A DNA stretch of 64,000 nucleotides from Hellea balneolensis DSM 19091. Its GTDB lineage: Bacteria; Pseudomonadota; Alphaproteobacteria; Caulobacterales; Maricaulaceae. Every line of letters begins with the position of its first letter. The stretch's first letter is position 1. Positions 1 through 64,000 of the stretch are shown here, in pieces. The notes beneath the pieces were generated by a model that worked only from the letters and a program-made list of their open reading frames with translations, did not search any database and was not told the origin of the DNA. Made by a program: the position numbers and the translations under genes. Location of the stretch: positions 1,054,001-1,118,000 of the forward strand of contig NZ_AUAC01000002.1 of assembly GCF_000428525.1 (NCBI RefSeq), read 5' to 3'.

Positions 1-135
1 TATGCCCAAAAAGAGCTGAACCTGGCAGAAGCCTACGCTTACACATCAGAGGTAATGGTCAAAAACATGCTCAGACATGATGCCAAAGAAGGTATAGAAG
101 CCTTCATAGAAAAACGTCCACCTAAATGGACATAA
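1..135 (+). CDS. Enoyl-CoA hydratase/isomerase family protein, C-terminal end (5' truncated by window)
   Basis: The first frame is open from base 1 to a TAA at 133-135 and gives 44 residues ending in DAKEGIEAFIEKRPPKWT. This tail (D-A-x-E-G-I-x-A-F-x-E-K-R-x-P) is typical of crotonase-fold enoyl-CoA hydratases, which hydrate trans-2-enoyl-CoA in beta-oxidation. The active-site part lies outside the window, so the exact substrate cannot be named. It is intact at its 3' end and lies just outside the leftmost copy of the tRNA-Leu 3'-end repeat, so it probably belongs to the core chromosome. Family call fairly sure, specific function not. Confidence 0.75.
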   Translation, partial: YAQKELNLAEAYAYTSEVMVKNMLRHDAKEGIEAFIEKRPPKWT

Positions 136-173
136 TAGCTGAACGCTGTATAATTATTTACGTGCAAAAGGAA

Positions 174-189
174 AATGGTGCGGCTGAGA
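174..189. repeat. Left attachment-site copy of tRNA-Leu 3' end
   Basis: This is a 16-bp exact copy of the 3' terminus of the tRNA-Leu gene at 62622-62637, in the same orientation. It marks the outer left junction of the array. Unlike the inner copies it is not followed by a clear TGTACTCAC arm pair, so the element next to it used a different integrase arm sequence or has decayed. Confidence 0.75.
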
Positions 190-348
190 GGGCTTAGCGC
201 TTTCCATTAAGGCAATAAATACAATAACATAAAATGCCTCGCAAGTCATTTTTGAGGCAACAAGTTAGACAATTGTAATGCAATCTTCCGAGATTAATAG
301 AAAATGTGTATTGTTGAATTTTGCAAATTTGTAACTCAAAAAGAAAAT

Positions 349-3300
349 CTAAATCAGCGCATGCATCTCAACCATCGCCATATCTTGCGTGAATACATCT
401 GGCTCTAATGCTTCTCCAACAAAGACTTCCCCATCTCCTAAAGTCTCGGCCATGACGAGTTCTGTAAAGGTGAAGTTACTTTCGCTTAGATCGGCAATGT
501 TCTGCCCAACAATGGTCAGGGTGTTTCCGCTGCCAAAGTTGATCAGCGTATTCGCGCCCGCATCTGTGGCCACCGCCATAATCTCAGCAAAGCTGTCAAA
601 GGCCGGATCTGTGTAAAGAATGTCGATGACTTCATTTGTTGTGAAGCCTTGGATAACATCCGCATCATCCTGCATCGTATTATAAGCAAAACTATCGACA
701 CCAGCGCCGCCATTGAGGCTGTCATTACCCAAACCTCCTGTCAGGAAGTCATTCCCGCCATTACCAATTAGCGTATCATTACCATCCGAGCCCGTTAGAC
801 TATCGGCTTGGCCAGAGCCAAAGATACGTTCAATACTGATGTAAGTATCGCCCGCAGCATCGCCGCCAGTGCCGCCTGTTTGAATATTAACAGTCACGCC
901 TGATGATGAAGCGAGGTAAGACACCGTATCAGTTCCCGTGCCGCCATCATGGCTATCAGCACCGCTATCACCAAAGAAGAAGTCATTCCCTGCGCCGCCG
1001 CTCATGATGTCGTCACCCGCTTGGCCAAAGATCGTATCAACGCCGTCACCGCCGCTAATCGTGTCATCACCATCGCCGCCAAGGAGGCGGTCATTACCGC
1101 CCGCTCCATTTAGGGTATCGTTACCGTCATTCCCTGTGAGGCGGTTATTACCGCCATCACCGATAATATCATCATCAAAGTCTGAGCCAAAGACCCACTC
1201 AATGCCGTTAAAGATATCACCTGCCGCTTCACCGCCCGTCCCGCCTGTAGCTAGGTCAAGCGTGACGCCAGCATCAACATCCGTATAGACCGCAATATCA
1301 ATACCTGTGCCGCCAATGAGCGTATCTGCGCCCGCGCCGCCAAAGAGGCGGTCTCCGCCCCCTGAACCGTCAAGTACGTCATCGCCGTCAAAGCCGCGCA
1401 GCTCATTGGAGCTATTATTACCTGTCAGGCTGTCATTAAAGTCAGAGCCGTAAATCGCCTCTAAACCGAAATAAGTATCGCCTGCCGCGTCACCGCCGGT
1501 CCCGCCTGTGGCAATGTTTACGATGACCGCAGAGGCTGCGCCTGTGTAATTGGCAATATCAAAGCCTATACCGCCATTGAGCTGGTCAGCGCCGGCAGAG
1601 CCGTAAAGTTGATCATTGCCTGCATCCCCGCGCTGAATATCATTCCCGTCACCGCCATAGACGCGGTCTATGCCGCCGCCCGCATTGATGGTGTCATTAC
1701 CGCCTTCACCAAAGAAGAACTCATTGGCATCGGATCCTGTAATGGTGTCGTTGGAGTCGGAAGCATAAAAACGCTCTACGCCATTAAAACTATCCCCTGC
1801 GGCGTCGCCGACTGTGCCGCCTGTATCGACATTAAAAGCGACGCGTGACGTTGCTGCGCGGTAATCAACGCTATCAAAGCCATCCCCACCATTATTAGCG
1901 TCAGCCCCAGCACTGCCGAGCAGTGTATCTGCCCCCTCGCCGCCATTGAGGATGTCATCACCCTCCGCGCCGTTGAGACGGTCATTACCCGCTAATCCAT
2001 TTATGGTGTCATTATCAACCGTGCCCAGAAGAATATCATTACCAGCTGTGCCGTTAATAATAGTATTGCCTGCGCCGCCCGTTAAAAGATTTGCCTCGGT
2101 GAGTGTCTGATCTGCAAAGACAAAGGTCTCAAACCCAAGAACGGTGTCTGTCCCATCTGTGCCGACATTATCAGAGATGGTGAATCCACCCGCGATGGCT
2201 GTGATTGTATAATCCGCCCAATCTCCGCTAAAGCTCGCCATATCGGTTCCGCTACCGCCATTAATCACGTCATCACCCGCGCCGCCCGTCAGATTGTCAT
2301 TACCGGCATTCCCATTGATGAGATCAGCGGCGCCTGAGCCGATTATAGTTTCATCATTGCCATTACCAATAATGGTCAGTTCTTGGCTATCACCGCCCCA
2401 ATTGGAGAATGTAAAGCTTGAAATATCAAGCAATGTTTCGCCCGCCATGAAGATACTAAACAAATCAATCGCGATAGCAGGTGTCTGGCTACCGATGATT
2501 TGCAGGCTATCAGAGAAAGCCATTCCGCCAATTTGTGACGCGTCAATATTTACGCTGTTTTCAACGCCGCTTTGCCCGACCGCGGCAAATTCGAGAATTT
2601 CAATTAAGTTGATGACGGTATAAGAAAAATCGATTTCGCTGCCATTATTTAGCTCGACAATAATACGGTCTAATCCTGTGCCGCCATCTATGCTTTCGCC
2701 GACGGCATTTTCGGCGCTACTCATATAAATGAAGCTGTCATCACCCGAATCGCCATTCAATAGATCAGCGCCTAACCCACCTGTAATGATATCATTTCCT
2801 GAATTCCCATCTAGCGTATTATCATTCGCATCGCCTAGAATTACATCATTTCCGATGGACCCGATAATGCTTTCTATACTTATAAGGGTTTCCGTTTCAT
2901 TGGCTGAACTTGCTGTGCCCGCCGCCAAGTCAATACTCCAATTTTCGCTACTGTGGTTAAGCAGGACGGTGTCGACCCCGTCGCCGCCATTATAGTTATC
3001 ATCACCAGAATTGCCTAAGAGGAAATCATCGCCAGTTCCTCCGATAAGCGTATCATCGCCAGCCCCGCCGTCTAGATTGTCGCTCCCATCTCCACCATCA
3101 AGAACATCATCACCAGCAAACCCTTCAATAAAATCGTTCCCGCCAAAACTGCTAATCACATCGTCTTGGGACGTTCCACCTATGACTTCAGCATCTTCAT
3201 CGCCTCTAATGCTAATTTCGTTTCCGCCATCCCAATCTATAAAGGTCAAAGATGAAAGGTTAAGCGTGGTTTCAACATCCATGATGAATGACAGAAAGTC

Positions 3301-6300
3301 ATTCGCGCCAGCATTTTTAGAACTTGTCCCAATAACACTGAGATTGTTTGCAAGGCCAACACCGCCAAATTGATCCGCAAAAAAATGATCTGCACTAAAG
3401 ACGACGAAAGTTTCTCCATTTTGGTCGGAACTTTCAAATTGTAGCTCTTCAATAGAAACTAATCTACTCAAGTCCCGAAAATCGATTTCCTCTCCGTCAC
3501 CAAGCTCTACAACGATACGGTCGGTGCCTTCTTCGCCAAATATCACTTCATCCGTAGAAATTTCATCAGCGTTTTGATATATAATCGTATCGTCTCCAGC
3601 TCCAGCCGTAATATTGTCTGCGCCGAGACCTCCGCGGATTGTGTCATTACCTGTACTAGCAGATAAAATGTCATCACCACTGCCACCAATCAGTGTGTCA
3701 TTGCCCGCCCCCCCACTAAAAAACACTGCTGTATCCAGCGCTATAACACCATCATCGGCTAGCAATATATCGTCGCCAAGTGAGGTTCCGAAAGTCTCAA
3801 TATTTTCAAAAGTCACAGACCCTTGCCCGGCCCCCAATGATGTGATGAAGGCAAGTTGATTGACGACATCAACTGTGGCGCCCATGGCATTACTGTCTAA
3901 ACTCAAACTATCACCTAACAGTCCGTTTCCTCCACCGTCAAAATGAAAACCCGACATTACAATTGACAAAAAGGAGTCAGCTAAATCTGTGCCAATGAAG
4001 CGTTCAATATTGCTAAATGTTTGATTGATAGTGAATCCAGAAGACGAAGATCGTGCCGTAATTTCAGGTATGGCTGTATTAATCCTAAAACCTGAGCTGT
4101 CGTTTGAGGCTTGAATATCAAAGCTTGATAAATTCAACGTATCAACCCCTACGCCGCCATTATAATGATCATCACCGTCACTATAGCTAAAGCTATCATC
4201 GCCTGCCCCGCCATCAAGATTATTTGTCTGAGAATCACCGATAATCATATCATCGCCCGAACCGCCAACAATGTTCTCAATTGAAATGAGCTGCTCTCCG
4301 CCTGGCCCGAATGCTGTGCCGTAAGCCGTTCCATTTTCCAAATCGATGGTCAAATCAATTGTAGAATAGCTGAAATCGCCCGTATCTATACCAGCTCCGC
4401 CATTGAGGATGTCTGTGCCCAGATTACCGCTTAAGATATCATCACCAAGACCGCCCAAAAGTGTGTCAGCCCCTGTACCGCCAATCAGCGTATCATTCCC
4501 GTCAAAGCCGGAAATCATATTATCGCCATTACCACCATCTAGTACATTATCACTGTCATCGCCTTCAACAATGTCATCACCATTGCCCAAAACTAGATTT
4601 TCAATCCCTGTGAGCGTTTCTGCTCCCGAGCCATTAGCCGTTACAAAAGCCGTTCCTTGTAAAAGGCTGACGGTAAGGTTTCCGTTCGTGTAAGTATAAT
4701 CAGCCGTATCAATGCCATTGCCGCCGATGAGCGTATCTCCGCCTCCCGTACCGCCGCTAATAATATCATCACCATCACCACCATCAATATAATCATCTCC
4801 GCCATTGCCGAAAATAACATCATTCCCGCCAAGACCGAAAAATGTATCTGCTCCGCTACTACCGGAATAATCTGCCGCGCCATTACCGTCATAAATAATT
4901 TCAATATTGTTTAGGTTTAAGGTCTCACCCCCGCCTGTCACAACGCCTGATGTGCCCGTCAGAACATAGCTATAAGCTGTGCCTGAAATACCTTGCGCGC
5001 CATTTGCGTCATAGACCTGCATCCGCAGCGTATCTGTGTCTGCGCCGCCATCTATGGTATCGGTAAAGCCTCCGGGCTCATGGTTCCATTGGTAAAATGT
5101 GTCATCACCAGCTCCGCCGGCAAGAATGTCATTTCCTCGGCCGCCGATAATAATGTCATCATCATTACCACCGCCTATATTATCAGTCCCATCACCTCCA
5201 AAAAGGATATCGTCTCCATTTCCGCCCACAATGCTGTCATTACCGCCACGGCCAGAGATCAAGTCATCCCCTGAATTTCCGAGGAAAACATTATTACTAC
5301 TATCACCGCGAATATCGTCATCGCCGTCACTGCCTTCAATATTTTCTATTCCCGACAGAACATAAAAATTACTGGGGTTAATCGCGAAAAAGAGATGTCC
5401 ATCTGTTGCGAGGTCGACAATAACTTGCTCGGTAAAAAAGGACGTAGAAAAGCTAAAACTATCAATACCGCTACCGCCTTCAACAATTAGCCCCGGATTG
5501 GATGAAGGGGCTGCCGCAATAAAGCTATCATCACCCACTCCTAAATCTACGATTGTAACGTTGTTAGAGGATTCGGTTACGACGTCATTCCCGCTGCCGA
5601 GGTAATATTCATCCGATAGGTTCAGATTATTTAACGTCTCATCACCGGCGCTCCCAATATAGGCACCCGTATCGCCGATATTGCCTTCGGAGGCGTAGGA
5701 GTAAATGGCATATTGGTTATCGCCATTAAAATCATCATAGATGACAGCAAAACGTGAGACATCAATGTGTTCAATACGATAATCAGGATCCGTGTTAGAG
5801 GTATCTAAAATGATTTCAGCCCCAAGAGCTGTACTTGCGGCGCTATAACGTTGAATATGAAGTTGATCATTGCCACCAATGTTGGAAATGAAACTCAATA
5901 AATACTCACCTGTTGGGAAACCAGCTGTGTCTTCTAAGGCGGTAATCTCTACCGACGATAAAGCAGATGTTGCGCTTCCCACGGGCAAGAGTGAGTTTGA
6001 TCCCAATACGCCCGTTTCGACATTCGCAAATCCAATATGCCATAAACCATCACCGCCCTGACTACTAGATTCGCGGTATGTGACGGCAACCGTATTGCCC
6101 CCTACATAAGCAATCGAAGCACCTGCAAGGCCTACGGCTCCATCTGAAGCCGCCGTCAATTCTATAGACTGATGATTTGTACCATTTGTGTTAATGACTT
6201 CGATATGCAGAGTTTCCCGCAACGCTAAACCAAAAGAGTCTCTTTCGTTTACAAGAACAGCAAAACGCCCGAAATTTACATCAACAATATCATACGAAAA

Positions 6301-7011
6301 TGGGTTTTCCGTATTGGCACCCCCTAGTACATTTCCATCATCCGCCACGACAAAAGGCCCTGTAACGACATTTGAAGCATCTACAGTCCAACCATAAGTA
6401 CTATTATCTCCATCCACGACATTCGGGTCTTCCAGTCTACTCGTAATGAACAACACGCCAGCGTCATTACGACTTAAGAGAACGTCTCCGTTAGAGGCAA
6501 GCGGCCCCGTGCCTAGATTTAAGGTCGATGTCTGAATGCCTGACGCATCAAAAAATATTAGCGTAGGCGTAGTCCCGGGTTCAACCACGACAAACCCACC
6601 ATTTAATGTTATTTCAACATTAACGGGACGCCCAATGTCAGCCTGAATCAAGCTATCAGCAACCACAACATTGCCAAAACTATTCATGATAAAACCATAT
6701 AAATCCGTTGGTTGTCCGGGGTCAACAACTTCGCGATACATGAGAATATTTCCATTACTCAAGAATACACTGTCAAATTGAGCCCCAAAATTTCCTGGTG
6801 CTTCAAAAGGACCAGGCAGAGGAATAACGCTTTGCCAAAGTGTCGGAGTCACAGGCGCGTTAGCCGTCATCTCAAGGGGTGTCGTAGGAGATTGCGGCGC
6901 AAAGACAAAGTCATTCTCAGCGATACCTTCAAGTCGTAGTGGAACCGCAACCCCGCTCACATCCAAATCAAGCGCATCAAAAAAATCTAGATTATCCCGT
7001 AACTTATACAT
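349..7011 (-). CDS. Giant RTX calcium-binding repeat protein, secreted
   Basis: About 2220 residues. The first ~440 residues lack repeats; the rest is dominated by GGxGxDxxx nonapeptides (for example GGNGDDILFGG, GGAGDDTLIGG) in many blocks separated by spacers. Near the C-terminus at least four spacers of about 100 residues are near-copies of each other, sharing a TGGTGGDAAGD core followed by a short spacer and GSDFND-type sequence. RTX repeats bind Ca2+ outside the cell, and such proteins usually leave by a type I secretion system with an uncleaved C-terminal signal; no signal peptide is seen. I place the start at the ATG at 7011, which has GGAGGG just upstream, rather than the in-frame TTG at 7021-7023. 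No dedicated RTX exporter lies beside it. A perfect palindrome 100 bp upstream may control it. No enzyme domain recognised; likely adhesin or surface-layer/biofilm protein. Confidence 0.88.
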   Translation of the reverse strand: MYKLRDNLDFFDALDLDVSGVAVPLRLEGIAENDFVFAPQSPTTPLEMTANAPVTPTLWQSVIPLPGPFEAPGNFGAQFDSVFLSNGNILMYREVVDPGQPTDLYGFIMNSFGNVVVADSLIQADIGRPVNVEITLNGGFVVVEPGTTPTLIFFDASGIQTSTLNLGTGPLASNGDVLLSRNDAGVLFITSRLEDPNVVDGDNSTYGWTVDASNVVTGPFVVADDGNVLGGANTENPFSYDIVDVNFGRFAVLVNERDSFGLALRETLHIEVINTNGTNHQSIELTAASDGAVGLAGASIAYVGGNTVAVTYRESSSQGGDGLWHIGFANVETGVLGSNSLLPVGSATSALSSVEITALEDTAGFPTGEYLLSFISNIGGNDQLHIQRYSAASTALGAEIILDTSNTDPDYRIEHIDVSRFAVIYDDFNGDNQYAIYSYASEGNIGDTGAYIGSAGDETLNNLNLSDEYYLGSGNDVVTESSNNVTIVDLGVGDDSFIAAAPSSNPGLIVEGGSGIDSFSFSTSFFTEQVIVDLATDGHLFFAINPSNFYVLSGIENIEGSDGDDDIRGDSSNNVFLGNSGDDLISGRGGNDSIVGGNGDDILFGGDGTDNIGGGNDDDIIIGGRGNDILAGGAGDDTFYQWNHEPGGFTDTIDGGADTDTLRMQVYDANGAQGISGTAYSYVLTGTSGVVTGGGETLNLNNIEIIYDGNGAADYSGSSGADTFFGLGGNDVIFGNGGDDYIDGGDGDDIISGGTGGGDTLIGGNGIDTADYTYTNGNLTVSLLQGTAFVTANGSGAETLTGIENLVLGNGDDIVEGDDSDNVLDGGNGDNMISGFDGNDTLIGGTGADTLLGGLGDDILSGNLGTDILNGGAGIDTGDFSYSTIDLTIDLENGTAYGTAFGPGGEQLISIENIVGGSGDDMIIGDSQTNNLDGGAGDDSFSYSDGDDHYNGGVGVDTLNLSSFDIQASNDSSGFRINTAIPEITARSSSSGFTINQTFSNIERFIGTDLADSFLSIVMSGFHFDGGGNGLLGDSLSLDSNAMGATVDVVNQLAFITSLGAGQGSVTFENIETFGTSLGDDILLADDGVIALDTAVFFSGGAGNDTLIGGSGDDILSASTGNDTIRGGLGADNITAGAGDDTIIYQNADEISTDEVIFGEEGTDRIVVELGDGEEIDFRDLSRLVSIEELQFESSDQNGETFVVFSADHFFADQFGGVGLANNLSVIGTSSKNAGANDFLSFIMDVETTLNLSSLTFIDWDGGNEISIRGDEDAEVIGGTSQDDVISSFGGNDFIEGFAGDDVLDGGDGSDNLDGGAGDDTLIGGTGDDFLLGNSGDDNYNGGDGVDTVLLNHSSENWSIDLAAGTASSANETETLISIESIIGSIGNDVILGDANDNTLDGNSGNDIITGGLGADLLNGDSGDDSFIYMSSAENAVGESIDGGTGLDRIIVELNNGSEIDFSYTVINLIEILEFAAVGQSGVENSVNIDASQIGGMAFSDSLQIIGSQTPAIAIDLFSIFMAGETLLDISSFTFSNWGGDSQELTIIGNGNDETIIGSGAADLINGNAGNDNLTGGAGDDVINGGSGTDMASFSGDWADYTITAIAGGFTISDNVGTDGTDTVLGFETFVFADQTLTEANLLTGGAGNTIINGTAGNDILLGTVDNDTINGLAGNDRLNGAEGDDILNGGEGADTLLGSAGADANNGGDGFDSVDYRAATSRVAFNVDTGGTVGDAAGDSFNGVERFYASDSNDTITGSDANEFFFGEGGNDTINAGGGIDRVYGGDGNDIQRGDAGNDQLYGSAGADQLNGGIGFDIANYTGAASAVIVNIATGGTGGDAAGDTYFGLEAIYGSDFNDSLTGNNSSNELRGFDGDDVLDGSGGGDRLFGGAGADTLIGGTGIDIAVYTDVDAGVTLDLATGGTGGEAAGDIFNGIEWVFGSDFDDDIIGDGGNNRLTGNDGNDTLNGAGGNDRLLGGDGDDTISGGDGVDTIFGQAGDDIMSGGAGNDFFFGDSGADSHDGGTGTDTVSYLASSSGVTVNIQTGGTGGDAAGDTYISIERIFGSGQADSLTGSDGNDTLIGNGGNDFLTGGLGNDSLNGGAGVDSFAYNTMQDDADVIQGFTTNEVIDILYTDPAFDSFAEIMAVATDAGANTLINFGSGNTLTIVGQNIADLSESNFTFTELVMAETLGDGEVFVGEALEPDVFTQDMAMVEMHALI

Positions 7012-7109
7012 GCGTCCCTCCAAGACAGGGGGAAGCTCTGTTGAGCGCCCCGATTTCGACTGCCTGTGCAGCCAATTTTTTGAAAATTTCTATCGCAGTG
7101 AGAATTTTC

Positions 7110-7135
7110 GCGCATACTCAGAATTGAGTATGCGC
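7110..7135. promoter_or_regulatory. 26-bp perfect palindrome upstream of the RTX gene (operator site 1)
   Basis: Two 11-bp arms, GCGCATACTCA and its exact complement, flank a 4-bp spacer (GAAT). The central 20 bp (7113-7132, CATACTCAGAATTGAGTATG) recurs in degenerate form upstream of the adhesin gene and between the transporter and LuxR genes. The site lies about 100 bp upstream of the RTX start and just past the adhesin stop. The size and symmetry fit a dimeric LuxR-type regulator. It could also serve as a terminator for the adhesin gene, but no T-run follows. Confidence 0.6.
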
Positions 7136-7158
7136 TGCATTTTATTGGCTAATTTGAC

Positions 7159-10100
7159 CTAATTATTCCACGTCACGCTGACTTTGCCGGAGGTTTCCCC
7201 ATCACCGCCGCCGAGGGATGCGCCGAAAGCGATATTATCATTCGCCCGCGCGGCGATGCCGATACCAAAACCTGTTTTGCCACCATAAAAGCCAAAACCG
7301 CCGGACATACCGAGTGTTGATCCTTGGGGCAGCACCACGGTCGGCAGCGCCGCCACAGTCGCTAATCCGCCTTTAATGTCGTCAATATCGTCAATATTGC
7401 GCAGGATGTTATCCGTATTACTACTGATACTTTGACGGTTCAGGTCAATCGCAGCCGCATTGGCTGTGATATTATTGGCATTTGACGCAATGCGTGTGGA
7501 ATTGACATTAATACGCTCCGCATTGAGGGAGATATTCGTCGCATTCGTGGCGATATTCCCAGCATTTGTTGCGATATTTGTCGTATTCGTCGCTGTTTGC
7601 GGGTCTTCCATCATCATATTTGTACCAATGACAGCATTATCCGGCGAAGACATCGGTAGGGATGCCGTGCTGGATATGGATGAGCTTAAGGAACGACCCA
7701 AGGATGCATCAGTCTTGATTGTGCCGGATGGAGATGCAGCCTTCTCTTGCGTCGGCGCACCCTCAGCCGCTAAAAGTTCAGACTGAACCGCGCTATTCAC
7801 ATGTGGTGCTACGGCTTTCGCTTGCTCTCCCATGGTTGCCGCTGTATCTTTCAGCCCTTGTGCCGCCGTGCCTTCAAGCGCTGTAATCCGCGTCTCATGA
7901 TCATCCAGAGAGGTTTGCAGCGCCCCTCCGTCAGAGGCCAAATTCCCATTGGCATCCGTTGTGATGACGCCTGTGACAGCTCCCTGATTGGCCAGTGAGG
8001 CCGCTGAGGTAATCCCAGCTAAGGTATAGATATTCGTCGAGCTACCTAGTGATATTTGGTTCGCCAATGTCGTCGCCGTATTGGCGCCTATCGCCATGGC
8101 ATTGGCATGTGTTGAAGAGGCATTTACGCCCATGGCGAAGCTATTGGTTCCCGTGGCTTCACTATCCAATCCGAGTGACACCGCATTTGCACCGCCAGCG
8201 TCAGAGCGCGGCCCCAAAGCAAAGCCGAAATTCCCCGATGCGTTAGCTTGGAAACCAATGGCCGCAGCTTGCGCGCCGCCGGCATCCGCCTGACGCCCTA
8301 AAGCTGTGGATTGCAGGCCTGAAGCCACACTATTTGCGCCTAACGCAAAACTATTGGTCGCAGAGGCGTTAGAAGCCGAGCCAATGGCTGTTGACCCGAT
8401 ACCTGTGGCGTCCGCAGAGTTACCGATGGCAATAGCGAAATTCTGATTAGCCACAGTCGCAACACCCATCGCGACGGAATTAAGTCCTGAAGCCCCTGAA
8501 TTGCCACCCATCGCAATCGCGCCTGCCCCGCTCGCATTTGCACCTATAATAGATCCATTAGCGCCGCCAATGGCTACGGACCCATCTCCCGACGCGTTTG
8601 CCGAAGTGCTGGCTAACCCTGCTCCCAAAGCGGTTGCCCCCTCTGCAGTGGCTTGTGCCTGCGCACCCAAAGCCGAGGCATTTCTCATTGTCGCATTTGT
8701 GCTTCGGCCAATAGCTGTTGAAAAAGTTCCTGAGGCCACAGCTGAATGCCCAATAGCTGTAGCATTAAATACTGCAGATGAAGAGCTGCCCAAGGCTGTT
8801 GAAAAGCCACCACTCGCATCACTGCCAGTGCCCAAAGCTACTGCTTCTTGGCCCGTCGCTTGAGCACTAAAACCAACAGCTGTTGCTCTAGCAGCTGTTG
8901 CATCCGAAGATGCTCCAATAGCGGTGGAGTCGCTAGCATTGGCAACAGAGGTATGTCCCAAAGCTGTCGCCCTGCTAGCTATTGCATCGGACGCAACCCC
9001 AATGGCCGTTGACGAACTTCCTAATGCATCTGCACTGTTACCGACAGCAACACTATTGCTCATTGTTGCTTCTGCGAAAGCACCAATTGCTGTTGAATTT
9101 CCTCCAATAGCCTCAGCGCCAGCACCAAAAGCAGAGGATGAACTTGCGGCCTGCGCGTCATTCCCGAAAGCCGATGCCCTTAAACCTGTAGCATCCGCCG
9201 AGGTCCCGACACTCGTTGAACGCACGCCCGTTGCTTTACTGTTATTCCCAAGAGCCACAGCGCGGTCAGCAGTGGCTTCGGCGTCGCCGCCTATCGCTGT
9301 TGTGAAAGTCGTGAAGGCATTTGCATTACGGCCCAAGGCTACGGCCCCCGTTGTATTGGCAACAGAGGCACTACCGATTGCGATTGCGCCTGTGCCATCA
9401 GCTTCCGCAGCGACAGCAAGTGTTGCGAGGGCAGAGTCTGTTACAACGCCGCCAATCGCTATCGCGCCGTCGCCAGAGGCCGTGGCCCCGTCTTCGGCTA
9501 ACACACCTGTTCCGACAGGCTTACCGCCGCCAATGGCCACAGAGCCGCTGGAATCGGCAAAGCTTTCCGAGCCCACTGCCACAGCAGAGCGATTATCCGC
9601 CTCGGCTTGAAAGCCCATAGCTGTGGAGTAACGTCCAAGCGCTTCAGAATTGTGCCCAAAAGCGATAGCACCTTCAGCGGTAGCTTCTGAACTTGTCCCA
9701 AAACTAATAGTGAAATCATCTGTAGCACGTGCTGATGAAAATAGTGTGGTAGCTGTATTATCGACAACCGCACTACCGATCGCAATTGAAGCTATGCCTG
9801 TCGCTTTAGCCCCCGAAACACTTGATAATAGATTTGAAACTGTGCCATTCGTCCCGCTTCCAATTGCAATAGCGCCAAGAGCGGTAGCATCGGTACTGGA
9901 CCCCAACGCCACAGTTCCATTTACATCTGCGAATGCGAAAGAGCCTAAGGCGACAGAGCCTCTATTATTTGCCACTGCTCTGGCACCAATTGCAGTTGAG
10001 TCATCATCACTTGCGTCTGCCTGATATCCACATTGAAGAGAATAAAAGCTTTCATCTCCAGCATTACAACCATTTCCGCTATTCCGATTATTTCCCGCAA

Positions 10101-10344
10101 ATGGATTACCATTATCTAGAGAAATAGAGCCAAATCCTGTCGCTGCACTACGTTGATTCACTTGCGCCGCAGATTTCAAGGTTTGCACCTGTTGGCGCAA
10201 CGCCTCAATTTGAGCCTGCATTGCGGCAAGGTCAGAGGCACTGACATCATTGGCAAAGGCCGCATGAGGCCCGCCCGCCGTCAAGGCCAAGGCGGCGCCC
10301 GATAAAAGATATTTTTTCAAATTGTTTAATTTAATTGCTGACAT
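7159..10344 (-). CDS. Trimeric autotransporter adhesin (YadA/Hia-like)
   Basis: 1061 residues. The N-terminus has a signal peptide (NLKKYLLSGAALALTAGG...AAFA), then a short coiled coil (LAAMQAQIEALRQQVQTL). From about residue 90 to 790 come dozens of 14-15-residue YadA-head repeats (AIGxxAxAxGxxSxAxG). A stalk follows with repeated N-A-x-N-I heptad-like segments (NATNISLNAERINVNSTRI). It ends in a short beta-barrel anchor (GFYGGKTGFGIGIAARANDN...VSVTWNN). Such proteins trimerise in the outer membrane, secrete themselves and stick to surfaces or other cells. It lies head-to-tail with the RTX gene and both have the same 20-bp site upstream, so they may be co-regulated surface factors. Family call secure; ligand unknown. 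Confidence 0.9.
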   Translation of the reverse strand: MSAIKLNNLKKYLLSGAALALTAGGPHAAFANDVSASDLAAMQAQIEALRQQVQTLKSAAQVNQRSAATGFGSISLDNGNPFAGNNRNSGNGCNAGDESFYSLQCGYQADASDDDSTAIGARAVANNRGSVALGSFAFADVNGTVALGSSTDATALGAIAIGSGTNGTVSNLLSSVSGAKATGIASIAIGSAVVDNTATTLFSSARATDDFTISFGTSSEATAEGAIAFGHNSEALGRYSTAMGFQAEADNRSAVAVGSESFADSSGSVAIGGGKPVGTGVLAEDGATASGDGAIAIGGVVTDSALATLAVAAEADGTGAIAIGSASVANTTGAVALGRNANAFTTFTTAIGGDAEATADRAVALGNNSKATGVRSTSVGTSADATGLRASAFGNDAQAASSSSAFGAGAEAIGGNSTAIGAFAEATMSNSVAVGNSADALGSSSTAIGVASDAIASRATALGHTSVANASDSTAIGASSDATAARATAVGFSAQATGQEAVALGTGSDASGGFSTALGSSSSAVFNATAIGHSAVASGTFSTAIGRSTNATMRNASALGAQAQATAEGATALGAGLASTSANASGDGSVAIGGANGSIIGANASGAGAIAMGGNSGASGLNSVAMGVATVANQNFAIAIGNSADATGIGSTAIGSASNASATNSFALGANSVASGLQSTALGRQADAGGAQAAAIGFQANASGNFGFALGPRSDAGGANAVSLGLDSEATGTNSFAMGVNASSTHANAMAIGANTATTLANQISLGSSTNIYTLAGITSAASLANQGAVTGVITTDANGNLASDGGALQTSLDDHETRITALEGTAAQGLKDTAATMGEQAKAVAPHVNSAVQSELLAAEGAPTQEKAASPSGTIKTDASLGRSLSSSISSTASLPMSSPDNAVIGTNMMMEDPQTATNTTNIATNAGNIATNATNISLNAERINVNSTRIASNANNITANAAAIDLNRQSISSNTDNILRNIDDIDDIKGGLATVAALPTVVLPQGSTLGMSGGFGFYGGKTGFGIGIAARANDNIAFGASLGGGDGETSGKVSVTWNN

Positions 10345-10506
10345 GACAGTCCCCTCACAATGATGATGTCAGACCGCCCATCCCATATGAGCGGCCATAT
10401 TATCACTTTAGTCAGGGTGAAACGTCCTAAGGACCTGCAGCACCCTTACAGTCCAAAGCTAAATCGCTAGCTTTGTAGGAACGCTACAGGGCGGAGAAAA
10501 AATGCG

Positions 10507-10526
10507 CATACTCACATTTAGGTATA
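10507..10526. promoter_or_regulatory. Operator-like site 2 upstream of adhesin gene
   Basis: CATACTCACATTTAGGTATA matches the palindrome at 7113-7132 in most positions, with the left half (CATACTCA) identical and preceded by the same GCG. It lies about 160 bp upstream of the adhesin start and just past the end of the transporter gene, so it is placed to control the adhesin. Confidence 0.5.
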
Positions 10527-10540
10527 AAAAGAAATTTCTT

Positions 10541-11890
10541 TTATAGGGCGGATGGCACTTTATTTTCTGACGTCGTCCAGAGACGACGGGTCAGCATATA
10601 GGCAAAGGCGCGCAATAATAGCGGCACCCCGGCATAGAATGTAATGAGCGCCAGTCTCTGCGGGCCATCCAATGAAACCTCCGTCGCCGCGATTTCCGGG
10701 GCTGTTTTTTCCAGACCCAATGCGCTCAATATCGGGAATGCAATCATCAGCGGCAGAATAACAGAAAACTTAGACATGGCATTTTTCAGCCCTGTAATGC
10801 CGCCTGCTTGCCCTGCTTTCCCGCTTTGCTGCGTAGCAGAAACGTGATCGGCCAACATTGAAATCGGCATAATCGTTTGGCACGCTGCGCAAATCCCTAA
10901 GCAAAAACTGATGACGACTAAAATAGCTTCATCACCTTCGCTTAATATCAATAACGGCCACCCAAACCCTATGCCAAGGAGTATGGCTAAACGCCAGGCT
11001 TTCAATTTGCCTCTTTTTTTTGAAAATCTATACCAAATTGGAAGGCCGCAAAAAATACCCAAGCCACTGGCCATCCAGGCAATGCCAATGATATCGGGGC
11101 GTTCTAAAATATAGCTGACATATAAAAGACTTAGTGAGCCTGACATCGAGGCCCCTATCATCAATGTGAAAAACACAGCAATTATGCGCCGCACATTTTT
11201 ATCGCGCAATAAGCGGGCATACTGCTCTAAAATAGAAGATTTATCCTGAATTCTACTTTTTGCCTCGGACGGCATGAAGTATGAAAAGAGCGGTAAAATA
11301 ACGAGTGTCGCGATGACGATTGCCGTCACAGAATATCCAAAGGCCTGCTCAAGATTATCATTCCAGATTGCGGGGATAGCTGCACCTGCAATGCCGCCAG
11401 AAACAAAAAAGACTGATTTACTCGCCGCCAGCCGCGTCCGTTCATTTAGGTCATCAGATATTTCGAGCCCCATGGCGGCCAAGGGAATGTCGCTTATTGT
11501 GAATCCTAAAAAATAGAGACATGCTGCGAAGAACAGGTAAGCGAGGCTTGGCGATTCCGGCGGCAAGAACAAGAGATATGTCGCCAAGCAAAAGAGACAT
11601 AAACCGAGCGTAATCCAAGGTTTTCGCGCGCCAAAACGGCTCTGCGTTTTATCTGTGGCAACGCCGATAATCGGATCAGTGATGAAATCAAAAATGCGCC
11701 CCACCGCAAATACTAGCCCCACCACTCCCAAGCCAAGGCCCATATTCAGGCCGTAATAGCTCGGCATGAACATAATGAGGATTGAAAACCCCATCGCCAG
11801 AGGCAGCATGGGCATGCCATAAATGATGACTTGTAACCTAGATAGGTCTTGAGATCGTTGAACAAAACGTTTGTTACTAATAATGTCCAT
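10541..11890 (-). CDS. MFS transporter of the GPH (sugar:cation symporter) family
   Basis: 449 residues with about 12 hydrophobic segments. The region around residues 65-95 carries the family's loop, with GRIFDFITDPIIG followed by DKTQSRFGARKPW, typical of the glycoside-pentoside-hexuronide:cation symporter (MFS_2) family. These inner-membrane proteins bring sugars or related compounds in with Na+ or H+. It is divergent from the LuxR-hydrolase regulator gene, with a 168-bp gap that holds the third operator-like site. This suggests that the regulator senses, or is linked to, the transported compound. The substrate cannot be read from the sequence. Confidence 0.82.
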   Translation of the reverse strand: MDIISNKRFVQRSQDLSRLQVIIYGMPMLPLAMGFSILIMFMPSYYGLNMGLGLGVVGLVFAVGRIFDFITDPIIGVATDKTQSRFGARKPWITLGLCLFCLATYLLFLPPESPSLAYLFFAACLYFLGFTISDIPLAAMGLEISDDLNERTRLAASKSVFFVSGGIAGAAIPAIWNDNLEQAFGYSVTAIVIATLVILPLFSYFMPSEAKSRIQDKSSILEQYARLLRDKNVRRIIAVFFTLMIGASMSGSLSLLYVSYILERPDIIGIAWMASGLGIFCGLPIWYRFSKKRGKLKAWRLAILLGIGFGWPLLILSEGDEAILVVISFCLGICAACQTIMPISMLADHVSATQQSGKAGQAGGITGLKNAMSKFSVILPLMIAFPILSALGLEKTAPEIAATEVSLDGPQRLALITFYAGVPLLLRAFAYMLTRRLWTTSENKVPSAL

Positions 11891-11983
11891 GAAGCCCCCT
11901 CGACTTCACCTATTTACGAGTACTGTCAAAATGTCTAACTTTTATTAGGTTAAACTTGACATTGTCACAGGAAATTGACCCTC

Positions 11984-12003
11984 CATACTTAAATTTGAGG
12001 ATG
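11984..12003. promoter_or_regulatory. Operator-like site 3 between transporter and LuxR-hydrolase genes
   Basis: CATACTTAAATTTGAGGATG resembles the palindromes at 7113-7132 and 10507-10526 (CATACT, AxTTT core, GAG-ATG right arm). It sits in the divergent promoter region, about 56 bp from the regulator start and 94 bp from the transporter start, so it could serve autoregulation and transporter control together. Confidence 0.5.
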
Positions 12004-12058
12004 AAATCACACGTAGGAGACGGTAGAGTGACTCGCGGCGCAAATAATTGGGAACCTA

Positions 12059-13777
12059 ATGACAAAGACGGATAGAAATTTTTCGAATGAGCTTTTTTCG
12101 ATCGCGCTGTCCCCTGACCGTTTTTATGAGTTTGCACATATATTTAATTCTTATCTCGATCTTTCAGAGGGTGACGACGGAATAAGAAGGGCTCTGAAAG
12201 AAGATGATGTCTTAAAAGCCATCGAGGTTGCTGATCTTTTTATCGATAAAGAAACCTCTAAATCCCAGTCCCTTAGACATTCTGTCAATCGTGCGAACCA
12301 TCCAATGGTCGCCCTAGACAGCCACGGACAGGTTTTGGAAATTAATGATATTGCGAAATCAGTCTTCTCTCTGACCAGAGACGACGTCCCATTTCAATAT
12401 AATTTTACCGAAAAAAGTCAAAATGACCTTAAAGCATATCTAAACAAAATTTCGGTCCAACATTTTGAGCCTACGTCAAATTTTATAGACCTGATTGAAC
12501 TAGAACGAGAAAACCCAGAACAAACATATTTTGTTTGCCTGACACCTTGGAAACTGGACGGCAACACGCATTGCCTTTTGATTCAAGCCATCAATATCAG
12601 ATGGCCTGATCATATGACGCCGCTGCTCAAGAAAACGTTTAACCTGACAAATTCAGAGATAGAAGTGTTCCGCCTCATCTCGGATGGTGTTTCTGTAAAT
12701 GACATTGCGAACCGGCGGCAAACCTCAATCACGACTGTCAGAACACAAATTCGAGATATTTACGCCAAGACCAGCACGAATAGTCAGCTTCAATTTATCC
12801 GCCTTGCTGTCAGCCTGGCCTCTCTCACATTTGACGAAAACTCGGTTGGAAAAACTTTAGTTAATGCAGATGGAAATAAAACTTTTGAACCACCTTATCC
12901 AAGAGAAGAGCATTGGCACCTCTTAAAATTACCCGACGGAAGAAAATTGGATTATGCTGTATTCGGTCATCCTAATGGGATACCGTGCCTGTTTTTTCAT
13001 AATGAGTTATTCGGTGATTTATGGCCTACAGAACTAACCCATTATGCGACTCAAAAGGGGCTAAAAATCATTCTACCTGCGCGGCCCTATTACCGTAGAT
13101 CTTCGGGTTACCCCAAAGGCGTCAAGCACCCTACGCAGACAGCTAAAGATTTTTCAGACCTTTTGGAGCATTTAAACATCCCTTCGGCAAAAATATTGTC
13201 CCAAACGCTAGGAGGCATGTTCGCTTTAGAGTTTACGGATCTGTACCCCGAAAAAGTTCAGAGTCTCACCACAATATCCCCCATTCTGCCTTTTGCGACC
13301 CAAGAGCAGCAAAGCAATATGCCGCCTTTGCACAGATTCATTTCAACGCTGATGTTAAGCGCGCCATGGATGGTCGAATTTGTTGCCCGAGCAGGATATG
13401 CCTTTTATCTTCGAGATGGTCCTGAAAAATTCCTAAGGCAAACCTTCGCGAGTGCCCCTGTTGACAAAGCGACGCTTGATAATCCAGCCTATATGAAAAA
13501 CCTATGCCACGGCCTCAAATTTGGCGAACCCAACGCCTACAGACCATATGCCGCGGGCTGGAAACATTTGGTACCAAATTCAGAAGAAAAGATAAGAAAA
13601 ATAAAAGTACCCATGTCTCTTATCATTGGAGAGAAGGATCAAAATACAAGATTTGATCGCGCGAATAGTCTTTTGGAAGCCGGTATTAAATTAAATATTG
13701 TCAGCGCAAAAGACGGCGGAGAACTCCTCATTTTAACGCATCCAAAAGTCATTATTGATACGGTTTTGGAAAATTAA
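12059..13777 (+). CDS. LuxR-type DNA-binding regulator fused to an alpha/beta-hydrolase domain
   Basis: 572 residues in three parts. The N-terminal ~190 residues look PAS-like (NHPMVALDSHGQVLEIND). A GerE/LuxR helix-turn-helix follows at about 194-250 (LTNSEIEVFRLISDGVSVNDIA, then TSITTVRTQIRDIYAK). The C-terminal ~290-572 is an alpha/beta hydrolase (PDGRKLDYAVFGHPNG...). The nucleophile elbow, normally G-x-S-x-G-G, reads S-Q-T383-L-G-G, so the catalytic Ser is Thr; a candidate His remains near the end (LTHPKV). This suggests a hydrolase fold reused, or slowed, as a ligand sensor. It has its own upstream operator-like site and is the obvious candidate to control the RTX, adhesin and transporter genes. 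Domain calls firm; ligand and active state unknown. Confidence 0.85.
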   Translation: MTKTDRNFSNELFSIALSPDRFYEFAHIFNSYLDLSEGDDGIRRALKEDDVLKAIEVADLFIDKETSKSQSLRHSVNRANHPMVALDSHGQVLEINDIAKSVFSLTRDDVPFQYNFTEKSQNDLKAYLNKISVQHFEPTSNFIDLIELERENPEQTYFVCLTPWKLDGNTHCLLIQAINIRWPDHMTPLLKKTFNLTNSEIEVFRLISDGVSVNDIANRRQTSITTVRTQIRDIYAKTSTNSQLQFIRLAVSLASLTFDENSVGKTLVNADGNKTFEPPYPREEHWHLLKLPDGRKLDYAVFGHPNGIPCLFFHNELFGDLWPTELTHYATQKGLKIILPARPYYRRSSGYPKGVKHPTQTAKDFSDLLEHLNIPSAKILSQTLGGMFALEFTDLYPEKVQSLTTISPILPFATQEQQSNMPPLHRFISTLMLSAPWMVEFVARAGYAFYLRDGPEKFLRQTFASAPVDKATLDNPAYMKNLCHGLKFGEPNAYRPYAAGWKHLVPNSEEKIRKIKVPMSLIIGEKDQNTRFDRANSLLEAGIKLNIVSAKDGGELLILTHPKVIIDTVLEN

Positions 13778-13794
13778 ACCTTCGTCTCTCTATA

Positions 13795-15942
13795 CTAAAA
13801 AGCATCTAAAATAGATTGATTTCGATCCATCACAAGCCACCCGTTTCTGACGCTTACATTTTTAAAAGTTGATACTATGTTTTGAGTTGAGTCCAAAGGT
13901 TGTGTATCGATTATCCATTCACCAAATAAATTTAAAACCCCCTCTGATAGGGCAAGTTGTTTAGCGGCTGAATGGAAACCGAGGGGGTCAGGCATTTTTA
14001 TGAGAGGCAACACCTCACCTTGTGATCGACTTTGCCTGGAGGTCTTCAGCGCTACGGAACTTGGATGCACAGAAAACCAAGGGTCTAGCATCAACGGAAT
14101 GGCGGGGATGGCACGCGCCCACTTTTCACAAAACTTTCTAACATCAGATTTGGGCACTGCGTCTGGGATATTTGACGATAGAAAAATCTCAATTTCACTC
14201 GGCAAATATGACTGATGTAAAAACACAAAGTTTCTAAAGTGAACATCTTCAACAAGTTCGGTAAGGCTTGATTTTTCACTATATCTTTCCGCGAGCTCAC
14301 GCCGCAATGTTGGCGACATGTTTTTAACTGAGCCATGCGAAAGCAATACGGGGCGCAATCGAATGCGAGCATCGATTGACACATCTGACACTTTTCCATC
14401 AAGGTTGAATTCACATCTGAGACCCCTGACTAAAAGCGCTGGTTTATCCGCAAATTGTTTGACGGGCGTTATCCTGCCCTGAAAATCTAAGGCAATATCC
14501 GCAAGGTCCCTAATATTTACCATGAAGTCGTCTCCAACTTTCAACCTCTTTATAATATCGGCATCTCGAATAATATGGCGAGCGAAAATTGTAGGGCCAA
14601 CAGCATTGCTGGCTAAACGAACACGCCCTGGAAATTTTCGGTCGAAAGGAAATTCTGGCCAATCAGGTGTCGTTGCATTCCACATGTCAAAGACATCTTC
14701 CTGTGCAGACTCAATCGTGTCATATGGGCGTGGCGGCGGACGAAGTAATTGAGCGTCAGGGGTGAATCCCTCAATAGGTCCACGATCAAACTGACCCTCG
14801 CCACCAGGATGCGGGACAAGACTCTCCAAGCGCAACTTTCCGGCTTTCCAGCTTGTCTTTATCTCTGGGTAAATAGCTTTCGGATTTCCACTTTCCGCAT
14901 GAATATTGTTCCCTGTGCGCTTCTTAAGACGCGTAACATCATAAGTCTGAGCCCCAAAATACTGCACAAGCTTTTCAGGTAAAATATTTTCCAAGACAGT
15001 AGCCAGAGCCTCTAACCCATCATTTAAAAATGGATCAATGACGTTAGCCACCGCCTCTGCAACATCCTCTTCAACTTGCCGTTTGGCATACCTGGGCACC
15101 TCAGAAAAATCATAAGGCATTGCCAGAGCTTCTCTGGGGTTAAGCTCTAAGGCTAGCTTTAAGGCGCGACCCCTTAAGACAGAATGATCAAATGGACGAG
15201 ATGATCTTGTGGCAACTGGCTGACTAATATCTGTCAATACTTTAAGTCTCAGCTTTTCAATCGGAACTGGCGCAACATTCCAACCTCGGTCAACTAAAAG
15301 TATATTGGGGAAATAAATCTGTGCGAAATGAAAGCGCAGGCCAAAACGCTTAGTTCTTTTTATTACGTCTTTAGGGTTTATCGACAATGCAACGCGAGCT
15401 GAACCGATTTCAAGCTCCTCCTCAGGCGCAGAAATATTAAACCCTTCAAACCTAAATCCTAACAACGCATCAAAAAATTCATGCAGGCCGAGCGCGATAG
15501 GTACAATCGCACTATTAAGGATTTGCATGAGGTCATTACCAATGTCCCCTTGCGAACTTGTGCGGGCGGCAAGTTGATTTAACTCTTCTCGACTAAGATT
15601 AAACAGGTTTATCAATTCGTCGATGGCTTCACTTGCCAATTCATGATGGATATTTGCTGGTCGGCTATCCAATATTAGCGCGCGAACTCCGCTATGGTTT
15701 ATAATTATGCTTGCTAAGCTTCGCCGGTCAGATGGCAACCTTAATATCTCCAACCAAGTTTGGTTTTCAGTAATTTCAAATGTCAAGATTCCGTTGGATA
15801 TTTCGGACTGGTTTTCATTCACGATATATTGATATATATTACGCAGAATTCTTGCAGCTACAGTAACATAATCTCCAAAATTATTCTCAGCGACATAAGC
15901 TGGAATAGCGTGAACGTTTTTCAGTTTCTTATCTTTACTCAT
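13795..15942 (-). CDS. Uncharacterised 715-residue protein
   Basis: I do not recognise this protein. It is soluble (no signal peptide, no membrane segment) and of mixed alpha/beta character. It has Pro-rich stretches around residues 350-400 (LLRPPPRPYDTIE) and a Ser-Arg-rich segment near the C-terminus (ALKTSRQSRSQGE). The start ATG at 15942 has a GGGAAG upstream, and a perfect 8-bp-arm palindrome lies directly in front of it. It converges on the regulator gene (stop codons 18 bp apart), so it is not part of the same operon. It sits between the adhesion module and the broken integrase, so it may be separate cargo, for example a defence gene. Confidence 0.6.
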   Translation of the reverse strand: MSKDKKLKNVHAIPAYVAENNFGDYVTVAARILRNIYQYIVNENQSEISNGILTFEITENQTWLEILRLPSDRRSLASIIINHSGVRALILDSRPANIHHELASEAIDELINLFNLSREELNQLAARTSSQGDIGNDLMQILNSAIVPIALGLHEFFDALLGFRFEGFNISAPEEELEIGSARVALSINPKDVIKRTKRFGLRFHFAQIYFPNILLVDRGWNVAPVPIEKLRLKVLTDISQPVATRSSRPFDHSVLRGRALKLALELNPREALAMPYDFSEVPRYAKRQVEEDVAEAVANVIDPFLNDGLEALATVLENILPEKLVQYFGAQTYDVTRLKKRTGNNIHAESGNPKAIYPEIKTSWKAGKLRLESLVPHPGGEGQFDRGPIEGFTPDAQLLRPPPRPYDTIESAQEDVFDMWNATTPDWPEFPFDRKFPGRVRLASNAVGPTIFARHIIRDADIIKRLKVGDDFMVNIRDLADIALDFQGRITPVKQFADKPALLVRGLRCEFNLDGKVSDVSIDARIRLRPVLLSHGSVKNMSPTLRRELAERYSEKSSLTELVEDVHFRNFVFLHQSYLPSEIEIFLSSNIPDAVPKSDVRKFCEKWARAIPAIPLMLDPWFSVHPSSVALKTSRQSRSQGEVLPLIKMPDPLGFHSAAKQLALSEGVLNLFGEWIIDTQPLDSTQNIVSTFKNVSVRNGWLVMDRNQSILDAF

Positions 15943-15952
15943 GACGCGCTTC

Positions 15953-15970
15953 CCATCTTATTTAAGATGG
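15953..15970. promoter_or_regulatory. Perfect palindrome just upstream of the 715-residue gene
   Basis: CCATCTTA and TAAGATGG flank a TT spacer (8-bp perfect arms), ending 10 bp from the ATG at 15942 and touching the ribosome-binding region. It could be a repressor operator or a hairpin that limits translation. Confidence 0.4.
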
Positions 15971-16148
15971 TGCCATTTCTAAATCCCTATGCCAAGGTAA
16001 GAGTAACTCCCCAATATCTCATATTACTGTTAGCCCCATAAACGACTCTAAATCAATTTAACGAATTCACTCGGTAAGCTTCAAACTAAGCTGCATTTTA
16101 TCCCTTCAGTTAAACTCACCGTCCAATCCCTCTCGTCCGCCCTTTATC

Positions 16149-16439
16149 TCAATCAATACTGCCGCCGCTAAGCTCACGACCTTTGATGCGCTTGCCCCAC
16201 TTTTGCGCGTAATGGCTCTCCTACGGGACGAGGTAGAAAGCGCGTTGCGTCTCAATCATCGCGTGGGGGCCGTGAGGGAGTTCGTATTTCTGCGCGACTG
16301 TGCCTTCAATCAATCGCCACGTCTGCGCTGCAACATGCGCCTTGCCCGTCATGCCCTCAAGCTTTTCGGCGGAGGCATTGAACCCTTCCGTTTCTAAGGC
16401 TTTCATATAGCCGCGTTGGAAGGGGTCGGACAGGCTCGA
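16149..16439 (-). pseudogene. Fragment of an unrecognised protein gene with an internal stop
   Basis: The minus strand reads in one frame from about 16439 (SSLSDPFQRGYMKALETEGF...) to a TAG at 16221-16223, then continues in the same frame (ESHYAQKWGKRIKGRELSGG) to TGA at 16149. The amino-acid composition is protein-like on both sides of the stop, so this is probably a decayed gene tail. I cannot name the family. The bases on either side (15971-16148 and 16440-16652) show no gene I can support; a short plus-strand frame at 16416-16646 has no sign of being real. Confidence 0.4.
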
Positions 16440-16652
16440 AGGTGTGGACCTATGTTGGCACTGCAGGCGCTCATAAAAGAGCTACAAGCATACATGCAGG
16501 TAACGCGTAGGGAAAAATATTTTAATACTGTAATTAAGGGCTTCAGCAATATTAGCGAAGAATATCTGAAAGCCTTTCAAGCAGAATCGGGCGATTTTCC
16601 AAAACCGGCAGATTACCAGCATCAACTGAGCAAATTTGATAAATAGTTAACA

Positions 16653-17923
16653 TTACGCAAAATCATTGAAAGGAAAGGTCTTTTTAAGCTTCTGAGTTAC
16701 GGGATGCACAATCTTCATCATCTCATCTCTGCGGTATTTCAGCGAGCCTCCATCGCGATATTCAGGGCGGGGGTTGCGGTGTCCCATAAGGGTGCAGCGT
16801 AGCCCCCAATCAAGACCGCCCTCCAGCATACGCTTTTCAAAACTGTTTCTGAAACTGTAAATTCGGTGGCTCGTTGTCGGCAAAAGCTCTATGACTTTAA
16901 AACCTTTAAGGAGCGTTTGGGACAGAAGATAGCCTCTGTCTTGATAGTGCGGGAAGCCATTTGGCGCGCATTTCATTGCTTCAAGCGATACCCCTATAAG
17001 CGGAATTTCGCGCACCGACGCTGTCGATTTTAACGGCTGCTTGGAGCTTGATCTGATACGGATATAGGGAATTTCATCGTCTAAACGGATGTTCTCAGGC
17101 TCGATATTGGCAAAGTCGTTCGGTCTGCATCCTGTTTCTATCATGGCCAAACAAAGCAAAGCTGCCTCTCGGTTTAGGCCTTTGAACATATTAGACGCGA
17201 GAATTTTAGACCTAACCCAATCATCACTAAATGGCTGCACTTGCTGTAGCTTTGGCGAGGCAAAGCGTAAATTGAGAAATGGGTTTTGGCGGTTCTCATC
17301 CCCGATATGTTCAAAATATCGGCGATATAATTTGCGCAAGTTGCCCAAGTCTCGATTAGCACTGCTCCCGCTCATAGGCTTTTGGTCGCCCTTGGGCTGA
17401 ACGCGGTCTGCCCAATAGCGGTAAACATTTCGAGCCTCATCGCGGCCTAGCTAATATAACTCCATTGAGCTTGATGAAGCTTGCAACGGTACGGCGTTTG
17501 ACTTTGGAATAATTCTTGAGCCATTCATGTGATTTGCCTATCTGCTCCTCCAGAGCAATCTCACTTAAATATAGCTCTAAGGCTTGGCTTATTTTTCCCT
17601 TTGGAGCTTTGGTGATAGAAGGACATGAATTGGGTCAAGCGCTATCATGCGTTCCATAATCTTTTCACCGTTCAATTTGGTCACGATTACCGAGACGGAT
17701 ATCTATCACGGCGTTGCCGCGCGACTTTCCGGCTATCCGATTCAAGAGTTCGGTAAATCAGAACACGCTTATCTATATGGCGAGCCGCTTTTGAGACGCG
17801 GCGCATATAATACCATATGTCATTGCGTAGTTTTAGATACTGATCTGGACGCTGAACCGACCTCATATAGCCATCTCCTGCCAAGGCTTTATCTGCCCAA
17901 TTGTAAGGCAAGACGTTAGGCAA
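16653..17923 (-). pseudogene. Broken tyrosine integrase of element D
   Basis: The C-terminal catalytic half is intact in one frame (16653-17375): Arg in TGCRPNDF, H-x-x-R in TSHRIYSFRNSF, LMGHRN, and the nucleophile Tyr in RPEYRDGG. The core-binding half continues upstream in other frames: ISQALELYLSEIALEEQ... and GRDEARNVYRYWADRVQ around 17380-17600, and the N-terminal arm domain at 17687-17923. So the gene has at least two frameshifts or stops. The full span (~1.27 kb) equals a complete integrase and its motifs match the intact integrase at 61175. It lies with its start facing the tRNA-end repeat at 18012, as expected for the integrase of the segment 174-18011. Confidence 0.85.
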
Positions 17924-18011
17924 ATCGCGCGACTTTTCGTATGGAAAGTAAAGGAAAGAGGGGTTTTCCGAGACTTTTCAAAGGCTTACGCTCTTTGCAA
18001 TGTCAGGAATG

Positions 18012-18143
18012 TGGTGCGGCTGAGAGGCTAGGATGTTTATTCCTTCTCACCTGTCCTATACCGTAAATATCTATATAAATCAATGGAATAGTTATCATCC
18101 AGTTTTAAAATCATGCATAAATTGTACTCACTTTTGTACTCAC
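18012..18143. repeat. Internal attachment site with integrase arm sites (left end of element C)
   Basis: TGGTGCGGCTGAGAG (18012-18026) copies the tRNA-Leu 3' end. To its right lies an AAATATCTATATAAATCAAT block (from about 18067), then two direct copies of TGTACTCAC (18123-18131 and 18135-18143) separated by TTT. The same arrangement follows the repeats at 24246 and 32504, and the arm pair also occurs between the intact integrase and the tRNA. This is what an attachment junction with arm-type integrase binding sites should look like. Confidence 0.75.
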
Positions 18144-18190
18144 ATTTTAGAAACGGAAATTAGCTTCTTGCCTGCTTTGTCTTAGCCCTA

Positions 18191-19426
18191 TCAACTCCGT
18201 TTCATTGTCATGAGCGGGTCTAGCATCCATTGCATGAGGGTGCGACGGTCTGTGATGAGGTCACCTTGTAGGGTCATGCCTGCTTTAAGGTCGACTTCAT
18301 TGCCATATGCTGAGACGGTTTGTTTGTTGAGGTCAACAACAACGCGGTAGACGGCTTGTTCATAGGGGATAGGGGCGTCGAGTTCTCCGGGACGGTAAGG
18401 CGTTGCTGATATCTCTTTGATTATGCCGTGCTGGACGCCAAACTTTTGATATGGGAATGCATCTACGAGTAGGTTCACATCTTGGCCTGCTTTTAGGAAG
18501 CCAGCTGAGCGTGTTGGAGCTAGAAGTGTAGCTTGTAAGCCGGAACCTTCAGGAATAATCATCACAAGCGGAGCATTTGGCGGTACGGTTTGCCCTGCCA
18601 TGCCCTGCAAGGCTGTTACTGTTCCTGCAATGGGACTGCGTACCATATAGCTTGAAGAAGCTTCAAGGCTGGCACGGCTTTCCTCTAATTGACTAATTTG
18701 TACTCGGGTTTGTGAGAGTTCTCGGTCTTCATTGGCTTTAAGGCCTGAAATAGCAAAGCGGACTTCAGAGAGCGTGCCTTCACGCGATACGATTTGCTGA
18801 TCAATGCTTTCCAGTGCGAGACGCTGATTAATATCATTAGAGCGAGCATTATCCAGCTCAAGTTGTGAGGTGACTTCTTGAGCCGTTAAGCGTTCTATCT
18901 TTTCAAATTGAGCGGCAGCTAGTTCAACCGCTTGATTTTGTAATACTCGACGCCTCAATAAGCCGTCTAGTTCACGCTCATAATTCAAGGCTTGTGAGGT
19001 TAGGCGGGCTCTATCTCCAGCAAAGCGCTTTTGTGTATTTATTAACTGCTCGCGAAGCTCAGAGAGACGAACGTCTGTGCTTTCAAGACGGCGCTCACCA
19101 ATAAAGCCGCCCTCAGTTTCAACATCCACACGGCTTTCAAACAGCGGGGCACCTGCTTCGACATAATCGCCTTCATTGACGAAGACTTGTGTCAGGCGAC
19201 CGCCCTGATCCGCTCGTATAATCGATAGGCCATTGGCAGGGGCTAGATAACCCACAACGGTTTCTTTGCGTTTATATTCACCGTTTAGAAGGAAGCCAAC
19301 CAAGCCAAGGGTGACAGCGAAGAATACAACCGTCATGATTAAAAAGCCAACAGGCTGTACAAGGATAACCTCGCCATGCAGTTTACGGCGTTTGTATTCT
19401 AAGGCTTCTTTACGAAAGAGTGACAT
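18191..19426 (-). CDS. HlyD/CvaA-type membrane fusion protein of a peptide exporter
   Basis: 411 residues: a short cytoplasmic N-terminus, one membrane segment at about 26-48 (VGFLIMTVVFFAVTLGLVGFLL), a lipoyl-like half (GRLTQVFVNEGDYVEAGAPLF), a long coiled-coil hairpin (about 110-260), the second lipoyl half (MVRSPIAGTVTALQGMAGQTV) and a beta-barrel end. This periplasmic adaptor joins an inner-membrane ABC exporter to an outer-membrane channel. It is last in a minus-strand run after two GG-leader peptide genes, and the matching C39-peptidase ABC transporter is divergent at 21938. It is closer to bacteriocin-export adaptors than to RTX ones by context. Confidence 0.88.
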   Translation of the reverse strand: MSLFRKEALEYKRRKLHGEVILVQPVGFLIMTVVFFAVTLGLVGFLLNGEYKRKETVVGYLAPANGLSIIRADQGGRLTQVFVNEGDYVEAGAPLFESRVDVETEGGFIGERRLESTDVRLSELREQLINTQKRFAGDRARLTSQALNYERELDGLLRRRVLQNQAVELAAAQFEKIERLTAQEVTSQLELDNARSNDINQRLALESIDQQIVSREGTLSEVRFAISGLKANEDRELSQTRVQISQLEESRASLEASSSYMVRSPIAGTVTALQGMAGQTVPPNAPLVMIIPEGSGLQATLLAPTRSAGFLKAGQDVNLLVDAFPYQKFGVQHGIIKEISATPYRPGELDAPIPYEQAVYRVVVDLNKQTVSAYGNEVDLKAGMTLQGDLITDRRTLMQWMLDPLMTMKRS

Positions 19427-19435
19427 AAATTTAGC

Positions 19436-19723
19436 TTAACTAGTAAAAAAGGCGTTAATAAGAAATATGAAACAAGCCAAGTAGAAAAATATAGATAGGA
19501 GGTATTTGAGAGGCTTATTTTTGCATACTCGTGTAATATATAAGTAGAAAAGTGTGAATACGATACCAGAAATCAGTATGTTCCAAATTAAAAAAATAGC
19601 GTTGGAAAAGCCCTCATCTTTAAAAAATTCATCTCTGTAAATAGAATAAATACATAACAGAATTAGTAAAGACGAAAAAATATCCCTGAAAAGAAAATCA
19701 TTTCTTCTAAATGTAAGCTTCAT
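19436..19723 (-). CDS. Small membrane protein, possible immunity protein
   Basis: 95 residues with three hydrophobic segments (about 13-28, 42-64, 73-93) and basic loops (TRVCKNKPLKY). It lies 9 bp from the HlyD gene and 8 bp from the lipoprotein gene, so it is surely in the same operon. In microcin/bacteriocin clusters the immunity protein is often a small polytopic membrane protein, so that is my best guess. No family is recognised. Confidence 0.65.
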   Translation of the reverse strand: MKLTFRRNDFLFRDIFSSLLILLCIYSIYRDEFFKDEGFSNAIFLIWNILISGIVFTLFYLYITRVCKNKPLKYLLSIFFYLACFIFLINAFFTS

Positions 19724-19731
19724 ATCTATCT

Positions 19732-20472
19732 TTATTCATTACATATGCTTCTAAATGCTAATTTAGTGATTTCATTATTTTCTATTTTTTTTTCGCCTTG
19801 TCCAAATACCCACTCTACGCCTGGCTTTATACGTAAGGATACTAAGGCTTCGGCTTCTTGACGATTTTCAGGCCAATAACCTAAAAAAATGTATCCATGT
19901 TTTTCCAAATTTTTTTTATCTGGAATCCAAAAACTATACTGGAGTCTAAGATTCATCGGATTACTGACATCATTAACGCATAGAGGTGTCAAAACATCTA
20001 AAGCTCTTTTAACGAGTGTATTGTCAATGGAGTGGATTTCATGAAAGCGATATATCGAAGCGTATGAATTTTTCAGATATGATTGCCTAGAAGTTGGCAC
20101 TTGACTCATGTCAATGAATTCTTCGAATGAAATGACACTTGGATGAAATGCTACAAGAGTGTCATCCATAACGTATGAACTACTACCTGAAGGTAATATG
20201 TACATAGCGCAACTAGACATGCAAACATTCTTTGCGGTAACTTTAATCTTATTTTCATGGATGAAATCCGCTAATTCAATAGCGGCTTCTTCCAAACCTC
20301 CATAACTAGAAATTACTAACGTGTTGAATTTGTTAGTCTGATATTCGACCATAATTTGCGATACAAACTCTTTTGTAATCTGACCGTTAACGCTATGTTT
20401 AGTTTCTATTTTTTTAGGATTGCATCCAGCAATAGAAAATACAGTAAGGAAAATTATTGCAATGCGTTTCAT
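19732..20472 (-). CDS. ClpP/S49-like lipoprotein (crotonase-fold serine protease relative)
   Basis: 246 residues. A lipobox (FSIAGC, Cys17) marks it as a lipoprotein. The body resembles the ClpP/SppA-type periplasmic proteins of COG3904: a glycine loop in ISSYGGLEEAAIELADFI (oxyanion region), a Ser in VCMSSCAMYILPSG at the place of the nucleophile, and a His in LVAFHPS. Such proteins are thought to be proteases or degenerate ones in the envelope. Between the precursor genes and the exporter genes, it could process, degrade or give immunity to the exported peptides. The fold call is by motif only. Confidence 0.65.
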   Translation of the reverse strand: MKRIAIIFLTVFSIAGCNPKKIETKHSVNGQITKEFVSQIMVEYQTNKFNTLVISSYGGLEEAAIELADFIHENKIKVTAKNVCMSSCAMYILPSGSSSYVMDDTLVAFHPSVISFEEFIDMSQVPTSRQSYLKNSYASIYRFHEIHSIDNTLVKRALDVLTPLCVNDVSNPMNLRLQYSFWIPDKKNLEKHGYIFLGYWPENRQEAEALVSLRIKPGVEWVFGQGEKKIENNEITKLAFRSICNE

Positions 20473-20529
20473 TTTGTAAAGGTTACCAAATTTACATTGG
20501 TAACCTTCCCATATAGTTAGAATTATACT

Positions 20530-20988
20530 TTATTTAGATTTACCGCCATTAACATCTGGGGCTCCCGGGATGGCACTTAACGGTATTTGAACACCTACTC
20601 CTAATGTTACACCTCCCGGAGCAGGGTTAGCACACAGACCTAGGCAGACTTGTGGGTCGTTTTGAACATCGGTTACTGCATCGTCAGTATTATCTGATTG
20701 ACCAATTGTAATACTATAGCCAAGTCCTACAGTCGCGCCTCCAAGGCCGGAGTCATTTTCGCCTGATCCGGAGGAATAGGCATTCACGCCGAGCCCAAGT
20801 GTGAGCGAACCACCACCATAAAAGCCACCACTACCTTCATTGCCTGCTCCACCAAGCATTTGCTCCATAACAAGTGGATCCCTCTGAGCCCAGTCCCATT
20901 CCCATTGTAGTCCACCAAACCCATCTGGCGGTAAATCACTCCCTCCTGAGACGTTTTCCATTTCATTTGTATTGAGTTCACGTAACAT
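20530..20988 (-). CDS. Double-glycine-leader precursor peptide 1 (microcin-like)
   Basis: 152 residues from the ATG at 20988, preceded by AAGGA; a longer in-frame start at 21027 has no such site. The first 16 residues, MLRELNTNEMENVSGG, form a classic GG leader cut after Gly-Gly by C39 peptidases. The mature part (about 136 residues) is Gly-rich and uncharged, with two close cysteines (VCLGLCAN) that could form a disulphide, and repeated LGLGV/VGLGY patterns. It is larger than most class II microcins. The cognate C39 exporter is encoded at 21938. Activity (bacteriocin, signal or adhesin) is not shown by the sequence. Confidence 0.75.
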   Translation of the reverse strand: MLRELNTNEMENVSGGSDLPPDGFGGLQWEWDWAQRDPLVMEQMLGGAGNEGSGGFYGGGSLTLGLGVNAYSSGSGENDSGLGGATVGLGYSITIGQSDNTDDAVTDVQNDPQVCLGLCANPAPGGVTLGVGVQIPLSAIPGAPDVNGGKSK

Positions 20989-21184
20989 GTTGTTTCCTTT
21001 CTTAACATGTTTGCAAGTGAGTGGCAAAACCGTTATTAGCCTGCTACCCGCTTGCGGGTTGATGAGGGGCTGTGTCTTGCGTCGAAACAGTGACGCAGCC
21101 TCTCGCTTTTCAAATTACCTCACCATTGAGATAACCTGTTTATCAGCACAGTCTGTGCTAATTCTGTTATACTTATTGCGTTTC

Positions 21185-21559
21185 TCACCGATTGATGAAT
21201 CGTGAGCGGAAAGAGGGTTGTTGCGGACGATAGCTTTCCCAACGTTCATTCATGCCATCGGTTTGACAGATAGCATAACGGCCACGCCTATCCCGACAAA
21301 TTGGCAAAGACAGGCTCTCTATTTCAGGTGTGCTTTGAGGCATTACTTCAGCTGGTTCAATCCGCGGTTGAGGTTCAGGTGGTGCCATTCCAACTAGATT
21401 AGAAAGGTTAGCCCTTTGACCTACTGACGCGCCCAAACTTAACGCATATGCAGACGACTCAAAATTGACGCGATGTCCATTTGGAAGGCCGGTATATTCC
21501 CCGAGATTAAAACCGCCAGAGGCATACTCAAGCTCTTCCTCTTCTAAATTCCGTATCAT
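21185..21559 (-). CDS. Double-glycine-leader precursor peptide 2
   Basis: 124 residues beginning MIRNLEEEELEYASGG, a GG leader with the usual acidic and hydrophobic pattern. The mature part starts FNLGEYTGLPNGHRV, has a Pro-rich middle (PPEPQPRIEP) and an Arg-rich tail with two cysteines (PICRDRRGRYAIC). It is first in the minus-strand operon, divergent from the exporter gene. It shares little with precursor 1 beyond the leader, so a two-component peptide or two unrelated substrates are possible. Confidence 0.72.
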   Translation of the reverse strand: MIRNLEEEELEYASGGFNLGEYTGLPNGHRVNFESSAYALSLGASVGQRANLSNLVGMAPPEPQPRIEPAEVMPQSTPEIESLSLPICRDRRGRYAICQTDGMNERWESYRPQQPSFRSRFINR

Positions 21560-21715
21560 GTTCGTCTCCTAACGTTCTCAAATAAAGTATGAGATAGATG
21601 ATATTTGTTCTTGTTATGTTCTTTTATAAGGATTATATTCCTATTGTCAACATGAATTTGAAAAAACTTATTCACAGTCTCTCCGGATGTGAGGGCAAAG
21701 ATAAAGGAGTATATA

Positions 21716-21928
21716 ATGAGCGAGATTTACGAGGCGGTATATTGGTATATTTGGAACAGCTATTCTGAACATTATAGCTTTGCATATGATTTCCCCAATT
21801 TCTTTTGTGAGTTGAGCGTTAACCATATCCAATCAATCGTGAAGAGAATTCTCCAGTTAGGGGAGTTATTTTTTATTAATACTATAGATAGCGTTTATCT
21901 TATCGCCTTACTCTATTTACGAGCATAG
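21716..21928 (+). CDS. Small hydrophobic protein ahead of the exporter gene
   Basis: 70 residues from the ATG at 21716, which has AAAGGAG 5-6 bp upstream; an earlier in-frame ATG at 21689 lacks one. It is rich in aromatic residues (YEAVYWYIWNSYSEHYSF) and ends in a hydrophobic helix (FINTIDSVYLIALLYLRA). It lies 9 bp before the ABC exporter gene, so translation is likely coupled. No family recognised; accessory or immunity role possible. Confidence 0.55.
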   Translation: MSEIYEAVYWYIWNSYSEHYSFAYDFPNFFCELSVNHIQSIVKRILQLGELFFINTIDSVYLIALLYLRA

Positions 21929-21937
21929 GGTAATCTG

Positions 21938-24178
21938 ATGACAGCTACCCGTAAGAGCAGAAACAGGGCAGAGACGCTGACGGATAAGGTTGAAGGCGCA
22001 GACAAGCTCCACCTCTTTCGCTGGAATAAACTGCCTGTTATCCTTCAAGCTGAAGCCGCTGAATGCGGCATGGCGTGCCTCGCTATGGTGGCGGGGTATC
22101 ATGGCTATCAAACCAGCCTGACGGAACTCCGGCGTAAGTTCACGGTTTCACTTAAAGGTGTGAACTTGAAGTCTCTGACTGTGGCTGCGGATCAGTTAGG
22201 TCTATCAGGACGTGGTCTGCGATGTGATTTGGAAGATTTAAGGCAGCTTAAAATGCCTTGTATTCTCCATTGGGGCCTAAACCATTTTGTTGTCTTGAAG
22301 AAAGCGGGCCGTAAGAAAGTCACTATCCATGATCCTGCCAAGGGCAAACGCGTTTTGATGTTGTCCGAAGTCTCCAAGCATTTTACGGGTGTTGCGCTGG
22401 AGTTAACACCCACACCGAATTTTGAGAAAAAGGAAGAGAAAGAGCGCGTCCGTATTATGGACTTATGGTCAAAGATGACGGGGTTCATTCCCGTGATTCT
22501 TCAGATCATAGCTATTACGGTCATCTTACAGGTCTTCGCGGTGCTCTCGCCCTTGGTGAATCAATTGGTTGTCGATGAAGCTATTGCCAAAGGGGATGCC
22601 AATTTTCTCAAAGTCATCATTGCAGGCTTTGCCATGCTTCTCTTTGTGCAAACGGCTATTGGGGTGCTTCGCTCTTACATCTCTATGTATTTTGGGACGC
22701 TGCTGAACTTTCAAATGCGGTCTAATATGCTGCGCCATGTCATGCGGCTAGAAGCGGAGTTTTTTGAGAAGCGTCATATCGGGGATATTATGTCTCGCAT
22801 GGGCTCATTGGGGCCTGTGCAAAACCTGTTTACATCGGCTTTCGTAACAGTATTGCTCGACGGTATTATGGCTGTGGCCATGGGCGTGATTATGTTCCTC
22901 TACTCACCTATGCTGGCAGGTGTTGTTTGCGGTATTATTTTGCTATCTTTCATTACGCGCCTTGCAACCTTTCCTTATGTCATCCGGATAACGGAAGAGC
23001 AGATACAGAAAGATGCTGACCTTCAGACGATTATGCTAGAGACTATACGTGGGGCACGGGCTGTTAAAATCTTTGGGCGTGAGCAAGAGCGCCATGCGCA
23101 TTGGCAAAATGCTTATGCCGATAGTGTTAATGTGGGACTACGTTTACAGCGCTTTGGGATAAGCGCGGGTGCGGGTAGCGGGATTATTTTTGGACTGCTT
23201 GAGCTGGGTATTTATTATCTCGGCGCTATGCTCGTCATCAATCAATCGCTAACCCTAGGCATGTTCTTCGCATTTCAATCCTATCGTGGGCAGTTCATAG
23301 GGCGGATTAATTCTCTGATTGGGCTCTACTTCTCATTCCGGACTGTTGGGCTTCATCTCGAACGCTTAGCAGATATTGTTTATGCCGATCAAGAAAAGGG
23401 CATTGATGCCCCTCTTATGGTGGGCAAGACGCTTTCGGGTAAAATCGAAGTCAAGAAACTCCGCTTCCGTTATGGGGATAATGAGCCTTGGGTGCTCGAT
23501 GGCGTGAATATAACCATAAACCCCAAAGACCGTATTGCTTTGGTTGGGCCATCGGGTGGGGGTAAGACAACACTGCTTAAGCAACTTATTGGTCTGCATA
23601 ATCCCGTTGAAGGGGAAGTCCTTTATGATGACCGTTCACTGGCCTCAACAGGCGTAAGAGCCATTCGAAGCCAAATCGGGGTTGTTATGCAAGATGATCG
23701 TCTGCTCTCCGGCTCTCTCTATGACAATATCAGCTTCTTTGACCCTGAAATGGATATGGAGAAAGTAGAGCACTGTGCCCGTGCTGCCTTTGTCTATGAT
23801 GATATCATGGCCATGCCTATGGGCTTTCAGAGCCTTGTCGGGGATATGGGGTCGATCTTATCAGGCGGACAAAAGCAGCGTGTCTTGCTGGCAAGAGCTT
23901 TATATAATGGGCCTAAGATATTATTCCTTGATGAAGGTACGGCGAATCTTGATCCTCAGTCGGAACGCAATATTGTGCAGCTCTTGGCTAAACTCCCAAT
24001 TACGCAAGTCATTGTCGCTCACAGGCCAGCTGCTATTGAGACCTGTAATCGGGTTTTTCATGTTGAGAATGGCATAGTCCAAGAAGTCGAAAAGCCAGCG
24101 AATTTGGCAACAGAAGCTGAAGAACCACCTGTTCAAATCGAAGCTACATGGCAAGGCGGGAATTTTGTGGCGGAGTAA
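21938..24178 (+). CDS. Peptidase-containing ABC exporter (C39, CvaB/LagD-like)
   Basis: 746 residues. The N-terminal C39 peptidase has all key residues: Gln37, Cys43 (AECGMAC), His116 (LNHFVVL) and Asp132 (IHDPAKG). Six membrane helices follow (about 165-430). The ATPase domain has Walker A (VGPSGGGKTT), signature LSGGQKQR, Walker B with LFLDEG, and the switch His in VAHRPA. Such exporters cut GG leaders and send the peptide across the inner membrane. The two GG precursors and the HlyD adaptor next door supply the rest, except an outer-membrane channel (TolC), which is not here. Confidence 0.93.
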   Translation: MTATRKSRNRAETLTDKVEGADKLHLFRWNKLPVILQAEAAECGMACLAMVAGYHGYQTSLTELRRKFTVSLKGVNLKSLTVAADQLGLSGRGLRCDLEDLRQLKMPCILHWGLNHFVVLKKAGRKKVTIHDPAKGKRVLMLSEVSKHFTGVALELTPTPNFEKKEEKERVRIMDLWSKMTGFIPVILQIIAITVILQVFAVLSPLVNQLVVDEAIAKGDANFLKVIIAGFAMLLFVQTAIGVLRSYISMYFGTLLNFQMRSNMLRHVMRLEAEFFEKRHIGDIMSRMGSLGPVQNLFTSAFVTVLLDGIMAVAMGVIMFLYSPMLAGVVCGIILLSFITRLATFPYVIRITEEQIQKDADLQTIMLETIRGARAVKIFGREQERHAHWQNAYADSVNVGLRLQRFGISAGAGSGIIFGLLELGIYYLGAMLVINQSLTLGMFFAFQSYRGQFIGRINSLIGLYFSFRTVGLHLERLADIVYADQEKGIDAPLMVGKTLSGKIEVKKLRFRYGDNEPWVLDGVNITINPKDRIALVGPSGGGKTTLLKQLIGLHNPVEGEVLYDDRSLASTGVRAIRSQIGVVMQDDRLLSGSLYDNISFFDPEMDMEKVEHCARAAFVYDDIMAMPMGFQSLVGDMGSILSGGQKQRVLLARALYNGPKILFLDEGTANLDPQSERNIVQLLAKLPITQVIVAHRPAAIETCNRVFHVENGIVQEVEKPANLATEAEEPPVQIEATWQGGNFVAE

Positions 24179-24180
24179 AT

Positions 24181-24194
24181 GACGGATTTCCGTC
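24181..24194. repeat. GACGGA-TT-TCCGTC palindrome after the exporter gene
   Basis: Six-bp perfect arms around TT, 3 bp after the exporter stop codon. Related GACGG-N4-CCGTC palindromes occur at 32643-32658, 38684-38700, 41873-41887, 57489-57514, 58334-58370 and 62595-62608. It may be a weak terminator or a member of a small repeat family. Confidence 0.45.
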
Positions 24195-24245
24195 CCTCAA
24201 CAATGCTTACAAATCAGGTTAGAATTCCAGAGAGGTGATGAATCT

Positions 24246-24378
24246 TGGTGCGGCTGAGACGCTAAGGTGTTTGTTTCCTTATGTCCTTTTACATAAGACA
24301 AATATCTATATAAATCAATACAATAGTTGTTTGTTACGTCTAATTTCAAGAGGAATTTGTACTCACTTTTGTACACAC
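24246..24378. repeat. Internal attachment site with integrase arm sites (left end of element B)
   Basis: TGGTGCGGCTGAGA (24246-24259) copies the tRNA-Leu 3' end and is followed by AAATATCTATATAAATCAAT (from about 24301) and the arm pair TGTACTCAC (24358-24366) / TGTACACAC (24370-24378), with a TTT spacer. The block is nearly identical to that at 18012 over more than 60 bp of scattered identity. Confidence 0.75.
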
Positions 24379-24398
24379 ATTGTAGAGACGGAAAGTCC

Positions 24399-26738
24399 AT
24401 GCTTTCGTTTTCTATTGCAGCGACTATTGATATAACTAAATATCTTCATATCAGTTTAGAGTTGGGGGCAAACATTTCAGATTTTACGTATAGAGTTTTC
24501 ATCTCCTACTCTCACAAGGATCGAACTTGGGGTAAATGGCTTCATCAAGCTCTTGAGAAATACCGTATTCCGAAACATTTACTGGATGAAGAAAGCCCAG
24601 CACAAAGATTCGGCCGTTGCTTTCGAGAGGATGAAGAACTGGGTGCATTAGCTGAAATTGGCCCCAAAATTAAATCAGCTCTTCACACATCCGATGCATT
24701 GGTAGCAATTTGTTCGATAAATTCTGCGCAATCTAATTGGGTTAACGAAGAAATCACTGAATTCAAAGCAAGTGGTCGTGCTCACAGGGTGTTTGCTTTA
24801 ATCGTCGACGGCGAACCGCACGGTGGCATGCACGAGTGCTTTCCTGATGCCTTAAAAAAGCAGTTTGATGCAACCGGCAATTTTACAGGCAAATTTACAG
24901 AACCTTTGGCGATAGATGTTCGAAAGTTTGGTCGAGATGATGCCAAACTTAAATTAATCTCAGGGGTGTTGGACTGTGAATACGATGCCATCAAACAACG
25001 AGAAGTACTTCGACAAAAATCCGTCCGCAGACGTAGTCAGGCGTTATTCGCAGGTGGTATAGCGTTGTCTACAATTGCGATCATTGGAATTTGGCAGGCT
25101 ATTGTCGGAAACATTCAGACAAGAGAAACGCGAAGTACCGTTTATGCACAAGCAGCCAACCGTTTGAACGAAGACCGTCGGCACGCTGACGCAATGATAA
25201 TGGCACTCATTGCGGACCCTTCCGCACAGGCCACATTATTCGACCGTATCTCTGGGAAGTCAGAGTACATTAATGCCCGCGATGAGTTGATTGCAGCGGT
25301 CACGCATAATCGATTACGTGGTCAATGGAACAATCCTAATGCAACGAATGGCCTAGTTTCTAGCCGAGATGGCTTTTTCGTAACAGGACACAACAACACC
25401 GTCAGATTGTGGGAAATTGGTAGCGCCGAACCCAAGAGAGAATGGTCTGGCCCTTGGGGAGGCGTGCGCTCATTGGCAATATCAAGAGACGGTAGCACGA
25501 TATTTGGTGGCAGTTACAGTGGTAAAATAATAATGATACCTGTGAAAGGTGGGAACCCCGAAGTTTTAGACTCGACGCGGCCGTCACCAATTGTCGCTGC
25601 TCACCCAACAAAGGATTTAATTGCTATTGGAACAGGCGATAGTGAATTATTTCTAATGGATTACTCTGGAAACAAAATCCAAGAACTTTCGCCTCAGATA
25701 AAAGGTCTTATCGGCATGTCCTCTAGAGTCGATGGCTTAGTTTTTGACACACATGGTAGTTGGCTTATCGCTAACATTGGTACGTCTGTTTTTGGAATTA
25801 ATCTCCAAAACGGAGAACGTCGTGAGTTTGCCGATCATAGTGGTGTCTCGCGGAACAAAATCGTAGTTAACGATTTAAGCTTGCGCGACAACAACTTGAT
25901 TGTTGCGCGAGTCAATTCCGTCGAAGAAGGACAATTCCTTAAGTTTACAACTGAGAGAGATAGCAGCAATTCCAAACGGTACTACGCCGCAGCACAATCA
26001 AATGATGCATCAATTTACGCATTTGCCACAAATGACGGCCAAATTCACATCGGAAGTTCAAATTCCCCGATGATCGCTTACCGGTTTTTGGAATTAAACG
26101 GAAAACATGTAGAAGCTCATGTCAATTTGGACTTTCTGGACTCGAGCAGCTTTTTATTGTCAGGGTATAATACTGACTATAATAATGTTAAACTATGGGA
26201 TGTTCGTGAACCTATTCCAGAGCCTGTATTAAGCAAGGAATCACTTCGACTGGCAGACGAACTCGAACATGAACATAAATATTTCGTTCGAGCCTATGAT
26301 TTACCTGACGCAGCAAAACTTTACCGAGCAAATTCCAATATAGTTTTGCAAAAGTTCGGAGCAGGTCACTGGGGAGCAGTCGAAAAAGCTGCGTTCATTT
26401 CTGACACGACCAATGTTGTGACCCAATTTTATGACGACATTCCTAATAGTTGGCGCATTCACCCATTCATTTTTCTTTCTGTAAAAGAGCAAGTTTCCGT
26501 CGCTTGCGATCAGTTGCGAGCGATGAACCAGTCGAAATTTGAGGAAAATGCAATTAATGAATTTCCGTTTCTTTCACTCGATACTACAGGGCGCGAAGTC
26601 GTCGATCCATGCAAACACATATTGCCGCCAGTAACCGACTGGCGAAGTTGGCCCGAAAGCGCTGGCCCGTGGGCATTCAATGCCAAAACAGTTCAGCAAA
26701 AGCACTACCCAGACATATCTAGAAATTGGGTAAAATAG
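24399..26738 (+). CDS. TIR-domain / transmembrane / WD40-like propeller protein 1
   Basis: About 779 residues from the ATG at 24399; an open TTG start at 24327 would overlap the integrase arm sites and is unlikely. The TIR domain begins at YRVFISYSHKDRTWGKWLHQ, with the putative NAD-hydrolase Glu in SNWVNEEI. One membrane helix follows (ALFAGGIALSTIAIIGIWQAI). The C-terminal half has propeller-like repeats (GHNNTVRLWEI, YNNVKLWDVRE). Known biology: bacterial TIRs act as NADases or signal-nucleotide makers in anti-phage defence. The layout matches the protein at 29712, so the element holds two membrane-bound TIR-propeller sensors. It converges on the pentapeptide-TIR gene (11 bp between stops). 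Confidence 0.8.
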   Translation: MLSFSIAATIDITKYLHISLELGANISDFTYRVFISYSHKDRTWGKWLHQALEKYRIPKHLLDEESPAQRFGRCFREDEELGALAEIGPKIKSALHTSDALVAICSINSAQSNWVNEEITEFKASGRAHRVFALIVDGEPHGGMHECFPDALKKQFDATGNFTGKFTEPLAIDVRKFGRDDAKLKLISGVLDCEYDAIKQREVLRQKSVRRRSQALFAGGIALSTIAIIGIWQAIVGNIQTRETRSTVYAQAANRLNEDRRHADAMIMALIADPSAQATLFDRISGKSEYINARDELIAAVTHNRLRGQWNNPNATNGLVSSRDGFFVTGHNNTVRLWEIGSAEPKREWSGPWGGVRSLAISRDGSTIFGGSYSGKIIMIPVKGGNPEVLDSTRPSPIVAAHPTKDLIAIGTGDSELFLMDYSGNKIQELSPQIKGLIGMSSRVDGLVFDTHGSWLIANIGTSVFGINLQNGERREFADHSGVSRNKIVVNDLSLRDNNLIVARVNSVEEGQFLKFTTERDSSNSKRYYAAAQSNDASIYAFATNDGQIHIGSSNSPMIAYRFLELNGKHVEAHVNLDFLDSSSFLLSGYNTDYNNVKLWDVREPIPEPVLSKESLRLADELEHEHKYFVRAYDLPDAAKLYRANSNIVLQKFGAGHWGAVEKAAFISDTTNVVTQFYDDIPNSWRIHPFIFLSVKEQVSVACDQLRAMNQSKFEENAINEFPFLSLDTTGREVVDPCKHILPPVTDWRSWPESAGPWAFNAKTVQQKHYPDISRNWVK

Positions 26739-26749
26739 GCCTATGTAGG

Positions 26750-27910
26750 CTAGAGTTTTTCGGAGGGTTCGAATCGATGGCGGCTTTTGTCAGCTTGCAA
26801 AGCGTCAAGAATTTCTCTGAACGTTTCTTTGAATTGCGAATTCTCTTTATCCCAACGCGTAAAGTCGGCTGCTCGACGTGACTTTAAGATTGATGCTTTA
26901 GAACCATTCCATTCGAACATGTAATTATCTAAGTTCAATGGAATTACAACGAGGGTTTTCTCGCCCCTTTCCTTCCAAAGCGCTTCCTCTTTTTGAAACG
27001 CTTTATCCAATTCTCTATCAACCCATGGGCTTTGTAAAGCATGCGAAGAACAACATAGGAGAACTTTATCCCACTTACGGATGCCACGATCGATTTCATC
27101 CAAAATATTTGCACCAGGAATAATTTGATGGCTATCTAACCAACAATGTATACCTTGCGCATTCAATTCATCATGCAATCTTTTGGCAAATTCGCGATCC
27201 TGCCAACTATAGCTAATGAAACACGAAAAGTAATTTTTTCCAACTTTTGCATTTTCCATGCCCGTAACCGGTTGTAGTGACCAGGATAAAAAAACATCCA
27301 AAATTTCTTTAGGCACCCCAGCATCATCAAAAAATTTAACCCATACATCTGGGCATTTTTTATTTTCTCTTATTTGCTTGGCCGTCCGATTCAAGGTGGC
27401 TATATCAATATTCGACGGGTACTCATGAATCCCCTCTTCAGCATTTACAATTCCAGATAAATCGGAACGGATTATACTCCAAGAATTTATGTGCGTATCA
27501 CCCAGATAAGCGGAAAATGTCGTATTGCAAAGCCGAACAAAACGTAATTCGGCATCTATTAAACCACAATTTTCAATGGTTGCCCCGGTAAAATCTGCGC
27601 CATAAAATGAAGATAAAATCAGGTCCCCGGAAATATGTGCATTAGCGAAATTTGAATTTCGCCAATATGTTCCTTGAGCTTGGATGCCCCTGAAATCGCT
27701 GTTAGAGAAATTACAATCTATAAAAGCAGATCCATGCAGCGCCGCCCGCGCAAAACTTGTTTTAGAAAAATCATATCCAGTGTAGGTTGGTGAATCTTTT
27801 GGTCGATCGAGTCCAGATAAATCAGGTAAAATTCCGGGGTTCTCACGCCGCCAGATATTCCATTTTTCTGGCCCAGCATGAAGTAGTTTAATGTGCTCAG
27901 AGCTTGCCAC
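26750..27910 (-). CDS. Pentapeptide-repeat / TIR-domain protein
   Basis: 386 residues. Residues ~45-160 carry A(D/N)LxX-type pentapeptide repeats (YDFSKTSFARAALHGSAF, NFSNSDFRG, ADFTGATIENCGL). From ~228 there is a TIR domain: FSCFISYSWQDREFAKRLH, WLDSHQIIPGANILDEI, and SPWVDRELDKAF with the likely catalytic Glu. It is soluble, unlike the two TIR-propeller proteins on either side. The gene is on the opposite strand and divergent from the DUF2235 operon (235 bp gap), which may hold promoters for both. Confidence 0.82.
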   Translation of the reverse strand: MASSEHIKLLHAGPEKWNIWRRENPGILPDLSGLDRPKDSPTYTGYDFSKTSFARAALHGSAFIDCNFSNSDFRGIQAQGTYWRNSNFANAHISGDLILSSFYGADFTGATIENCGLIDAELRFVRLCNTTFSAYLGDTHINSWSIIRSDLSGIVNAEEGIHEYPSNIDIATLNRTAKQIRENKKCPDVWVKFFDDAGVPKEILDVFLSWSLQPVTGMENAKVGKNYFSCFISYSWQDREFAKRLHDELNAQGIHCWLDSHQIIPGANILDEIDRGIRKWDKVLLCCSSHALQSPWVDRELDKAFQKEEALWKERGEKTLVVIPLNLDNYMFEWNGSKASILKSRRAADFTRWDKENSQFKETFREILDALQADKSRHRFEPSEKL

Positions 27911-28145
27911 AATCCACCCAAATGCTTACCTTTATCAAAACTTCTTCTCTCCTTGATTGGCTTCGATATTATCATCTAAATCCATCAGAAGCTTCTTTGC
28001 CATGACTTCCACTGCCAATTGATCGACTGTTGGAAATAGATCTAACATTGCAAGAAAAGTCAACTAACTGTAATGCAAACGAGCGGAGGCTATTTTACTA
28101 AACTGATTTTCTCTCATTACATCTGTGAATAAGAAGGTGAATACA

Positions 28146-29225
28146 ATGAAGCGTATTATATTTTGTTTTGATGGAACATGGCAGAATCTTTCCCAACGCT
28201 TCACAACGAATGTCGCTTTAACTGCAGGTGCGGTCTTAACAGAAGACGCCCATGGTATTGGGCAGCTTGTTTACTATGATGAAGGTATAGGCAATGCGCG
28301 AGGCGTCTGGCCTGCTCTATCGTCCAAGTTAGGCGGCGCCTTTGGAACCGGCCTCGAAGATGATATCCGAGAGGCCTATAGATTTCTTTGTCTGAATTAT
28401 CGGACTGGCGATGAAATTTTTGTGTTTGGCTTCTCAAGGGGTGCATTTACGGCGCGTAGTTTTTGCGGACTTTTGCAGCATTGCGGTCTTTTGAAGCGGG
28501 ACGCGTTGTCATATGAAGACTTTATGATCATGGAATACAGATCTAGATCCACAAACATTCTAGAATTTAAAAACATAAAAAAATCGAATTGCTTTAATTA
28601 CGGTATGTCCCCAAAGATAAAATACCTTGGTGTTTGGGACACTGTGTGTGCACTCGGTTTACCGGAAGCCTTTAAGTTGTCAAAAAGATATAACGTCAAA
28701 TATAAGTTTCATGACATCAATCTTACTGACAACATACAAACTGCTCGCCACGCAGTCTCGATAGACGAAATACGAAACATGTTCCCTGTTGAGCTTTGGG
28801 AACAAAATGAAATCGAGAAAAGGAACAGTCAGAACCAGTTGGAATTATCTCCTGCATTCGAGCAACTTTGGTTTGCTGGCGATCATGGGAATGTGGGAGG
28901 GGGAACAAATAACCCCGGCCTCTCCAACATTTCGTTAGAATGGATTCTTGAGGCTGCATCTAAATTATGCCTGGGGTTCAACTCTACAAAAATTGCAAAT
29001 ATTAGACGACAAAGAGAACCGGAGGGTCTGTTTGATACCAAAGAAATCACCTACAAAAGGGGGGCGCTTTCTGGGATGCCATATTCGTTGGGTGGATTTT
29101 CTTATCGTTATGGGATACGCAATACATGTGATCTTCATCACACAGTAGTAAGCAGGTATGAGGGCAAGACAGAGTACCAACCCAAGAACTTATTGGGAGT
29201 ATTGAATGGAGGTAACACAAAATGA
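28146..29225 (+). CDS. DUF2235 alpha/beta-hydrolase (phospholipase-like)
   Basis: About 359 residues from the ATG at 28146, with AAGGTG upstream. It starts MKRIIFCFDGTWQN, the DUF2235 hallmark, and has the nucleophile elbow GFSRGAFTAR (Ser in G-x-S-x-G) plus an Asp-His pair candidate near AGDHGNVGGG. The family includes lipases such as Tle1-type type VI effectors. Here there is no secretion gene nearby; it overlaps the next gene by 4 bp (ATGA) and is followed by a TIR protein, so a membrane-damaging effector of an abortive-infection system is a reasonable inference. Confidence 0.82.
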   Translation: MKRIIFCFDGTWQNLSQRFTTNVALTAGAVLTEDAHGIGQLVYYDEGIGNARGVWPALSSKLGGAFGTGLEDDIREAYRFLCLNYRTGDEIFVFGFSRGAFTARSFCGLLQHCGLLKRDALSYEDFMIMEYRSRSTNILEFKNIKKSNCFNYGMSPKIKYLGVWDTVCALGLPEAFKLSKRYNVKYKFHDINLTDNIQTARHAVSIDEIRNMFPVELWEQNEIEKRNSQNQLELSPAFEQLWFAGDHGNVGGGTNNPGLSNISLEWILEAASKLCLGFNSTKIANIRRQREPEGLFDTKEITYKRGALSGMPYSLGGFSYRYGIRNTCDLHHTVVSRYEGKTEYQPKNLLGVLNGGNTK

Positions 29226-29683
29226 TTACACTCGGACAGTTTGTTTTAAATGTGTCTCCAAGTTTTAGCCTTTCACGGGGTCGGAGAGGAAAGGACATTA
29301 TATTTAAAGATGCCGACCATTCCGTTGCTTGGAAAATTTACATCGAACTTGCAACCCGTATTTCTTTAGAACCATTACATGATGACGAAGGTGTTGAAGA
29401 AGCTGCATTAAATTCGCTTCATGGGCTTTTTCAAAAAATGCGAGGCATTATTCGCGAGGGAGGGCCCGAAGCTAGAGAAGCCGCCAAACTTGGAATATTT
29501 GTTATGAACCGCGTTATGCGCCCATTCTTGGCTAAGTGGCACAAGATCACTCAAGATGGCCCATATGATGAAAAAACAAAGGAACAATTTCGTGCAGAGC
29601 TCAAAGAGTTACAAAAAAGCATGAGAGGTTACAGCGAAGCACTTTTAGAGCTTATGGGAATTGATGACGGCCTAAAAATCTAA
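29222..29683 (+). CDS. Unrecognised 153-residue helical protein, middle gene of the DUF2235-TIR operon
   Basis: It overlaps the DUF2235 gene by ATGA and ends 28 bp before the TIR-propeller gene, so the three are one transcription unit. It is mostly helical and charged (EAALNSLHGLFQKMRGIIREGG, KEQFRAELKELQKSM), with no signal peptide or membrane helix. Its position between an enzyme and a sensor suggests an adaptor or inhibitor, but no family is recognised. Confidence 0.65.
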   Translation: MITLGQFVLNVSPSFSLSRGRRGKDIIFKDADHSVAWKIYIELATRISLEPLHDDEGVEEAALNSLHGLFQKMRGIIREGGPEAREAAKLGIFVMNRVMRPFLAKWHKITQDGPYDEKTKEQFRAELKELQKSMRGYSEALLELMGIDDGLKI

Positions 29684-29711
29684 TCCGTCATCATGGATTG
29701 CGCACAATACT

Positions 29712-32372
29712 GTGAATAATTTTTTGAAAACAAGAACGCAACGGCTCTCAAAAAGCCATGGCCTGAAACAGAATAGAACTGAACTTTCCGAATCGTCTCG
29801 GTCTCGAACCATCAGGAGAGCGGCGTCTAATATTGGAGGGTATGATGTTTTCATTTCATATCGACATACAGGGAATTTGTTATATGCATTAGAGTTGGAA
29901 CGACGTTTAAAAGCTAAAGGCTTATTGGTTTTTCGTGATGAATCTGACGAAGATGTCGGGACTTCATTAGACACATTCATCAAACGCGCATGCTCAGCTA
30001 GAACTTTTGTTATTTTGGTTACCGATAATGTTTATGAATCATCAAGCGTATTTGAAGAGTTTTCGGCTTACCTTATTGTTCGCTTAGGACGATGGAATTT
30101 GCGGCCTTTCTCAAGGGTAATACCCGTCAATGTTGACCGTGCAATCGAACGTGCTCCAGAGGAACCTAAAATTTGGCAGCATCTTTCCGACTTTGTTTTT
30201 GTCGCCGATACAAAACTAGCGGTCAAACAGGGTATTCCTAGCGATCTAGTGGTTCAAAAAATCGTTAGATCTAGCTCTTTCTTACGATCATGGCTTAGAT
30301 TCTTCGCTGCAATATTGATTTCAGGGATTGTTTTGGCCGCAACTATACTGGGAACATCAGGGTACCTTTACAATACATTGAAAAGGCTTTCTTCGGCGCA
30401 AAATGAGCTAAGCGTCACCCAAGAACAAACTGCTGAATTAGAACAAGAAAGACAGGCGCTTACCACGCGAAATGCAGCAATAAATTGGTTAAGCGAAGAT
30501 CCTGTGCTTTCATATCGGCTAGCCGAGAAGGCATACAAACAAAATCCAAATGAAAGCTATCGAAAAGTTGTCCGCCAAGCACTCTCGGCAATCGATTTAG
30601 CTTATCAAGTTCGCTTAGAGGGCCTTGTCATCGAAGACGTAAAAAGTCCTCTGATCTTATTGAAGGAAAGTGACGAAAACCAAAACAGATTTTTCATTTA
30701 TGACATGCGTGATGGCGCGATAACCGAAGGCGGATTCAGCGGGAGTCAAGCCTGGATTATTCCGACTCCTGACGGTTGGAGAACAGTATCTAAAAATTGG
30801 GCGGGTGACGGACTTGATGCCGCCCCTACATTTCAGCTTCACAATGATAAAGGTCAGAAGATAGGGAATAAGATTGTTTCGAAACCACTTTCCACTCTTC
30901 AGTTCTTAACTGTCTCCGATGTTTTAGTCCGGTCTGAAGATGGAGGATTCATTAAGTGGGATCTCCTAAACGATACACGTGAAAACATTGAACCTGAACG
31001 AACAAAGTTTGGACCTGGGTATTTCCGGAGTATATATGGGGCACTGGATGTTCGAAGTGATGGAAAATCTGCTGTTTACGAAAGTGACGGGCTTGCGCTT
31101 ATGGATACCACTGGACAAATCCTAGACGATACATACACACAAGTGTCTTTTGATCCAGCATCCTTCTACTCGTCAGCGCTATGGTCACATGATGATCTTT
31201 TTCTTGCCTTAAACTATTTCGATCGTAAGCGCCTCGGAATATGGAATCCCGCGAGAAAGACCTTTCATTGGCTAGATCCGAACGGCTGGGTAGTCGATCA
31301 ACACGCTTGGAGCAATAGAAATCATACGCTTGCATTTTCTGGTAGGACCGAAAACAACGTTGATGTAACTTTGGAAATACTAGACGCAAAATTTCCTAAA
31401 TCGTCGAGACGTATTATTTTATCTGATGACGTACCAGCTCGCTCTATAGCCTTCATGCCCGATGACAATGGGATATTGTTAGGAGATAGAAATGGGGTGA
31501 TGCGCCATATTGATGTAAACACAGGAGCATTACTCGGCAAAGGTGCTCATCCGAATGTAGGTCAGCTATACAGCAGCTCTTACGGCGTATACTCGACAAG
31601 TGACCAGGACTTTAGAGTATGGGATGGCAGAGCTAACCCCTCTAAACACTGGACATTCGTGTCGAAGGCCGAACGTACTTTCGGTGCCACTGGTGCAGTT
31701 TCAGCTAATTGGAATTGGATAGCAGTCCCTTTTCGTGAACAAGACAAAAATGGAATAGAGGTTCGTGAGATAATTAATGGAAAAGTTATACAACTCGAAG
31801 CCCCGCCAGACTCACCAATGAACATCGTTTTTTCGCCTAACTCAAAGTGGTTAGTATTGCAGTCTACAGACAACATTTGGATCTATGACACCAACTTGTG
31901 GAATGCTCATAAATTTGCATTGATAGAAAAAGACCGTCAGTATTTCAATATTATTGTTTCAAACACAAAGGTGCGCGCACACGTACTTGGCTCAAATTAT
32001 ATGAATAATTCCGATGACGAATTTGAATATGTTATAAGCCTAGCCAGCGAGGTACCTAAATTCTTAGAACGTTTATCTCCTTTTGTCGAAAAGGATTATG
32101 AAAACCTTGAAGATAGTTTAACCGAGAAAGCGGTTGAGGGATGGAATGTAGGCAATCTATTCCGCTATAGAAGCGCCGGTCTGCGCCGAGTACCCAACGC
32201 AAAATGGGCCTCATACATAAAGTGCCGGGATCAAGCACTTGGAGCACGTGATTGCGATATACAATTTATTCCATTGGATATTGAAAAACTTATAGAGCTT
32301 TATGATGATTTGATCTGGAAGCCTGATGATGAAACAATTAATAGTTGGATCGATGCGTCGAATTCTAAATAA
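29712..32372 (+). CDS. TIR-domain / transmembrane / propeller protein 2
   Basis: 886 residues, GTG start. A basic N-terminal tail leads to a TIR domain (GGYDVFISYRHTGNLLYALELE, VFRDESDEDVG, SSVFEEFSAYL with a candidate catalytic Glu). A membrane helix follows (RFFAAILISGIVLAATILGTSG), then a short coiled coil (QNELSVTQEQTAELEQERQAL) and about 600 residues of beta-propeller-like sequence. Same architecture as the protein at 24399 but clearly divergent. It is the last gene before the degenerate attachment site at 32504. Confidence 0.8.
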   Translation: MNNFLKTRTQRLSKSHGLKQNRTELSESSRSRTIRRAASNIGGYDVFISYRHTGNLLYALELERRLKAKGLLVFRDESDEDVGTSLDTFIKRACSARTFVILVTDNVYESSSVFEEFSAYLIVRLGRWNLRPFSRVIPVNVDRAIERAPEEPKIWQHLSDFVFVADTKLAVKQGIPSDLVVQKIVRSSSFLRSWLRFFAAILISGIVLAATILGTSGYLYNTLKRLSSAQNELSVTQEQTAELEQERQALTTRNAAINWLSEDPVLSYRLAEKAYKQNPNESYRKVVRQALSAIDLAYQVRLEGLVIEDVKSPLILLKESDENQNRFFIYDMRDGAITEGGFSGSQAWIIPTPDGWRTVSKNWAGDGLDAAPTFQLHNDKGQKIGNKIVSKPLSTLQFLTVSDVLVRSEDGGFIKWDLLNDTRENIEPERTKFGPGYFRSIYGALDVRSDGKSAVYESDGLALMDTTGQILDDTYTQVSFDPASFYSSALWSHDDLFLALNYFDRKRLGIWNPARKTFHWLDPNGWVVDQHAWSNRNHTLAFSGRTENNVDVTLEILDAKFPKSSRRIILSDDVPARSIAFMPDDNGILLGDRNGVMRHIDVNTGALLGKGAHPNVGQLYSSSYGVYSTSDQDFRVWDGRANPSKHWTFVSKAERTFGATGAVSANWNWIAVPFREQDKNGIEVREIINGKVIQLEAPPDSPMNIVFSPNSKWLVLQSTDNIWIYDTNLWNAHKFALIEKDRQYFNIIVSNTKVRAHVLGSNYMNNSDDEFEYVISLASEVPKFLERLSPFVEKDYENLEDSLTEKAVEGWNVGNLFRYRSAGLRRVPNAKWASYIKCRDQALGARDCDIQFIPLDIEKLIELYDDLIWKPDDETINSWIDASNSK

Positions 32373-32503
32373 ATTCCTCTCGTCACGCAGCAGTTATGTT
32401 TTTCTTTTGGCCTTTCTAGACAATGAAAGTAGAGACACACACATTTAATATGTCCACATTGCGAGAAATTCTACAATGGCAGGTCGGATCTAAAGGCATA
32501 AAC

Positions 32504-32635
32504 TGGTGCTGCCGAGGCGCTAAAGAATTTGTTTTCACTTGCTCATTATTTAGCAAAAATATCTAAGAAATTCAATACAATAACTGTGATGTGGTTCAAA
32601 ACTCATGAGTATGCTGTACTCACTTTTGTACTCGG
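32504..32635. repeat. Degenerate attachment site with integrase arm sites (left end of element A)
   Basis: TGGTGCTGCCGAG (32504-32516) differs at two positions from the tRNA-Leu end, then GCGCTAAAG matches the site at 24246. An AAATATCTA...TTCAATACAATAA block follows, then TGTACTCAC (32615-32623), TTT, TGTACTCGG (32627-32635). The spacing is the same as at 18012 and 24246. The core mismatches suggest drift or a different original target allele. Confidence 0.65.
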
Positions 32636-32642
32636 ATTAAAG

Positions 32643-32658
32643 GGACGGCAATCCGTCC
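32643..32658. repeat. GGACGG / CCGTCC palindrome between the TIR operon and caspase gene
   Basis: Six-bp perfect arms with a CAAT centre, 64 bp downstream of the caspase gene's stop codon on the minus strand. Member of the GACGG-CCGTC family noted at 24181. Confidence 0.4.
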
Positions 32659-32721
32659 TAAAAGCTCATTACATCTTTGCGTTCTCTTGTCCCTCAATAT
32701 GTATTAATCATACATGCTAGT

Positions 32722-35700
32722 TCAATAACGGGTTTCCCCAATGGTCACTTTCAAGAGCCTTGTAGCGGTGCCCGAGAGTTCAGCACTTAGCTCTTTTCCC
32801 GTGCCATCAATTTTTTTGATCTCAGCCAATCTAACATTACCAATTTGAACATTCTTCTGCCCCCCCAAACCAATTAGATATATCTTCGCCAAGCTATAAC
32901 GAGCTATATTATCTAAAATATCGACGTTTGAATTATCATATTCCACGTCACGGATAAGTAATGCTTCTTCAAGCCAGTTTGCTGCTTGATCATAATCACC
33001 ATTCCTATACATGTTATTGAGTATCAGTTGGGATAAAATAACCCTTGCCGTTTTGCCTCTATTATCATTCAATAAAGCAATTTTATCCAATATCGCAGTT
33101 CCCTTAGAAATTGTTGAAGAGTCCTTTATATATATTTTTGCAGCACGAAGTCCTGCGTAATAGTTAGCGCTGCTCCTTCTAGAATCCATCACAATTGACT
33201 GATATGCTTTTACATACCACTCAGCAGCTATTAGCTCATCGTTCCGATTTTTAGCATTTCCTAGCAGATAGTTTCCAATATTCACTTGAGCATCGGAGTC
33301 ATTTTGGTTTGCAGCTTTAATCCACCAATCATACGCAGAACCTTCAACATTCAAACTTGCTGGAACTCTGTTGGAGTTAACGGAAGTTCCTAACTTATTT
33401 TGAGCTTTTGGGTCACCATTTCTTGCCGCTAATACTATCGACTCTATCTTTTGCTCACCGAAACTATTCCAGAAATTGTCTATGCCATAGAGAGAAACGT
33501 ATTTTAAATTAATTTCATCAATATATTCAAAATCATAAAACCAGTTAGCATATTCAAATGCCGCTGCTACATTTTGTTCATACCCTTTTTCAAGTCCGAC
33601 CTGAACAGCATCGTGTGTCTTGCTTTCCAATTCACCTCGATATTTTCCATTTCTATATTCTTTGATGTAAGATTTTACTACGGTTAGATCGACCTTACTG
33701 GTTTTTCGCTCCAAGCTACGAACAGCACTTTCGAAAAGTTCGCGCTCTAATGCCATGGAACTTGCTAATTTGGATTTACCCAAATATCTGCCCGACTTGA
33801 AATATCTCTCATATTCTTTGTAAGAAAAACTTGTATCCCGTTGCACCGCTAAAGCAAATGCTCGATCATCCAGAGACCCGAAATGAGTGCAATACGAAAA
33901 TCTATCGACATGTGCAGACAGCGACGCCATATTTTCAATATTTTTTATCCGATCAAAATCTTCATCATCTAACAATATGACGCGTTTTGCTTTTGCTTCG
34001 CTGACAAATTGGCCACTTGGATGATTAGCCAAATACTTATCCATACTTCTTACTGTGTTCGCGTTTTGAGCTTTAAGCCAATCAGCATTATCCTTCTCAA
34101 TTTGAGCTTGAGCTTTTGCTCTATTTGCAGTTTCGGTAAGTTCAAGAATTTTTACTTCAACTTCGGAACGAAAACTTCCGTCAGGATTATTACCTAGGTA
34201 GTGTTTGTATGAAGCCAAAGTATTCTCTGATGCAGCACTCTCGTAAGCCTCCTTATCTTTACGGTCAGTCTCTTCCGAATTTAGCCTCAAAATTTCAGTT
34301 TTCACATATTCAGCATGTTCGGGGAAAAACTCTTCTAAGCTTTCAAACCCTGCGATGGTGTTCAGTGAAATAGCTTGCTGTTTAGCCGTCTGAAATTCAC
34401 GTTTTTGAATGTTATCTCGAACTAATGGAGTCGTTAAAATACCTGTTAAAACTATTGCACTAAAAATGTATGCAAGGTTCTTTTTAGATCGCTTACTAAC
34501 TTTTGCTACCTGTTTATCATTAGTGAATTCTGCCGCCTCAGTTTCATCCGAGACTTTCTTATCATTACCTTCAAGAAGATGGTTTTCAGAAGAATGTTCG
34601 TTTGTTTCTTGAGCCTTCGTGATTGGGGTTTCCTCAAACTCAGATTTGAGCTGATCCTTGGCCTCCTCAGACCTTTTCTTCTCTGCAAGCTCTAACAGAT
34701 GCTTTGCATCTAAATCTCCGTGCTCAGCGGCCTTAGAATACCACTCCCACGCCGCTTCGGGATTCTCAATAACGCCATGCCCATCCTTGTATTGATGTCC
34801 AATTGCCATCATCGCACGGGAATGGCTTCTTGTCGCGGCCTTAAGAAAAGCATTATGCCCTTCGACAAATTTCTTATTCGCACATGATAAAAGGCCTATT
34901 TGATAGTAAGCTTCTGGAGAGTTTTCGTTAGTTGGAAATTCGAAAATAAACTCTTGAAGCAGATCAACTGAAGGACTCCGAAGAATTTTCTTAAATTCAG
35001 CGTTAGCGTCTTTCTTAGGTTTTTTGTTCAAAGCCACTTTTGGCTTTTCAGTCTCTTTTATTTGCCTCTCGACAACTGGAGTGGCTACAATGTTCAGATA
35101 GTGACTCTTTCGTTCCTTAAACTCACTTTCAGAAAACTCATAAATCGAAGATTCCAGAATAAAAGCAAATTGCCCACCCTTATTGCCATCAATATCTAGT
35201 TTTCCTTCACGTGGTCGCTGAAAACTCTGGTGTTTCGACGACATATCTTTCTTAATATTCCAAGCAAAACCGCTTGAAGATAAATGTGATTGTCGATTTC
35301 GTGTCAAGAAATTAAGTGCGGGGTATGCAAAGACAGAATGATTTTGGTATGCGCCCCAATCAATAACTGTTCTCATGTCAGCGTCGCTGGTGAGCGCTCG
35401 GCGGCTTGCAAAACGCATTTCTCCTTTAGCCGCCTCTACAGTTGAGTCGTCAGCCCCTAAATTATTTTTATTTCGTTCAAAAATGCCCGCAGAAAAACAA
35501 CTATCTGAAACAACCAAGATATGACGCGCACGTATTGGTTCAAGGTGCGAAACAAAGTCTGTGTAATTAATCCATGTTTCTCCACAATACTCAGGAGGAG
35601 CATTTTTTGGAATGAAGTAGCTTAACCTTTTCAAATTTCCATTTATATCATTTTCTTCCTCTTCGGGCTCATAGACATCTTTCTCTCCATGCCCTGCCAA

Positions 35701-36027
35701 CCATATCAGCAATGAGTCATTTGGCCCAAGCTTCCTAGTTGATTTTCTTAATGGAGAGAAATTTCGCAAAGCCGAAAAAATAGCGCCTTTAGTTGCTTCA
35801 GCCTCTGGAATTAAAACTATGTTTTCTTCTTTAAAACCATAGCGTAACTCCATGAGGGCGCACAGTGCCGCCACGTCATTATTGGCAGATTTTAGATCAT
35901 TCCATCCGACATGGTCGTATAGATTTATGCCTACCGCCAATAAATGAAAATCACCGACTTCCACTTCATTTTGCCTTATATCACCTGAGTCAGTAGCGGC
36001 ACGAGGATTAAGGTTATCTTTTTTCAC
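32722..36027 (-). CDS. Caspase-like (peptidase C14) protein with Sel1 repeats and a membrane helix
   Basis: 1101 residues, GTG start at 36027 with GGGGAGGA upstream. The N-terminal caspase domain (~25-280) has the His of LIWLAGHGEKD and the Cys of LVVSDSCFSAG. Sel1/TPR-like repeats follow at ~370-460 (NPEAAWEWYSKAAEHGDLDAK), then one membrane helix (LAYIFSAIVLTGILTTPLV, ~525). Next come two copies of a Y/D-K-x-YL-x-N-xP-x-G-x-F-xSE motif (SYKHYLGNNPDGSFRSE, SMDKYLANHPSGQFVSE) and more Sel1-like repeats at the end. Bacterial caspases execute or trigger cell suicide in several defence systems. It stands next to the TIR cluster but beyond an attachment site. Confidence 0.85.
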   Translation of the reverse strand: MKKDNLNPRAATDSGDIRQNEVEVGDFHLLAVGINLYDHVGWNDLKSANNDVAALCALMELRYGFKEENIVLIPEAEATKGAIFSALRNFSPLRKSTRKLGPNDSLLIWLAGHGEKDVYEPEEEENDINGNLKRLSYFIPKNAPPEYCGETWINYTDFVSHLEPIRARHILVVSDSCFSAGIFERNKNNLGADDSTVEAAKGEMRFASRRALTSDADMRTVIDWGAYQNHSVFAYPALNFLTRNRQSHLSSSGFAWNIKKDMSSKHQSFQRPREGKLDIDGNKGGQFAFILESSIYEFSESEFKERKSHYLNIVATPVVERQIKETEKPKVALNKKPKKDANAEFKKILRSPSVDLLQEFIFEFPTNENSPEAYYQIGLLSCANKKFVEGHNAFLKAATRSHSRAMMAIGHQYKDGHGVIENPEAAWEWYSKAAEHGDLDAKHLLELAEKKRSEEAKDQLKSEFEETPITKAQETNEHSSENHLLEGNDKKVSDETEAAEFTNDKQVAKVSKRSKKNLAYIFSAIVLTGILTTPLVRDNIQKREFQTAKQQAISLNTIAGFESLEEFFPEHAEYVKTEILRLNSEETDRKDKEAYESAASENTLASYKHYLGNNPDGSFRSEVEVKILELTETANRAKAQAQIEKDNADWLKAQNANTVRSMDKYLANHPSGQFVSEAKAKRVILLDDEDFDRIKNIENMASLSAHVDRFSYCTHFGSLDDRAFALAVQRDTSFSYKEYERYFKSGRYLGKSKLASSMALERELFESAVRSLERKTSKVDLTVVKSYIKEYRNGKYRGELESKTHDAVQVGLEKGYEQNVAAAFEYANWFYDFEYIDEINLKYVSLYGIDNFWNSFGEQKIESIVLAARNGDPKAQNKLGTSVNSNRVPASLNVEGSAYDWWIKAANQNDSDAQVNIGNYLLGNAKNRNDELIAAEWYVKAYQSIVMDSRRSSANYYAGLRAAKIYIKDSSTISKGTAILDKIALLNDNRGKTARVILSQLILNNMYRNGDYDQAANWLEEALLIRDVEYDNSNVDILDNIARYSLAKIYLIGLGGQKNVQIGNVRLAEIKKIDGTGKELSAELSGTATRLLKVTIGETRY

Positions 36028-36113
36028 TCAAAATCCTCCCCATTAACTCTTGTTGATTTGATTACGTAATTGTTAGCTAAATGTTAGAAAAATGAAAGAG
36101 TCAATTGGTCGCC

Positions 36114-36590
36114 CTAAGTCATAAAGTCTGTATCCCCGTTCTTTATACATTCCCAGATTTTGTGGCATTTTTCTAGATGATCAAGCCATTCTTTTGAATT
36201 TACTTTAGACGTCAAGGTTAAGTCTCTAAAATCTGCATTGATCCTTTCCTGTGACTGCCCCGCACGGGTCAAAACTTGACCATGTTTGCCTACTCTCTCA
36301 TCTCCAGTCAGATTGGAAAGAAGAATGAAAGCACCTTCTGACCACTTGGCGCTTTGAGGTAGTTTTTGTCCGTCTACTGTTCTCCATTCTAAACCAACTT
36401 CGGATGCCGCCTTAAACTCATATGAATTGATAATTCCGTCGGTTTTCAAACTGACAGCGATTGCTTCAGCTTCAGCTAAATTCTTGGTAATTCCGTATTC
36501 TGTATGAGCTACCATCCCGTCAGGGACTTGGGTTGCTACAAGGTCAATCTGAGGTAAACATTCGTACGGGTTATTTTTGGGCTTGGCCAT
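36114..36590 (-). CDS. Unrecognised 158-residue protein
   Basis: A small soluble protein (MAKPKNNPYECLPQIDLV...) with no motif I can name. It lies 51 bp downstream of the primase gene on the same strand and 86 bp before the caspase gene, so it may be in one unit with the primase. Confidence 0.55.
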   Translation of the reverse strand: MAKPKNNPYECLPQIDLVATQVPDGMVAHTEYGITKNLAEAEAIAVSLKTDGIINSYEFKAASEVGLEWRTVDGQKLPQSAKWSEGAFILLSNLTGDERVGKHGQVLTRAGQSQERINADFRDLTLTSKVNSKEWLDHLEKCHKIWECIKNGDTDFMT

Positions 36591-36641
36591 GTTTGAGAGT
36601 TATGATGGTTAATTATACCAAATTTCTTCCATTTTTCCAAA

Positions 36642-37745
36642 TTAAAGCAATCCACACTTACGAAGCCAAACAATCTGTTTTGGATTAAATCCCGCTAGGT
36701 CAGTTATTTTATCTGGTAAAACAACGGGCGCTTTATCCTCACTTGCAAAGCTTATGCACCAGTCGAATGCACTCGCTTTTAAATTCATATTTTCTATCGT
36801 TTTAATTGTTTTGAGCGTGGCTTTTTGTCCTGCACTGTCTCTATCGTAGACGATTTTGATATCATTGATTTCAAAATGCTCGCATATATTTTTCAATGCA
36901 CTTACTTGATGATCAGACAAGTGAGCGCCAAAACTTCCAACGACGTTCCGCAAACCTGCTTCATAGGCTTTAGCCACATCAAACGGCCCTTCCGTCAAAA
37001 CAATATATCCTGTGTCTTGAATTTGCCGTTTTGCTTCTGCGTCAGTCCAAATGATGTCTTGGCCGTAAAGCTCATTTGATTTCCGAAACCCCTCATAGAA
37101 GAGATATTTGTACTTTTTGTGATTATCGATGGCGCGGCCCATATGAGACAGGATAACTTGTTCTCGCTGACCTGTTTTAGGGCTTATTCGTGCATCTCTT
37201 ATCTGAAAAACTACACGTCCGCGTAACGGGGAGCGACCTTGAGCTAGGTAACCAATACCTAGCGCTTTGCAGGTGTCCTCTGATATGCCGCGACTTTCCA
37301 AATATTCATGATAACGACAGAGGGGTAAAAGATCTTGTCGTATCGGTTCGTTCTGCGGCGCGTTTTGAGCCGCTTTCACCTTTTTTCGAACTGTCTTTTC
37401 CGTCTCATGTATTGTGGCTACATTGGATGCCCAACCCTGCTCCAAGATGTAATGCGCCGCTTCATAGCAATTCCATCCATTCATCTGCTGTATGAGCTCA
37501 ATGGGACCTCCGCCTTGTCCGGCGGAGAAGTCATACCAAATGCCTCCCGCGCCCATATGGAAACTGGCGGTTTTTTCTTCCTTGAATGGCGAGAAAGCCC
37601 ACCAATCATTGGGCTTGGATTTACGAACGTCTTGCCTCAACCCCAGCCCGTTAAACAGACCTTGCCAGTCGATTGTTGCCCGTATGTGGTTTAAGTGAGC
37701 GGGGGCAAGGTATACATTAGAGGGCTTCTTTTCAGGAGCAGGCAT
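36642..37745 (-). CDS. Element-encoded DNA primase-like protein (DnaG-type with TOPRIM)
   Basis: 367 residues. The N-terminus resembles the zinc-finger region of DnaG-type primases (SPFKEEKTASFHMGAGGIWYDFSAGQGG) but the usual zinc cysteines are absent. The TOPRIM region has VLTEGPFDVAKAYEAG (catalytic Glu) and IVYDRDSAGQ (D-x-D). Such proteins prime replication of plasmids or conjugative elements, for example complementary-strand synthesis after transfer. Divergent from the DUF3768 and mobilization genes. Confidence 0.82.
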   Translation of the reverse strand: MPAPEKKPSNVYLAPAHLNHIRATIDWQGLFNGLGLRQDVRKSKPNDWWAFSPFKEEKTASFHMGAGGIWYDFSAGQGGGPIELIQQMNGWNCYEAAHYILEQGWASNVATIHETEKTVRKKVKAAQNAPQNEPIRQDLLPLCRYHEYLESRGISEDTCKALGIGYLAQGRSPLRGRVVFQIRDARISPKTGQREQVILSHMGRAIDNHKKYKYLFYEGFRKSNELYGQDIIWTDAEAKRQIQDTGYIVLTEGPFDVAKAYEAGLRNVVGSFGAHLSDHQVSALKNICEHFEINDIKIVYDRDSAGQKATLKTIKTIENMNLKASAFDWCISFASEDKAPVVLPDKITDLAGFNPKQIVWLRKCGLL

Positions 37746-38044
37746 GAAGAGGAAGTTACAGGTTTTAAAAATAGAAACGCTTAAAACAACGCGTACTGTT
37801 CATAGGCTAAAGCGGCTCATAAATTGGCAAAGTAAAAGCAGGTTTTGTGCAAATCCAAATCTTGTGCAATCCGTGAAAGTATTTGGGTAACACGCATAAA
37901 ACGGCTTAAATATAAGCTAATGTCTGGTTTTAGCTGAGCCGTTCATCATCAAGCATTTGAACCCGCAAGCGGGATTTCTGCTGGACGCTTCACCTCGGCT
38001 ATCAGCTCTGCCCACATTGCTCTTATCCTTTAACCCCTTTTACT
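37746..38044. other. Divergent intergenic region
   Basis: Nearly 300 bp between the primase and DUF3768 genes. It holds a CCCGC-AA-GCGGG hairpin (37962-37973) and must contain promoters for both directions, but I see no clear consensus boxes and no gene. Confidence 0.5.
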
Positions 38045-38422
38045 ATGAGCCTTTCAAACACTCCCAATTCAGATGCCACAAATCTGGACTCGCAAGACCG
38101 TCAAACCGAACTTTGCCGCACCCTAAATGACCGTCTTCGTACGACCTTTACAGGCGGCACCATCGTCGCCACGCAAGGCGTTCGAGCCTTGGAGGATAAA
38201 ACCCTCAACCAGCTTATGCCTGCCATTCAGAGCTTCAGTGCTTTCACTCCAGACAATGACCCCTACGGCGAACACGACTTCGGCGAAGTCACTATAGACG
38301 GCGTGCGTGTCTGGTTTAAGATCGACGTGTACGACCTTACTCTACAATATCGTTCGCCTGATCCGAGCGATGCGGCTGTCAGTAAAAGAGTTATGACGCT
38401 CATGTTGCCAGAGGAATATTAA
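38045..38422 (+). CDS. DUF3768 family protein
   Basis: 125 residues. The core TRTLNDRLRTTF-like start (LCRTLNDRLRTTFTGGTIVATQGV), YGEHDFGEVTIDGVRVWFKIDVYD and the end VMTLMLPEEY fit DUF3768, a small family of unknown role common on plasmids and integrative elements of alphaproteobacteria. It lies upstream of the putative oriT and mob genes. Confidence 0.8.
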   Translation: MSLSNTPNSDATNLDSQDRQTELCRTLNDRLRTTFTGGTIVATQGVRALEDKTLNQLMPAIQSFSAFTPDNDPYGEHDFGEVTIDGVRVWFKIDVYDLTLQYRSPDPSDAAVSKRVMTLMLPEEY

Positions 38423-38546
38423 ATTTTCTGGAGTGTACGCCCCTTTCAATATCTCAAAACGCCAAACGACCTGCACAGCAGGTTTTTTGGCAATGCCATT
38501 TAACTCGCAGAGCGAGACGCCGCGTTTAAGCAGCAAAGCTGAGACA

Positions 38547-38641
38547 GCCCCCGATTTCGGGGGCGCAAGTTTGCATGTCAGCACAAATGTCGAGCACAGC
38601 TCTTATTTGGCGACATGCAACTTGCAAGGGGCAAGCCCCTT
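38547..38641. other. Putative origin of transfer (oriT)
   Basis: The 347-bp gap before mobC holds three inverted repeats: GCCCCCGA-TT-TCGGGGGC (38547-38564), a long pair at 38565-38579 and 38612-38625 (14-15 bp arms with one base missing), and AAGGGGC-AA-GCCCCTT (38626-38641). Stacked inverted repeats ending in a GGGGC/GCCCC hairpin directly upstream of mobC and a relaxase gene are typical of mobilisable-plasmid oriT regions. The nick site itself cannot be fixed by eye. Confidence 0.6.
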
Positions 38642-38769
38642 TGAACCCCTTTGCGGCAAAGCCTTTTGAAACGCTGGCATTGACGACGGATAACCGTCTC
38701 TATGAGCAAGGGATGTTTTTGCACAAAACTTGTGACGTAAAATCCCATTCTTAAACTGGAACTCGTCAC

Positions 38770-39360
38770 ATGGAAAAAACACCGCGCCCTCGCAAACCCT
38801 CTTCGCTCAAAGATGCCTCGCTCCCGAATGTCAGTGGGAGGCGTCTATTTGCTGCCAGTCCTGAACAGCAATCAGCAGAGCGTGAAGATGCCGTAAAGCT
38901 CACGCAATACCGCCGTGATTATTGGCAGAATTACAAGCGCCATATTAAGCGGGTGTTTGGAACGATTGATCCCCGAGACTATGCTCAGTGGGAGACATTG
39001 GCCGCAGAACAGGGCCGCACCGTATGGGGGCACATCTATGCTTGTGCGTGTGCCTATCTTTCAGGACGACAGCTAGCGTCCGCTGATGTCCTGACCGTAC
39101 AGACAGAGCTTGTGGCTGAGTTGCGGCGTATCGGCAATAACCTCAACCAAGCGGTACGCCTTGGTCACATCAAGGCCCATAGGGATGGGACGCTTTATGC
39201 CAACAGTGATGACGCGATTGGACAAAGCCTTTTGTCTACATTTGAGCGTTTAGAACATCGTCTCTGTCAGTTCGAGACCGACGTTAAAACGCTTACGCCT
39301 TCACATTCACCACATTCTTCGCGTCCAGAGTCCTTATCAAAGCCGTCCCATGATTGTTAA
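38770..39360 (+). CDS. mobC: MobC-like relaxosome accessory protein
   Basis: 196 residues with a central helix-rich region and the MobC signature ELRRIGNNLNQAVRLGHI. MobC proteins bind near oriT and help the relaxase open the strands. It overlaps the relaxase gene by 11 bp. Basic N-terminus and Ser/Pro-rich tail look unstructured. Confidence 0.8.
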   Translation: MEKTPRPRKPSSLKDASLPNVSGRRLFAASPEQQSAEREDAVKLTQYRRDYWQNYKRHIKRVFGTIDPRDYAQWETLAAEQGRTVWGHIYACACAYLSGRQLASADVLTVQTELVAELRRIGNNLNQAVRLGHIKAHRDGTLYANSDDAIGQSLLSTFERLEHRLCQFETDVKTLTPSHSPHSSRPESLSKPSHDC

Positions 39361-40348
39361 ATCCATGTCGCGCAAAGCCCCAACCTTTTCCCAATTAGCA
39401 GGGTATATTGGGCAAGACGGGTCTGGCGGGAGTCAGCGCTGTTTTGCGCGTAATCTTTATTACACTGGTGATAACCAGAAGGTCGTCTCAGGTCTGTTTT
39501 TAGATAATTATAGACATCTTCCGCCACGTAAAAACGGGAATGCGCTGTATCACGAAATCATCGTCCTAGAACCGCAACCGCATTTGCCGAAGGACAGACA
39601 AATGCAAATCTTGCAGGCGCTCGCGCATGAGTATTGCGAAAAGCGTGCGCCCCATCAACTCACATGGGGACGTGTCCATTTTGACACGACAAACCCGCAT
39701 ATTCATTTAATGATCTCAGCAAATGAGTTTGGATCACAAACACGCAAACGTCTGGATCGTAAGAGCTATGCTCGCATCCAAAGAGAGTTAGAGTCTTACA
39801 AGGAAGTTCATTTTCCAGAATTGGTTGAACACCGCGTCTACAACAAACCTTCGTCAAACCATGTTAAAACTAAAGCCAGCGAAGGAGAGATGGTTCGCCG
39901 CACAGGACAACTCTCTCAAAAACAATCCGTAGGGACTACGCTCAAAACTCTATTTAAGTACCGCGCGCATGTTGACGCGTTGAAAGCAGATTTAAACCGA
40001 GCAGGATTTCGTCTCTACCAACGCGGTAAGCAATGGGGCGTTGAGAACATCGAGACCCGCAAACGCTATCGTTTGAAAACATTGGGATTGGATCAGACCT
40101 TTGCTCACATCGTACAACGGTCACAGGCACAACAATCAGAACCGCTAGTGAGACCAAAAGAAAATCAAATCGCGTCTTCCAAATCTAGACCTAAGCCCGA
40201 CCTCACGCCCAAAGAAAAACCAGAAACACATACACCAGCCGATAGCCGTGCCCAAGCCTTGCTTAAAGCCAGAGAGCAATTGGAGCGCAGTGCGGCGCGA
40301 GAGTTGTCTGACTTTGATCGCGGCCTTGATGAGGGGCGTGATCGATGA
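39350..40348 (+). CDS. MOBP/VirD2-type relaxase
   Basis: 332 residues. The metal-binding triad is seen as His110 (GRVHFD), His117 and His119 (TNPHIHLMIS); a candidate catalytic Tyr lies at LAGYI (Tyr19). The C-terminal third is basic and low-complexity. Relaxases nick oriT and carry the strand to the recipient. This gene, mobC and the coupling protein form one operon; no type IV channel is present, so transfer would need a helper. Confidence 0.87.
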   Translation: MIVKSMSRKAPTFSQLAGYIGQDGSGGSQRCFARNLYYTGDNQKVVSGLFLDNYRHLPPRKNGNALYHEIIVLEPQPHLPKDRQMQILQALAHEYCEKRAPHQLTWGRVHFDTTNPHIHLMISANEFGSQTRKRLDRKSYARIQRELESYKEVHFPELVEHRVYNKPSSNHVKTKASEGEMVRRTGQLSQKQSVGTTLKTLFKYRAHVDALKADLNRAGFRLYQRGKQWGVENIETRKRYRLKTLGLDQTFAHIVQRSQAQQSEPLVRPKENQIASSKSRPKPDLTPKEKPETHTPADSRAQALLKAREQLERSAARELSDFDRGLDEGRDR

Positions 40349-41943
40349 AACCTCTCAAAACAATTTTTATAGGCGGACTGGCGCTTTTAGTTCTCGTGCC
40401 GCTTTTGCCTGCCCTCATGGCAGGATCGCCGCTTTTGGTTTTAATGATTTTCCTGTTTGGAGTGGGCTCTTTGAAATCCTTGAAGCAAGGCAGTTGCAAA
40501 CTCGCCACGAGTTTTGCGGGTGTTGTTCTCACGGGGCTCATGAACCTTGTCTCTGGGCTTTGTAAAAGTCTGTTTGGGTTAGTCACATGGCTGACAGGCC
40601 AAGGCGCGCAAGTTAGCGGCTTTATGAGCGGCTGGAAACAATGGCGTTTACTCGGCGGCCATCAAGACGGCTTTCTCGTCGATGGTCACACGCAACGTCT
40701 CTCAGAAAAAGCCACCTATGAGAGTCTTTTGATCCAAGGTGGAATGGGGCGCGGCAAGACCTCGACCTTCATGATTCCAAACCTCTTGAATCTCCCAAAG
40801 CATAAACCCAGCTTTGTCATTACCGACACATCAGGTGAAGTTTATCAAAACACGGCAGGCTATTTGAAAAGCCAAGGCTACCAAATAAAATGCCTCAATC
40901 TCATCAATCTTACGCAGTCTGAAACCTATAACCCTCTAGCGAATTGCCAGTCTCCCAAAGATATTGCCGAACTTGCTAAGATACTCGTCTCAACCGCCAA
41001 TACAAAACAAGGCGGCGGATCGGGCGACCCTTTTTGGGAACAATCGGCAGAGAAGCTTATTCGTATTTTAGCGCAGTGCTTACATAATCAACCTGACCCG
41101 CAATATCGCAACCTTGCTAATCTACGCCATCTCATCACGAGCTTTGACGCGCATACCGCGCCAAAAGGGCAGCTCGGTAAGATTGATAATTTTGTGTTGG
41201 GAGCCACCCAATCTGATCCAGCAACTTTTTCCAGTTACCAAGCTTTTGTTCAGGGAAATCTCAAAACCATACAATCGGTTTTGATGAGTGCCGATGTGGC
41301 GCTTGATCCACTAGGCATTCCAGAAATCGCGGCGGTCACAGCGACGAATACCATTCAGTTCTCTGATTTACGAAATAGGCCCACCGCCCTTTTCATCTTG
41401 GTCAATCAGACACAAATGCCGTTCTATTCTTTTATATTAAACCTGTTCTTTACTGACCTGTTCAGAGCCTTGCTGACCAATCATAGCAACACTGGAAGGC
41501 CTGTCTGGCTGTTCTTAGAAGAGTTTGGCCATCTACGCGTCAATCACTTTGAAACCTATGCTGCGACAGCGCGCAAATACAAAGTCAGTTTTGCGATGTT
41601 CCTGCAATCACTGGCACAGATTGAAGCGCGGTATGGCGCGATCAATGCCAAGACCATTCTGGAGTCTATCGGTACAGAAATTTACCTACCTGGCATGGCG
41701 CTCGACACCGCCCGAAATCTAGAGGCACGTTTAGGGCGCAATAAAAAAGCGCCGCTTATGCCTGCTAATGAGATTATCCGCATGAAGCAAAAGCAAGCCT
41801 TAATGCTGCAATCCAATCATCTGCCCATCAAGCTGAAAACCAAACGGTTTTATGAACAAAGCACGATGAAGCGACGGAGATCCGTCCCTATTCAAATGCC
41901 CGCCTCTGCGGCCAAAGTCCCTCCGGTGCTTATTCAATTATAA
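40345..41943 (+). CDS. Type IV coupling protein (TraG/VirD4-like)
   Basis: 532 residues with two N-terminal membrane segments (about 8-40 and 50-85), Walker A in LIQGGMGRGKTSTF, the family's FVITDTSGEVYQNTAGYL and Walker B in VWLFLEEFGHLR. It overlaps the relaxase gene by 4 bp (ATGA). It links the relaxase-DNA complex to a type IV channel; an IME that keeps its own coupling protein usually needs only a mating-pair channel from a helper. Confidence 0.88.
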   Translation: MKPLKTIFIGGLALLVLVPLLPALMAGSPLLVLMIFLFGVGSLKSLKQGSCKLATSFAGVVLTGLMNLVSGLCKSLFGLVTWLTGQGAQVSGFMSGWKQWRLLGGHQDGFLVDGHTQRLSEKATYESLLIQGGMGRGKTSTFMIPNLLNLPKHKPSFVITDTSGEVYQNTAGYLKSQGYQIKCLNLINLTQSETYNPLANCQSPKDIAELAKILVSTANTKQGGGSGDPFWEQSAEKLIRILAQCLHNQPDPQYRNLANLRHLITSFDAHTAPKGQLGKIDNFVLGATQSDPATFSSYQAFVQGNLKTIQSVLMSADVALDPLGIPEIAAVTATNTIQFSDLRNRPTALFILVNQTQMPFYSFILNLFFTDLFRALLTNHSNTGRPVWLFLEEFGHLRVNHFETYAATARKYKVSFAMFLQSLAQIEARYGAINAKTILESIGTEIYLPGMALDTARNLEARLGRNKKAPLMPANEIIRMKQKQALMLQSNHLPIKLKTKRFYEQSTMKRRRSVPIQMPASAAKVPPVLIQL

Positions 41944-41957
41944 GGAAGAGATGCAAG

Positions 41958-42200
41958 ATGACACATATCGTAGCGAAACGAGAAGGATATTATGAAGGTT
42001 ATAAACACGGTTTAAAAGGGACAGCCTTCGACCCAAATCCGAAGCGCGCAGCTTCAATTTCAGATCAAACATGCCTGCATATTTATTTGGTCGCTTATGA
42101 AGAGGGATATGATCGAGCAAAGTCAGATCGATTGCTCTTATTGAGCGGACGAGAGGAGCGCCGTGACATGGAAAACAATGCCCCAGAACGGCTTGTATAA
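41958..42200 (+). CDS. Small protein, paralogue of the next gene
   Basis: 80 residues. It shares with the following protein the pattern GYxxGYxxxLxGxxxxPxPK...YLxxYxxGYxRxK (here GYYEGYKHGLKGTAFDPNPK and YLVAYEEGYDRAK). It starts 14 bp after the coupling protein with AAGGAAG upstream. No known family; co-located with mob genes. Confidence 0.6.
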   Translation: MTHIVAKREGYYEGYKHGLKGTAFDPNPKRAASISDQTCLHIYLVAYEEGYDRAKSDRLLLLSGREERRDMENNAPERLV

Positions 42201-42520
42201 TGTTTGAGCAAGTGGGATTTAAAGTGGGCGTTCAAGATGGTTATCAAGACGCGCTTGAAGGTAAGCGTTCACGACCACATCCCAAATTAGCCTTATGCCT
42301 GATAGCTCAAGGCTATCAGGAAAATTACTTAACAGGTTATCATTTGAGTTATAACCGAACGAAACACACCCTTTTGAAGAAGCAGGTGAATAAAGATCAA
42401 AACATAAGACAAGAAGCGGGCCGTACTGAAACGCTTTTATTTGAAAGGGCGCAATTACAAAAAAAGACTCTCGAACAGAAAAACCAAACCAGACAAGGCG
42501 GTTTTGACCGCGAAGTTTGA
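42200..42520 (+). CDS. Small protein, paralogue of the previous gene
   Basis: 106 residues, start overlapping the previous stop (TAATG). The first 60 residues match the previous protein's pattern (GYQDALEGKRSRPHPK, YLTGYHLSYNRTK); the rest is a charged helix (LLFERAQLQKKTLEQKNQ). Its role is unknown. Confidence 0.6.
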   Translation: MFEQVGFKVGVQDGYQDALEGKRSRPHPKLALCLIAQGYQENYLTGYHLSYNRTKHTLLKKQVNKDQNIRQEAGRTETLLFERAQLQKKTLEQKNQTRQGGFDREV

Positions 42521-42553
42521 CCATAAGAAGTTTCACAAATAATCTTATTAGAC

Positions 42554-42718
42554 ATGAAACAACCCCAAAGCCGTTTATGTTTATCCCTAAGCCAGATTGA
42601 AGATATGCGTAGCTCACTAAGCGTCAGTGATATGAGCGTGCCTCGTATTTCATTTCCAAATCCGCAACTACTTTTGTGGAATAATGTCAGACGTCACTTC
42701 AAGGCTCTGAACCGGTAA
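42554..42718 (+). CDS. Possible 54-residue protein before the serine recombinase
   Basis: An ATG-started frame (MKQPQSRLCLSLSQIEDM...HFKALNR) fills the gap before the recombinase gene, ending 28 bp upstream of it. No ribosome-binding site stands out except AAGAAG, so the call is modest. No family recognised; recombination directionality factors can be this small, but nothing in the sequence shows that. Confidence 0.35.
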   Translation: MKQPQSRLCLSLSQIEDMRSSLSVSDMSVPRISFPNPQLLLWNNVRRHFKALNR

Positions 42719-42746
42719 GCGACTAAATTTTTAATCCCAAATCACC

Positions 42747-44471
42747 ATGAAACTTGCTATCAGTTTATTACGCGTGTCATCAGATAGGCAATATCAAGAA
42801 GGACAAGGAATCAATGTCCAAAAACGGACAATTGACTATTTTGCTGAGCGCAATGAGTACGCCATCGTCCGTTATTTTGTAGAGCACTATAGCGGTCGGA
42901 AAGCTGACCGAGAAGTGCTGGAAGAGATCATAGAGTACCTCGCTAAAAATGAGGGTGAAATTTCTGCTCTCATTGTTAGCCAGATTGACCGCTTTACACG
43001 AGCAGGCGCAGAGGTTTACCTCTATCTGCAAAAGCAACTCCGGTCTCTTGGCGTTGAACTTGTTGATGCATCCGGTATCATTCAACAGCCAGTAAACACG
43101 CTGGCTCATACGGGGTTTTCATATGAGTGGTCTACCCGCTCCCCAAGCCGTCTCACTGAAACCATTATGGCAGAACAGGCTAATGCAGAAGCCACTCAAA
43201 TTCTGACACGCTGTATTGGCGGGCAAATCGAAAGCGCGCAAAAGGGTTTTCAATACAAATCCGCTGACTACGGCTTTCAAAATGAAAAGACTGTCACATC
43301 TGATGGGCGCAAACGTACCATCATGGTCAAAGATGAAACCGAAGCTGTTCACATCGAGATGATGTATACCCTTCGGGCTGAAGGGCATCTCTCAGATACA
43401 ACAATTTGTGAAAGACTTAATAATGCGGGGTATGAGAGCCGTCCGTTTAGGCGGTATGATAAGGTCACGAGGGAAGTCGTTGGAGAAGGCGGGCGTGTTA
43501 AACTCACACCTAAGCAACTTCAGAAATATATCAGACGCCCCGTCTATTGCGGCATTCGTATTGGAAAGTGGACAAAGCGAAAAGCCATCTGGTTGCCACG
43601 AGAATGTCCGCGTCTGGTATCCATTGATGTTTTCAATCGAGCCAATCGTGGGCGCATAAAAATCACTGAGGTCGATAATGATCTCGTGATTGAAGAGAAT
43701 GTTGGAAAACAAATCAGCACAGCCGAGACAGGTGATTTTCTATTGAGACATGTAATCTGCTGCCCTGAATGCAATAAACCTTTTAAAGCTTCAAAAAGCC
43801 GTGGAAAATCTGGGGGGCTATTTGGGTATTACCATTGCAGCCGCGATCATAAATACTTCGGGGTCAACGCCAAGGTGTTCGAAGATACGGTTGCTAAGAC
43901 TGTTCGAAACATAAGGTTCAAGAAGAAATTATTGGGCGTATTGAAAGAAGTTGTTCGTGATGTTTGGATCAAACATCACAAGGCTGATGAAATCGTCAAA
44001 CAGCAAACAAAAGCGCATATTGAAGCCCTTCGAAAACGTCAAACTCAACTGGTAGGGAAAATATCACGCTGTGCATCTGATATTGTCCAAACAGCCCTTG
44101 AGCAAGAGTACGAAGAGCTGGAAGACAATATAAATTCAGCCGTTAAACAGCTCTCTGAATTTGTGAATAATGATGTGCAAATTGAGACCTATTTTCAGAA
44201 GATCAAAGAGGCGGTGGAACACCCTGAAAAATGGCTAATGAACCCCCAGTCAAAGGCGTCTACGGTCAAAGCATGGGGCTTTCTTTTCGAAAAACCTCCC
44301 ACTTGGTCAGAAATGGAAAGTCGAACACCCCGATTAGCGCTCCCCTTCCGGTTTTTAACCGGATCGGAGACTAAGAAAGGACGGTTGGTGGAGGTGGCGT
44401 CCCTAGAGTCGAACACCCTAATTCGGCACGTTAAGGCCTTTAGTAAGTTTAATCAGACTGAATTTCAGTAA
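42747..44471 (+). CDS. Large serine recombinase
   Basis: 574 residues. The catalytic domain has the nucleophile Ser11 in LLRVSSDRQ and SQIDRFTRAGAEVY; the recombinase domain runs through ~170-320 (LNNAGYESRPFRRYD...RRPVYCGIRIG). A zinc ribbon follows with CCPECNKPF and a later YHCSRDHKYF, then a coiled coil at ~410-480. Such proteins integrate or excise DNA at short core sites. The last ~30 codons lie inside a 44-bp sequence that recurs after the next cargo gene, so cargo has been added at its 3' end. Confidence 0.88.
   Translation: MKLAISLLRVSSDRQYQEGQGINVQKRTIDYFAERNEYAIVRYFVEHYSGRKADREVLEEIIEYLAKNEGEISALIVSQIDRFTRAGAEVYLYLQKQLRSLGVELVDASGIIQQPVNTLAHTGFSYEWSTRSPSRLTETIMAEQANAEATQILTRCIGGQIESAQKGFQYKSADYGFQNEKTVTSDGRKRTIMVKDETEAVHIEMMYTLRAEGHLSDTTICERLNNAGYESRPFRRYDKVTREVVGEGGRVKLTPKQLQKYIRRPVYCGIRIGKWTKRKAIWLPRECPRLVSIDVFNRANRGRIKITEVDNDLVIEENVGKQISTAETGDFLLRHVICCPECNKPFKASKSRGKSGGLFGYYHCSRDHKYFGVNAKVFEDTVAKTVRNIRFKKKLLGVLKEVVRDVWIKHHKADEIVKQQTKAHIEALRKRQTQLVGKISRCASDIVQTALEQEYEELEDNINSAVKQLSEFVNNDVQIETYFQKIKEAVEHPEKWLMNPQSKASTVKAWGFLFEKPPTWSEMESRTPRLALPFRFLTGSETKKGRLVEVASLESNTLIRHVKAFSKFNQTEFQ
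44386..44429. repeat. Cargo-boundary direct repeat, copy 1 (inside the recombinase gene 3' end)
   Basis: A 44-bp sequence, starting TGGTGGAGGTGGCGTCCCTA, is found again at 46307-46350 with one mismatch. Twelve bases of it (AGTCGAACACCC) also occur at 44319-44330. The reverse strand ends in CGCCACCTCCACCA, which resembles the 3' end of a tmRNA or tRNA. Confidence 0.75.
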
Positions 44472-46230
44472 TAATTTCAATTAGCCCTGCAAAAGAAGAA
44501 AAATTACTTATGTCAGTATTTGACGCCATAGCCTGTGCAAATTCTCCCTTTTTATTTTTATTAAACTCCTCAAAGTGAGTCTCCGTTCCATCAACATTTT
44601 TGGTTATTTTAACGGTGAAGCCTTCAAAAACACTTTCGGGAAACGCATTTTCAATACCTCGAGTGACAATTTTATTTGATTTATTGTCTGGAATTCTGAA
44701 TCCAAAAGTTGTGTCAGTATTAACAAATGACTTTTTGTAATCACAGTCCCAGACAAAAATAACTTTCTGTTCGTGAGGTAACTCTGAAAGAAAATCAAAC
44801 AAGGCACGCATTTTATTACAACATGTGATGGATTCTAAGCCATCAAGCACTTGAACGTTAGAAATGCCACTTAAGTTTAGCACTTGCTGAATTATGTTTG
44901 TATTATGCCCTTCAGTAATAATGCATGTGTCATGACCTGACATCTCCTTAAATAATGAGATACCTTGGTCTAAAGTAATGTAGCCTTCTGAAATTAAACT
45001 CATCGCTTGAGCCCGGCTGTGTTTGCTAATCTTAGTAGCCACATTTCCTTTATTGACGACGTAAATGGTTTCTTCAGAAGCTAAGGCTATTGTAGAAGGA
45101 GAATGGGTGGCGAGAATTACCTCGATTCCACGTGCAACAAAAACAGACTCTAAAGTACCCAGTAGTGCTTTCGTCATTGATGGGTGAAGCGAAGCGTCAA
45201 TCTCATCAAGTAGCAATACTTTTGGTAATTCAAAGTTATCCGCAGATTGATAGATCGAGAGTGCTAAAGCTAATAATGTCTGCTCTCCAGAAGAAAGCGC
45301 CTCAAACGCTCGCGCTTGACCATGAACTTTGTCTAAAAGCTGCGGTTGAAAGATATAACCTTGGTAGCTTTCCAAAGTTAAAACATCAGTTTGAGGGTTC
45401 GTGATTTCAAAGTTGAAAACATCCTGTCCTCCACCTTGTTGATGAATTCCTTCCATTATTTCATTTATAACGACCCATGGTTGGAGGTTTTCTTCCTCAA
45501 ATTTTTGATAAAAACTTTCAATTGGCAAACTGACACCGCCTGCACCCCATTGCCTATGAGCCCATAAAAATTGTTTCACTTTGTATTTTGTAAAAACAAC
45601 GCTAAGAGACGCTGATAGGTAATCATTACCGGATGAGTGCGGAGAGAAGTGTTCTCTAAATTCACTTTCAACAATTAAGTGAATTGGTTTCTGACACTTC
45701 TTGAGGGCCCTAGAGATTGACTGATGATAGCCATTTTTCTTGAAATTTAGATTCTCAAATAAATGATGACGTACTAAAGATTCATATTGCTTCTTTCTCG
45801 AAAGAAACTCTTCATCCTCACCTTCATATTTATGCCAAAAGCTATGCTCTAGAAATCCATCATCGTCAGGGTAAGCTGTCTTAATATCTGTAGCTCCAAA
45901 AACTTTGGAGAAATATTGATGCATCGTCCTCAACCAATTCACTTTTGGATTTCCACTAACACCAGTTAAAATTTGCCAACCAGCAAGGGTTTGAGCGGCT
46001 AACTGTTGCGCATTTAACGCCTTTGGCGACTTCATACGGAAGTTTAGCAAATTGTAGTACTTTACTTGTGCAGGGGTTGAACCCTGAACGGTGATAGAGC
46101 CATTATCTATCGCTTGAAGTAAATGTGTTTTCCCAGCACCGTTCAGCCCGGTCATAACTGTTAACGTCGGTAATTCAGTATCAGCAAGTTGCTTGATTGA
46201 AATATGTTCAGTTTGAAAAGTAAGCTTCAT
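44449..46230 (-). CDS. OLD-like AAA ATPase with C-terminal TOPRIM-type region
   Basis: 593 residues. ABC-type ATPase: Walker A GLNGAGKTHLL (~30), signature LSSGEQTLLAL, Walker B VLLLDEIDASLH and the His switch ATHSPSTIAL. After ~430 the sequence has IITEGHNTNIIQQVL and FVWDCDYKKS, which look like the Glu and D-x-D of a TOPRIM nuclease fold. This domain order is that of OLD-family nucleases and some single-gene defence proteins. The gene stands alone between two copies of the 44-bp repeat, opposite in direction to the recombinase, and its 3' end overlaps the recombinase stop by 23 bp. Confidence 0.8.
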   Translation of the reverse strand: MKLTFQTEHISIKQLADTELPTLTVMTGLNGAGKTHLLQAIDNGSITVQGSTPAQVKYYNLLNFRMKSPKALNAQQLAAQTLAGWQILTGVSGNPKVNWLRTMHQYFSKVFGATDIKTAYPDDDGFLEHSFWHKYEGEDEEFLSRKKQYESLVRHHLFENLNFKKNGYHQSISRALKKCQKPIHLIVESEFREHFSPHSSGNDYLSASLSVVFTKYKVKQFLWAHRQWGAGGVSLPIESFYQKFEEENLQPWVVINEIMEGIHQQGGGQDVFNFEITNPQTDVLTLESYQGYIFQPQLLDKVHGQARAFEALSSGEQTLLALALSIYQSADNFELPKVLLLDEIDASLHPSMTKALLGTLESVFVARGIEVILATHSPSTIALASEETIYVVNKGNVATKISKHSRAQAMSLISEGYITLDQGISLFKEMSGHDTCIITEGHNTNIIQQVLNLSGISNVQVLDGLESITCCNKMRALFDFLSELPHEQKVIFVWDCDYKKSFVNTDTTFGFRIPDNKSNKIVTRGIENAFPESVFEGFTVKITKNVDGTETHFEEFNKNKKGEFAQAMASNTDISNFSSFAGLIEIITEIQSD

Positions 46231-46306
46231 TTTAATCGATACTTGTAGTCTTAGAAAACGCTACTCATTGCGCCTTTTATAGCAAGACGCAAGGGTTCTA
46301 CGAAAA

Positions 46307-46350
46307 TGGTGGAGGTGGCGTCCCTAGAGTCGAAAACCCTAATTCGGCAC
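46307..46350. repeat. Cargo-boundary direct repeat, copy 2
   Basis: This copy differs by one base from the 44-bp copy at 44386-44429. It is preceded by GTTCTACGAAAATGG (46295-46309), which is also found ahead of copy 3. It separates the OLD-like ATPase gene from the Gabija-like pair. Confidence 0.75.
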
Positions 46351-46463
46351 ATTAGGTCTTTGGTAGACTGAGGTTTGGCCTACCTGTAATACACTTATGG
46401 ATTGATTGGCTACGCAGGAAGATTGCTTGAAGCACTTTTCTTCCTAAAATGGGATAAAATCGA

Positions 46464-48170
46464 ATGAAATTACGAAATCTCAAAATAGCAAACTACCGAG
46501 GTGTAAAATCTCTAAATTGGTCCATCCCGGATATTCCTCAGATATGTTTGATCGGTTCAGGAGATTCGAACAAATCAACAATACTAGAAGCAATTAGTTT
46601 AGTTTTTTCGCCATATTGGAATCCTAAAATAACTGACAACGATTTTCACAATTGTGATCCTTCTCAACCAATTCAGATTTTCGCTACCATAGGAAATTTA
46701 CCCGAAGAGTTTATCAGTAGGTTTGATTTTGGTGATAACCTTAGTGGATGGAACATCGCCACTAATGAATACTCTACTGAACCTAAAGATGATGAAGGTT
46801 GGGAACTGGCACTTAAGGTGAGGTTCTCTGTAGGCGCGGACTTAGAGCCTAAATGGAGTGTTGTACGAGAAGATCATGATGAAGGACGTGATTTCAAAAC
46901 TGCTGACAGAACAAAAGCTAATGTAAGTCTAGTCGGACATGATAGAGATATCCATCTTACATGGAGCCGTTATTCAGTTTTAGACCGAATTACTGAGAAG
47001 CAGGTTGTTACATCGCCTTTAGCAATAGCAGGACGAGCAGCAAAGGAAGCACTGTGTGGACAGCGAGACCAAATTGCTAACCTAGACGAAGCTGCAGGTG
47101 TTGCAGAAGCTGCAGCACGCGAACTGGGCATACAAGTAAATACTGGCTACCAAGCTCATTTAGATCTCGCAGCAATTCAGCTTCGACAGGGAGGACTCGG
47201 CCTCCATGATGGCAATGTCCCTATTCATCAACTCGGACTAGGTTCTAAAAGAATGTTGATCGGAAGCTTGCAAGGAAAAGTTAAAGAGGGGCATCATATA
47301 ACTCTGTTTGATGAGATTGAAGTTGGACTGGAGCCAAATAGAATTGCGAGACTTTTAAAAACACTGGCGGATGACGCTGTGGGTCAATTTATAATGACAA
47401 CCCATTCTCCCGTTGTCTTGCGCGAGCTCGGAGTCGAAAACTTATTTGTAGTTCACGCGAGCACTGCAGAGACTAAAATAATTCCTGCAGCTCAAGAGCA
47501 TATTAAAAATAACCTGCAGGGAAATATTAGGCTTGCTGCTGAAGCGTTCTTGGCTTCAAAAGTAATAGTTTGTGAAGGTGCCACAGAGGTTGGCTTCTTA
47601 AGAGGGTTGGATCAATCTTGGGTCAAAGAAAAAGAGTTAAGTTGCTCCTATCATGGTGTAACATTTTTAGACGCTAGAGGGGCATCTAAAATCGAAGGAA
47701 TCGTCAAAGATTTAAATCTGATGCAATACAATTCTTGTGTTTTTGCTGATGCAGATGATGAGAGTAATTTTTCAAAAGCAACTAGAAACACCTTATCTAC
47801 TAGCGGAACAAAAGTCATAGTTTGGGCGGATTCGTTCTGTCTTGAACAACGTGTCTTTAACGACCTTCCTTGGGAGGGAGTGGTGGAATCTCTACGGCTT
47901 GCACAGACCTTGGGTAATAATGCAATTGTTGCCAATGTTGGATCTGCAATTGGTAGGGTAATTGATACAAATATCGAAAGTTGGGAAGATGCTCAAGACT
48001 TAAGAAATGCTATCGGAAAGGCTGCGAAATTATCAGAATGGTTTAAACGTACAGATAGAGGAGAAGCTTGGGCAATATTGATTTTTCCATATGTAAAGTC
48101 AGAGGAAATGGTCAATAGTGATTTAAGTGTTAAAGTCAGTCAATTACGTCACTGGATATCAGATGAATGA
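46464..48170 (+). CDS. gajA: GajA-like OLD-family nuclease/ATPase (Gabija)
   Basis: 568 residues. N-terminal ATPase: the Walker A position reads IGSGDSNKSTILEAI, the signature region GLGSKRMLIGSL, Walker B ITLFDEIEVGLEPN and MTTHSPVVL. The C-terminal TOPRIM half has VIVCEGATEVGFLRGL (Glu) and CVFADADDESN (D-x-D). The Walker A carries a Ser-Asp-Asn in place of the usual G-x-G. It is translationally coupled (8-bp overlap) to a UvrD-like helicase gene, the pairing that defines Gabija, an anti-phage system in which GajA cuts DNA when nucleotides run low. Confidence 0.78.
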   Translation: MKLRNLKIANYRGVKSLNWSIPDIPQICLIGSGDSNKSTILEAISLVFSPYWNPKITDNDFHNCDPSQPIQIFATIGNLPEEFISRFDFGDNLSGWNIATNEYSTEPKDDEGWELALKVRFSVGADLEPKWSVVREDHDEGRDFKTADRTKANVSLVGHDRDIHLTWSRYSVLDRITEKQVVTSPLAIAGRAAKEALCGQRDQIANLDEAAGVAEAAARELGIQVNTGYQAHLDLAAIQLRQGGLGLHDGNVPIHQLGLGSKRMLIGSLQGKVKEGHHITLFDEIEVGLEPNRIARLLKTLADDAVGQFIMTTHSPVVLRELGVENLFVVHASTAETKIIPAAQEHIKNNLQGNIRLAAEAFLASKVIVCEGATEVGFLRGLDQSWVKEKELSCSYHGVTFLDARGASKIEGIVKDLNLMQYNSCVFADADDESNFSKATRNTLSTSGTKVIVWADSFCLEQRVFNDLPWEGVVESLRLAQTLGNNAIVANVGSAIGRVIDTNIESWEDAQDLRNAIGKAAKLSEWFKRTDRGEAWAILIFPYVKSEEMVNSDLSVKVSQLRHWISDE

Positions 48171-49590
48171 TGTTGCTAGCCGCATAGCAAATTTTGAAGG
48201 CTGTGGATACGTTACTGCTCCAGCAGGTTACGGGAAAACCCATGCTATATGTGAAGCGGTTCTTCATTCTGAGGGACGACAACTAATTTTAACCCACACT
48301 TATGCGGGCGTAAATGCAATAACAACCAGTCTTAAAAAACTCAAAGTTCCAAGTAAGAACTATTATGTAAACACGCTTGCAGGCTGGGCTTTAAAACTTT
48401 GTTTATCGTACCCAAACACATCCGGGTTTACAAATCCCCAACCTCAGACAAACGCTGAGTGGTTAGAGTTATACAATTCGACTAGGTTACTTTTAAATAA
48501 GACATTTATTCGTAAAATTTTATCAGCCTCATACGCTGGTTTACTAGTCGATGAGTATCAAGACTGCCAAACCCTTCAACATTCGATAGTCCTAGACTTA
48601 TCCGAATACCTCCCCACACGGGTTTTAGGTGATCCATTACAAGGAATTTTTGAGTTTCAAGGCCAGCAGATCGTTGATTGGCAAAATGATGTGGAAAATA
48701 ATTTAGAGGCAATTGGCGTGCTCAATACTCCACACAGGTGGCTTAAAGATGACAACCCTGCGTTAGCAACTTGGCTTCAGTCTGTTAGAGAGAATATATT
48801 ACAAAACACCCCGATACCTCTGAATAACGCACCTGAATGCGTTGACGTAATTGCTACTACACCTGATCAATTGGGCCGAATACAGCAAAACACTTGTCGA
48901 TATTTTGCATTACCACGAGGTGATACAGCTGTAGCAATACATGCTGGTCATTTCATAAATGGTTGCCATTCTTTGGCTAAAAACGTGAGTGGAAAATTTC
49001 ACTCAATTGAACAGGTGGAAGGGAAAGCAATATTTGAATTTATATCTGAATTAGAATCAAAAGAGTCGTCATCAGAAAAATTACTAAGCACTATAGTTTT
49101 GTTAAAAAAGGTAATGACTGCAGTGAACGGTAACCTTCCAGCAGGAGCAAAACGAGGAGAGCACAGTACCATAAGAGCTAATACTCCGAATGTTCAACTG
49201 GTTTCATCGTTAAACAATTTTATTGAAACTCCAACGAGCGCTAATCTAGATGATATTTTTACAGAAATAAGATCTCTTGATGAGCCAAAGGTCTACCGCC
49301 GAGACCTTCTTAACCGCCTTCAGGCAATTTTGAAAAAGCATAAAGTTAGCGAGTTAAGTTTGATTGATTGTGCTCATGAGTTTCATAGAGAGTTTAGGCA
49401 TTATGGTCGCCCAACTAGACATCCAAAATGCGTTAGCACCACTTTACTAGTGAAAGGGCAGCAATTTGATCATGCAATTGTATTGGATGCCGCAGCTCTC
49501 TCTAAAAAAGAGCTTTATGTAGCACTTACAAGGGGATCAAAAACTCTAAAGATCATAACAACAGAAAACTCATTAAACCCGCAAGATTAA
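48163..49590 (+). CDS. gajB: GajB-like UvrD/Rep-family helicase (Gabija)
   Basis: 475 residues from the ATG at 48163, which overlaps the gajA stop; an upstream in-frame start at 48127 would overlap gajA by 44 bp. Walker A is APAGYGKTHAI, helicase motif II VDEYQDCQTLQ, and motif III-like TRVLGDPLQGIFEFQG. The last motif LYVALTRGSKTLKII matches helicase motif VI. These are superfamily 1A DNA helicase features; in Gabija, GajB senses DNA ends from GajA and uses up NTPs. Confidence 0.8.
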   Translation: MNDVASRIANFEGCGYVTAPAGYGKTHAICEAVLHSEGRQLILTHTYAGVNAITTSLKKLKVPSKNYYVNTLAGWALKLCLSYPNTSGFTNPQPQTNAEWLELYNSTRLLLNKTFIRKILSASYAGLLVDEYQDCQTLQHSIVLDLSEYLPTRVLGDPLQGIFEFQGQQIVDWQNDVENNLEAIGVLNTPHRWLKDDNPALATWLQSVRENILQNTPIPLNNAPECVDVIATTPDQLGRIQQNTCRYFALPRGDTAVAIHAGHFINGCHSLAKNVSGKFHSIEQVEGKAIFEFISELESKESSSEKLLSTIVLLKKVMTAVNGNLPAGAKRGEHSTIRANTPNVQLVSSLNNFIETPTSANLDDIFTEIRSLDEPKVYRRDLLNRLQAILKKHKVSELSLIDCAHEFHREFRHYGRPTRHPKCVSTTLLVKGQQFDHAIVLDAAALSKKELYVALTRGSKTLKIITTENSLNPQD

Positions 49591-49593
49591 TGA

Positions 49594-49647
49594 GTTCTAC
49601 GAAATTGGCTAGGCAGAGTTGAATACCCCGATTCAGCATGTTAAAAG
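49594..49647. repeat. Cargo-boundary repeat, copy 3 (diverged)
   Basis: GTTCTACGAAATTGG matches the sequence ahead of copy 2, and the following GAGTTGAATACCCCGATTCAG resembles the repeat core in diverged form. It lies 4 bp after the gajB stop and marks the right end of the Gabija cargo. Confidence 0.55.
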
Positions 49648-49660
49648 TTATTCTCCAGCT

Positions 49661-49874
49661 CTTATGCTTAGAGGGTTTAACTCTCTCGCGGCCTTGTGTG
49701 AAAGCCAGTTAAAACTGGATCCGTTCTCAGGGCATCTGTTTGTTTGTAGAGGCAGGCGGCGTGACACATGCTCTGGCAAATATCCAAGACACCAAAATCT
49801 CAGACCTCGACAAACTCCTGCCATGGAACTATGTTGAAGATGAACATTTAACGGTTACTCACTATTTGAGATAG
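49661..49874 (+). mobile_element. IS66-family remnant (tnpB-tnpC deletion fusion)
   Basis: One frame reads LMLRGFNSLAALCESQLKLD, then PFSGHLFVCRGRRRD, a match to the TnpB protein of IS66 elements. Directly after, in another frame, comes THALANIQDTKISDLDKLLPWNY up to a TAG at 49872-49874, which matches the C-terminus of the IS66 transposase TnpC. Everything between is deleted, so this is an inactive scar. The following 173 bp (49875-50047) show nothing I recognise. Confidence 0.75.
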
Positions 49875-50047
49875 CTGACATTTGACCCGATACTTAAATC
49901 ATTGAGGGGCTTAGGATGTGATTTTCGGACTGTTAATTAGAGAGATTTGGATCTGGGTAAAGTAACCTCAGGTTCGCAGCGTTAGTAATTACAATTGACT
50001 TTAATACCCCTATTAATCCAAATAATCAGAAAGTCAGGAAATCATCA

Positions 50048-52165
50048 ATGGAATACCGGATAATAGCTAGTCCGCCGGATGAAATAGAAGCTTACACTCC
50101 ATCTGGCTTATTTAGCTACATGCGAAAGGTCGCTGGCTGGACTTATCAAAATATTGTTGAGTTGATTGATGTATACGAGGAATACGGCCTCATAGATATC
50201 AATACTGTAAAGGCTTGGGGAAACAAAAACTCTATTCCTTCCGGTGAATACCGAGATGCTTTTTTACGCGTAATCCATGACAATGCAGTTCCGAAATATA
50301 AAGATGATTGGATAGAATCATTTGTCACATGTTGGGCCAGGTTTGCGTCTGGCTTGACCTCGGAAAAAATAGATTCAGCGGAAGAGGCATTAGAGACTTC
50401 GAACGAAGTTGCGATTTCTCTGATGACCAACTGGTTTCACTCCAACTTTCAAGACCCAGTAAATCGGCTCACTTATAATACCCGAGAAGGAGGTTACTTA
50501 TATACCTTCGGTGGTCCATATGATGCCAGTGAACAAATCTGGGATGAATTTGGTGATCTCTATTCTGCAGAACTTATTGAACGTGCTGTTGATCGTGTCC
50601 AAGAAGACGGCATTTATGAATGGGATTCGGTTGAGCGCCCCGGCGACTATGGCGAGGAGGAGCCGCCTGATGATTTTTTAGACCTGAGTCCCAGCAAAAC
50701 GACATTAAGCCCTCCGGATCAAGACCTCGGCCCACGTTGGCGTTATGATGAGGGGCGTGTTGTACCAGACGTAGCTCATGTTACCTTCTCGCAGCTCACA
50801 CATGATCTTCATGCGGTTCTCCGCCAATCTGTTCGCAATGCTCAGCAATCTTGCGCGACATTACGCAATAAATTCCCGGATTTATGGGCGTCATTGTCGA
50901 CCTACTCTGAGCTTGTTGACGTTGATACAACAGATCTGTCTGAACTCCCAACTTATGTAGCTGGACTGGATCTAGAGACACGTTTTCGATTGTCTCGCGA
51001 TATGGGCGAAAACCCTACGAATGAGTATCCAGAGCTGAGCCTTTCAGAAGCCTCAACTCTTGAACAGGTTATACGTCTTCACGCGCCTTTTATCCAAAGT
51101 ACGCCCTTGGGAAGCCGCATTTCATCGCTCGCCGATCAAGAAAATCGAACGCCCGGTCAGACCCGTCAGCTAGCAGCCGATATTGTCACTGCATCTAACG
51201 CTCTTCTAAAGCATCCCAATCTTATTGACGCGTCTGCGGTTCAGCTCTTGCGAGACAACGTTACGCTTAATTCAGAAGATCCTAAATTCTATCGTCGGGT
51301 TACGCTTTCTCAAGTCGGTATAAAAAACCTCTCCATTGTCATGGGAACGATTGCTATCATCTCGGTCGCACCTGTAGCCGCCGGAGCCCTTGTGGGTGGT
51401 ATCATTGGGGGTGCATCCGGACTTGTCGGCGCTCCGCTCCTTGGGGCCGCTGCTGCTGGATCTGTCACAGGCGGCACTATTGGCAAAGCCCTCATGCCTT
51501 GGTTTCGTTCACCGATAAGTGATTCAAAGCCATTTCAAGAGGTCAAAGAGGGTTTAACCAATTCTCTAAACAATCGCTTTTCACTCGATACTTCGCGAGG
51601 GTTTAGATCCATTCGTGATTTGTACATCGGCGTTCGTGATTTACTCATGCCAGTTGCAGGATCTCCGGGCATTGATGAGTGGTTTGACGCGCTTCACAGT
51701 GATCTCGACGAGTATGGGGATGTTCTTCTAGATCCACTTGATCCGAGTTCTTATGCTGTGAATAATTATCAATCAGGCCCTCAATATCCCCTTGGTGTTT
51801 TATACGAAAACTCAGCTTGGCGTGTCGATATTGAAGGCATGTCAGCATTGGACGGCAGTCGAGAATTTAGCATCGGCAACATATTTGCTGTTTCAGAATG
51901 GTCAATGTCCAGTTCGGAAAAAATAGATCTCTATCACGCGCCTATGCATATGAGCCTCAAAAGCCGAACTAATCTTGACGAATTTGTGAATGCATGGCTG
52001 ATCGCACTTGATGCTCATTCCTCTTCTTCTGGGTCACATAAGTTACGTCCTGAAGTTTTAGAGGCCACTTTGGATGATCTCTCGAAAAACAAGCATTTGA
52101 ACCAGGCATCAATCAACCAATTTCAGCAGTTTATAGTTAACCTTGCCGACAATCCCTTCGTTTGA
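50048..52165 (+). CDS. Unrecognised 705-residue protein with a glycine-zipper membrane segment
   Basis: Start ATG at 50048 with AGGAAA upstream. Residues ~157-200 contain YTFGGPYDASEQIWDEFGDLYS, a pattern I have seen in uncharacterised bacterial proteins. A long Gly/Ala-rich hydrophobic stretch lies at ~427-485 (APVAAGALVGGIIGGASGLV, LGAAAAGSVTGGTIGKAL), with the G-x-x-x-G spacing of membrane-inserting helices. There is no signal peptide. It is isolated (IS66 scar before it, 348 bp of non-coding after). A membrane-acting effector is a reasonable guess but unproven. Confidence 0.65.
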   Translation: MEYRIIASPPDEIEAYTPSGLFSYMRKVAGWTYQNIVELIDVYEEYGLIDINTVKAWGNKNSIPSGEYRDAFLRVIHDNAVPKYKDDWIESFVTCWARFASGLTSEKIDSAEEALETSNEVAISLMTNWFHSNFQDPVNRLTYNTREGGYLYTFGGPYDASEQIWDEFGDLYSAELIERAVDRVQEDGIYEWDSVERPGDYGEEEPPDDFLDLSPSKTTLSPPDQDLGPRWRYDEGRVVPDVAHVTFSQLTHDLHAVLRQSVRNAQQSCATLRNKFPDLWASLSTYSELVDVDTTDLSELPTYVAGLDLETRFRLSRDMGENPTNEYPELSLSEASTLEQVIRLHAPFIQSTPLGSRISSLADQENRTPGQTRQLAADIVTASNALLKHPNLIDASAVQLLRDNVTLNSEDPKFYRRVTLSQVGIKNLSIVMGTIAIISVAPVAAGALVGGIIGGASGLVGAPLLGAAAAGSVTGGTIGKALMPWFRSPISDSKPFQEVKEGLTNSLNNRFSLDTSRGFRSIRDLYIGVRDLLMPVAGSPGIDEWFDALHSDLDEYGDVLLDPLDPSSYAVNNYQSGPQYPLGVLYENSAWRVDIEGMSALDGSREFSIGNIFAVSEWSMSSSEKIDLYHAPMHMSLKSRTNLDEFVNAWLIALDAHSSSSGSHKLRPEVLEATLDDLSKNKHLNQASINQFQQFIVNLADNPFV

Positions 52166-52512
52166 TTTTCTTGGGCTAACGGCAGCTCCCCTAATCGAAT
52201 TGAAACCTATGTCTGAAGGTCTGTTTTTTAACGGCCTCGCTAAAGACTGACGCCCTCTTGAAAATGAACTCATCACGGTATATATGTGTAACGCTGATAC
52301 TGTACAGCATGGGGAGTACGTTTCAAACTGTATAGTCATTAGCTCAGTGAAGTTACGACTCTTATCGAAGGTAGCATGTTCTTCGAGAGTAACGTTCAAG
52401 TATCGACGAAGACTGCGCAAACGCGCTAGCTAATATTCGGCTTGTGAATACTGGTTTCTGTGAACGTTCCGTTAGCGAGTAATGTCGCGCGGACTTTTGG
52501 AGGGCCACTTTC
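52166..52512. other. Intergenic stretch without a supported gene
   Basis: About 350 bp. A minus-strand open frame (52109-52420) has no support from start context. I see no clear palindrome or promoter. Confidence 0.5.
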
Positions 52513-52656
52513 ATGAGTGATCTATCAAATTATTTGCCGCAAATTACTATAATTTTATCTGTATTGTGCTTCGTCGCCTTCCTTCCTTTCAAGATCAAAT
52601 GTATTGTTTCCGGTTGGGGTTGGCTTTTTAAAGTCGTGAAGAAATATTTGGCGTAA
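52513..52656 (+). CDS. 47-residue single-helix membrane protein (toxin-like)
   Basis: Below the usual size cut-off but with a good ribosome-binding site: GGAGGG 8 bp before the ATG at 52513. It reads MSDLSNYLPQITIILSVLCF, then VAFLPFKIKC and a Trp-rich, Lys-rich tail (GWGWLFKVVKKYLA). One hydrophobic helix with a basic aromatic tail resembles small membrane toxins and holin-like peptides. No partner is proven. The next 238 bp are free of genes and could hold an antisense RNA. Confidence 0.5.
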   Translation: MSDLSNYLPQITIILSVLCFVAFLPFKIKCIVSGWGWLFKVVKKYLA

Positions 52657-52894
52657 GTTCTAAGCTAGTATTAGGTGCTTGATATAATGAGCATTTTTAA
52701 GCCAATCAAAAGTGTTGTCACCGTCAAGATACATACAGAAATAGTCATACCCCCAGCTTATCAGTTGCTATTCAAAGAATAAGTCATCTTGATTTTCATG
52801 TTAATGAAAGCTATACTTAGTATTCAGATAAATTTAACCAACATTAACCATTGTGCTTCTAATATCGCCGAATATTGGCGTAAAGGAGCAAATT

Positions 52895-53074
52895 ATGAGT
52901 GAACTGGGTAAAAGTGTCCGAAAATCAGACGTTCAAATTTCAGAACATTTGACTGATTTAGGTTATGAAGTGACTGGCGTTGAAACCGTTACAACGAATA
53001 CCATTAAGGGGTTTGGGCTAAAAATCGTTCGAAAAACGACAACATTCTGGAAATATAGGTTTTCAAAGAGATGA
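52895..53074 (+). CDS. Small protein coupled to the XRE regulator
   Basis: 59 residues from the ATG at 52895 with AAAGGAG at a good distance; a longer start at 52853 is unsupported. It is basic, with a Thr/Lys tail (KIVRKTTTFWKYRFSKR). Its stop overlaps the start of the HTH gene (ATGA), so the two are one unit, as in toxin-antitoxin or regulator pairs. No family recognised. Confidence 0.55.
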   Translation: MSELGKSVRKSDVQISEHLTDLGYEVTGVETVTTNTIKGFGLKIVRKTTTFWKYRFSKR

Positions 53075-53343
53075 TTGGCTCTGACCTCACTGAATGGCGA
53101 GAGCGTAATGGCTATAGTCAGAAAAAATTACAAATTGAACTTGGAATAAAGTCCAGGGGCACAATAAGTTCCTGGGAAAATTCTGACAAACCGCTTTCCC
53201 GCACTGTCGAATTGGCACTTATAGCACTCGAACGAATGCCGGAGTTGCGTAAATCAGTAGGCGAACCTGAAACTCAGAGAGGGCGCGCACAGTATCAAAG
53301 TCGATTTGGAGAAAAACTAAATTCACCGTTAAACAGAGAATAG
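53071..53343 (+). CDS. XRE-family helix-turn-helix regulator
   Basis: 90 residues. LTEWRERNGYSQKKLQIELGIKSRGTISSWEN is a typical Cro/CI-type HTH at about 5-40. Its role is likely autoregulation of this small operon or of element genes. Coupled to the 59-residue gene. Confidence 0.75.
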   Translation: MIGSDLTEWRERNGYSQKKLQIELGIKSRGTISSWENSDKPLSRTVELALIALERMPELRKSVGEPETQRGRAQYQSRFGEKLNSPLNRE

Positions 53344-53734
53344 GTTCAAGTGTTTTCAATTTTCTTCAATCAGCTGCGAATGAAAAATTCAGCCATTTGA
53401 TATAAGCTATGAATAATCTTTTTTAGCTGTTTGTCAGAATATGGCTTCCCTGAAATTCCTAAAATTTGACGGGCTACTTTTACTGTTACTTTTCGATCCC
53501 GCCAATCATCAGACATGCGGGGTTAAAGTCTATAACAAAGCGGTTACTGTTCATATCTCTGCTAGCGCTTTACAGCAAAGTGATAGTATTGCTTTTAACA
53601 AAAACCGAAGTAGACTCCGTTGTGTCAATGCAATCTAGCGACACTAATTTCTCCCTAACATCACAGCCATAAACACCGAAAAGCCGTATTCTAAGGGCCT
53701 TATAGCTTCTGCTTCTGTTAAAAGTGACAGTGAG
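53344..53734. other. Intergenic stretch without a supported gene
   Basis: About 390 bp. Two short plus-strand frames (53441-53638 and 53466-53672) overlap each other and lack ribosome-binding sites. No repeat or palindrome stands out. Confidence 0.5.
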
Positions 53735-54409
53735 TTGTCTCTGAAATCCGAGCATCCGGTTAATGCTGGAAAAAAACTTGCGCTGTCCAAAGATGAAACC
53801 GTAGAAATTCAAAAAATGCTGATGCGGCAAAGCCGTTGGCGCGATCTCGCGCTTTTCATGCTTGGTATAGACAGCCTATTACGAGTGAGCGACTTGCTCA
53901 AACTCCGGGTGCGCGACGTTGCTGACCCCAATGGTCGCGTCCAAGCTCAATTCCATCTTACGCAAACTAAAACAAAGCGATCAGTAGAAATCTATCTGAC
54001 GCGCCCAACGCAACAAGCCGTACAGCACTGGATCGATACTTCAGAAAAATTGGAATCTGATTATCTATTCACTAGGTTGCGCCGCCGAGGAAGTCACAAT
54101 GCTCCTATCAGTGATATAATGCTTAGGCTATTGATCAAAGGCTGGGTCGAAGCGATTGGATTAGACCCCAAGCGTTATTCAAGCAAAACACTCCGCAAGA
54201 CGCGGGTAAGAGCCATTTTGGAAATGGCAAATTACGACTACGCCGTTGTTCAGAAGCTTCTTGGACACTCCAATCTACAGAGCACCATTCACTATGTGGA
54301 CTTAGCTCAAGATACGGCGAGAGACTGTGCGGAACGGGTTCAATACTTTGAGCCACTTAATCTCAAATTTGACAGAAACTCCAAAATAGGTAGCGTCAAT
54401 GGTACTTAA
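53735..54409 (+). CDS. Small tyrosine recombinase (catalytic domain only)
   Basis: 224 residues, TTG start likely. Only the catalytic domain is present: Arg in SLLRVSDLLKL, TLRKTRVRAILEM (where the usual His-x-x-Arg reads Lys-Thr-Arg), LLGHSNLQSTIHYVDL with the nucleophile Tyr. Small phage/plasmid recombinases of this kind act on element-internal sites such as dimer resolution or inversion. It lacks an arm-binding domain, so it is not the integrase of the element. Confidence 0.78.
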   Translation: MSLKSEHPVNAGKKLALSKDETVEIQKMLMRQSRWRDLALFMLGIDSLLRVSDLLKLRVRDVADPNGRVQAQFHLTQTKTKRSVEIYLTRPTQQAVQHWIDTSEKLESDYLFTRLRRRGSHNAPISDIMLRLLIKGWVEAIGLDPKRYSSKTLRKTRVRAILEMANYDYAVVQKLLGHSNLQSTIHYVDLAQDTARDCAERVQYFEPLNLKFDRNSKIGSVNGT

Positions 54410-54419
54410 CCCTTTAATC

Positions 54420-54794
54420 ATGGGAAAACTTCGACAAGGCGTCATCGCGGTTGCGGCAGGTCTAGCTCTGGCTGGATGCAATGAAGCAAATGCCGAAGAT
54501 AATTCGAAAGCTGAAATTCAAAAAGTAGCGGCTGTTGTTGAAACGGCTGACCAAGTGAAAGCTCGATGTCGAGCACTCTCTAGCGAAACAGAGGTGCAAA
54601 AGGATGTGAAGCGGGCTTGCTACACCGAGCTTAAAGCTATGCGCCAAGCTGAAATCACGGCGTTAGACAGAGGTCTGGAGCAAGATTCTGAAACCATTGA
54701 TCAGAAAGAGGCTGATAATGAGAACAAGCGCACAATAGTTAAGGTGTTAAGTGAAGTTCGTGATGAAGCCTTTAGTGAAGACCCTATTCGGTAG
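54420..54794 (+). CDS. Lipoprotein sharing a module with the next gene
   Basis: 124 residues from the ATG at 54420, with lipobox LALAGC. The rest is charged and helical. The part QAEITALDRGLEQDSETIDQ is repeated in the next protein as QAEITAKSDRRTANAETIEQ, in the same order, followed by KEAD/KESE. The two proteins therefore seem to share a helical module in two places in the cell: this one in the envelope. Confidence 0.6.
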   Translation: MGKLRQGVIAVAAGLALAGCNEANAEDNSKAEIQKVAAVVETADQVKARCRALSSETEVQKDVKRACYTELKAMRQAEITALDRGLEQDSETIDQKEADNENKRTIVKVLSEVRDEAFSEDPIR

Positions 54795-54846
54795 GTTAGC
54801 ATAAATTGGCAAAATAGTGTGATCTCTGGTATAATAAGCAGAAATC

Positions 54847-56274
54847 ATGAGTTTTTCTGAAAGCGCTCACGAACCTATAGTTACTTCAGATGTTTCTGCC
54901 AAAGAACAAATGGATGGGTTGTCTCTTGTAACAACGCAGGAGCGAGTTAGCCTGAACAATGACGTTACTGCCCAATTTTCTGATATTCCTCAAACATCCG
55001 TTGAGTATTTAGCGGTCAATTGTAAAAGCCCTGAGCATTTACCGATTGCGCTTAGCATTCTGAGCAAAGCCTTAAAAGAAAACCCGTCACTTTTAGAAGA
55101 TGAGTTTGAAGCAGAATTCGAGCTGGATGATTGTCTTAACCAAGCTGAAATTACCGCTAAATCAGATCGACGGACTGCAAACGCTGAAACCATCGAACAG
55201 AAAGAATCTGAAGGAGAGCAGCTTGACACAGTGATTAAAGGTTTAAGGCATGAAATAGAGCTTGCGTCTCAAGGTAAAACGGGGCGCGATCAACTGGCTT
55301 TTGCTCAAAGCTTACTCAAAGAAAAACTGTCCGAAACTGATTTGTCTGCAGATGTTAAGGCTGAACAAATCTCTTGGCTAGAAGGTGTATCACTATCTTT
55401 GGATCGCATGGAGGGTTTAGTCGAAGACCCTAAGGAAGCCAAAGTCTTTCAGAGCTTAGTTGCGACGATTGATCTGAATTTTAATGGTGGTGACAATGCG
55501 ACAACCTTCGCTGACCTTTTAATCAAAGTTGATGCGTCTGATAATCTCTCTGAAGCCACTAAGACTAAACTTCATGTGCAAGGGCTTGGCGTAATAAGAA
55601 ACAGCACAGACTTAATTGCCGCCTCTGAAATGGCGCGAGAAACAGGTCAATTCGTAAATCCGAAAACCAATAGGGTTGAACATTTCACTGAAAAGAATGG
55701 AATGCCGCTTGGTGATTACACGGTTTACCCTGATCTGAAACATCCTAAAGAGTTTGTTGCAAAGGCTGAAGTTGGCGGCAGAACGCTTAGTGTTCCCTAT
55801 AGCCTCGATGATGATCCCGCTTTCCTCAACCGCCTAATTAAAGCCGCGATGGTTGGAGGCGTTCTTGCCGAACGGGATTTTCAAGGCGCAACTCGTGAGA
55901 TATTTGGAAAGTCTGATTTAGCCGCTCAGGGGTATAGTGAAATCCGATTGGATGCAGAGCAAGCCGCCAGAGCTGAACAACTCTATGGAGCCTTTATGGG
56001 GGTTGGAACGGTACTTTCATCCGAGTTCCCAAGCGAAAGTGATCTACAGAGCTTTAAATGGCGTCTACAGGCTACACACATTGATGGAGATGCTAAGACA
56101 AATGACAATACTGGGCGCGGTGACCTAAGTTGGGGAAAACTCGGATTGCTACAAAACGGTCATCTAAATATGACGCGCGTTGGAGAAGTCGGGGCTTACC
56201 TGAATACGAAATCAACCGCTCTACCGACATTTGAAAACCTTGAAAGCAAGTTTGGAGACAATAACTTTGCCTAA
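54847..56274 (+). CDS. Unrecognised 475-residue protein
   Basis: A soluble, mostly acidic protein (no signal peptide, no membrane helix). Residues ~98-125 repeat the helical module of the preceding lipoprotein. The C-terminal half is better ordered (GMPLGDYTVYPDLKHPKEF, LLQNGHLNMTRVGEVGAYL). No family recognised. It lies 52 bp downstream of the lipoprotein and could be co-transcribed. Confidence 0.55.
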   Translation: MSFSESAHEPIVTSDVSAKEQMDGLSLVTTQERVSLNNDVTAQFSDIPQTSVEYLAVNCKSPEHLPIALSILSKALKENPSLLEDEFEAEFELDDCLNQAEITAKSDRRTANAETIEQKESEGEQLDTVIKGLRHEIELASQGKTGRDQLAFAQSLLKEKLSETDLSADVKAEQISWLEGVSLSLDRMEGLVEDPKEAKVFQSLVATIDLNFNGGDNATTFADLLIKVDASDNLSEATKTKLHVQGLGVIRNSTDLIAASEMARETGQFVNPKTNRVEHFTEKNGMPLGDYTVYPDLKHPKEFVAKAEVGGRTLSVPYSLDDDPAFLNRLIKAAMVGGVLAERDFQGATREIFGKSDLAAQGYSEIRLDAEQAARAEQLYGAFMGVGTVLSSEFPSESDLQSFKWRLQATHIDGDAKTNDNTGRGDLSWGKLGLLQNGHLNMTRVGEVGAYLNTKSTALPTFENLESKFGDNNFA

Positions 56275-56344
56275 TGCCATCAAAACAATCTTTCAGCAGA
56301 ATTTGAGAGGCTGTCGAATTTATAAGTTTTGACAACCTTCATTT

Positions 56345-57433
56345 TCAGAAATCAACTCTGTAAGAAAATGTTGATAACGTAATTTTATCAAGCTCAGTCA
56401 AAATCACATTACCAAATGAGTTTAAAAATTCATTTGATTCTTCCATTGACCATTTCTTTTTATTTGGATCGACTCCAAATTTATCTTGGAAGTCCCAGCC
56501 TAATGGATATTCGATAACATGAAAATGAAATCGTCCGCGAAGCGTAGAAATTTTAAATGTCGGCCCTTTCCTTGGAGTTAACTCGATCTCGACCTCATCA
56601 GTGACAATATTGTTGAAAGGATACAGTGCATAATGATCTTCCGAATTTTTTGAAATTTCCGCTACTTTTTGATCATAGCTTTCAAATAAGAAAACATTTT
56701 TCTTTTCGGAATTTATCCTAACGTAATCCAATACGAATAAATTATCAGGCTTAAGTGTCGGCCACATATCAGCGGGGTAGAAATATTCAGGCATGGGTTC
56801 TGCGGAATCATATGCGGCTCTTTTTGTGCTCTTAGCAACCAATTGCGCCTCTAAGGTCGTATGTTTGTGATTGTGTTCTTCGAACAAAGATTGAATAGCG
56901 TGAATACTCGGTATCGAGGCTCTAATTTTCAAACCTGCTCTAAGAGCTTTATTATAATTGGCAGAGAAATTCTTGGTAACTAAATCCTTCCAAGAAATGA
57001 CCCTTCCCCAGTCTGAACCATAAAGCTTCGCAAAATAATAATGAAAATGCCGCCCTTCTACTTCGGAAATTTTTCGTTCTTTATCATATATATTCCCGAT
57101 TCTATTCTTACCTTTTTTATTTGAGTCCGTTCTTTTAGATGTATGCAACGTATTCGTGTATGGGCGAGGAGTTGGAGACTGTTCAACGTATATCAACTTT
57201 GCAATATCCTCTCTTCGTGTAACGGACTGACCATATGCGCCCGAATAGAAAAGCGTGACTAGCATAGACCGAAAATCAATTGACTGTTTGTGTGATGCAT
57301 CATGGGGCTTCAACAAAAGTTTCAGCTCTTCAGTTTTTTTCTTATCAAGAGGGTCACAAGAGTTTTTAAGTCTCTTAAGCTCGTCGTTCATTTCTTCAAT
57401 TTTCATTAAATCAATCAGGTCTGGCTTACTCAT
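56345..57433 (-). CDS. Unrecognised 362-residue protein downstream of the vWA gene
   Basis: From the ATG at 57433 (AGGAG 7 bp upstream); the ORF extends to 57460 without better support. N-terminal coiled-coil (IEEMNDELKRLKNSCDPLDKK), then a mixed region with a HFHYYFAKLYGSDWGRVISWKD segment. It is on the same strand as the vWA gene, with a palindrome between, so it may belong with the phospho-signalling set or be separate cargo. Confidence 0.55.
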   Translation of the reverse strand: MSKPDLIDLMKIEEMNDELKRLKNSCDPLDKKKTEELKLLLKPHDASHKQSIDFRSMLVTLFYSGAYGQSVTRREDIAKLIYVEQSPTPRPYTNTLHTSKRTDSNKKGKNRIGNIYDKERKISEVEGRHFHYYFAKLYGSDWGRVISWKDLVTKNFSANYNKALRAGLKIRASIPSIHAIQSLFEEHNHKHTTLEAQLVAKSTKRAAYDSAEPMPEYFYPADMWPTLKPDNLFVLDYVRINSEKKNVFLFESYDQKVAEISKNSEDHYALYPFNNIVTDEVEIELTPRKGPTFKISTLRGRFHFHVIEYPLGWDFQDKFGVDPNKKKWSMEESNEFLNSFGNVILTELDKITLSTFSYRVDF

Positions 57434-57488
57434 TTCATGCTCCTGTGTTCCCGTGTTCAAGTTAAGTTATTTCGAAAGGCATTAGAAA

Positions 57489-57514
57489 GCTACCGACGGT
57501 TAACCGTCGGTAGC
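57489..57514. repeat. 26-bp palindrome between the vWA gene and its neighbour
   Basis: A perfect palindrome centred on TTAA, with arms GCTACCGACGG and its complement. It contains the GACGG/CCGTC pair seen elsewhere. It sits 26 bp after the vWA stop codon on the minus strand; a T-rich tail follows only weakly, so terminator or operator are both possible. Confidence 0.6.
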
Positions 57515-57539
57515 CCTAAATTTTTGATACAAACAATAA

Positions 57540-58271
57540 TTATCGGGCTGAACTTAAATGTTGGCTCAATGTTTGACCAACATCGGCGAGGAACTTGCGC
57601 AATTCGCCCCCGTTTGTACCAATAACATGAACACGGCCATCCGACGCGATTTTCGAAAGCGTACCAGAGTTGGCATCTGCGCCATAAGCAATGGCCGTTA
57701 CATCAGCGTATTCTTGCAATAATTGAATGTTCTGACTGGATACAGCAGAATGCCCATCTGACAAGAACAGTACTTGGGGACGCATATATTGCCATCCATC
57801 CGTATTAGGAAGACTGGCAAACTCTTGTACCGTTTTAATCGTCTCCGTAAGGGCCTTATCGAAATTTGTGCCTCCACCAACAGTCAAAGTGGGGGCGGTA
57901 AGTGTCAGGAAAGACTCCGCAAAAATTAGGCGCTTTGCTCCAGAGCTAAACTGAATGAGGCTCCCCATGAAACCATCTTTGTTTTGAGGAGCGGCAAGTT
58001 CTCCATACAAAGCGTTTAGTCCAATATTTAATTCGCCAATTTTATGGCCTGACATTGATGATGAAGTATCCGCTACGAAAACAACATGTTGTTTTGTATT
58101 GGATGAAATCCCAGTGGCTATTTTCAGAGGCTTACTGACTTTCAAATCAGGGAAGTCAGAGCCAAGCGCTTCTGTTTCTAAAGGGGCCGTTTGGGTGTGC
58201 TCATTACCATAATTGGAAATAGGCTGTGCAAGAGGGGCCGTAGCCTGTGTGGTATTAAATATAGATGTCAT
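57540..58271 (-). CDS. von Willebrand A domain protein (TerY-like)
   Basis: 243 residues from the ATG at 58271 (GGAG upstream). A complete MIDAS metal site: DTSSSM (D-x-S-x-S), the Thr in GGGTNFDKAL, and the Asp of FLSDGHS. No signal peptide. Known biology: TerY-type vWA proteins pair with a PP2C phosphatase and a kinase (TerY-P triad) in phosphorylation-controlled stress/defence modules. The phosphatase and kinase genes lie on the other side, divergent from it. Confidence 0.85.
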   Translation of the reverse strand: MTSIFNTTQATAPLAQPISNYGNEHTQTAPLETEALGSDFPDLKVSKPLKIATGISSNTKQHVVFVADTSSSMSGHKIGELNIGLNALYGELAAPQNKDGFMGSLIQFSSGAKRLIFAESFLTLTAPTLTVGGGTNFDKALTETIKTVQEFASLPNTDGWQYMRPQVLFLSDGHSAVSSQNIQLLQEYADVTAIAYGADANSGTLSKIASDGRVHVIGTNGGELRKFLADVGQTLSQHLSSAR

Positions 58272-58429
58272 GATTTTCTCCATTGGTTTGTGATGACATC
58301 TTTTCCTTATTCTCGATCTAGTGATCTCCCTAGGAACGGTTCACCGTCGTATTTCGACGGTAGTCCGTCCAATGACCTGAAGTATAATCTGTGAATTTTG
58401 AAGCGTGTGAACACGAAAGGACACACGCT
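58272..58429. promoter_or_regulatory. Divergent promoter region between vWA and phosphatase genes
   Basis: A 158-bp region that must hold both promoters. It contains the GACGG/CCGTC type inverted repeats at 58334-58370 (GGAACGGTTCACCGTCG and CGACGGTAGTCCGTCC). No -35/-10 pair is clear enough to name. Confidence 0.5.
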
Positions 58430-59725
58430 ATGACTCTTAAAAAATATAAAATTTCAAAATCTCACATTGAGGCTGTAAAGCGTTCAGGCTTTGACTGCCA
58501 TGATGTCAATAAACGTTATCCCGTCCAAAATACCGAACTGGATAAAATCCTCGCCAGCCAAAACCGTGCGCTTGATCCGAGAGCGCGCCTCTTAATCAAG
58601 GGCCGCGAGATGTTTCGGGGATTCAAAGACCGCGCACTTATGCTGGCCTCAGGACTGGCACTAACTCTCGCTATACCGCCAGAAGCTTGGGCCAATACCT
58701 CCCCTCACGAAACAGAGGGAAAAATTGCGCCCCTCTATGCCTTGTTGGATGTCGCGGCATGGTCATGGGAACTGGCTCTTCTTAGCGGTCTTTTAAGCAC
58801 CTCTCTCGCCTCTCTCTACCTTCAAGCAAGGATGTTCAAAATGATCCTACCATCATACCCGAAACCTAAGAAAAGCCGCCGCCTTAACTCTATAGGTCGT
58901 AAAGTGCCTAAAGGTAATGCAGAGCAAGTCACACCAACACCGAAACTCAAATGGCGCGTAAACGGCTCATCTCGCATGGGTAAAGTCCGTACAGAAAACC
59001 AAGACGCCTATGATTTTTGGCGCGTCAGTGAAGATGAAGTCTTTATGGTAGTTTGCGACGGCGCGGGAGGTGTTGATGGCGGGAAAGAAGCCGCTGAAAC
59101 CGCCGTTCAAAATATCATAACGATATTACAGGCTATATATCCTGAAGGCGGTGATCCGACAGACGCTCTCGAAATTGCTATTGAAGACGCCAGAGTCTTC
59201 GCAAAGGAACATGAGCTTGCTGGCATTACTACAGCCATCATTGCCCATGTGAAAGGCGACAAGCTTCACTATGCCACTTTGGGCGACGGTACACTTTCGG
59301 CGGTATGGCCTGACGGTATGGTCAATCATATCCAGACCCCACATAATATTCAGGGACAGCCTAGTAATATTATTGCGGCCTATATCGGCCAAGGTTGCGC
59401 TGTTCCTGCGCGCACAGGATCGATACGCTTGGAAAAAGGCACAACGCTTATGCTTATGAGTGATGTAGCCAGCGATTTACTGCCTTATGAAGAGTTCGCT
59501 GCGCACCGTGCAGATTATGCCCAAATATTGAAAACGAAGACAGATGTCCCTGTTGCCGATAAACTGTTGGAGCAAATCGAAGTGGCGCGTGACCCTGACA
59601 CCAACGCATATCTTCATCACGACAATATGACACTAATATTGGCTCATTTTCATGAAGTCTTAGAACCTGAAACTACGGCTGTAGGCACAATGCCTGTTTC
59701 ATCCATGGAGGTGCGTCATGGGTAA
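58430..59725 (+). CDS. PP2C-type serine/threonine phosphatase with membrane helices
   Basis: 431 residues from the ATG at 58430, with AAAGGAC upstream. An N-terminal part with two hydrophobic stretches (about 65-90 and 108-132) anchors it in the membrane. The catalytic domain has the PP2C metal motifs: RTENQDAYDF, VVCDGAGGVDGG, ATLGDGT and HHDNMTLI. PP2C reverses kinase action in triad systems. It overlaps the kinase gene by 8 bp. Confidence 0.85.
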   Translation: MTLKKYKISKSHIEAVKRSGFDCHDVNKRYPVQNTELDKILASQNRALDPRARLLIKGREMFRGFKDRALMLASGLALTLAIPPEAWANTSPHETEGKIAPLYALLDVAAWSWELALLSGLLSTSLASLYLQARMFKMILPSYPKPKKSRRLNSIGRKVPKGNAEQVTPTPKLKWRVNGSSRMGKVRTENQDAYDFWRVSEDEVFMVVCDGAGGVDGGKEAAETAVQNIITILQAIYPEGGDPTDALEIAIEDARVFAKEHELAGITTAIIAHVKGDKLHYATLGDGTLSAVWPDGMVNHIQTPHNIQGQPSNIIAAYIGQGCAVPARTGSIRLEKGTTLMLMSDVASDLLPYEEFAAHRADYAQILKTKTDVPVADKLLEQIEVARDPDTNAYLHHDNMTLILAHFHEVLEPETTAVGTMPVSSMEVRHG

Positions 59726-60959
59726 GCAAGTCACTATTGACGGGATACGTGCCGTCATCACTGATCCAAAACTTGGGCAAGGCGGACAAGGCTTTGCTCA
59801 GAAAGCGAAACTCTATAGCAATTCTGCTATAGAGCTGGTGATAAAGTCGCAAGCTAAAGCGGGTAAGAACGATATTCGAGCCCGTAAGCTAGTCGAGTTA
59901 AATCTGGCATCTCATAGTCCCTATCTAGCGGGGCCAATTGCTACGGCTGAGAAGAGCGGCCAGATAGTGAATATTGCTCCGTTCGCAAAAGGTCAGGACG
60001 TTGAGTCAGATCGACCGCGCAGCTTTCCTGAACTGGTTGAACTCTGCCATCACATAACCTGCCAATGGGCTATATTAGAGGAACAGGGGATTGCTCATGG
60101 CGATATTGCTCCCTCCAACGTTATTGTTTCGGATGATGGTTCGGCCAGCCTAATTGATTTTGATAACTTTGCTTCATTGGAAGCTAAAGTTCCTAAAGCA
60201 ACTATGGCAGGGCAATCCATGATGACGGCACCAGAGATTAGGCTGCGCAGTCATCCACCCACAATTGAGAGTGATCGTTTTGCCTATGCGGTACTCTTCA
60301 ACATGATCTTATTGCGCCGTCACCCTAGCGACGGCTTGGCAGCAAACCCGAAAGAGCTCGCCAAGGTCATGACGACAGGACAATGGCCTGAGCGTGTGCG
60401 GCCCATACAAACTGGTGAGACGCCAGTAGAGGCAATGGGAGATATTCTACCTGCTTTGTTTGATGCAGCCTTTGATATTGATCCCATCAACCGTCCTACC
60501 GCTCAGCAATGGCGTCATGGGTTTAGACAAAGCCTACAGACGATCTACATCCATAATTGTGGACAGGCATTTATCAGCGGGAACAAGCAAACTCGATGTC
60601 CCTTCTGTCAGGACTACATCCAAATACCTAATCAGGCATCGTCTAATGAAACAATGATATTCAAAATTCGTATTCCGAGTCTCGGAACGAAATATAGCTT
60701 TGGCTTAAAGGACGGGCAGTCCATTTATCTTGGACGAAATAATTTAGGACGGGGTGCAGCATCAGTATCGAACCGTCATTTATCCGTGTCACGGATGAAC
60801 CAGAAACTCTATCTGCGACACCTGGGGCAACATCCGTCCGCTCTTTATCGTGATGGTCAGTGGTATAATTTGAAGGACGTTTGGCTAAAGCCTTATGAGT
60901 ACCAAAAAGATGGTGTGTTAATTCGGTTGGCTAACCTAGATATTCATCTTGGGCTATAA
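59718..60959 (+). CDS. Protein kinase with zinc ribbon and FHA domain
   Basis: 413 residues with a strong GGAGGTG site upstream. The kinase domain has the ATP-binding Lys (VIK, Lys43), catalytic loop HGDIAPSN (Asp129, Asn134), metal loop DFD and the APE motif (TAPEIRLRS). A zinc-ribbon-like segment (NCGQAFISGNKQTRCPFC) follows at ~275, then a C-terminal FHA domain (IYLGRNNLGRG, SNRHLSVSR) that reads phosphothreonine. This order matches kinases of TerY-P triads. It overlaps the next gene by one base (TAATG). Confidence 0.86.
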   Translation: MGKQVTIDGIRAVITDPKLGQGGQGFAQKAKLYSNSAIELVIKSQAKAGKNDIRARKLVELNLASHSPYLAGPIATAEKSGQIVNIAPFAKGQDVESDRPRSFPELVELCHHITCQWAILEEQGIAHGDIAPSNVIVSDDGSASLIDFDNFASLEAKVPKATMAGQSMMTAPEIRLRSHPPTIESDRFAYAVLFNMILLRRHPSDGLAANPKELAKVMTTGQWPERVRPIQTGETPVEAMGDILPALFDAAFDIDPINRPTAQQWRHGFRQSLQTIYIHNCGQAFISGNKQTRCPFCQDYIQIPNQASSNETMIFKIRIPSLGTKYSFGLKDGQSIYLGRNNLGRGAASVSNRHLSVSRMNQKLYLRHLGQHPSALYRDGQWYNLKDVWLKPYEYQKDGVLIRLANLDIHLGL

Positions 60960-61171
60960 TGCCGCTCACATCCAACATTAGCCATAGTGTAAGCTATGTG
61001 ACGCCCCAAGAGTTTGAAGATATGGAAATGCTTTTGGGGCGTCTTTTACAAGGCGCTAACGCTAGAGAAACTCAGCTCTTGCTGCATATACATCAGCGAT
61101 TAATTAAGATCATAGCCGCGCAAACGACAAATCAATCCACAAGAGATCGCCTTATAAGCTTGGCCACTTAA
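60959..61171 (+). CDS. Small protein closing the kinase operon
   Basis: 70 residues, start overlapping the kinase stop. Mostly helical (FEDMEMLLGRLLQGANARET). It may modulate the kinase/phosphatase pair; no family recognised. Confidence 0.6.
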   Translation: MPLTSNISHSVSYVTPQEFEDMEMLLGRLLQGANARETQLLLHIHQRLIKIIAAQTTNQSTRDRLISLAT

Positions 61172-61174
61172 GTT

Positions 61175-62461
61175 CTATAAGGCGAACTCTGCAATTATGT
61201 CTCTCAGCATCTCTAACGGGGCTCCGTCGCCATAAGTTGGGCGGTTGAACTTATGCCCCATAAGCTGGCACTGGATGCGATCAATCACATTTCTTTGGGT
61301 CAATTGATCTTGGAACCAGTGTCGCAAAGAATAAAAGGATTGTTTCTCTTTTTTGAAAGTATTGTTCGCTCTAAAGTGTCTATTGATAATAGTCGTCGCA
61401 TACATGTTCTTTCCCAAACGTTTGCCCCAACCGCCTTGTTGTTTCAGTTCTTTAGCGGCATCGAGAGAAACCCCAAGCAGGGGAATACGTCTTTCCGAGT
61501 GAGGAGTTTTAAGAACACGAACGCTGTTTTGGCGAACATGAACATATGAAATTTCATGGTCGAGTACAAAATCTGCAAGCTCAAGACCAATGGCCTCAAT
61601 GGGCCTCATACCTGTGTTGATTAGAAGTTTTACCAACAATTGGAAATCAGTATGTAGCCCGTCAAGTTTCCCCTCTGCTAGAATTTTTTGCTCTATAGTT
61701 TCACTTGAAATTGGAGACCGACGTACCTTCACGTCTTTCTTCAATCGGACGCGATCAAATGGATTTTTTCCTTCATATCCATCAATGTCATAAATCACCC
61801 GAATTAACCGCCTGATTGAGTCTATCTCACGATTGGCAGTGCAACTTTTCAAACTATTTTCCTTTTTACGTTTCATCCACCAAGCCCGAAATTCAATCGC
61901 ATGAGTTCTCGTGATTTCGTAAAGTGCTACAGAACCAACAGCCTCTTCAAAGTGTCGAACCGATTTTAAATAGACATTTCTTTTGCAGCGTTTTTGATCT
62001 GGACTAAGACCTGTCCACTCATCTTCAACATGTTGCCAAAACTTTTCGAACGCCTGCCCCATTGAGAGTTTAGGTTTTTCAATCAAACCTAAGACAGCTT
62101 TTTCTTCATTTTGAGTGACTTGGCTGGATATTAAAAACCTTAAGCGGTTCAATAAATCAGCTTCTGATAACTGATTTACCTGAGCGGTACGAAAGCCGTG
62201 CGCTTGGTTAGTAGCAATAACGCCAGCGTATTGTTTAACATCAGATTGGCTTTTGAGTGATACACCTCTCGACTTTGCTGCCTCCCATTGTTTCTCCAAA
62301 TCTTGGGAGATTTGGGCGGCTTTAAGTTTTGCCTCTGAAACATTATTCGTTCTGAGCGAAAACGTGATGACAGAACGCGATTCCACATCTTCATATTGCT
62401 TGGGGCGGTTTCTATAATAATGCCACCTTTGACCACGCTTTTTAATATGACGGCCATGCAT
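61175..62461 (-). CDS. int: Tyrosine integrase of the tRNA-Leu elements
   Basis: 428 residues from the ATG at 62461 (AGAGGA upstream; a TTG at 62482 is also in frame). N-terminal arm-binding domain, core-binding domain, then the catalytic part: Arg in INTGMRPIEA, H-x-x-R in YSLRHWF (with the first residue Ser/Leu, second His), LMGHKFNRP and the nucleophile Tyr in PTYGDG. The start faces tRNA-Leu 160 bp away, and two arm-type repeats lie between. It probably cuts at the tRNA 3' end. The protein is similar in motif order to the broken copy at 16653. Confidence 0.9.
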   Translation of the reverse strand: MHGRHIKKRGQRWHYYRNRPKQYEDVESRSVITFSLRTNNVSEAKLKAAQISQDLEKQWEAAKSRGVSLKSQSDVKQYAGVIATNQAHGFRTAQVNQLSEADLLNRLRFLISSQVTQNEEKAVLGLIEKPKLSMGQAFEKFWQHVEDEWTGLSPDQKRCKRNVYLKSVRHFEEAVGSVALYEITRTHAIEFRAWWMKRKKENSLKSCTANREIDSIRRLIRVIYDIDGYEGKNPFDRVRLKKDVKVRRSPISSETIEQKILAEGKLDGLHTDFQLLVKLLINTGMRPIEAIGLELADFVLDHEISYVHVRQNSVRVLKTPHSERRIPLLGVSLDAAKELKQQGGWGKRLGKNMYATTIINRHFRANNTFKKEKQSFYSLRHWFQDQLTQRNVIDRIQCQLMGHKFNRPTYGDGAPLEMLRDIIAEFAL

Positions 62462-62515
62462 TGCGCTTGATCCTCTCAGCAATGCGAGTTTGGCTTACGG
62501 TTTGTACCCGAAAAC

Positions 62516-62536
62516 TGTACTCACAATTGTACCCAC
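62516..62536. repeat. Integrase arm-type repeat pair at the tRNA end
   Basis: TGTACTCAC (62516-62524) and TGTACCCAC (62528-62536), spacer AAT; a further half copy (TGTACCCG) lies at 62503. Same geometry as the pairs right of the att sites at 18012, 24246 and 32504, so the intact integrase should recognise all of these ends. Confidence 0.65.
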
Positions 62537-62594
62537 TTGGCCCAATGCCAAATTTCAAGAGAAACATTAAACTTAATAGTATCAACCGCTTAGA

Positions 62595-62608
62595 GACGGA
62601 TCACCGTC
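62595..62608. repeat. GACGG-ATCA-CCGTC palindrome near tRNA-Leu
   Basis: Short palindrome just downstream of the tRNA 3' end. Member of the family listed at 24181. Confidence 0.4.
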
Positions 62609-62623
62609 ATCAATATAAGCTAA

Positions 62624-62710
62624 TGGTGCGGCTGAGAAGACTCGAACTTCCACCCGTGTTACCGGACAGCGACCTCAACGCTGCGCGTCTACCAATTCCG
62701 CCACAGCCGC
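62624..62710 (-). tRNA. tRNA-Leu (anticodon GAG)
   Basis: 87 nt on the minus strand with CCA encoded. Acceptor stem GCGGCTG pairs with CAGCCGC before A-CCA; the anticodon arm is CAGCG-TTGAGGT-CGCTG (anticodon GAG), there is a long variable arm as in tRNA-Leu, and the T-loop is GTTCGAGTC. Its 3' end is the integration target repeated at 174, 18012 and 24246. The 7-bp acceptor stem is intact, so the tRNA stays functional after integration. Confidence 0.95.
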
Positions 62711-62793
62711 ACTTGAGGTTCGCGGTCTATAGCTATCAAAACTGACTTTGTGAAGCGTGAATTTGCATTTTTGATAAGCTTGATTTTAACACC

Positions 62794-63489
62794 ATGAATG
62801 CGCAGATAACACCTATGTCAAAGACATCTAAAATATATGCGTCTGATAGGGTTGAGTGGCGGATCTCTGACGCTCTCGAAGCTTATCCCGAAGCGGCGGC
62901 CTATATGGAAAACCGGGCTAAGGCAATTGCGGCGCAGGACGCCGCAGAACAGATTTGGCTTTTAGAGCACCCCCCGCTTTACTCTGCGGGCACTAGCGCG
63001 AAAAAGACCGATCTTGTTGAGCCTGATCGCTTTGATGTTTTTGAAAGCGGGCGCGGCGGACAATATACTTATCATGGCCCTGGGCAGCGCGTGGGCTATG
63101 TTATGCTCGACCTGCGCACACGAGGACGCGATGTCGCCGCCTTTGTCCGCGGACTAGAGCAATGGATTATAGATACGCTCGCGGAATTTGATGTCACAGC
63201 TGAACGGCGCTGCGGACGCGTTGGCGTCTGGGTTGTCCTGCCCGATGGCCGCGAAGCCAAGATTGCTGCCATTGGTGTACGCTTGAAAAAATGGGTGAGC
63301 TTTCACGGCATAAGCATCAATCTTAATCCTGACCTCTCTCATTTTGGTGGCATAATACCCTGCGGCATTCAAGAGCACGGGGTAACAAGCTTGCAGGATT
63401 TGGGAAAGACCGTTTCGATGGATGATTTGGATAAAGCGCTTAAATCCAATTTCGAAAAAATCTTCGCCCCTACGGAAATAAGCGCATAA
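62794..63489 (+). CDS. lipB: Octanoyl-[ACP]:protein N-octanoyltransferase
   Basis: 231 residues (ATG at 62794; a second ATG at 62815 is possible). Key features of Lip[13 protein letters not shown] (87-98), Lys156 in AKIAAIGVR and the acyl-accepting Cys190 in IIPCGI. It moves octanoate from acyl carrier protein to the lipoyl domains of 2-oxoacid dehydrogenases. A housekeeping gene outside the integrated array. Confidence 0.96.
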
Positions 63490-63490
63490 A

Positions 63491-63515
63491 AAAACCCGCT
63501 TCAAGAGCAGGTTTT
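63491..63515. terminator. Bidirectional rho-independent terminator after lipB
   Basis: Stem AAAACCCGCT / AGCAGGTTTT with one mismatch and loop TCAAG, with an A-run before and a T-run in the stem. It sits between the converging lipB and DUF805 genes and can serve both. Confidence 0.7.
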
Positions 63516-63536
63516 CAAAGATAAATTTAATTAGCT

Positions 63537-64000
63537 CTAAACTGGACCATATTGGTTATCATGATCGTCTGCTTTGTTAATCATGTTGACGACCATGGCA
63601 AAAATATAACTTATAACTAAACCGCCAATCGCACTTGGAATAGCCTGAGCTTTCGCTGCGCCCGCAGCTGCATTCATAACGCCGGCGATATCACCTGCTG
63701 CTGCGGCTTCTTCCGCTGCAGCTTGCACAGCTTCGGGATCAACAGACCCTGCGAAAACCGCACCTACGACAAAACTCAAGATTACAGCGAGTATGATGTA
63801 AATCAGAAGATGTAATAAAGACATCCATCCTGATTTACCGGCATCATGGGCCCGCTTAATATTGAGCATGAAAAATGGAATAAGCAAAATGAGCGAAACC
63901 AATCCGCCGATCATAGCCAAGCTCATACTGACCAAGGGTAAAAGACTGATAACGGCTGATATGACTGCAATAATCATAATGCCTTTTGTGAACTCTGACG
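63537..64000 (-). CDS. DUF805 family membrane protein (5' end beyond window)
   Basis: The open frame runs past the window edge (SEFTKGIMIIAVISAV...). Several membrane helices and the family's RAHDAGKSGWMSLL loop identify DUF805. The tail has an Ala/Glu-rich insert (EAVQAAAEEAAAAGDIAG). Function unknown. Converges on lipB. Confidence 0.8.
   Translation of the reverse strand, partial: SEFTKGIMIIAVISAVISLLPLVSMSLAMIGGLVSLILLIPFFMLNIKRAHDAGKSGWMSLLHLLIYIILAVILSFVVGAVFAGSVDPEAVQAAAEEAAAAGDIAGVMNAAAGAAKAQAIPSAIGGLVISYIFAMVVNMINKADDHDNQYGPV

What the first reader, a model, noticed from the sequence alone, without database searches (positions are those of the whole stretch)
44386..49647. Defence-gene cargo slot at the 3' end of a serine recombinase gene
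Seen: a 44-bp sequence with one mismatch at 44386-44429 and 46307-46350 and a diverged third copy at 49594-49647; between them lie an OLD-like ATPase and a Gabija pair; the first copy is inside the recombinase gene. Copies 2 and 3 also share a preceding GTTCTACGAAA. Inference: cargo is inserted stepwise at this site, perhaps by the recombinase next to it.
Basis: partly seen in the sequence, partly recalled or inferred. Interest (0 to 1): 0.68.

Follow-up and report, generated by a model that had tools for sequence, protein, structure and literature searches.

The report
Defence-gene slot inside a recombinase gene
A mobile element in an alphaproteobacterium carries a DNA site built into the 3' end of its own serine recombinase gene, and related elements are either empty there or hold different phage-defence genes between copies of that site, which suggests a slot for swapping defence genes in and out.

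Summary
The repeats are real: 44 bp with one mismatch at 44386 and 46307, plus a diverged third copy. Copy 1 is the last coding part of a large serine recombinase, not a tRNA.

Three elements (Pseudorhodobacter, Nioella, a MAG) have one copy at the gene and no cargo there: recombinase, then a small convergent gene. In others the same 33-nt core is repeated around different cargo:
- Sir2-HerA in DC_out69
- a 0.5-kb unit in NORP181
- an unnamed gene in Roseibaca
- a separate array with Gabija in Pseudorhodobacter

Across recombinase genes the 11 core codons keep the same synonymous codon in 89-95% of comparisons, against 42-43% gene-wide. None of the 11-codon windows clear of the core reaches this. 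The core is therefore conserved as DNA, with sharp edges. Cassette-borne copies share a non-recombinase left arm, and nearly all encode in frame a replacement C-terminal tail.

Best reading: cassettes with defence genes enter at this site by site-specific recombination, probably by this recombinase. The slot and its varying cargo are shown; the enzyme and any movement are inferred. It works like SCC/CcrAB or CIME accretion, but the target gene is the recombinase itself.

The parts
42747..44471 (+). Large serine recombinase (Resolvase, Recombinase and weak Zn-ribbon domains), 574 aa; its 3' end contains the site
   Evidence: catalytic-region residues R9, S11, D81, R82, R85 invariant in six relatives
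44319..44330 (+). Upstream motif AGTCGAACACCC inside the recombinase gene, identical to the 3' part of the core; the Rhodobacterales relatives have GGAACACC here and in the core
44385..44417 (+).
44418..44471 (+). Tail of the recombinase after the core (LIRHVKAFSKFNQTEFQ, stop)
   Evidence: tails differ between copies but stay in frame
44449..46230 (-). Cargo 1: OLD-like/AAA_21 ATPase of a kind found in defence systems; no specific system assigned
46295..46305 (+). Left arm GTTCTACGAAA of cassette-end copy 2
   Evidence: cf. GTTCTATAGAA in L062
46306..46350 (+). Site copy 2 (core plus start of a tail reading SLESKTLIRHIRSLVD, stop)
46464..48170 (+). Cargo 2: GajA (Gabija)
   Evidence: PDLC04168 E=2.2e-177
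48127..49590 (+). Cargo 2: GajB (Gabija); true start probably ATG near 48166
   Evidence: PDLC04173 E=1.1e-144
49594..49604 (+). Left arm GTTCTACGAAA of copy 3
49605..49647 (+). Site copy 3, decayed (about 10-nt deletion, out of frame)
53370..53516 (-). Small convergent gene that directly follows the recombinase in empty relatives; here pushed about 9 kb downstream
   Evidence: (E=4.8e-6 to L060)
38770..42520 (+). Mobilisation backbone: MobC-like protein, relaxase 39350-40348, VirD4-like coupling protein 40345-41943, two small ORFs
57540..60959 (.). VWA / PP2C / kinase triad, also present in related elements

Best explanation
The 3' end of the recombinase gene doubles as an attachment site for cassettes. 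A cassette is a defence module (one or two genes) ending in a left arm, the 33-nt core and an in-frame C-terminal tail. A circular or transferred cassette recombines core-to-core with the site in the gene. The recombinase keeps an intact reading frame but takes the tail the cassette brings, and its former tail ends up behind the new cargo next to the small convergent gene. Repeating this builds the array seen here: recombinase - OLD-like ATPase - Gabija. The adjacent large serine recombinase is the most likely enzyme. Shown: the site, its DNA-level conservation, empty and filled versions, different defence cargo, in-frame tails. Inferred: that the cassettes move, the exact crossover point, and that this recombinase does it.
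For: Empty versus filled relatives with the same backbone. Different cargo at the site: Sir2-HerA bounded by 45-nt copies in L062; a 0.5-kb unit bounded by 73-nt copies in L061; a copy with cargo just before the small gene in Roseibaca L086; core - 6.4 kb - core - GajA/GajB - core in Pseudorhodobacter, contigs joined by an exact 107-nt overlap. The core pattern hit 7 places in 7 genomes and its reversed control none. Synonymous codon identity in the core is 89% (six genes) or 95% (four genes) against 42-43% gene-wide, with 0 of about 545 windows clear of the core reaching it, and it starts and stops at the core edges. Cassette-borne copies share left arms across genera: GTTCTA(CG/TA)(A/G)AA in window and L062; CGCTCTRYGAGCGRCTTAAAAGG in Pseudorhodobacter and Roseibaca. 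Copies in L062, L086, L083, L085 and window copy 2 read in frame to a nearby stop. The motif in the core and its twin about 88 nt upstream match each other within each element (TCGAACACC here, TGGAACACC in Rhodobacterales) although read in different frames, as expected if one DNA-binding protein reads both.
Against: No excised circle, no strain pair differing only at the site, no experiment. Copy 3 is decayed, and 3.7 kb with a 705-aa unknown ORF lies between it and the small gene without a fourth copy. The Pseudorhodobacter array lies 34 kb from its recombinase, and its first copy is fused to an unrelated ORF. Dyad symmetry expected for a serine recombinase site was found in only 2 of 14 copies. 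The family is rare, so few independent examples exist.
Confidence: 0.67

Rival explanations
1. Tandem accretion and decay: whole related elements integrated in tandem at the site, then lost their mobility genes, leaving cargo and att remnants (CIMEs).
For: Well documented for ICEs and IMEs (PMC5704250). Tandem tRNA-Leu islands in the same window show accretion happens here. A distant homologue (G433) has its 3' end running into a tRNA-Arg gene.
Against: No remnant of a recombinase gene precedes copies 2 and 3 or the second copy in L062; instead a short conserved left arm stands there. The small gene and the VWA triad on the far side belong to the same element family, so the site is internal rather than an element end. 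No other core copy is found in the 53-kb Nioella contig.
Confidence: 0.17
2. Homologous recombination: the conserved 3' end acts as a homology arm between elements, and cargo is exchanged by RecA without the recombinase.
For: Copies resemble the resident recombinase end (win1/win2 94%, L062 pair 94% over the core).
Against: The homologous stretch is about 33-55 nt with abrupt edges. The core is over-conserved at synonymous positions even in empty elements, which homology alone does not require. It does not explain shared left arms.
Confidence: 0.1
3. Chance duplication of a gene fragment, with cargo arriving independently.
For: Each repeat is part of a protein-coding gene end.
Against: The same 33-nt unit with the same left edge bounds different cargo in several genera.
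Confidence: 0.03
4. The core is a resolution or recognition site of another enzyme (for example a tyrosine recombinase such as 53735-54409), and the serine recombinase only happens to overlap it.
For: A tyrosine recombinase gene lies just beyond the small gene in the window, and one lies near the array in Pseudorhodobacter.
Against: The only gene that always carries the site is the serine recombinase. The site motif differs between elements together with its twin inside the same gene.
Confidence: 0.1

Closest known systems
SCC / ECC cassette chromosomes with large serine recombinases CcrAB (PMC6222049)
   Same: Large serine recombinase; site in the 3' region of a gene; direct repeats of about 50 bp; cargo variable; the closest curated recombinase families by NCBIfam are CcrA/CcrB, though far below cut-off
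   Different: SCC targets a host gene (rlmH) and carries its recombinases inside the inserted unit. Here the target is the recombinase gene of the platform and the inserted units carry no recombinase.
Integrons (IntI, attI, attC cassettes)
   Same: A platform recombinase next to its site, cassettes without their own recombinase, cassette-borne sites with their own left arm, arrays at and away from the enzyme gene
   Different: IntI is a tyrosine recombinase and attC sites are folded single strands (own knowledge). Here the site lies in coding DNA and supplies the enzyme's own C-terminal tail.
CIME/IME accretion (PMC5704250)
   Same: att-bounded cargo without its own integrase beside an element that has one
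   Different: No decayed element remnants; conserved cassette ends; site internal to the element. Serine-recombinase IMEs are described there with very short direct repeats.
Integration-dependent immunity phages such as BPs (PMC4557955)
   Same: An attachment site inside a coding sequence, so recombination changes the C-terminus of the product
   Different: There the repressor is changed, by phage integration. Here the recombinase is changed, by cargo insertion.
Defence hotspots of P2/P4, E. coli islands and Tn7-like elements (PMC9122126, PMC10121019, PMC8649781)
   Same: Fixed place in a mobile element with varying defence cargo
   Different: Here a short conserved DNA site bounds each cargo unit.

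Membership tests
Large serine recombinases | N-terminal resolvase domain with catalytic Ser, plus Recombinase and zinc-ribbon domains | tested here: met
   (Resolvase 1e-17, Recombinase 2e-5; Zn-ribbon 2e-4 but below its cut-off); residues invariant; PDB matches to TP901-1 integrase and TnpX N-domains
SCC/CcrAB cassette chromosome | CcrA/CcrB equivalogs | tested here: not met
   scores 40 and 35 bits against cut-offs 700 and 900
SCC/CcrAB cassette chromosome | Insertion in the 3' end of rlmH | tested here: not met
   site lies in the recombinase gene itself
Integron | IntI-type tyrosine recombinase with attI | tested here: not met
   the enzyme with the site is a serine recombinase
Integron | Recombinase-free cassettes ending in a shared recombination site, arranged in arrays | tested here: met
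   by sequence only, no movement shown
CIME accretion | Units are decayed elements that keep att sites | tested here: inconclusive
   no mobility-gene remnants seen between copies in the window or L062, but small remnants could be missed
Integrative mobilisable element | Relaxase and coupling protein without a full conjugation apparatus, plus integrase | tested here: inconclusive
   relaxase, VirD4-like protein and recombinase present; absence of a T4SS seen only within this window
Gabija | GajA (OLD-like ATPase/TOPRIM) next to GajB (UvrD-like helicase) | tested here: met
   in the window; in Pseudorhodobacter
Sir2-HerA | SIR2-domain protein next to HerA ATPase | tested here: met
   for L062

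The most novel reading that the evidence does not exclude
A serine-recombinase counterpart of the integron: an element family whose recombinase captures and releases recombinase-free anti-phage cassettes at a site inside its own coding end, each insertion replacing the enzyme's C-terminal tail, so that cassette and enzyme stay matched and the swap may tune the enzyme.
Probability: 0.4. Interest if true: 0.86.

Novelty: new variant of a known kind. Interest (0 to 1): 0.73.

Why it matters
How defence genes gather and turn over in mobile elements is mostly described as hotspots, without a known insertion mechanism. Here a short, defined DNA site and a candidate enzyme mark the ends of each defence module, so cassette capture becomes directly testable. 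The same site could be used as a sequence bait to find new defence modules. A recombinase whose own C-terminus is exchanged with each insertion is, as far as the literature searched here shows, undescribed.

Tried and rejected
First idea: the repeat is a tRNA or tmRNA 3' end (TGGTGGAGGTGGCG resembles one in reverse complement, and the distant homologue G433 does end in a tRNA-Arg). Rejected: no tRNA or tmRNA at the repeats, the genome's own tmRNA does not match, and relatives show the stretch is the conserved recombinase C-terminus. Single-protein scans of genome contigs and viral contigs, and plasmid and phage tblastn, found no close relatives; viral scans with alignments also found none. GajA scan of viral contigs and the exact repeat in viral contigs: nothing. 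A second tail copy in the distant G1144 element is not significant (15 of 300 shuffles as good). Dyad symmetry of the sites: 2 of 14 only, not relied on. AlphaFold model of the recombinase: mean pLDDT 57, not used. G1500, G1397 and G958 are the same records as L062, L059 and L063 (matching contig lengths) and are not counted twice. Literature on serine recombinase cassettes with defence cargo: no description of this arrangement found.

Full report
Observation. Copies 1 (44386-44429) and 2 (46307-46350) differ at one of 44 positions; a search with 181 bases around copy 1 finds no further copy in the genome, and a 21-nt part of the repeat occurs nowhere else in the window even with three mismatches. 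Copy 3 is weak on its core alone but passes when the shared left arm GTTCTACGAAA is included (score 42.5 against a maximum of 40 in 200 shuffles). Cargo 1 is an OLD-like/AAA_21 ATPase. Cargo 2 is a clear Gabija pair.

What copy 1 is. I first suspected a tRNA or tmRNA 3' end, because a distant homologue (G433, 27% identity) has its recombinase 3' end running into a tRNA-Arg gene. That idea failed for the window. A sample of 398 Pseudomonadota genomes and an alignment-guided scan of 84,980 genomes brought relatives at 42-51% identity: Pseudorhodobacter E13 (L059), a MAG (L060), NORP181 (L061), DC_out69 (L062), Nioella (L063), Roseibaca (L064, cut short) and Ruegeria (L065, at a contig end). Their proteins end ...LAGxLSLxWNTFExE..., homologous to LVEVASLESNTLIRHV in the window, so the repeat is the recombinase C-terminal coding region.

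Empty and filled slots. In L059, L060 and L063 the recombinase is followed directly by a small convergent gene, with no second copy there. The homologue of that small gene in the window lies at 53370-53516, beyond the cargo. In L062 a 45-nt copy (11630 and 14911) bounds a Sir2-HerA system (SIR2 1e-126, HerA 2.5e-244), and the small gene follows the second copy. In L061 a 73-nt copy bounds 0.5 kb, again followed by the small gene. A genome-wide pattern search then found further copies: Roseibaca, with cargo before the core and the small gene and VWA/PP2C/kinase genes after it (L086); and Pseudorhodobacter, with core - 6.4 kb - core - GajA/GajB - core, where two contigs join through an exact 107-nt overlap. 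The reversed control pattern gave no hit. The two Gabija systems are only about 25-29% identical, so they are not one recent transfer. The backbone (MobC, relaxase, VirD4-like protein, recombinase, VWA/PP2C/kinase) is shared. In the window the cargo is lower in G+C (38-40%) than the mobilisation module (46%).

A DNA site inside a gene. Over the 11 core codons, codons that encode the same residue are identical in 89% of pairwise comparisons (six genes) or 95% (four genes), against 42-43% over the rest of the gene; none of about 545 windows clear of the core reaches the core value. The effect begins at TTG and ends at ACC. The empty elements contribute to this, so it is not only a product of copying within filled ones. 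A twin of the core's right end (AGTCGAACACCC) lies about 88 nt upstream in the same gene; in four of five Rhodobacterales genes both positions instead read TGGAACACC. The change is the same although the two motifs are read in different frames. I read this as co-evolution with a DNA-binding protein, most simply the recombinase. This is inference.

Cassette ends. Copies that close a cassette have a left arm that is not recombinase sequence and is shared across genera: GTTCTACGAAA in the window (twice), GTTCTATAGAA in L062; CGCTCTRYGAGCGRCTTAAAAGG in Pseudorhodobacter (twice) and Roseibaca. Beyond the core, all copies checked except the decayed copy 3 read in frame to a nearby stop, often keeping the NTFExE pattern. 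In L061 the second copy carries a 1-nt deletion inside the core, so only its part beyond the deletion reads in frame. In L062 the second copy, next to the small gene, has the tail FEEEVRRASVGL, closer to the tails of the empty elements than the tail now on the recombinase (LENEISEFVRGL), as expected if the older tail was pushed downstream.

Mechanism. Most likely, a cassette with a left arm, core and tail recombines at the core with the gene end, giving recombinase - cargo - displaced tail. Repetition would give the window's array. The enzyme is probably the large serine recombinase that carries the site: it is the only gene always found with it, and LSR-driven SCC/ECC elements also use direct repeats of about 50 bp at a gene's 3' end (PMC6222049). 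Not shown: circles, crossover position, enzyme. Open points are the 3.7 kb between copy 3 and the small gene without a fourth copy, and the remote Pseudorhodobacter array whose first core is fused to an unrelated ORF.

Comparison with the known. It works like SCC/CcrAB insertion and like an integron, and partly like CIME accretion (PMC5704250). It is not a member of the first two: CcrA/CcrB scores are far below cut-off, the target is not rlmH, and the enzyme is not IntI. An attachment site inside a coding sequence that changes a C-terminus is known for the BPs repressor (PMC4557955), but for a different gene and purpose. Literature searches found no description of a serine recombinase with a cassette slot in its own gene; the library holds open-licence papers only.

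Verdict. The slot with varying defence cargo is strong; the role of the recombinase is likely but untested.

Noticed in passing
176-189, 18012-18025, 24246-24259, 62624-62637: The 14-nt 3' end of the tRNA-Leu gene (TGGTGCGGCTGAGA) recurs four times, with tyrosine recombinase genes at 16653-17375 and 61175-62482: tandem islands at tRNA-Leu. The element studied lies in the third one.
   Followed up: partly
L062:196-6446; L050:5617-9794; L065:620-7086: A possible second cargo place upstream of the relaxase: the relaxase 5' end is repeated three times in L062 around other genes and an IS21-type insertion. In Nioella other genes lie between MobC and relaxase; in Ruegeria a helicase, a type III methyltransferase and a DUF262-like gene lie upstream of the MobC/VirD4 region.
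   Followed up: partly
window 50048-52165: A 705-aa ORF with no Pfam, PADLOC or NCBIfam match, between copy 3 and the small gene; possibly a third cargo whose closing copy is lost.
   Followed up: partly
window 53370-53516 and relatives: A small convergent gene (about 50-85 aa) conserved beside the slot; a candidate accessory or directionality factor. A palindrome AATGAAGTCTTCATT lies near it in L062 and L063.
   Followed up: partly
window 24327-36027: Several TIR/SEFIR-like proteins, a phospholipase-like protein and a caspase-like repeat protein in the same island; likely further defence genes.
   Followed up: no
L010 / L052 (G433): A distant homologue of the recombinase whose 3' end overlaps a tRNA-Arg(CCG) gene on the other strand, with one in-frame TAG: the gene end may be the attachment site in the wider family too.
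   Followed up: partly
L083:6904-7917: An unrelated 337-aa ORF whose C-terminus is the same core and tail (VAGQLSREWNTFKA), without a cassette left arm: perhaps insertion at a secondary target.
   Followed up: partly

Follow-up and report, generated by a model that had tools for sequence, protein, structure and literature searches.

Directly beside the integrase of a genomic island in Hellea balneolensis DSM 19091, five adjacent genes raise the question of whether they form a phosphorylation switch of the TerY-P type and, if so, what such a switch would serve. According to PMC11090510, the TerY-P triad consists of a TerY vWA protein, a PP2C phosphatase and a Ser/Thr kinase with a C-terminal zinc ribbon; a preliminary description of this DNA had proposed a TerY-P-like set with a membrane-anchored PP2C and an FHA-kinase, carried by a mobile element together with two genes of unknown function. 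Our study analysed the locus within the window, that is, the whole 64,000-nt stretch of NZ_AUAC01000002.1 from position 1,054,001 to 1,118,000 (forward strand). Inspection of the open reading frames found all five intact at approximately 56345-61171 (Table 1). The vWA gene and the intact 362-residue gene behind it, which we call the partner, lie on the minus strand, and the PP2C, kinase and 70-residue genes on the plus strand. This divergent arrangement, in which a partner gene follows the vWA gene, distinguishes the Hellea locus from the comparator triads, which are co-directional in 13/13 cases, and the same layout was not found in the literature on TerY-P that our search covered, most subscription papers lying outside it. 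As had been described, the PP2C and kinase genes overlap, sharing 8 nt, and the 70-residue gene is coupled to the end of the kinase gene, with its start inside the kinase stop (TAATG). Judged from its sequence, the locus would be a TerY-P-like switch, a known kind of system, in an apparently new and unusual version with a divergent layout, an Stp1-like PP2C and a partner gene.

Table 1. Features of the Hellea locus and its surroundings (positions in the window).
Feature	Position	Strand	Basis or remark
362-aa partner, no family match	56345..57433	-	ORF; 317-aa counterpart in sister locus
Hairpin, 11-bp, vWA stop to partner start	57489..57514	-	z -2.87
TerY-like vWA protein, 243 aa	57540..58271	-	Pfam VWA, MIDAS, comparator matches
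Divergent intergenic region	58272..58429	.	Holds ACGGTTCACCGT at 58336-58347
PP2C phosphatase, 431 aa, Stp1-like domain	58430..59725	+	PP2C_2 match, motifs
TerY-P-type Ser/Thr kinase, 413 aa	59718..60959	+	Pkinase match, comparator alignments
70-aa gene, coupled to kinase stop	60959..61171	+	TAATG overlap
Tyrosine integrase of island	61175..62482	-	ORF and Pfam
tRNA-Leu(gag), integration site	62624..62710	-	3' end repeated in window

Set against the 13 comparator triads, the proposed triad held for its vWA protein and its kinase, but not for the type of its PP2C or for its split operon. The vWA domain (Pfam VWA, 2.4e-7), preceded by about 60 residues, has the complete MIDAS previously attributed to it, with D-x-S-x-S, T and D all present and kept also in the sister locus described below. 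Searched against a small database, it matches 12 of the comparator vWAs, of which there are 13, with E<4e-5, and TerY-C proteins are present among the 951 plasmid records that it matched. Its start is placed at ATG 58271, which has a good ribosome-binding site by eye; ATG 58283 is an alternative that would give 247 aa. The kinase, with a Pfam Pkinase match of 8.8e-13 and with K43, D129, N134, D147 and APE in place, is confirmed as such, and it aligned with all 12 zinc-ribbon comparators through residue 297 or beyond. In this kinase, as in 13/13 TerY-P-type comparators, [IV]DxD replaces DFG, which one generic kinase has, and a ribbon-like CPFC stands in the same place as in the TerY-P triad.

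The C-terminal part of the kinase had been described as a zinc ribbon plus FHA, and both features proved less well supported than described. Cys281, Cys294 and Cys297 (CPFC) of the ribbon-like part are clear, but the fourth ligand is not, and the best Pfam zinc-finger family reaches E 0.24; relative to the TerY-P triad, the ribbon is degenerate and the kinase has an extra tail. No FHA match at E<=1 was found in Pfam for the whole kinase; for the C-terminal piece alone, FHA was the only family listed (E 0.12), its 13.3 bits lying below the curated cut-off of 20.7, and hhalign of the tail against an FHA alignment of our own making gave 14.6% with a different part aligned. FHA-like residues do occur in the tail (GR at 339, S351-x-x-H354), and a degenerate FHA at about residues 310-413 is possible. 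Sequence searches of the PDB returned ordinary kinases for the whole protein and designed barrels only for the tail, and structure prediction from a two-row alignment gave a poor model (mean pLDDT 33.3).

The phosphatase starts at ATG 58430, with a good ribosome-binding site by eye, and it shows a Pfam PP2C_2 match of 9.7e-17 and the motifs ENQD, DGAGG, GDG, SD and DN. The best of 11 comparator PP2Cs matched it at E 0.029. The Stp1 model gave 59.8 bits with the Hellea PP2C and 70.3 with that of the sister locus; with 6 comparator PP2Cs it reached 24 bits or fewer, or did not match. The protein resembles Stp1-type phosphatases and cannot be recognised as a PP2C of the TerY-P kind; the phosphatase of this triad looks swapped for an Stp1-type one, which suggests that the PP2C may be exchangeable, with the vWA protein and the kinase staying together. 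It also differs from the PP2C of the TerY-P triad in its N-terminal extension, and here the membrane anchor claimed for it is weakened: the best 19-residue Kyte-Doolittle means of two moderately hydrophobic stretches, 1.43 and 1.31, fall below the usual membrane threshold of 1.6, and the sister PP2C lacks the part that bears them.

Gao et al. (2020) reportedly described a TerY-P-like defence system with STK-OB. Such a system is cited in PMC11090510. Among the PADLOC models of the TerY-P type (PDLC02222-02224), those for PP2C and TerY had no match in the Hellea locus, and that for the kinase reached 30.2 bits over residues 105-193 only; L035 was matched by all three, with 255-624 bits. The Hellea locus shares with the STK-OB system the three activities, the stand-alone arrangement and the defence setting, and the GIAHGD catalytic loop is found in the Hellea kinase and in L035, but no OB-fold match was obtained. 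The reading that we prefer, at about an even chance, is that the locus may be a stand-alone TerY-P-like phosphorylation switch for phage (or plasmid) defence. TerY-P is active against T7-like phages (PMC7699616) and protects P. aeruginosa (PMC10889362).

The placement of the triad in a mobile element is confirmed by the tRNA-Leu, the integrase and repeated tRNA 3' ends, the last 14 bases of tRNA-Leu(gag) recurring at 176, 18012 and 24246. The island also contains Gabija (46464-49590, by PADLOC), TIR-WD40 genes (24327-26738 and 29712-32372), a TIR-pentapeptide gene (26750-27910) and a Tle1-like gene (28125-29225), and it is packed with likely anti-virus genes. A defence role read from this neighbourhood is guilt by association, which counts against the preferred reading.

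Two scans of genome contigs identified, in all, one sister locus, in Robiginitomaculum sp. OFTM87, which occupies the same tRNA-Leu/lipB site and has the same kind of island ends; five scans of viral contigs found no relatives, and plasmids and phages yielded no relative of the partner or of the PP2C. The two loci are 57% identical in the vWA protein, 57% in the PP2C and 51% in the kinase; for comparison, the core gene lipB reaches 64%. In the sister locus the kinase gene breaks off at residue 228, upstream of where the 70-residue gene would stand, and what is left of it is fused to the end of an HlyD-like gene, so that the sister copy is probably dead or misassembled; its vWA, PP2C and partner frames are still open.

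The switch could instead serve the element, by control of excision, transfer or silencing or by toxin-antitoxin-like maintenance of the island, in the way that the kinase-kinase-phosphatase module of prophages (KKP) controls Pf prophages. The locus adjoins the integrase, both loci share the tRNA-Leu/lipB site and like island ends, and KKP, as reported in PMC11341870, does both jobs, controlling Pf prophages and defending. Common to KKP and the Hellea locus are a PP2C and a Ser/Thr kinase on a mobile element, and the survey in that paper included FHA-kinases; KKP as described there, however, has two kinases and no counterpart of the vWA and partner genes. When two kinases with a PP2C, one of them bearing FHA, were looked for among the locus frames, a single kinase was found. 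Moreover, the vWA, PP2C and partner frames of the sister island are open with the kinase cut, which indicates that this island persisted at its site after the kinase was lost, and we consider a service to the element unlikely.

The partner, whose start at ATG 57433 has a good ribosome-binding site by eye, has at the same place and on the same strand of the sister locus a 317-aa protein that is 22.8% identical to it. Shuffling gave Z 5.4-6.0 in global alignments, with one of four tests failing (local BLOSUM62, Z 1.4, 50/500 shuffles as good), and BLASTP gave E 0.13; from these comparisons the sister gene is probably a diverged homologue. The preliminary description had made conservation with triads decisive for the two unknown genes, and in this one sister locus the 362-residue gene appears conserved, since a probable homologue stands in the same place. 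Matches of the partner and of the 70-residue protein in Pfam, PADLOC, NCBIfam and PHROGs were at chance level at most; the partner pair retrieved from the PDB by sequence only a coiled-coil chain (E 0.0033), and prediction from a two-row alignment gave a poor model (mean pLDDT 37.1). DUF4384-like C-terminal strands, an idea formed by eye, were ruled out by hhalign (0%).

A strong hairpin, possibly a partial terminator or operator, precedes the partner gene in both loci (z -3.12 in the sister). Within it, ACGGTTAACCGT (57496-57507) resembles ACGGTTCACCGT of the divergent intergenic region, and these are the only two occurrences of ACGGT-N(2-4)-ACCGT in the 64-kb window. This hairpin, the low identity of the partner and the failure of BLASTP alone to detect homology would suit a triad working alone, with the 362- and 70-residue genes as unrelated island cargo, but the conserved place and strand, the homology made probable by shuffling and the recurrence of the hairpin itself in both loci make that quite unlikely.

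The kinases of ter operons (P0002 and relatives, on Klebsiella, Salmonella and Conchiformibius plasmids) resemble the Hellea protein in kinase, ribbon and a tail of about 100 residues; hhalign of the two tails gave 1.1%, which leaves their homology unsupported, and the ter-operon kinases, unlike the Hellea one, are accompanied by TerD genes. The earlier remark that no other ter genes are near can be upheld for TerD, which a PF02342 search did not find anywhere in the Hellea genome. That the triad works in stress or metal (tellurite-like) signalling, like those of ter operons and with no connection to phages, is very unlikely: the TerY-C proteins among the vWA matches and the shared kinase-ribbon-tail layout speak for it, but TerD is absent, the surrounding genes are defence genes, and the ter-operon PP2C is not similar to that of Hellea.

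If the locus is the defence switch that we prefer, the kinase and the PP2C, whose catalytic residues are present, would set the phosphorylation state of at least one target, and the vWA protein would use the metal site of its MIDAS to hold the partner or the target and tie either to the switch. With its zinc-ribbon-like part and perhaps an FHA, the kinase tail might conceivably be a docking site for nucleic acid or phosphothreonine. Because of its place and its fast divergence, the partner is proposed to meet the invader, as a sensor or as a phosphorylation-controlled effector. Infection would tip the balance between kinase and phosphatase, for instance by blocking the PP2C, as reported for KKP, where inhibition of the PP2C by a phage protein sets off the module (PMC11341870), and the resulting phosphorylation would stop phage growth or the cell.

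By the identities between the two loci, the partner appears to evolve far more quickly than the switch genes, as would be expected of a component in contact with the invader. Tentatively, and with rather low confidence, we propose a further TerY-P architecture, in which a constant core (vWA protein, Stp1-type PP2C, ribbon/FHA kinase) is combined with a hypervariable partner cassette behind the vWA gene at a dose set by the hairpin. If this were true, the partner would recognise or attack the invader, and the vWA protein would be an adaptor letting a single kinase/phosphatase pair work with changing partners. The locus is compact, with a fast-changing gene beside a slow core, and this singles out the partner as the gene to test first. 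As for the 70-residue protein, no relatives were found; when all six frames are scored by the codon usage of the island, its own ranks first, with 0.134 bits per codon against 0.147 for the kinase gene.

In the tRNA-Leu island of the window, the region 56345-61171 holds five intact reading frames, of which the PP2C, kinase and 70-aa frames are transcribed opposite to the vWA gene and its 362-aa partner. Motif inspection, which relied on established definitions of the PP2C, kinase and MIDAS residues, found the catalytic residues complete in the PP2C and the kinase, and the MIDAS complete in the vWA protein. PMC11090510 also defines the MIDAS motif. On the MIDAS the preliminary description was correct, as it was on the 362-residue gene behind the vWA gene, on the overlap of the kinase and PP2C genes, which share 8 nt, and on a 70-residue gene coupled at the end. 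Measured against a codon-usage reference of 12 window genes, the 70-aa frame has the highest score of the six possible (0.134 bits per codon; -0.135 or less in the remaining frames; 0.147 for the kinase gene), and because of this score it is probably a real gene. Pfam and further database searches found nothing similar to its product.

Reading frames of the triad region (window coordinates)
Feature	Position	Strand	Observation
vWA protein	57540-58271	-	Pfam VWA 2.4e-7
362-aa partner	56345-57433	-	open frame behind vWA gene, same strand
PP2C phosphatase	58430-59725	+	Pfam PP2C_2 9.7e-17
Ser/Thr kinase	59718-60959	+	Pfam Pkinase 8.8e-13
70-aa frame	60959-61171	+	start inside kinase stop

The gene set is real and uncommon. 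A kinase search of the class gave matches in 5 of 289 genomes at E<=1e-8, all distant except the own genome; in the order, 4 of 398 genomes matched at E<=1e-10, and the one close match besides the own genome was Robiginitomaculum sp. OFTM87 (2.5e-64). The vWA pair alignment, at E<=1e-25, found these same two genomes among 137 of the family, and only the own genome among 398 of the phylum. The window and this sister locus share the divergent gene layout and are flanked alike, by tRNA-Leu(gag)/lipB at one end and by repeated tRNA 3' ends at the opposite end, and their identity is 57% for the vWA protein, 57% for the PP2C domain and 51% for the first 228 residues of the kinase. After residue 228, the sister kinase gene is fused to the final part of an HlyD-like gene that resembles the window gene 18191-19426; this cut (10330-10560 of the sister locus) may reflect recombination of neighbouring islands, or misassembly.

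Behind its vWA gene, on the same strand, the sister locus has a 317-aa frame. BLASTP found no link between the 362-aa and 317-aa proteins (E 0.13). In global alignments with two matrices they reached Z 6.0 and 5.4, and in local alignment with BLOSUM45 Z 5.5, and in none of the three did any of 500 shuffles score as well; local alignment with BLOSUM62 failed (Z 1.4; 50 of 500 shuffles as good). Among 36 other proteins used as controls, the maximum Z was 3.1 in the three passing settings and 4.0 in the failing one. The partners are 22.8% identical over 302 positions; the triad proteins reach 51-57%, and lipB 64%. A search with their two-row alignment returned only the window and sister loci (2 of 299 genomes); with the 362-aa protein as sole query, 1 of 61 genomes matched. 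This contrast of a conserved switch with a fast-changing neighbour is the most useful new fact, and is suggestive rather than proof, because it comes from two loci only, one of them broken. Both loci have a hairpin between the vWA and partner genes (z -2.87 in the window, -3.12 in the sister). Its core in the window, ACGGTTAACCGT, resembles ACGGTTCACCGT of the divergent region, and these are the sole two such sites in the 64 kb; a shared operator can only be suggested, since the divergent region of the sister locus has no such site.

The preliminary description had called the triad TerY-P-like, which our comparison upholds for the vWA protein and the kinase, but not for the phosphatase. We used 15 loci fetched on a kinase or PADLOC match (from the plasmid matches, 4 of the 6 to the window kinase were taken, and 3 of the 40 listed to the ter-operon kinase). 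In 13 of them, a vWA gene, a middle gene and a kinase gene lie on the same strand; where the middle gene was looked up, annotation or profile identified it as a PP2C. Locus L017 has a kinase with no vWA neighbour within the fetched stretch, and L018 a generic kinase. With each of the 12 zinc-ribbon kinases, the alignment of the window kinase extends to residue 297 or beyond, whereas it ends at 214 with the generic kinase and at 193 with an STK-OB kinase. The motif [IV]DxD occurs in all 13 TerY-P-type comparator kinases, the window and the sister, and DFG in the generic kinase. The window vWA protein matches 12 of 13 comparators; the window PP2C does not match (best E 0.029 among 11 comparator PP2Cs). 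The NCBIfam Stp1 model gives 59.8 bits for the window PP2C and 70.3 for the sister, whereas six comparator PP2Cs score at most 24 bits or do not match at all. The simplest reading is a TerY-P-like core with a phosphatase drawn from a different branch of the PP2Cs. On model comparison, the window set is not the TerY-P-type system of PADLOC (STK_OB, PP2C, TerY). An STK-OB triad of TerY-P-like type, matching 3 of 3 PADLOC models, lies in an alphaproteobacterial locus (L035, 6241-12648). Two more genes on that strand lie upstream of it, and by eye the beginning of one looks SIR2-like.

Three further attributes had been overstated. The kinase tail has FHA-like residues (GR at 339, S351-x-x-H354), but the tail alone scores 13.3 bits with Pfam FHA, below the cut-off of 20.7; a custom FHA profile gave the tail 11.5 bits, and hhalign 14.6%. 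Of the 30 loci fetched for this profile 12 were used, one having no usable frame and 17 frames being dropped for lack of the search motif. In the zinc ribbon, which is weaker than claimed, three ligands are clear. Two N-terminal stretches of the PP2C (mean hydropathy 1.31 and 1.43) could anchor it in the membrane, but the sister PP2C lacks the extension that carries both.

In the literature, TerY-P acts against T7-like phages (PMC7699616), protects P. aeruginosa (PMC10889362) and is carried on an island by Helicobacter pylori (PMC4978471); kinase-ribbon, PP2C and vWA genes are linked in actinobacterial conflict systems (PMC7159879); and in the kinase-kinase-phosphatase system of prophages, inhibition of the PP2C by a phage protein releases toxic kinases (PMC11341870). 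The CoCoNuT paper defines TerY-P and suggests a possible nucleic-acid-binding role for the domain behind the kinase (PMC11090510). The domains, catalytic residues, layout, defence-like surroundings and uneven divergence are observed here; we propose that the kinase and phosphatase would oppose each other, that the vWA protein might act as an adaptor, and that the partner may be what meets the invader.

The same island carries a Gabija system at 46464-49590 (GajA 46464-48170, PADLOC 2.2e-177; GajB 48127-49590, 1.1e-144), and an AAA_21 ATPase with AbiLi/PtuA-like matches (44449-46230) adjoins a large serine recombinase (42747-44471). Tandem islands occur at tRNA-Leu(gag) (62624), whose last 14 bases have exact copies at 176, 18012 and 24246; at 32504, 13 of these bases recur with two mismatches. 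A conserved stretch of ~140 bases with GAGTACA repeats precedes the copies at 18012, 24246 and 32504, and the same arrangement occurs twice in the sister genome. The Sel1/TPR protein adjoining the island end (1101 aa, 32722-36027) has no caspase match itself, but over its N-terminal part it shares 40% identity with a caspase-domain protein (Peptidase_C14 3.8e-8) encoded at the corresponding end of the island in the sister genome. Two TIR-WD40 proteins (24327-26738 and 29712-32372) are encoded side by side with a TIR-pentapeptide protein (26750-27910) and a Tle1-like phospholipase (28125-29225), and this cluster (24327-32372) possibly represents uncharacterised defence genes. By eye, a bacteriocin-like set at 18191-24178 comprises an HlyD-like protein, two small double-glycine-leader proteins and a peptidase-type ABC transporter.
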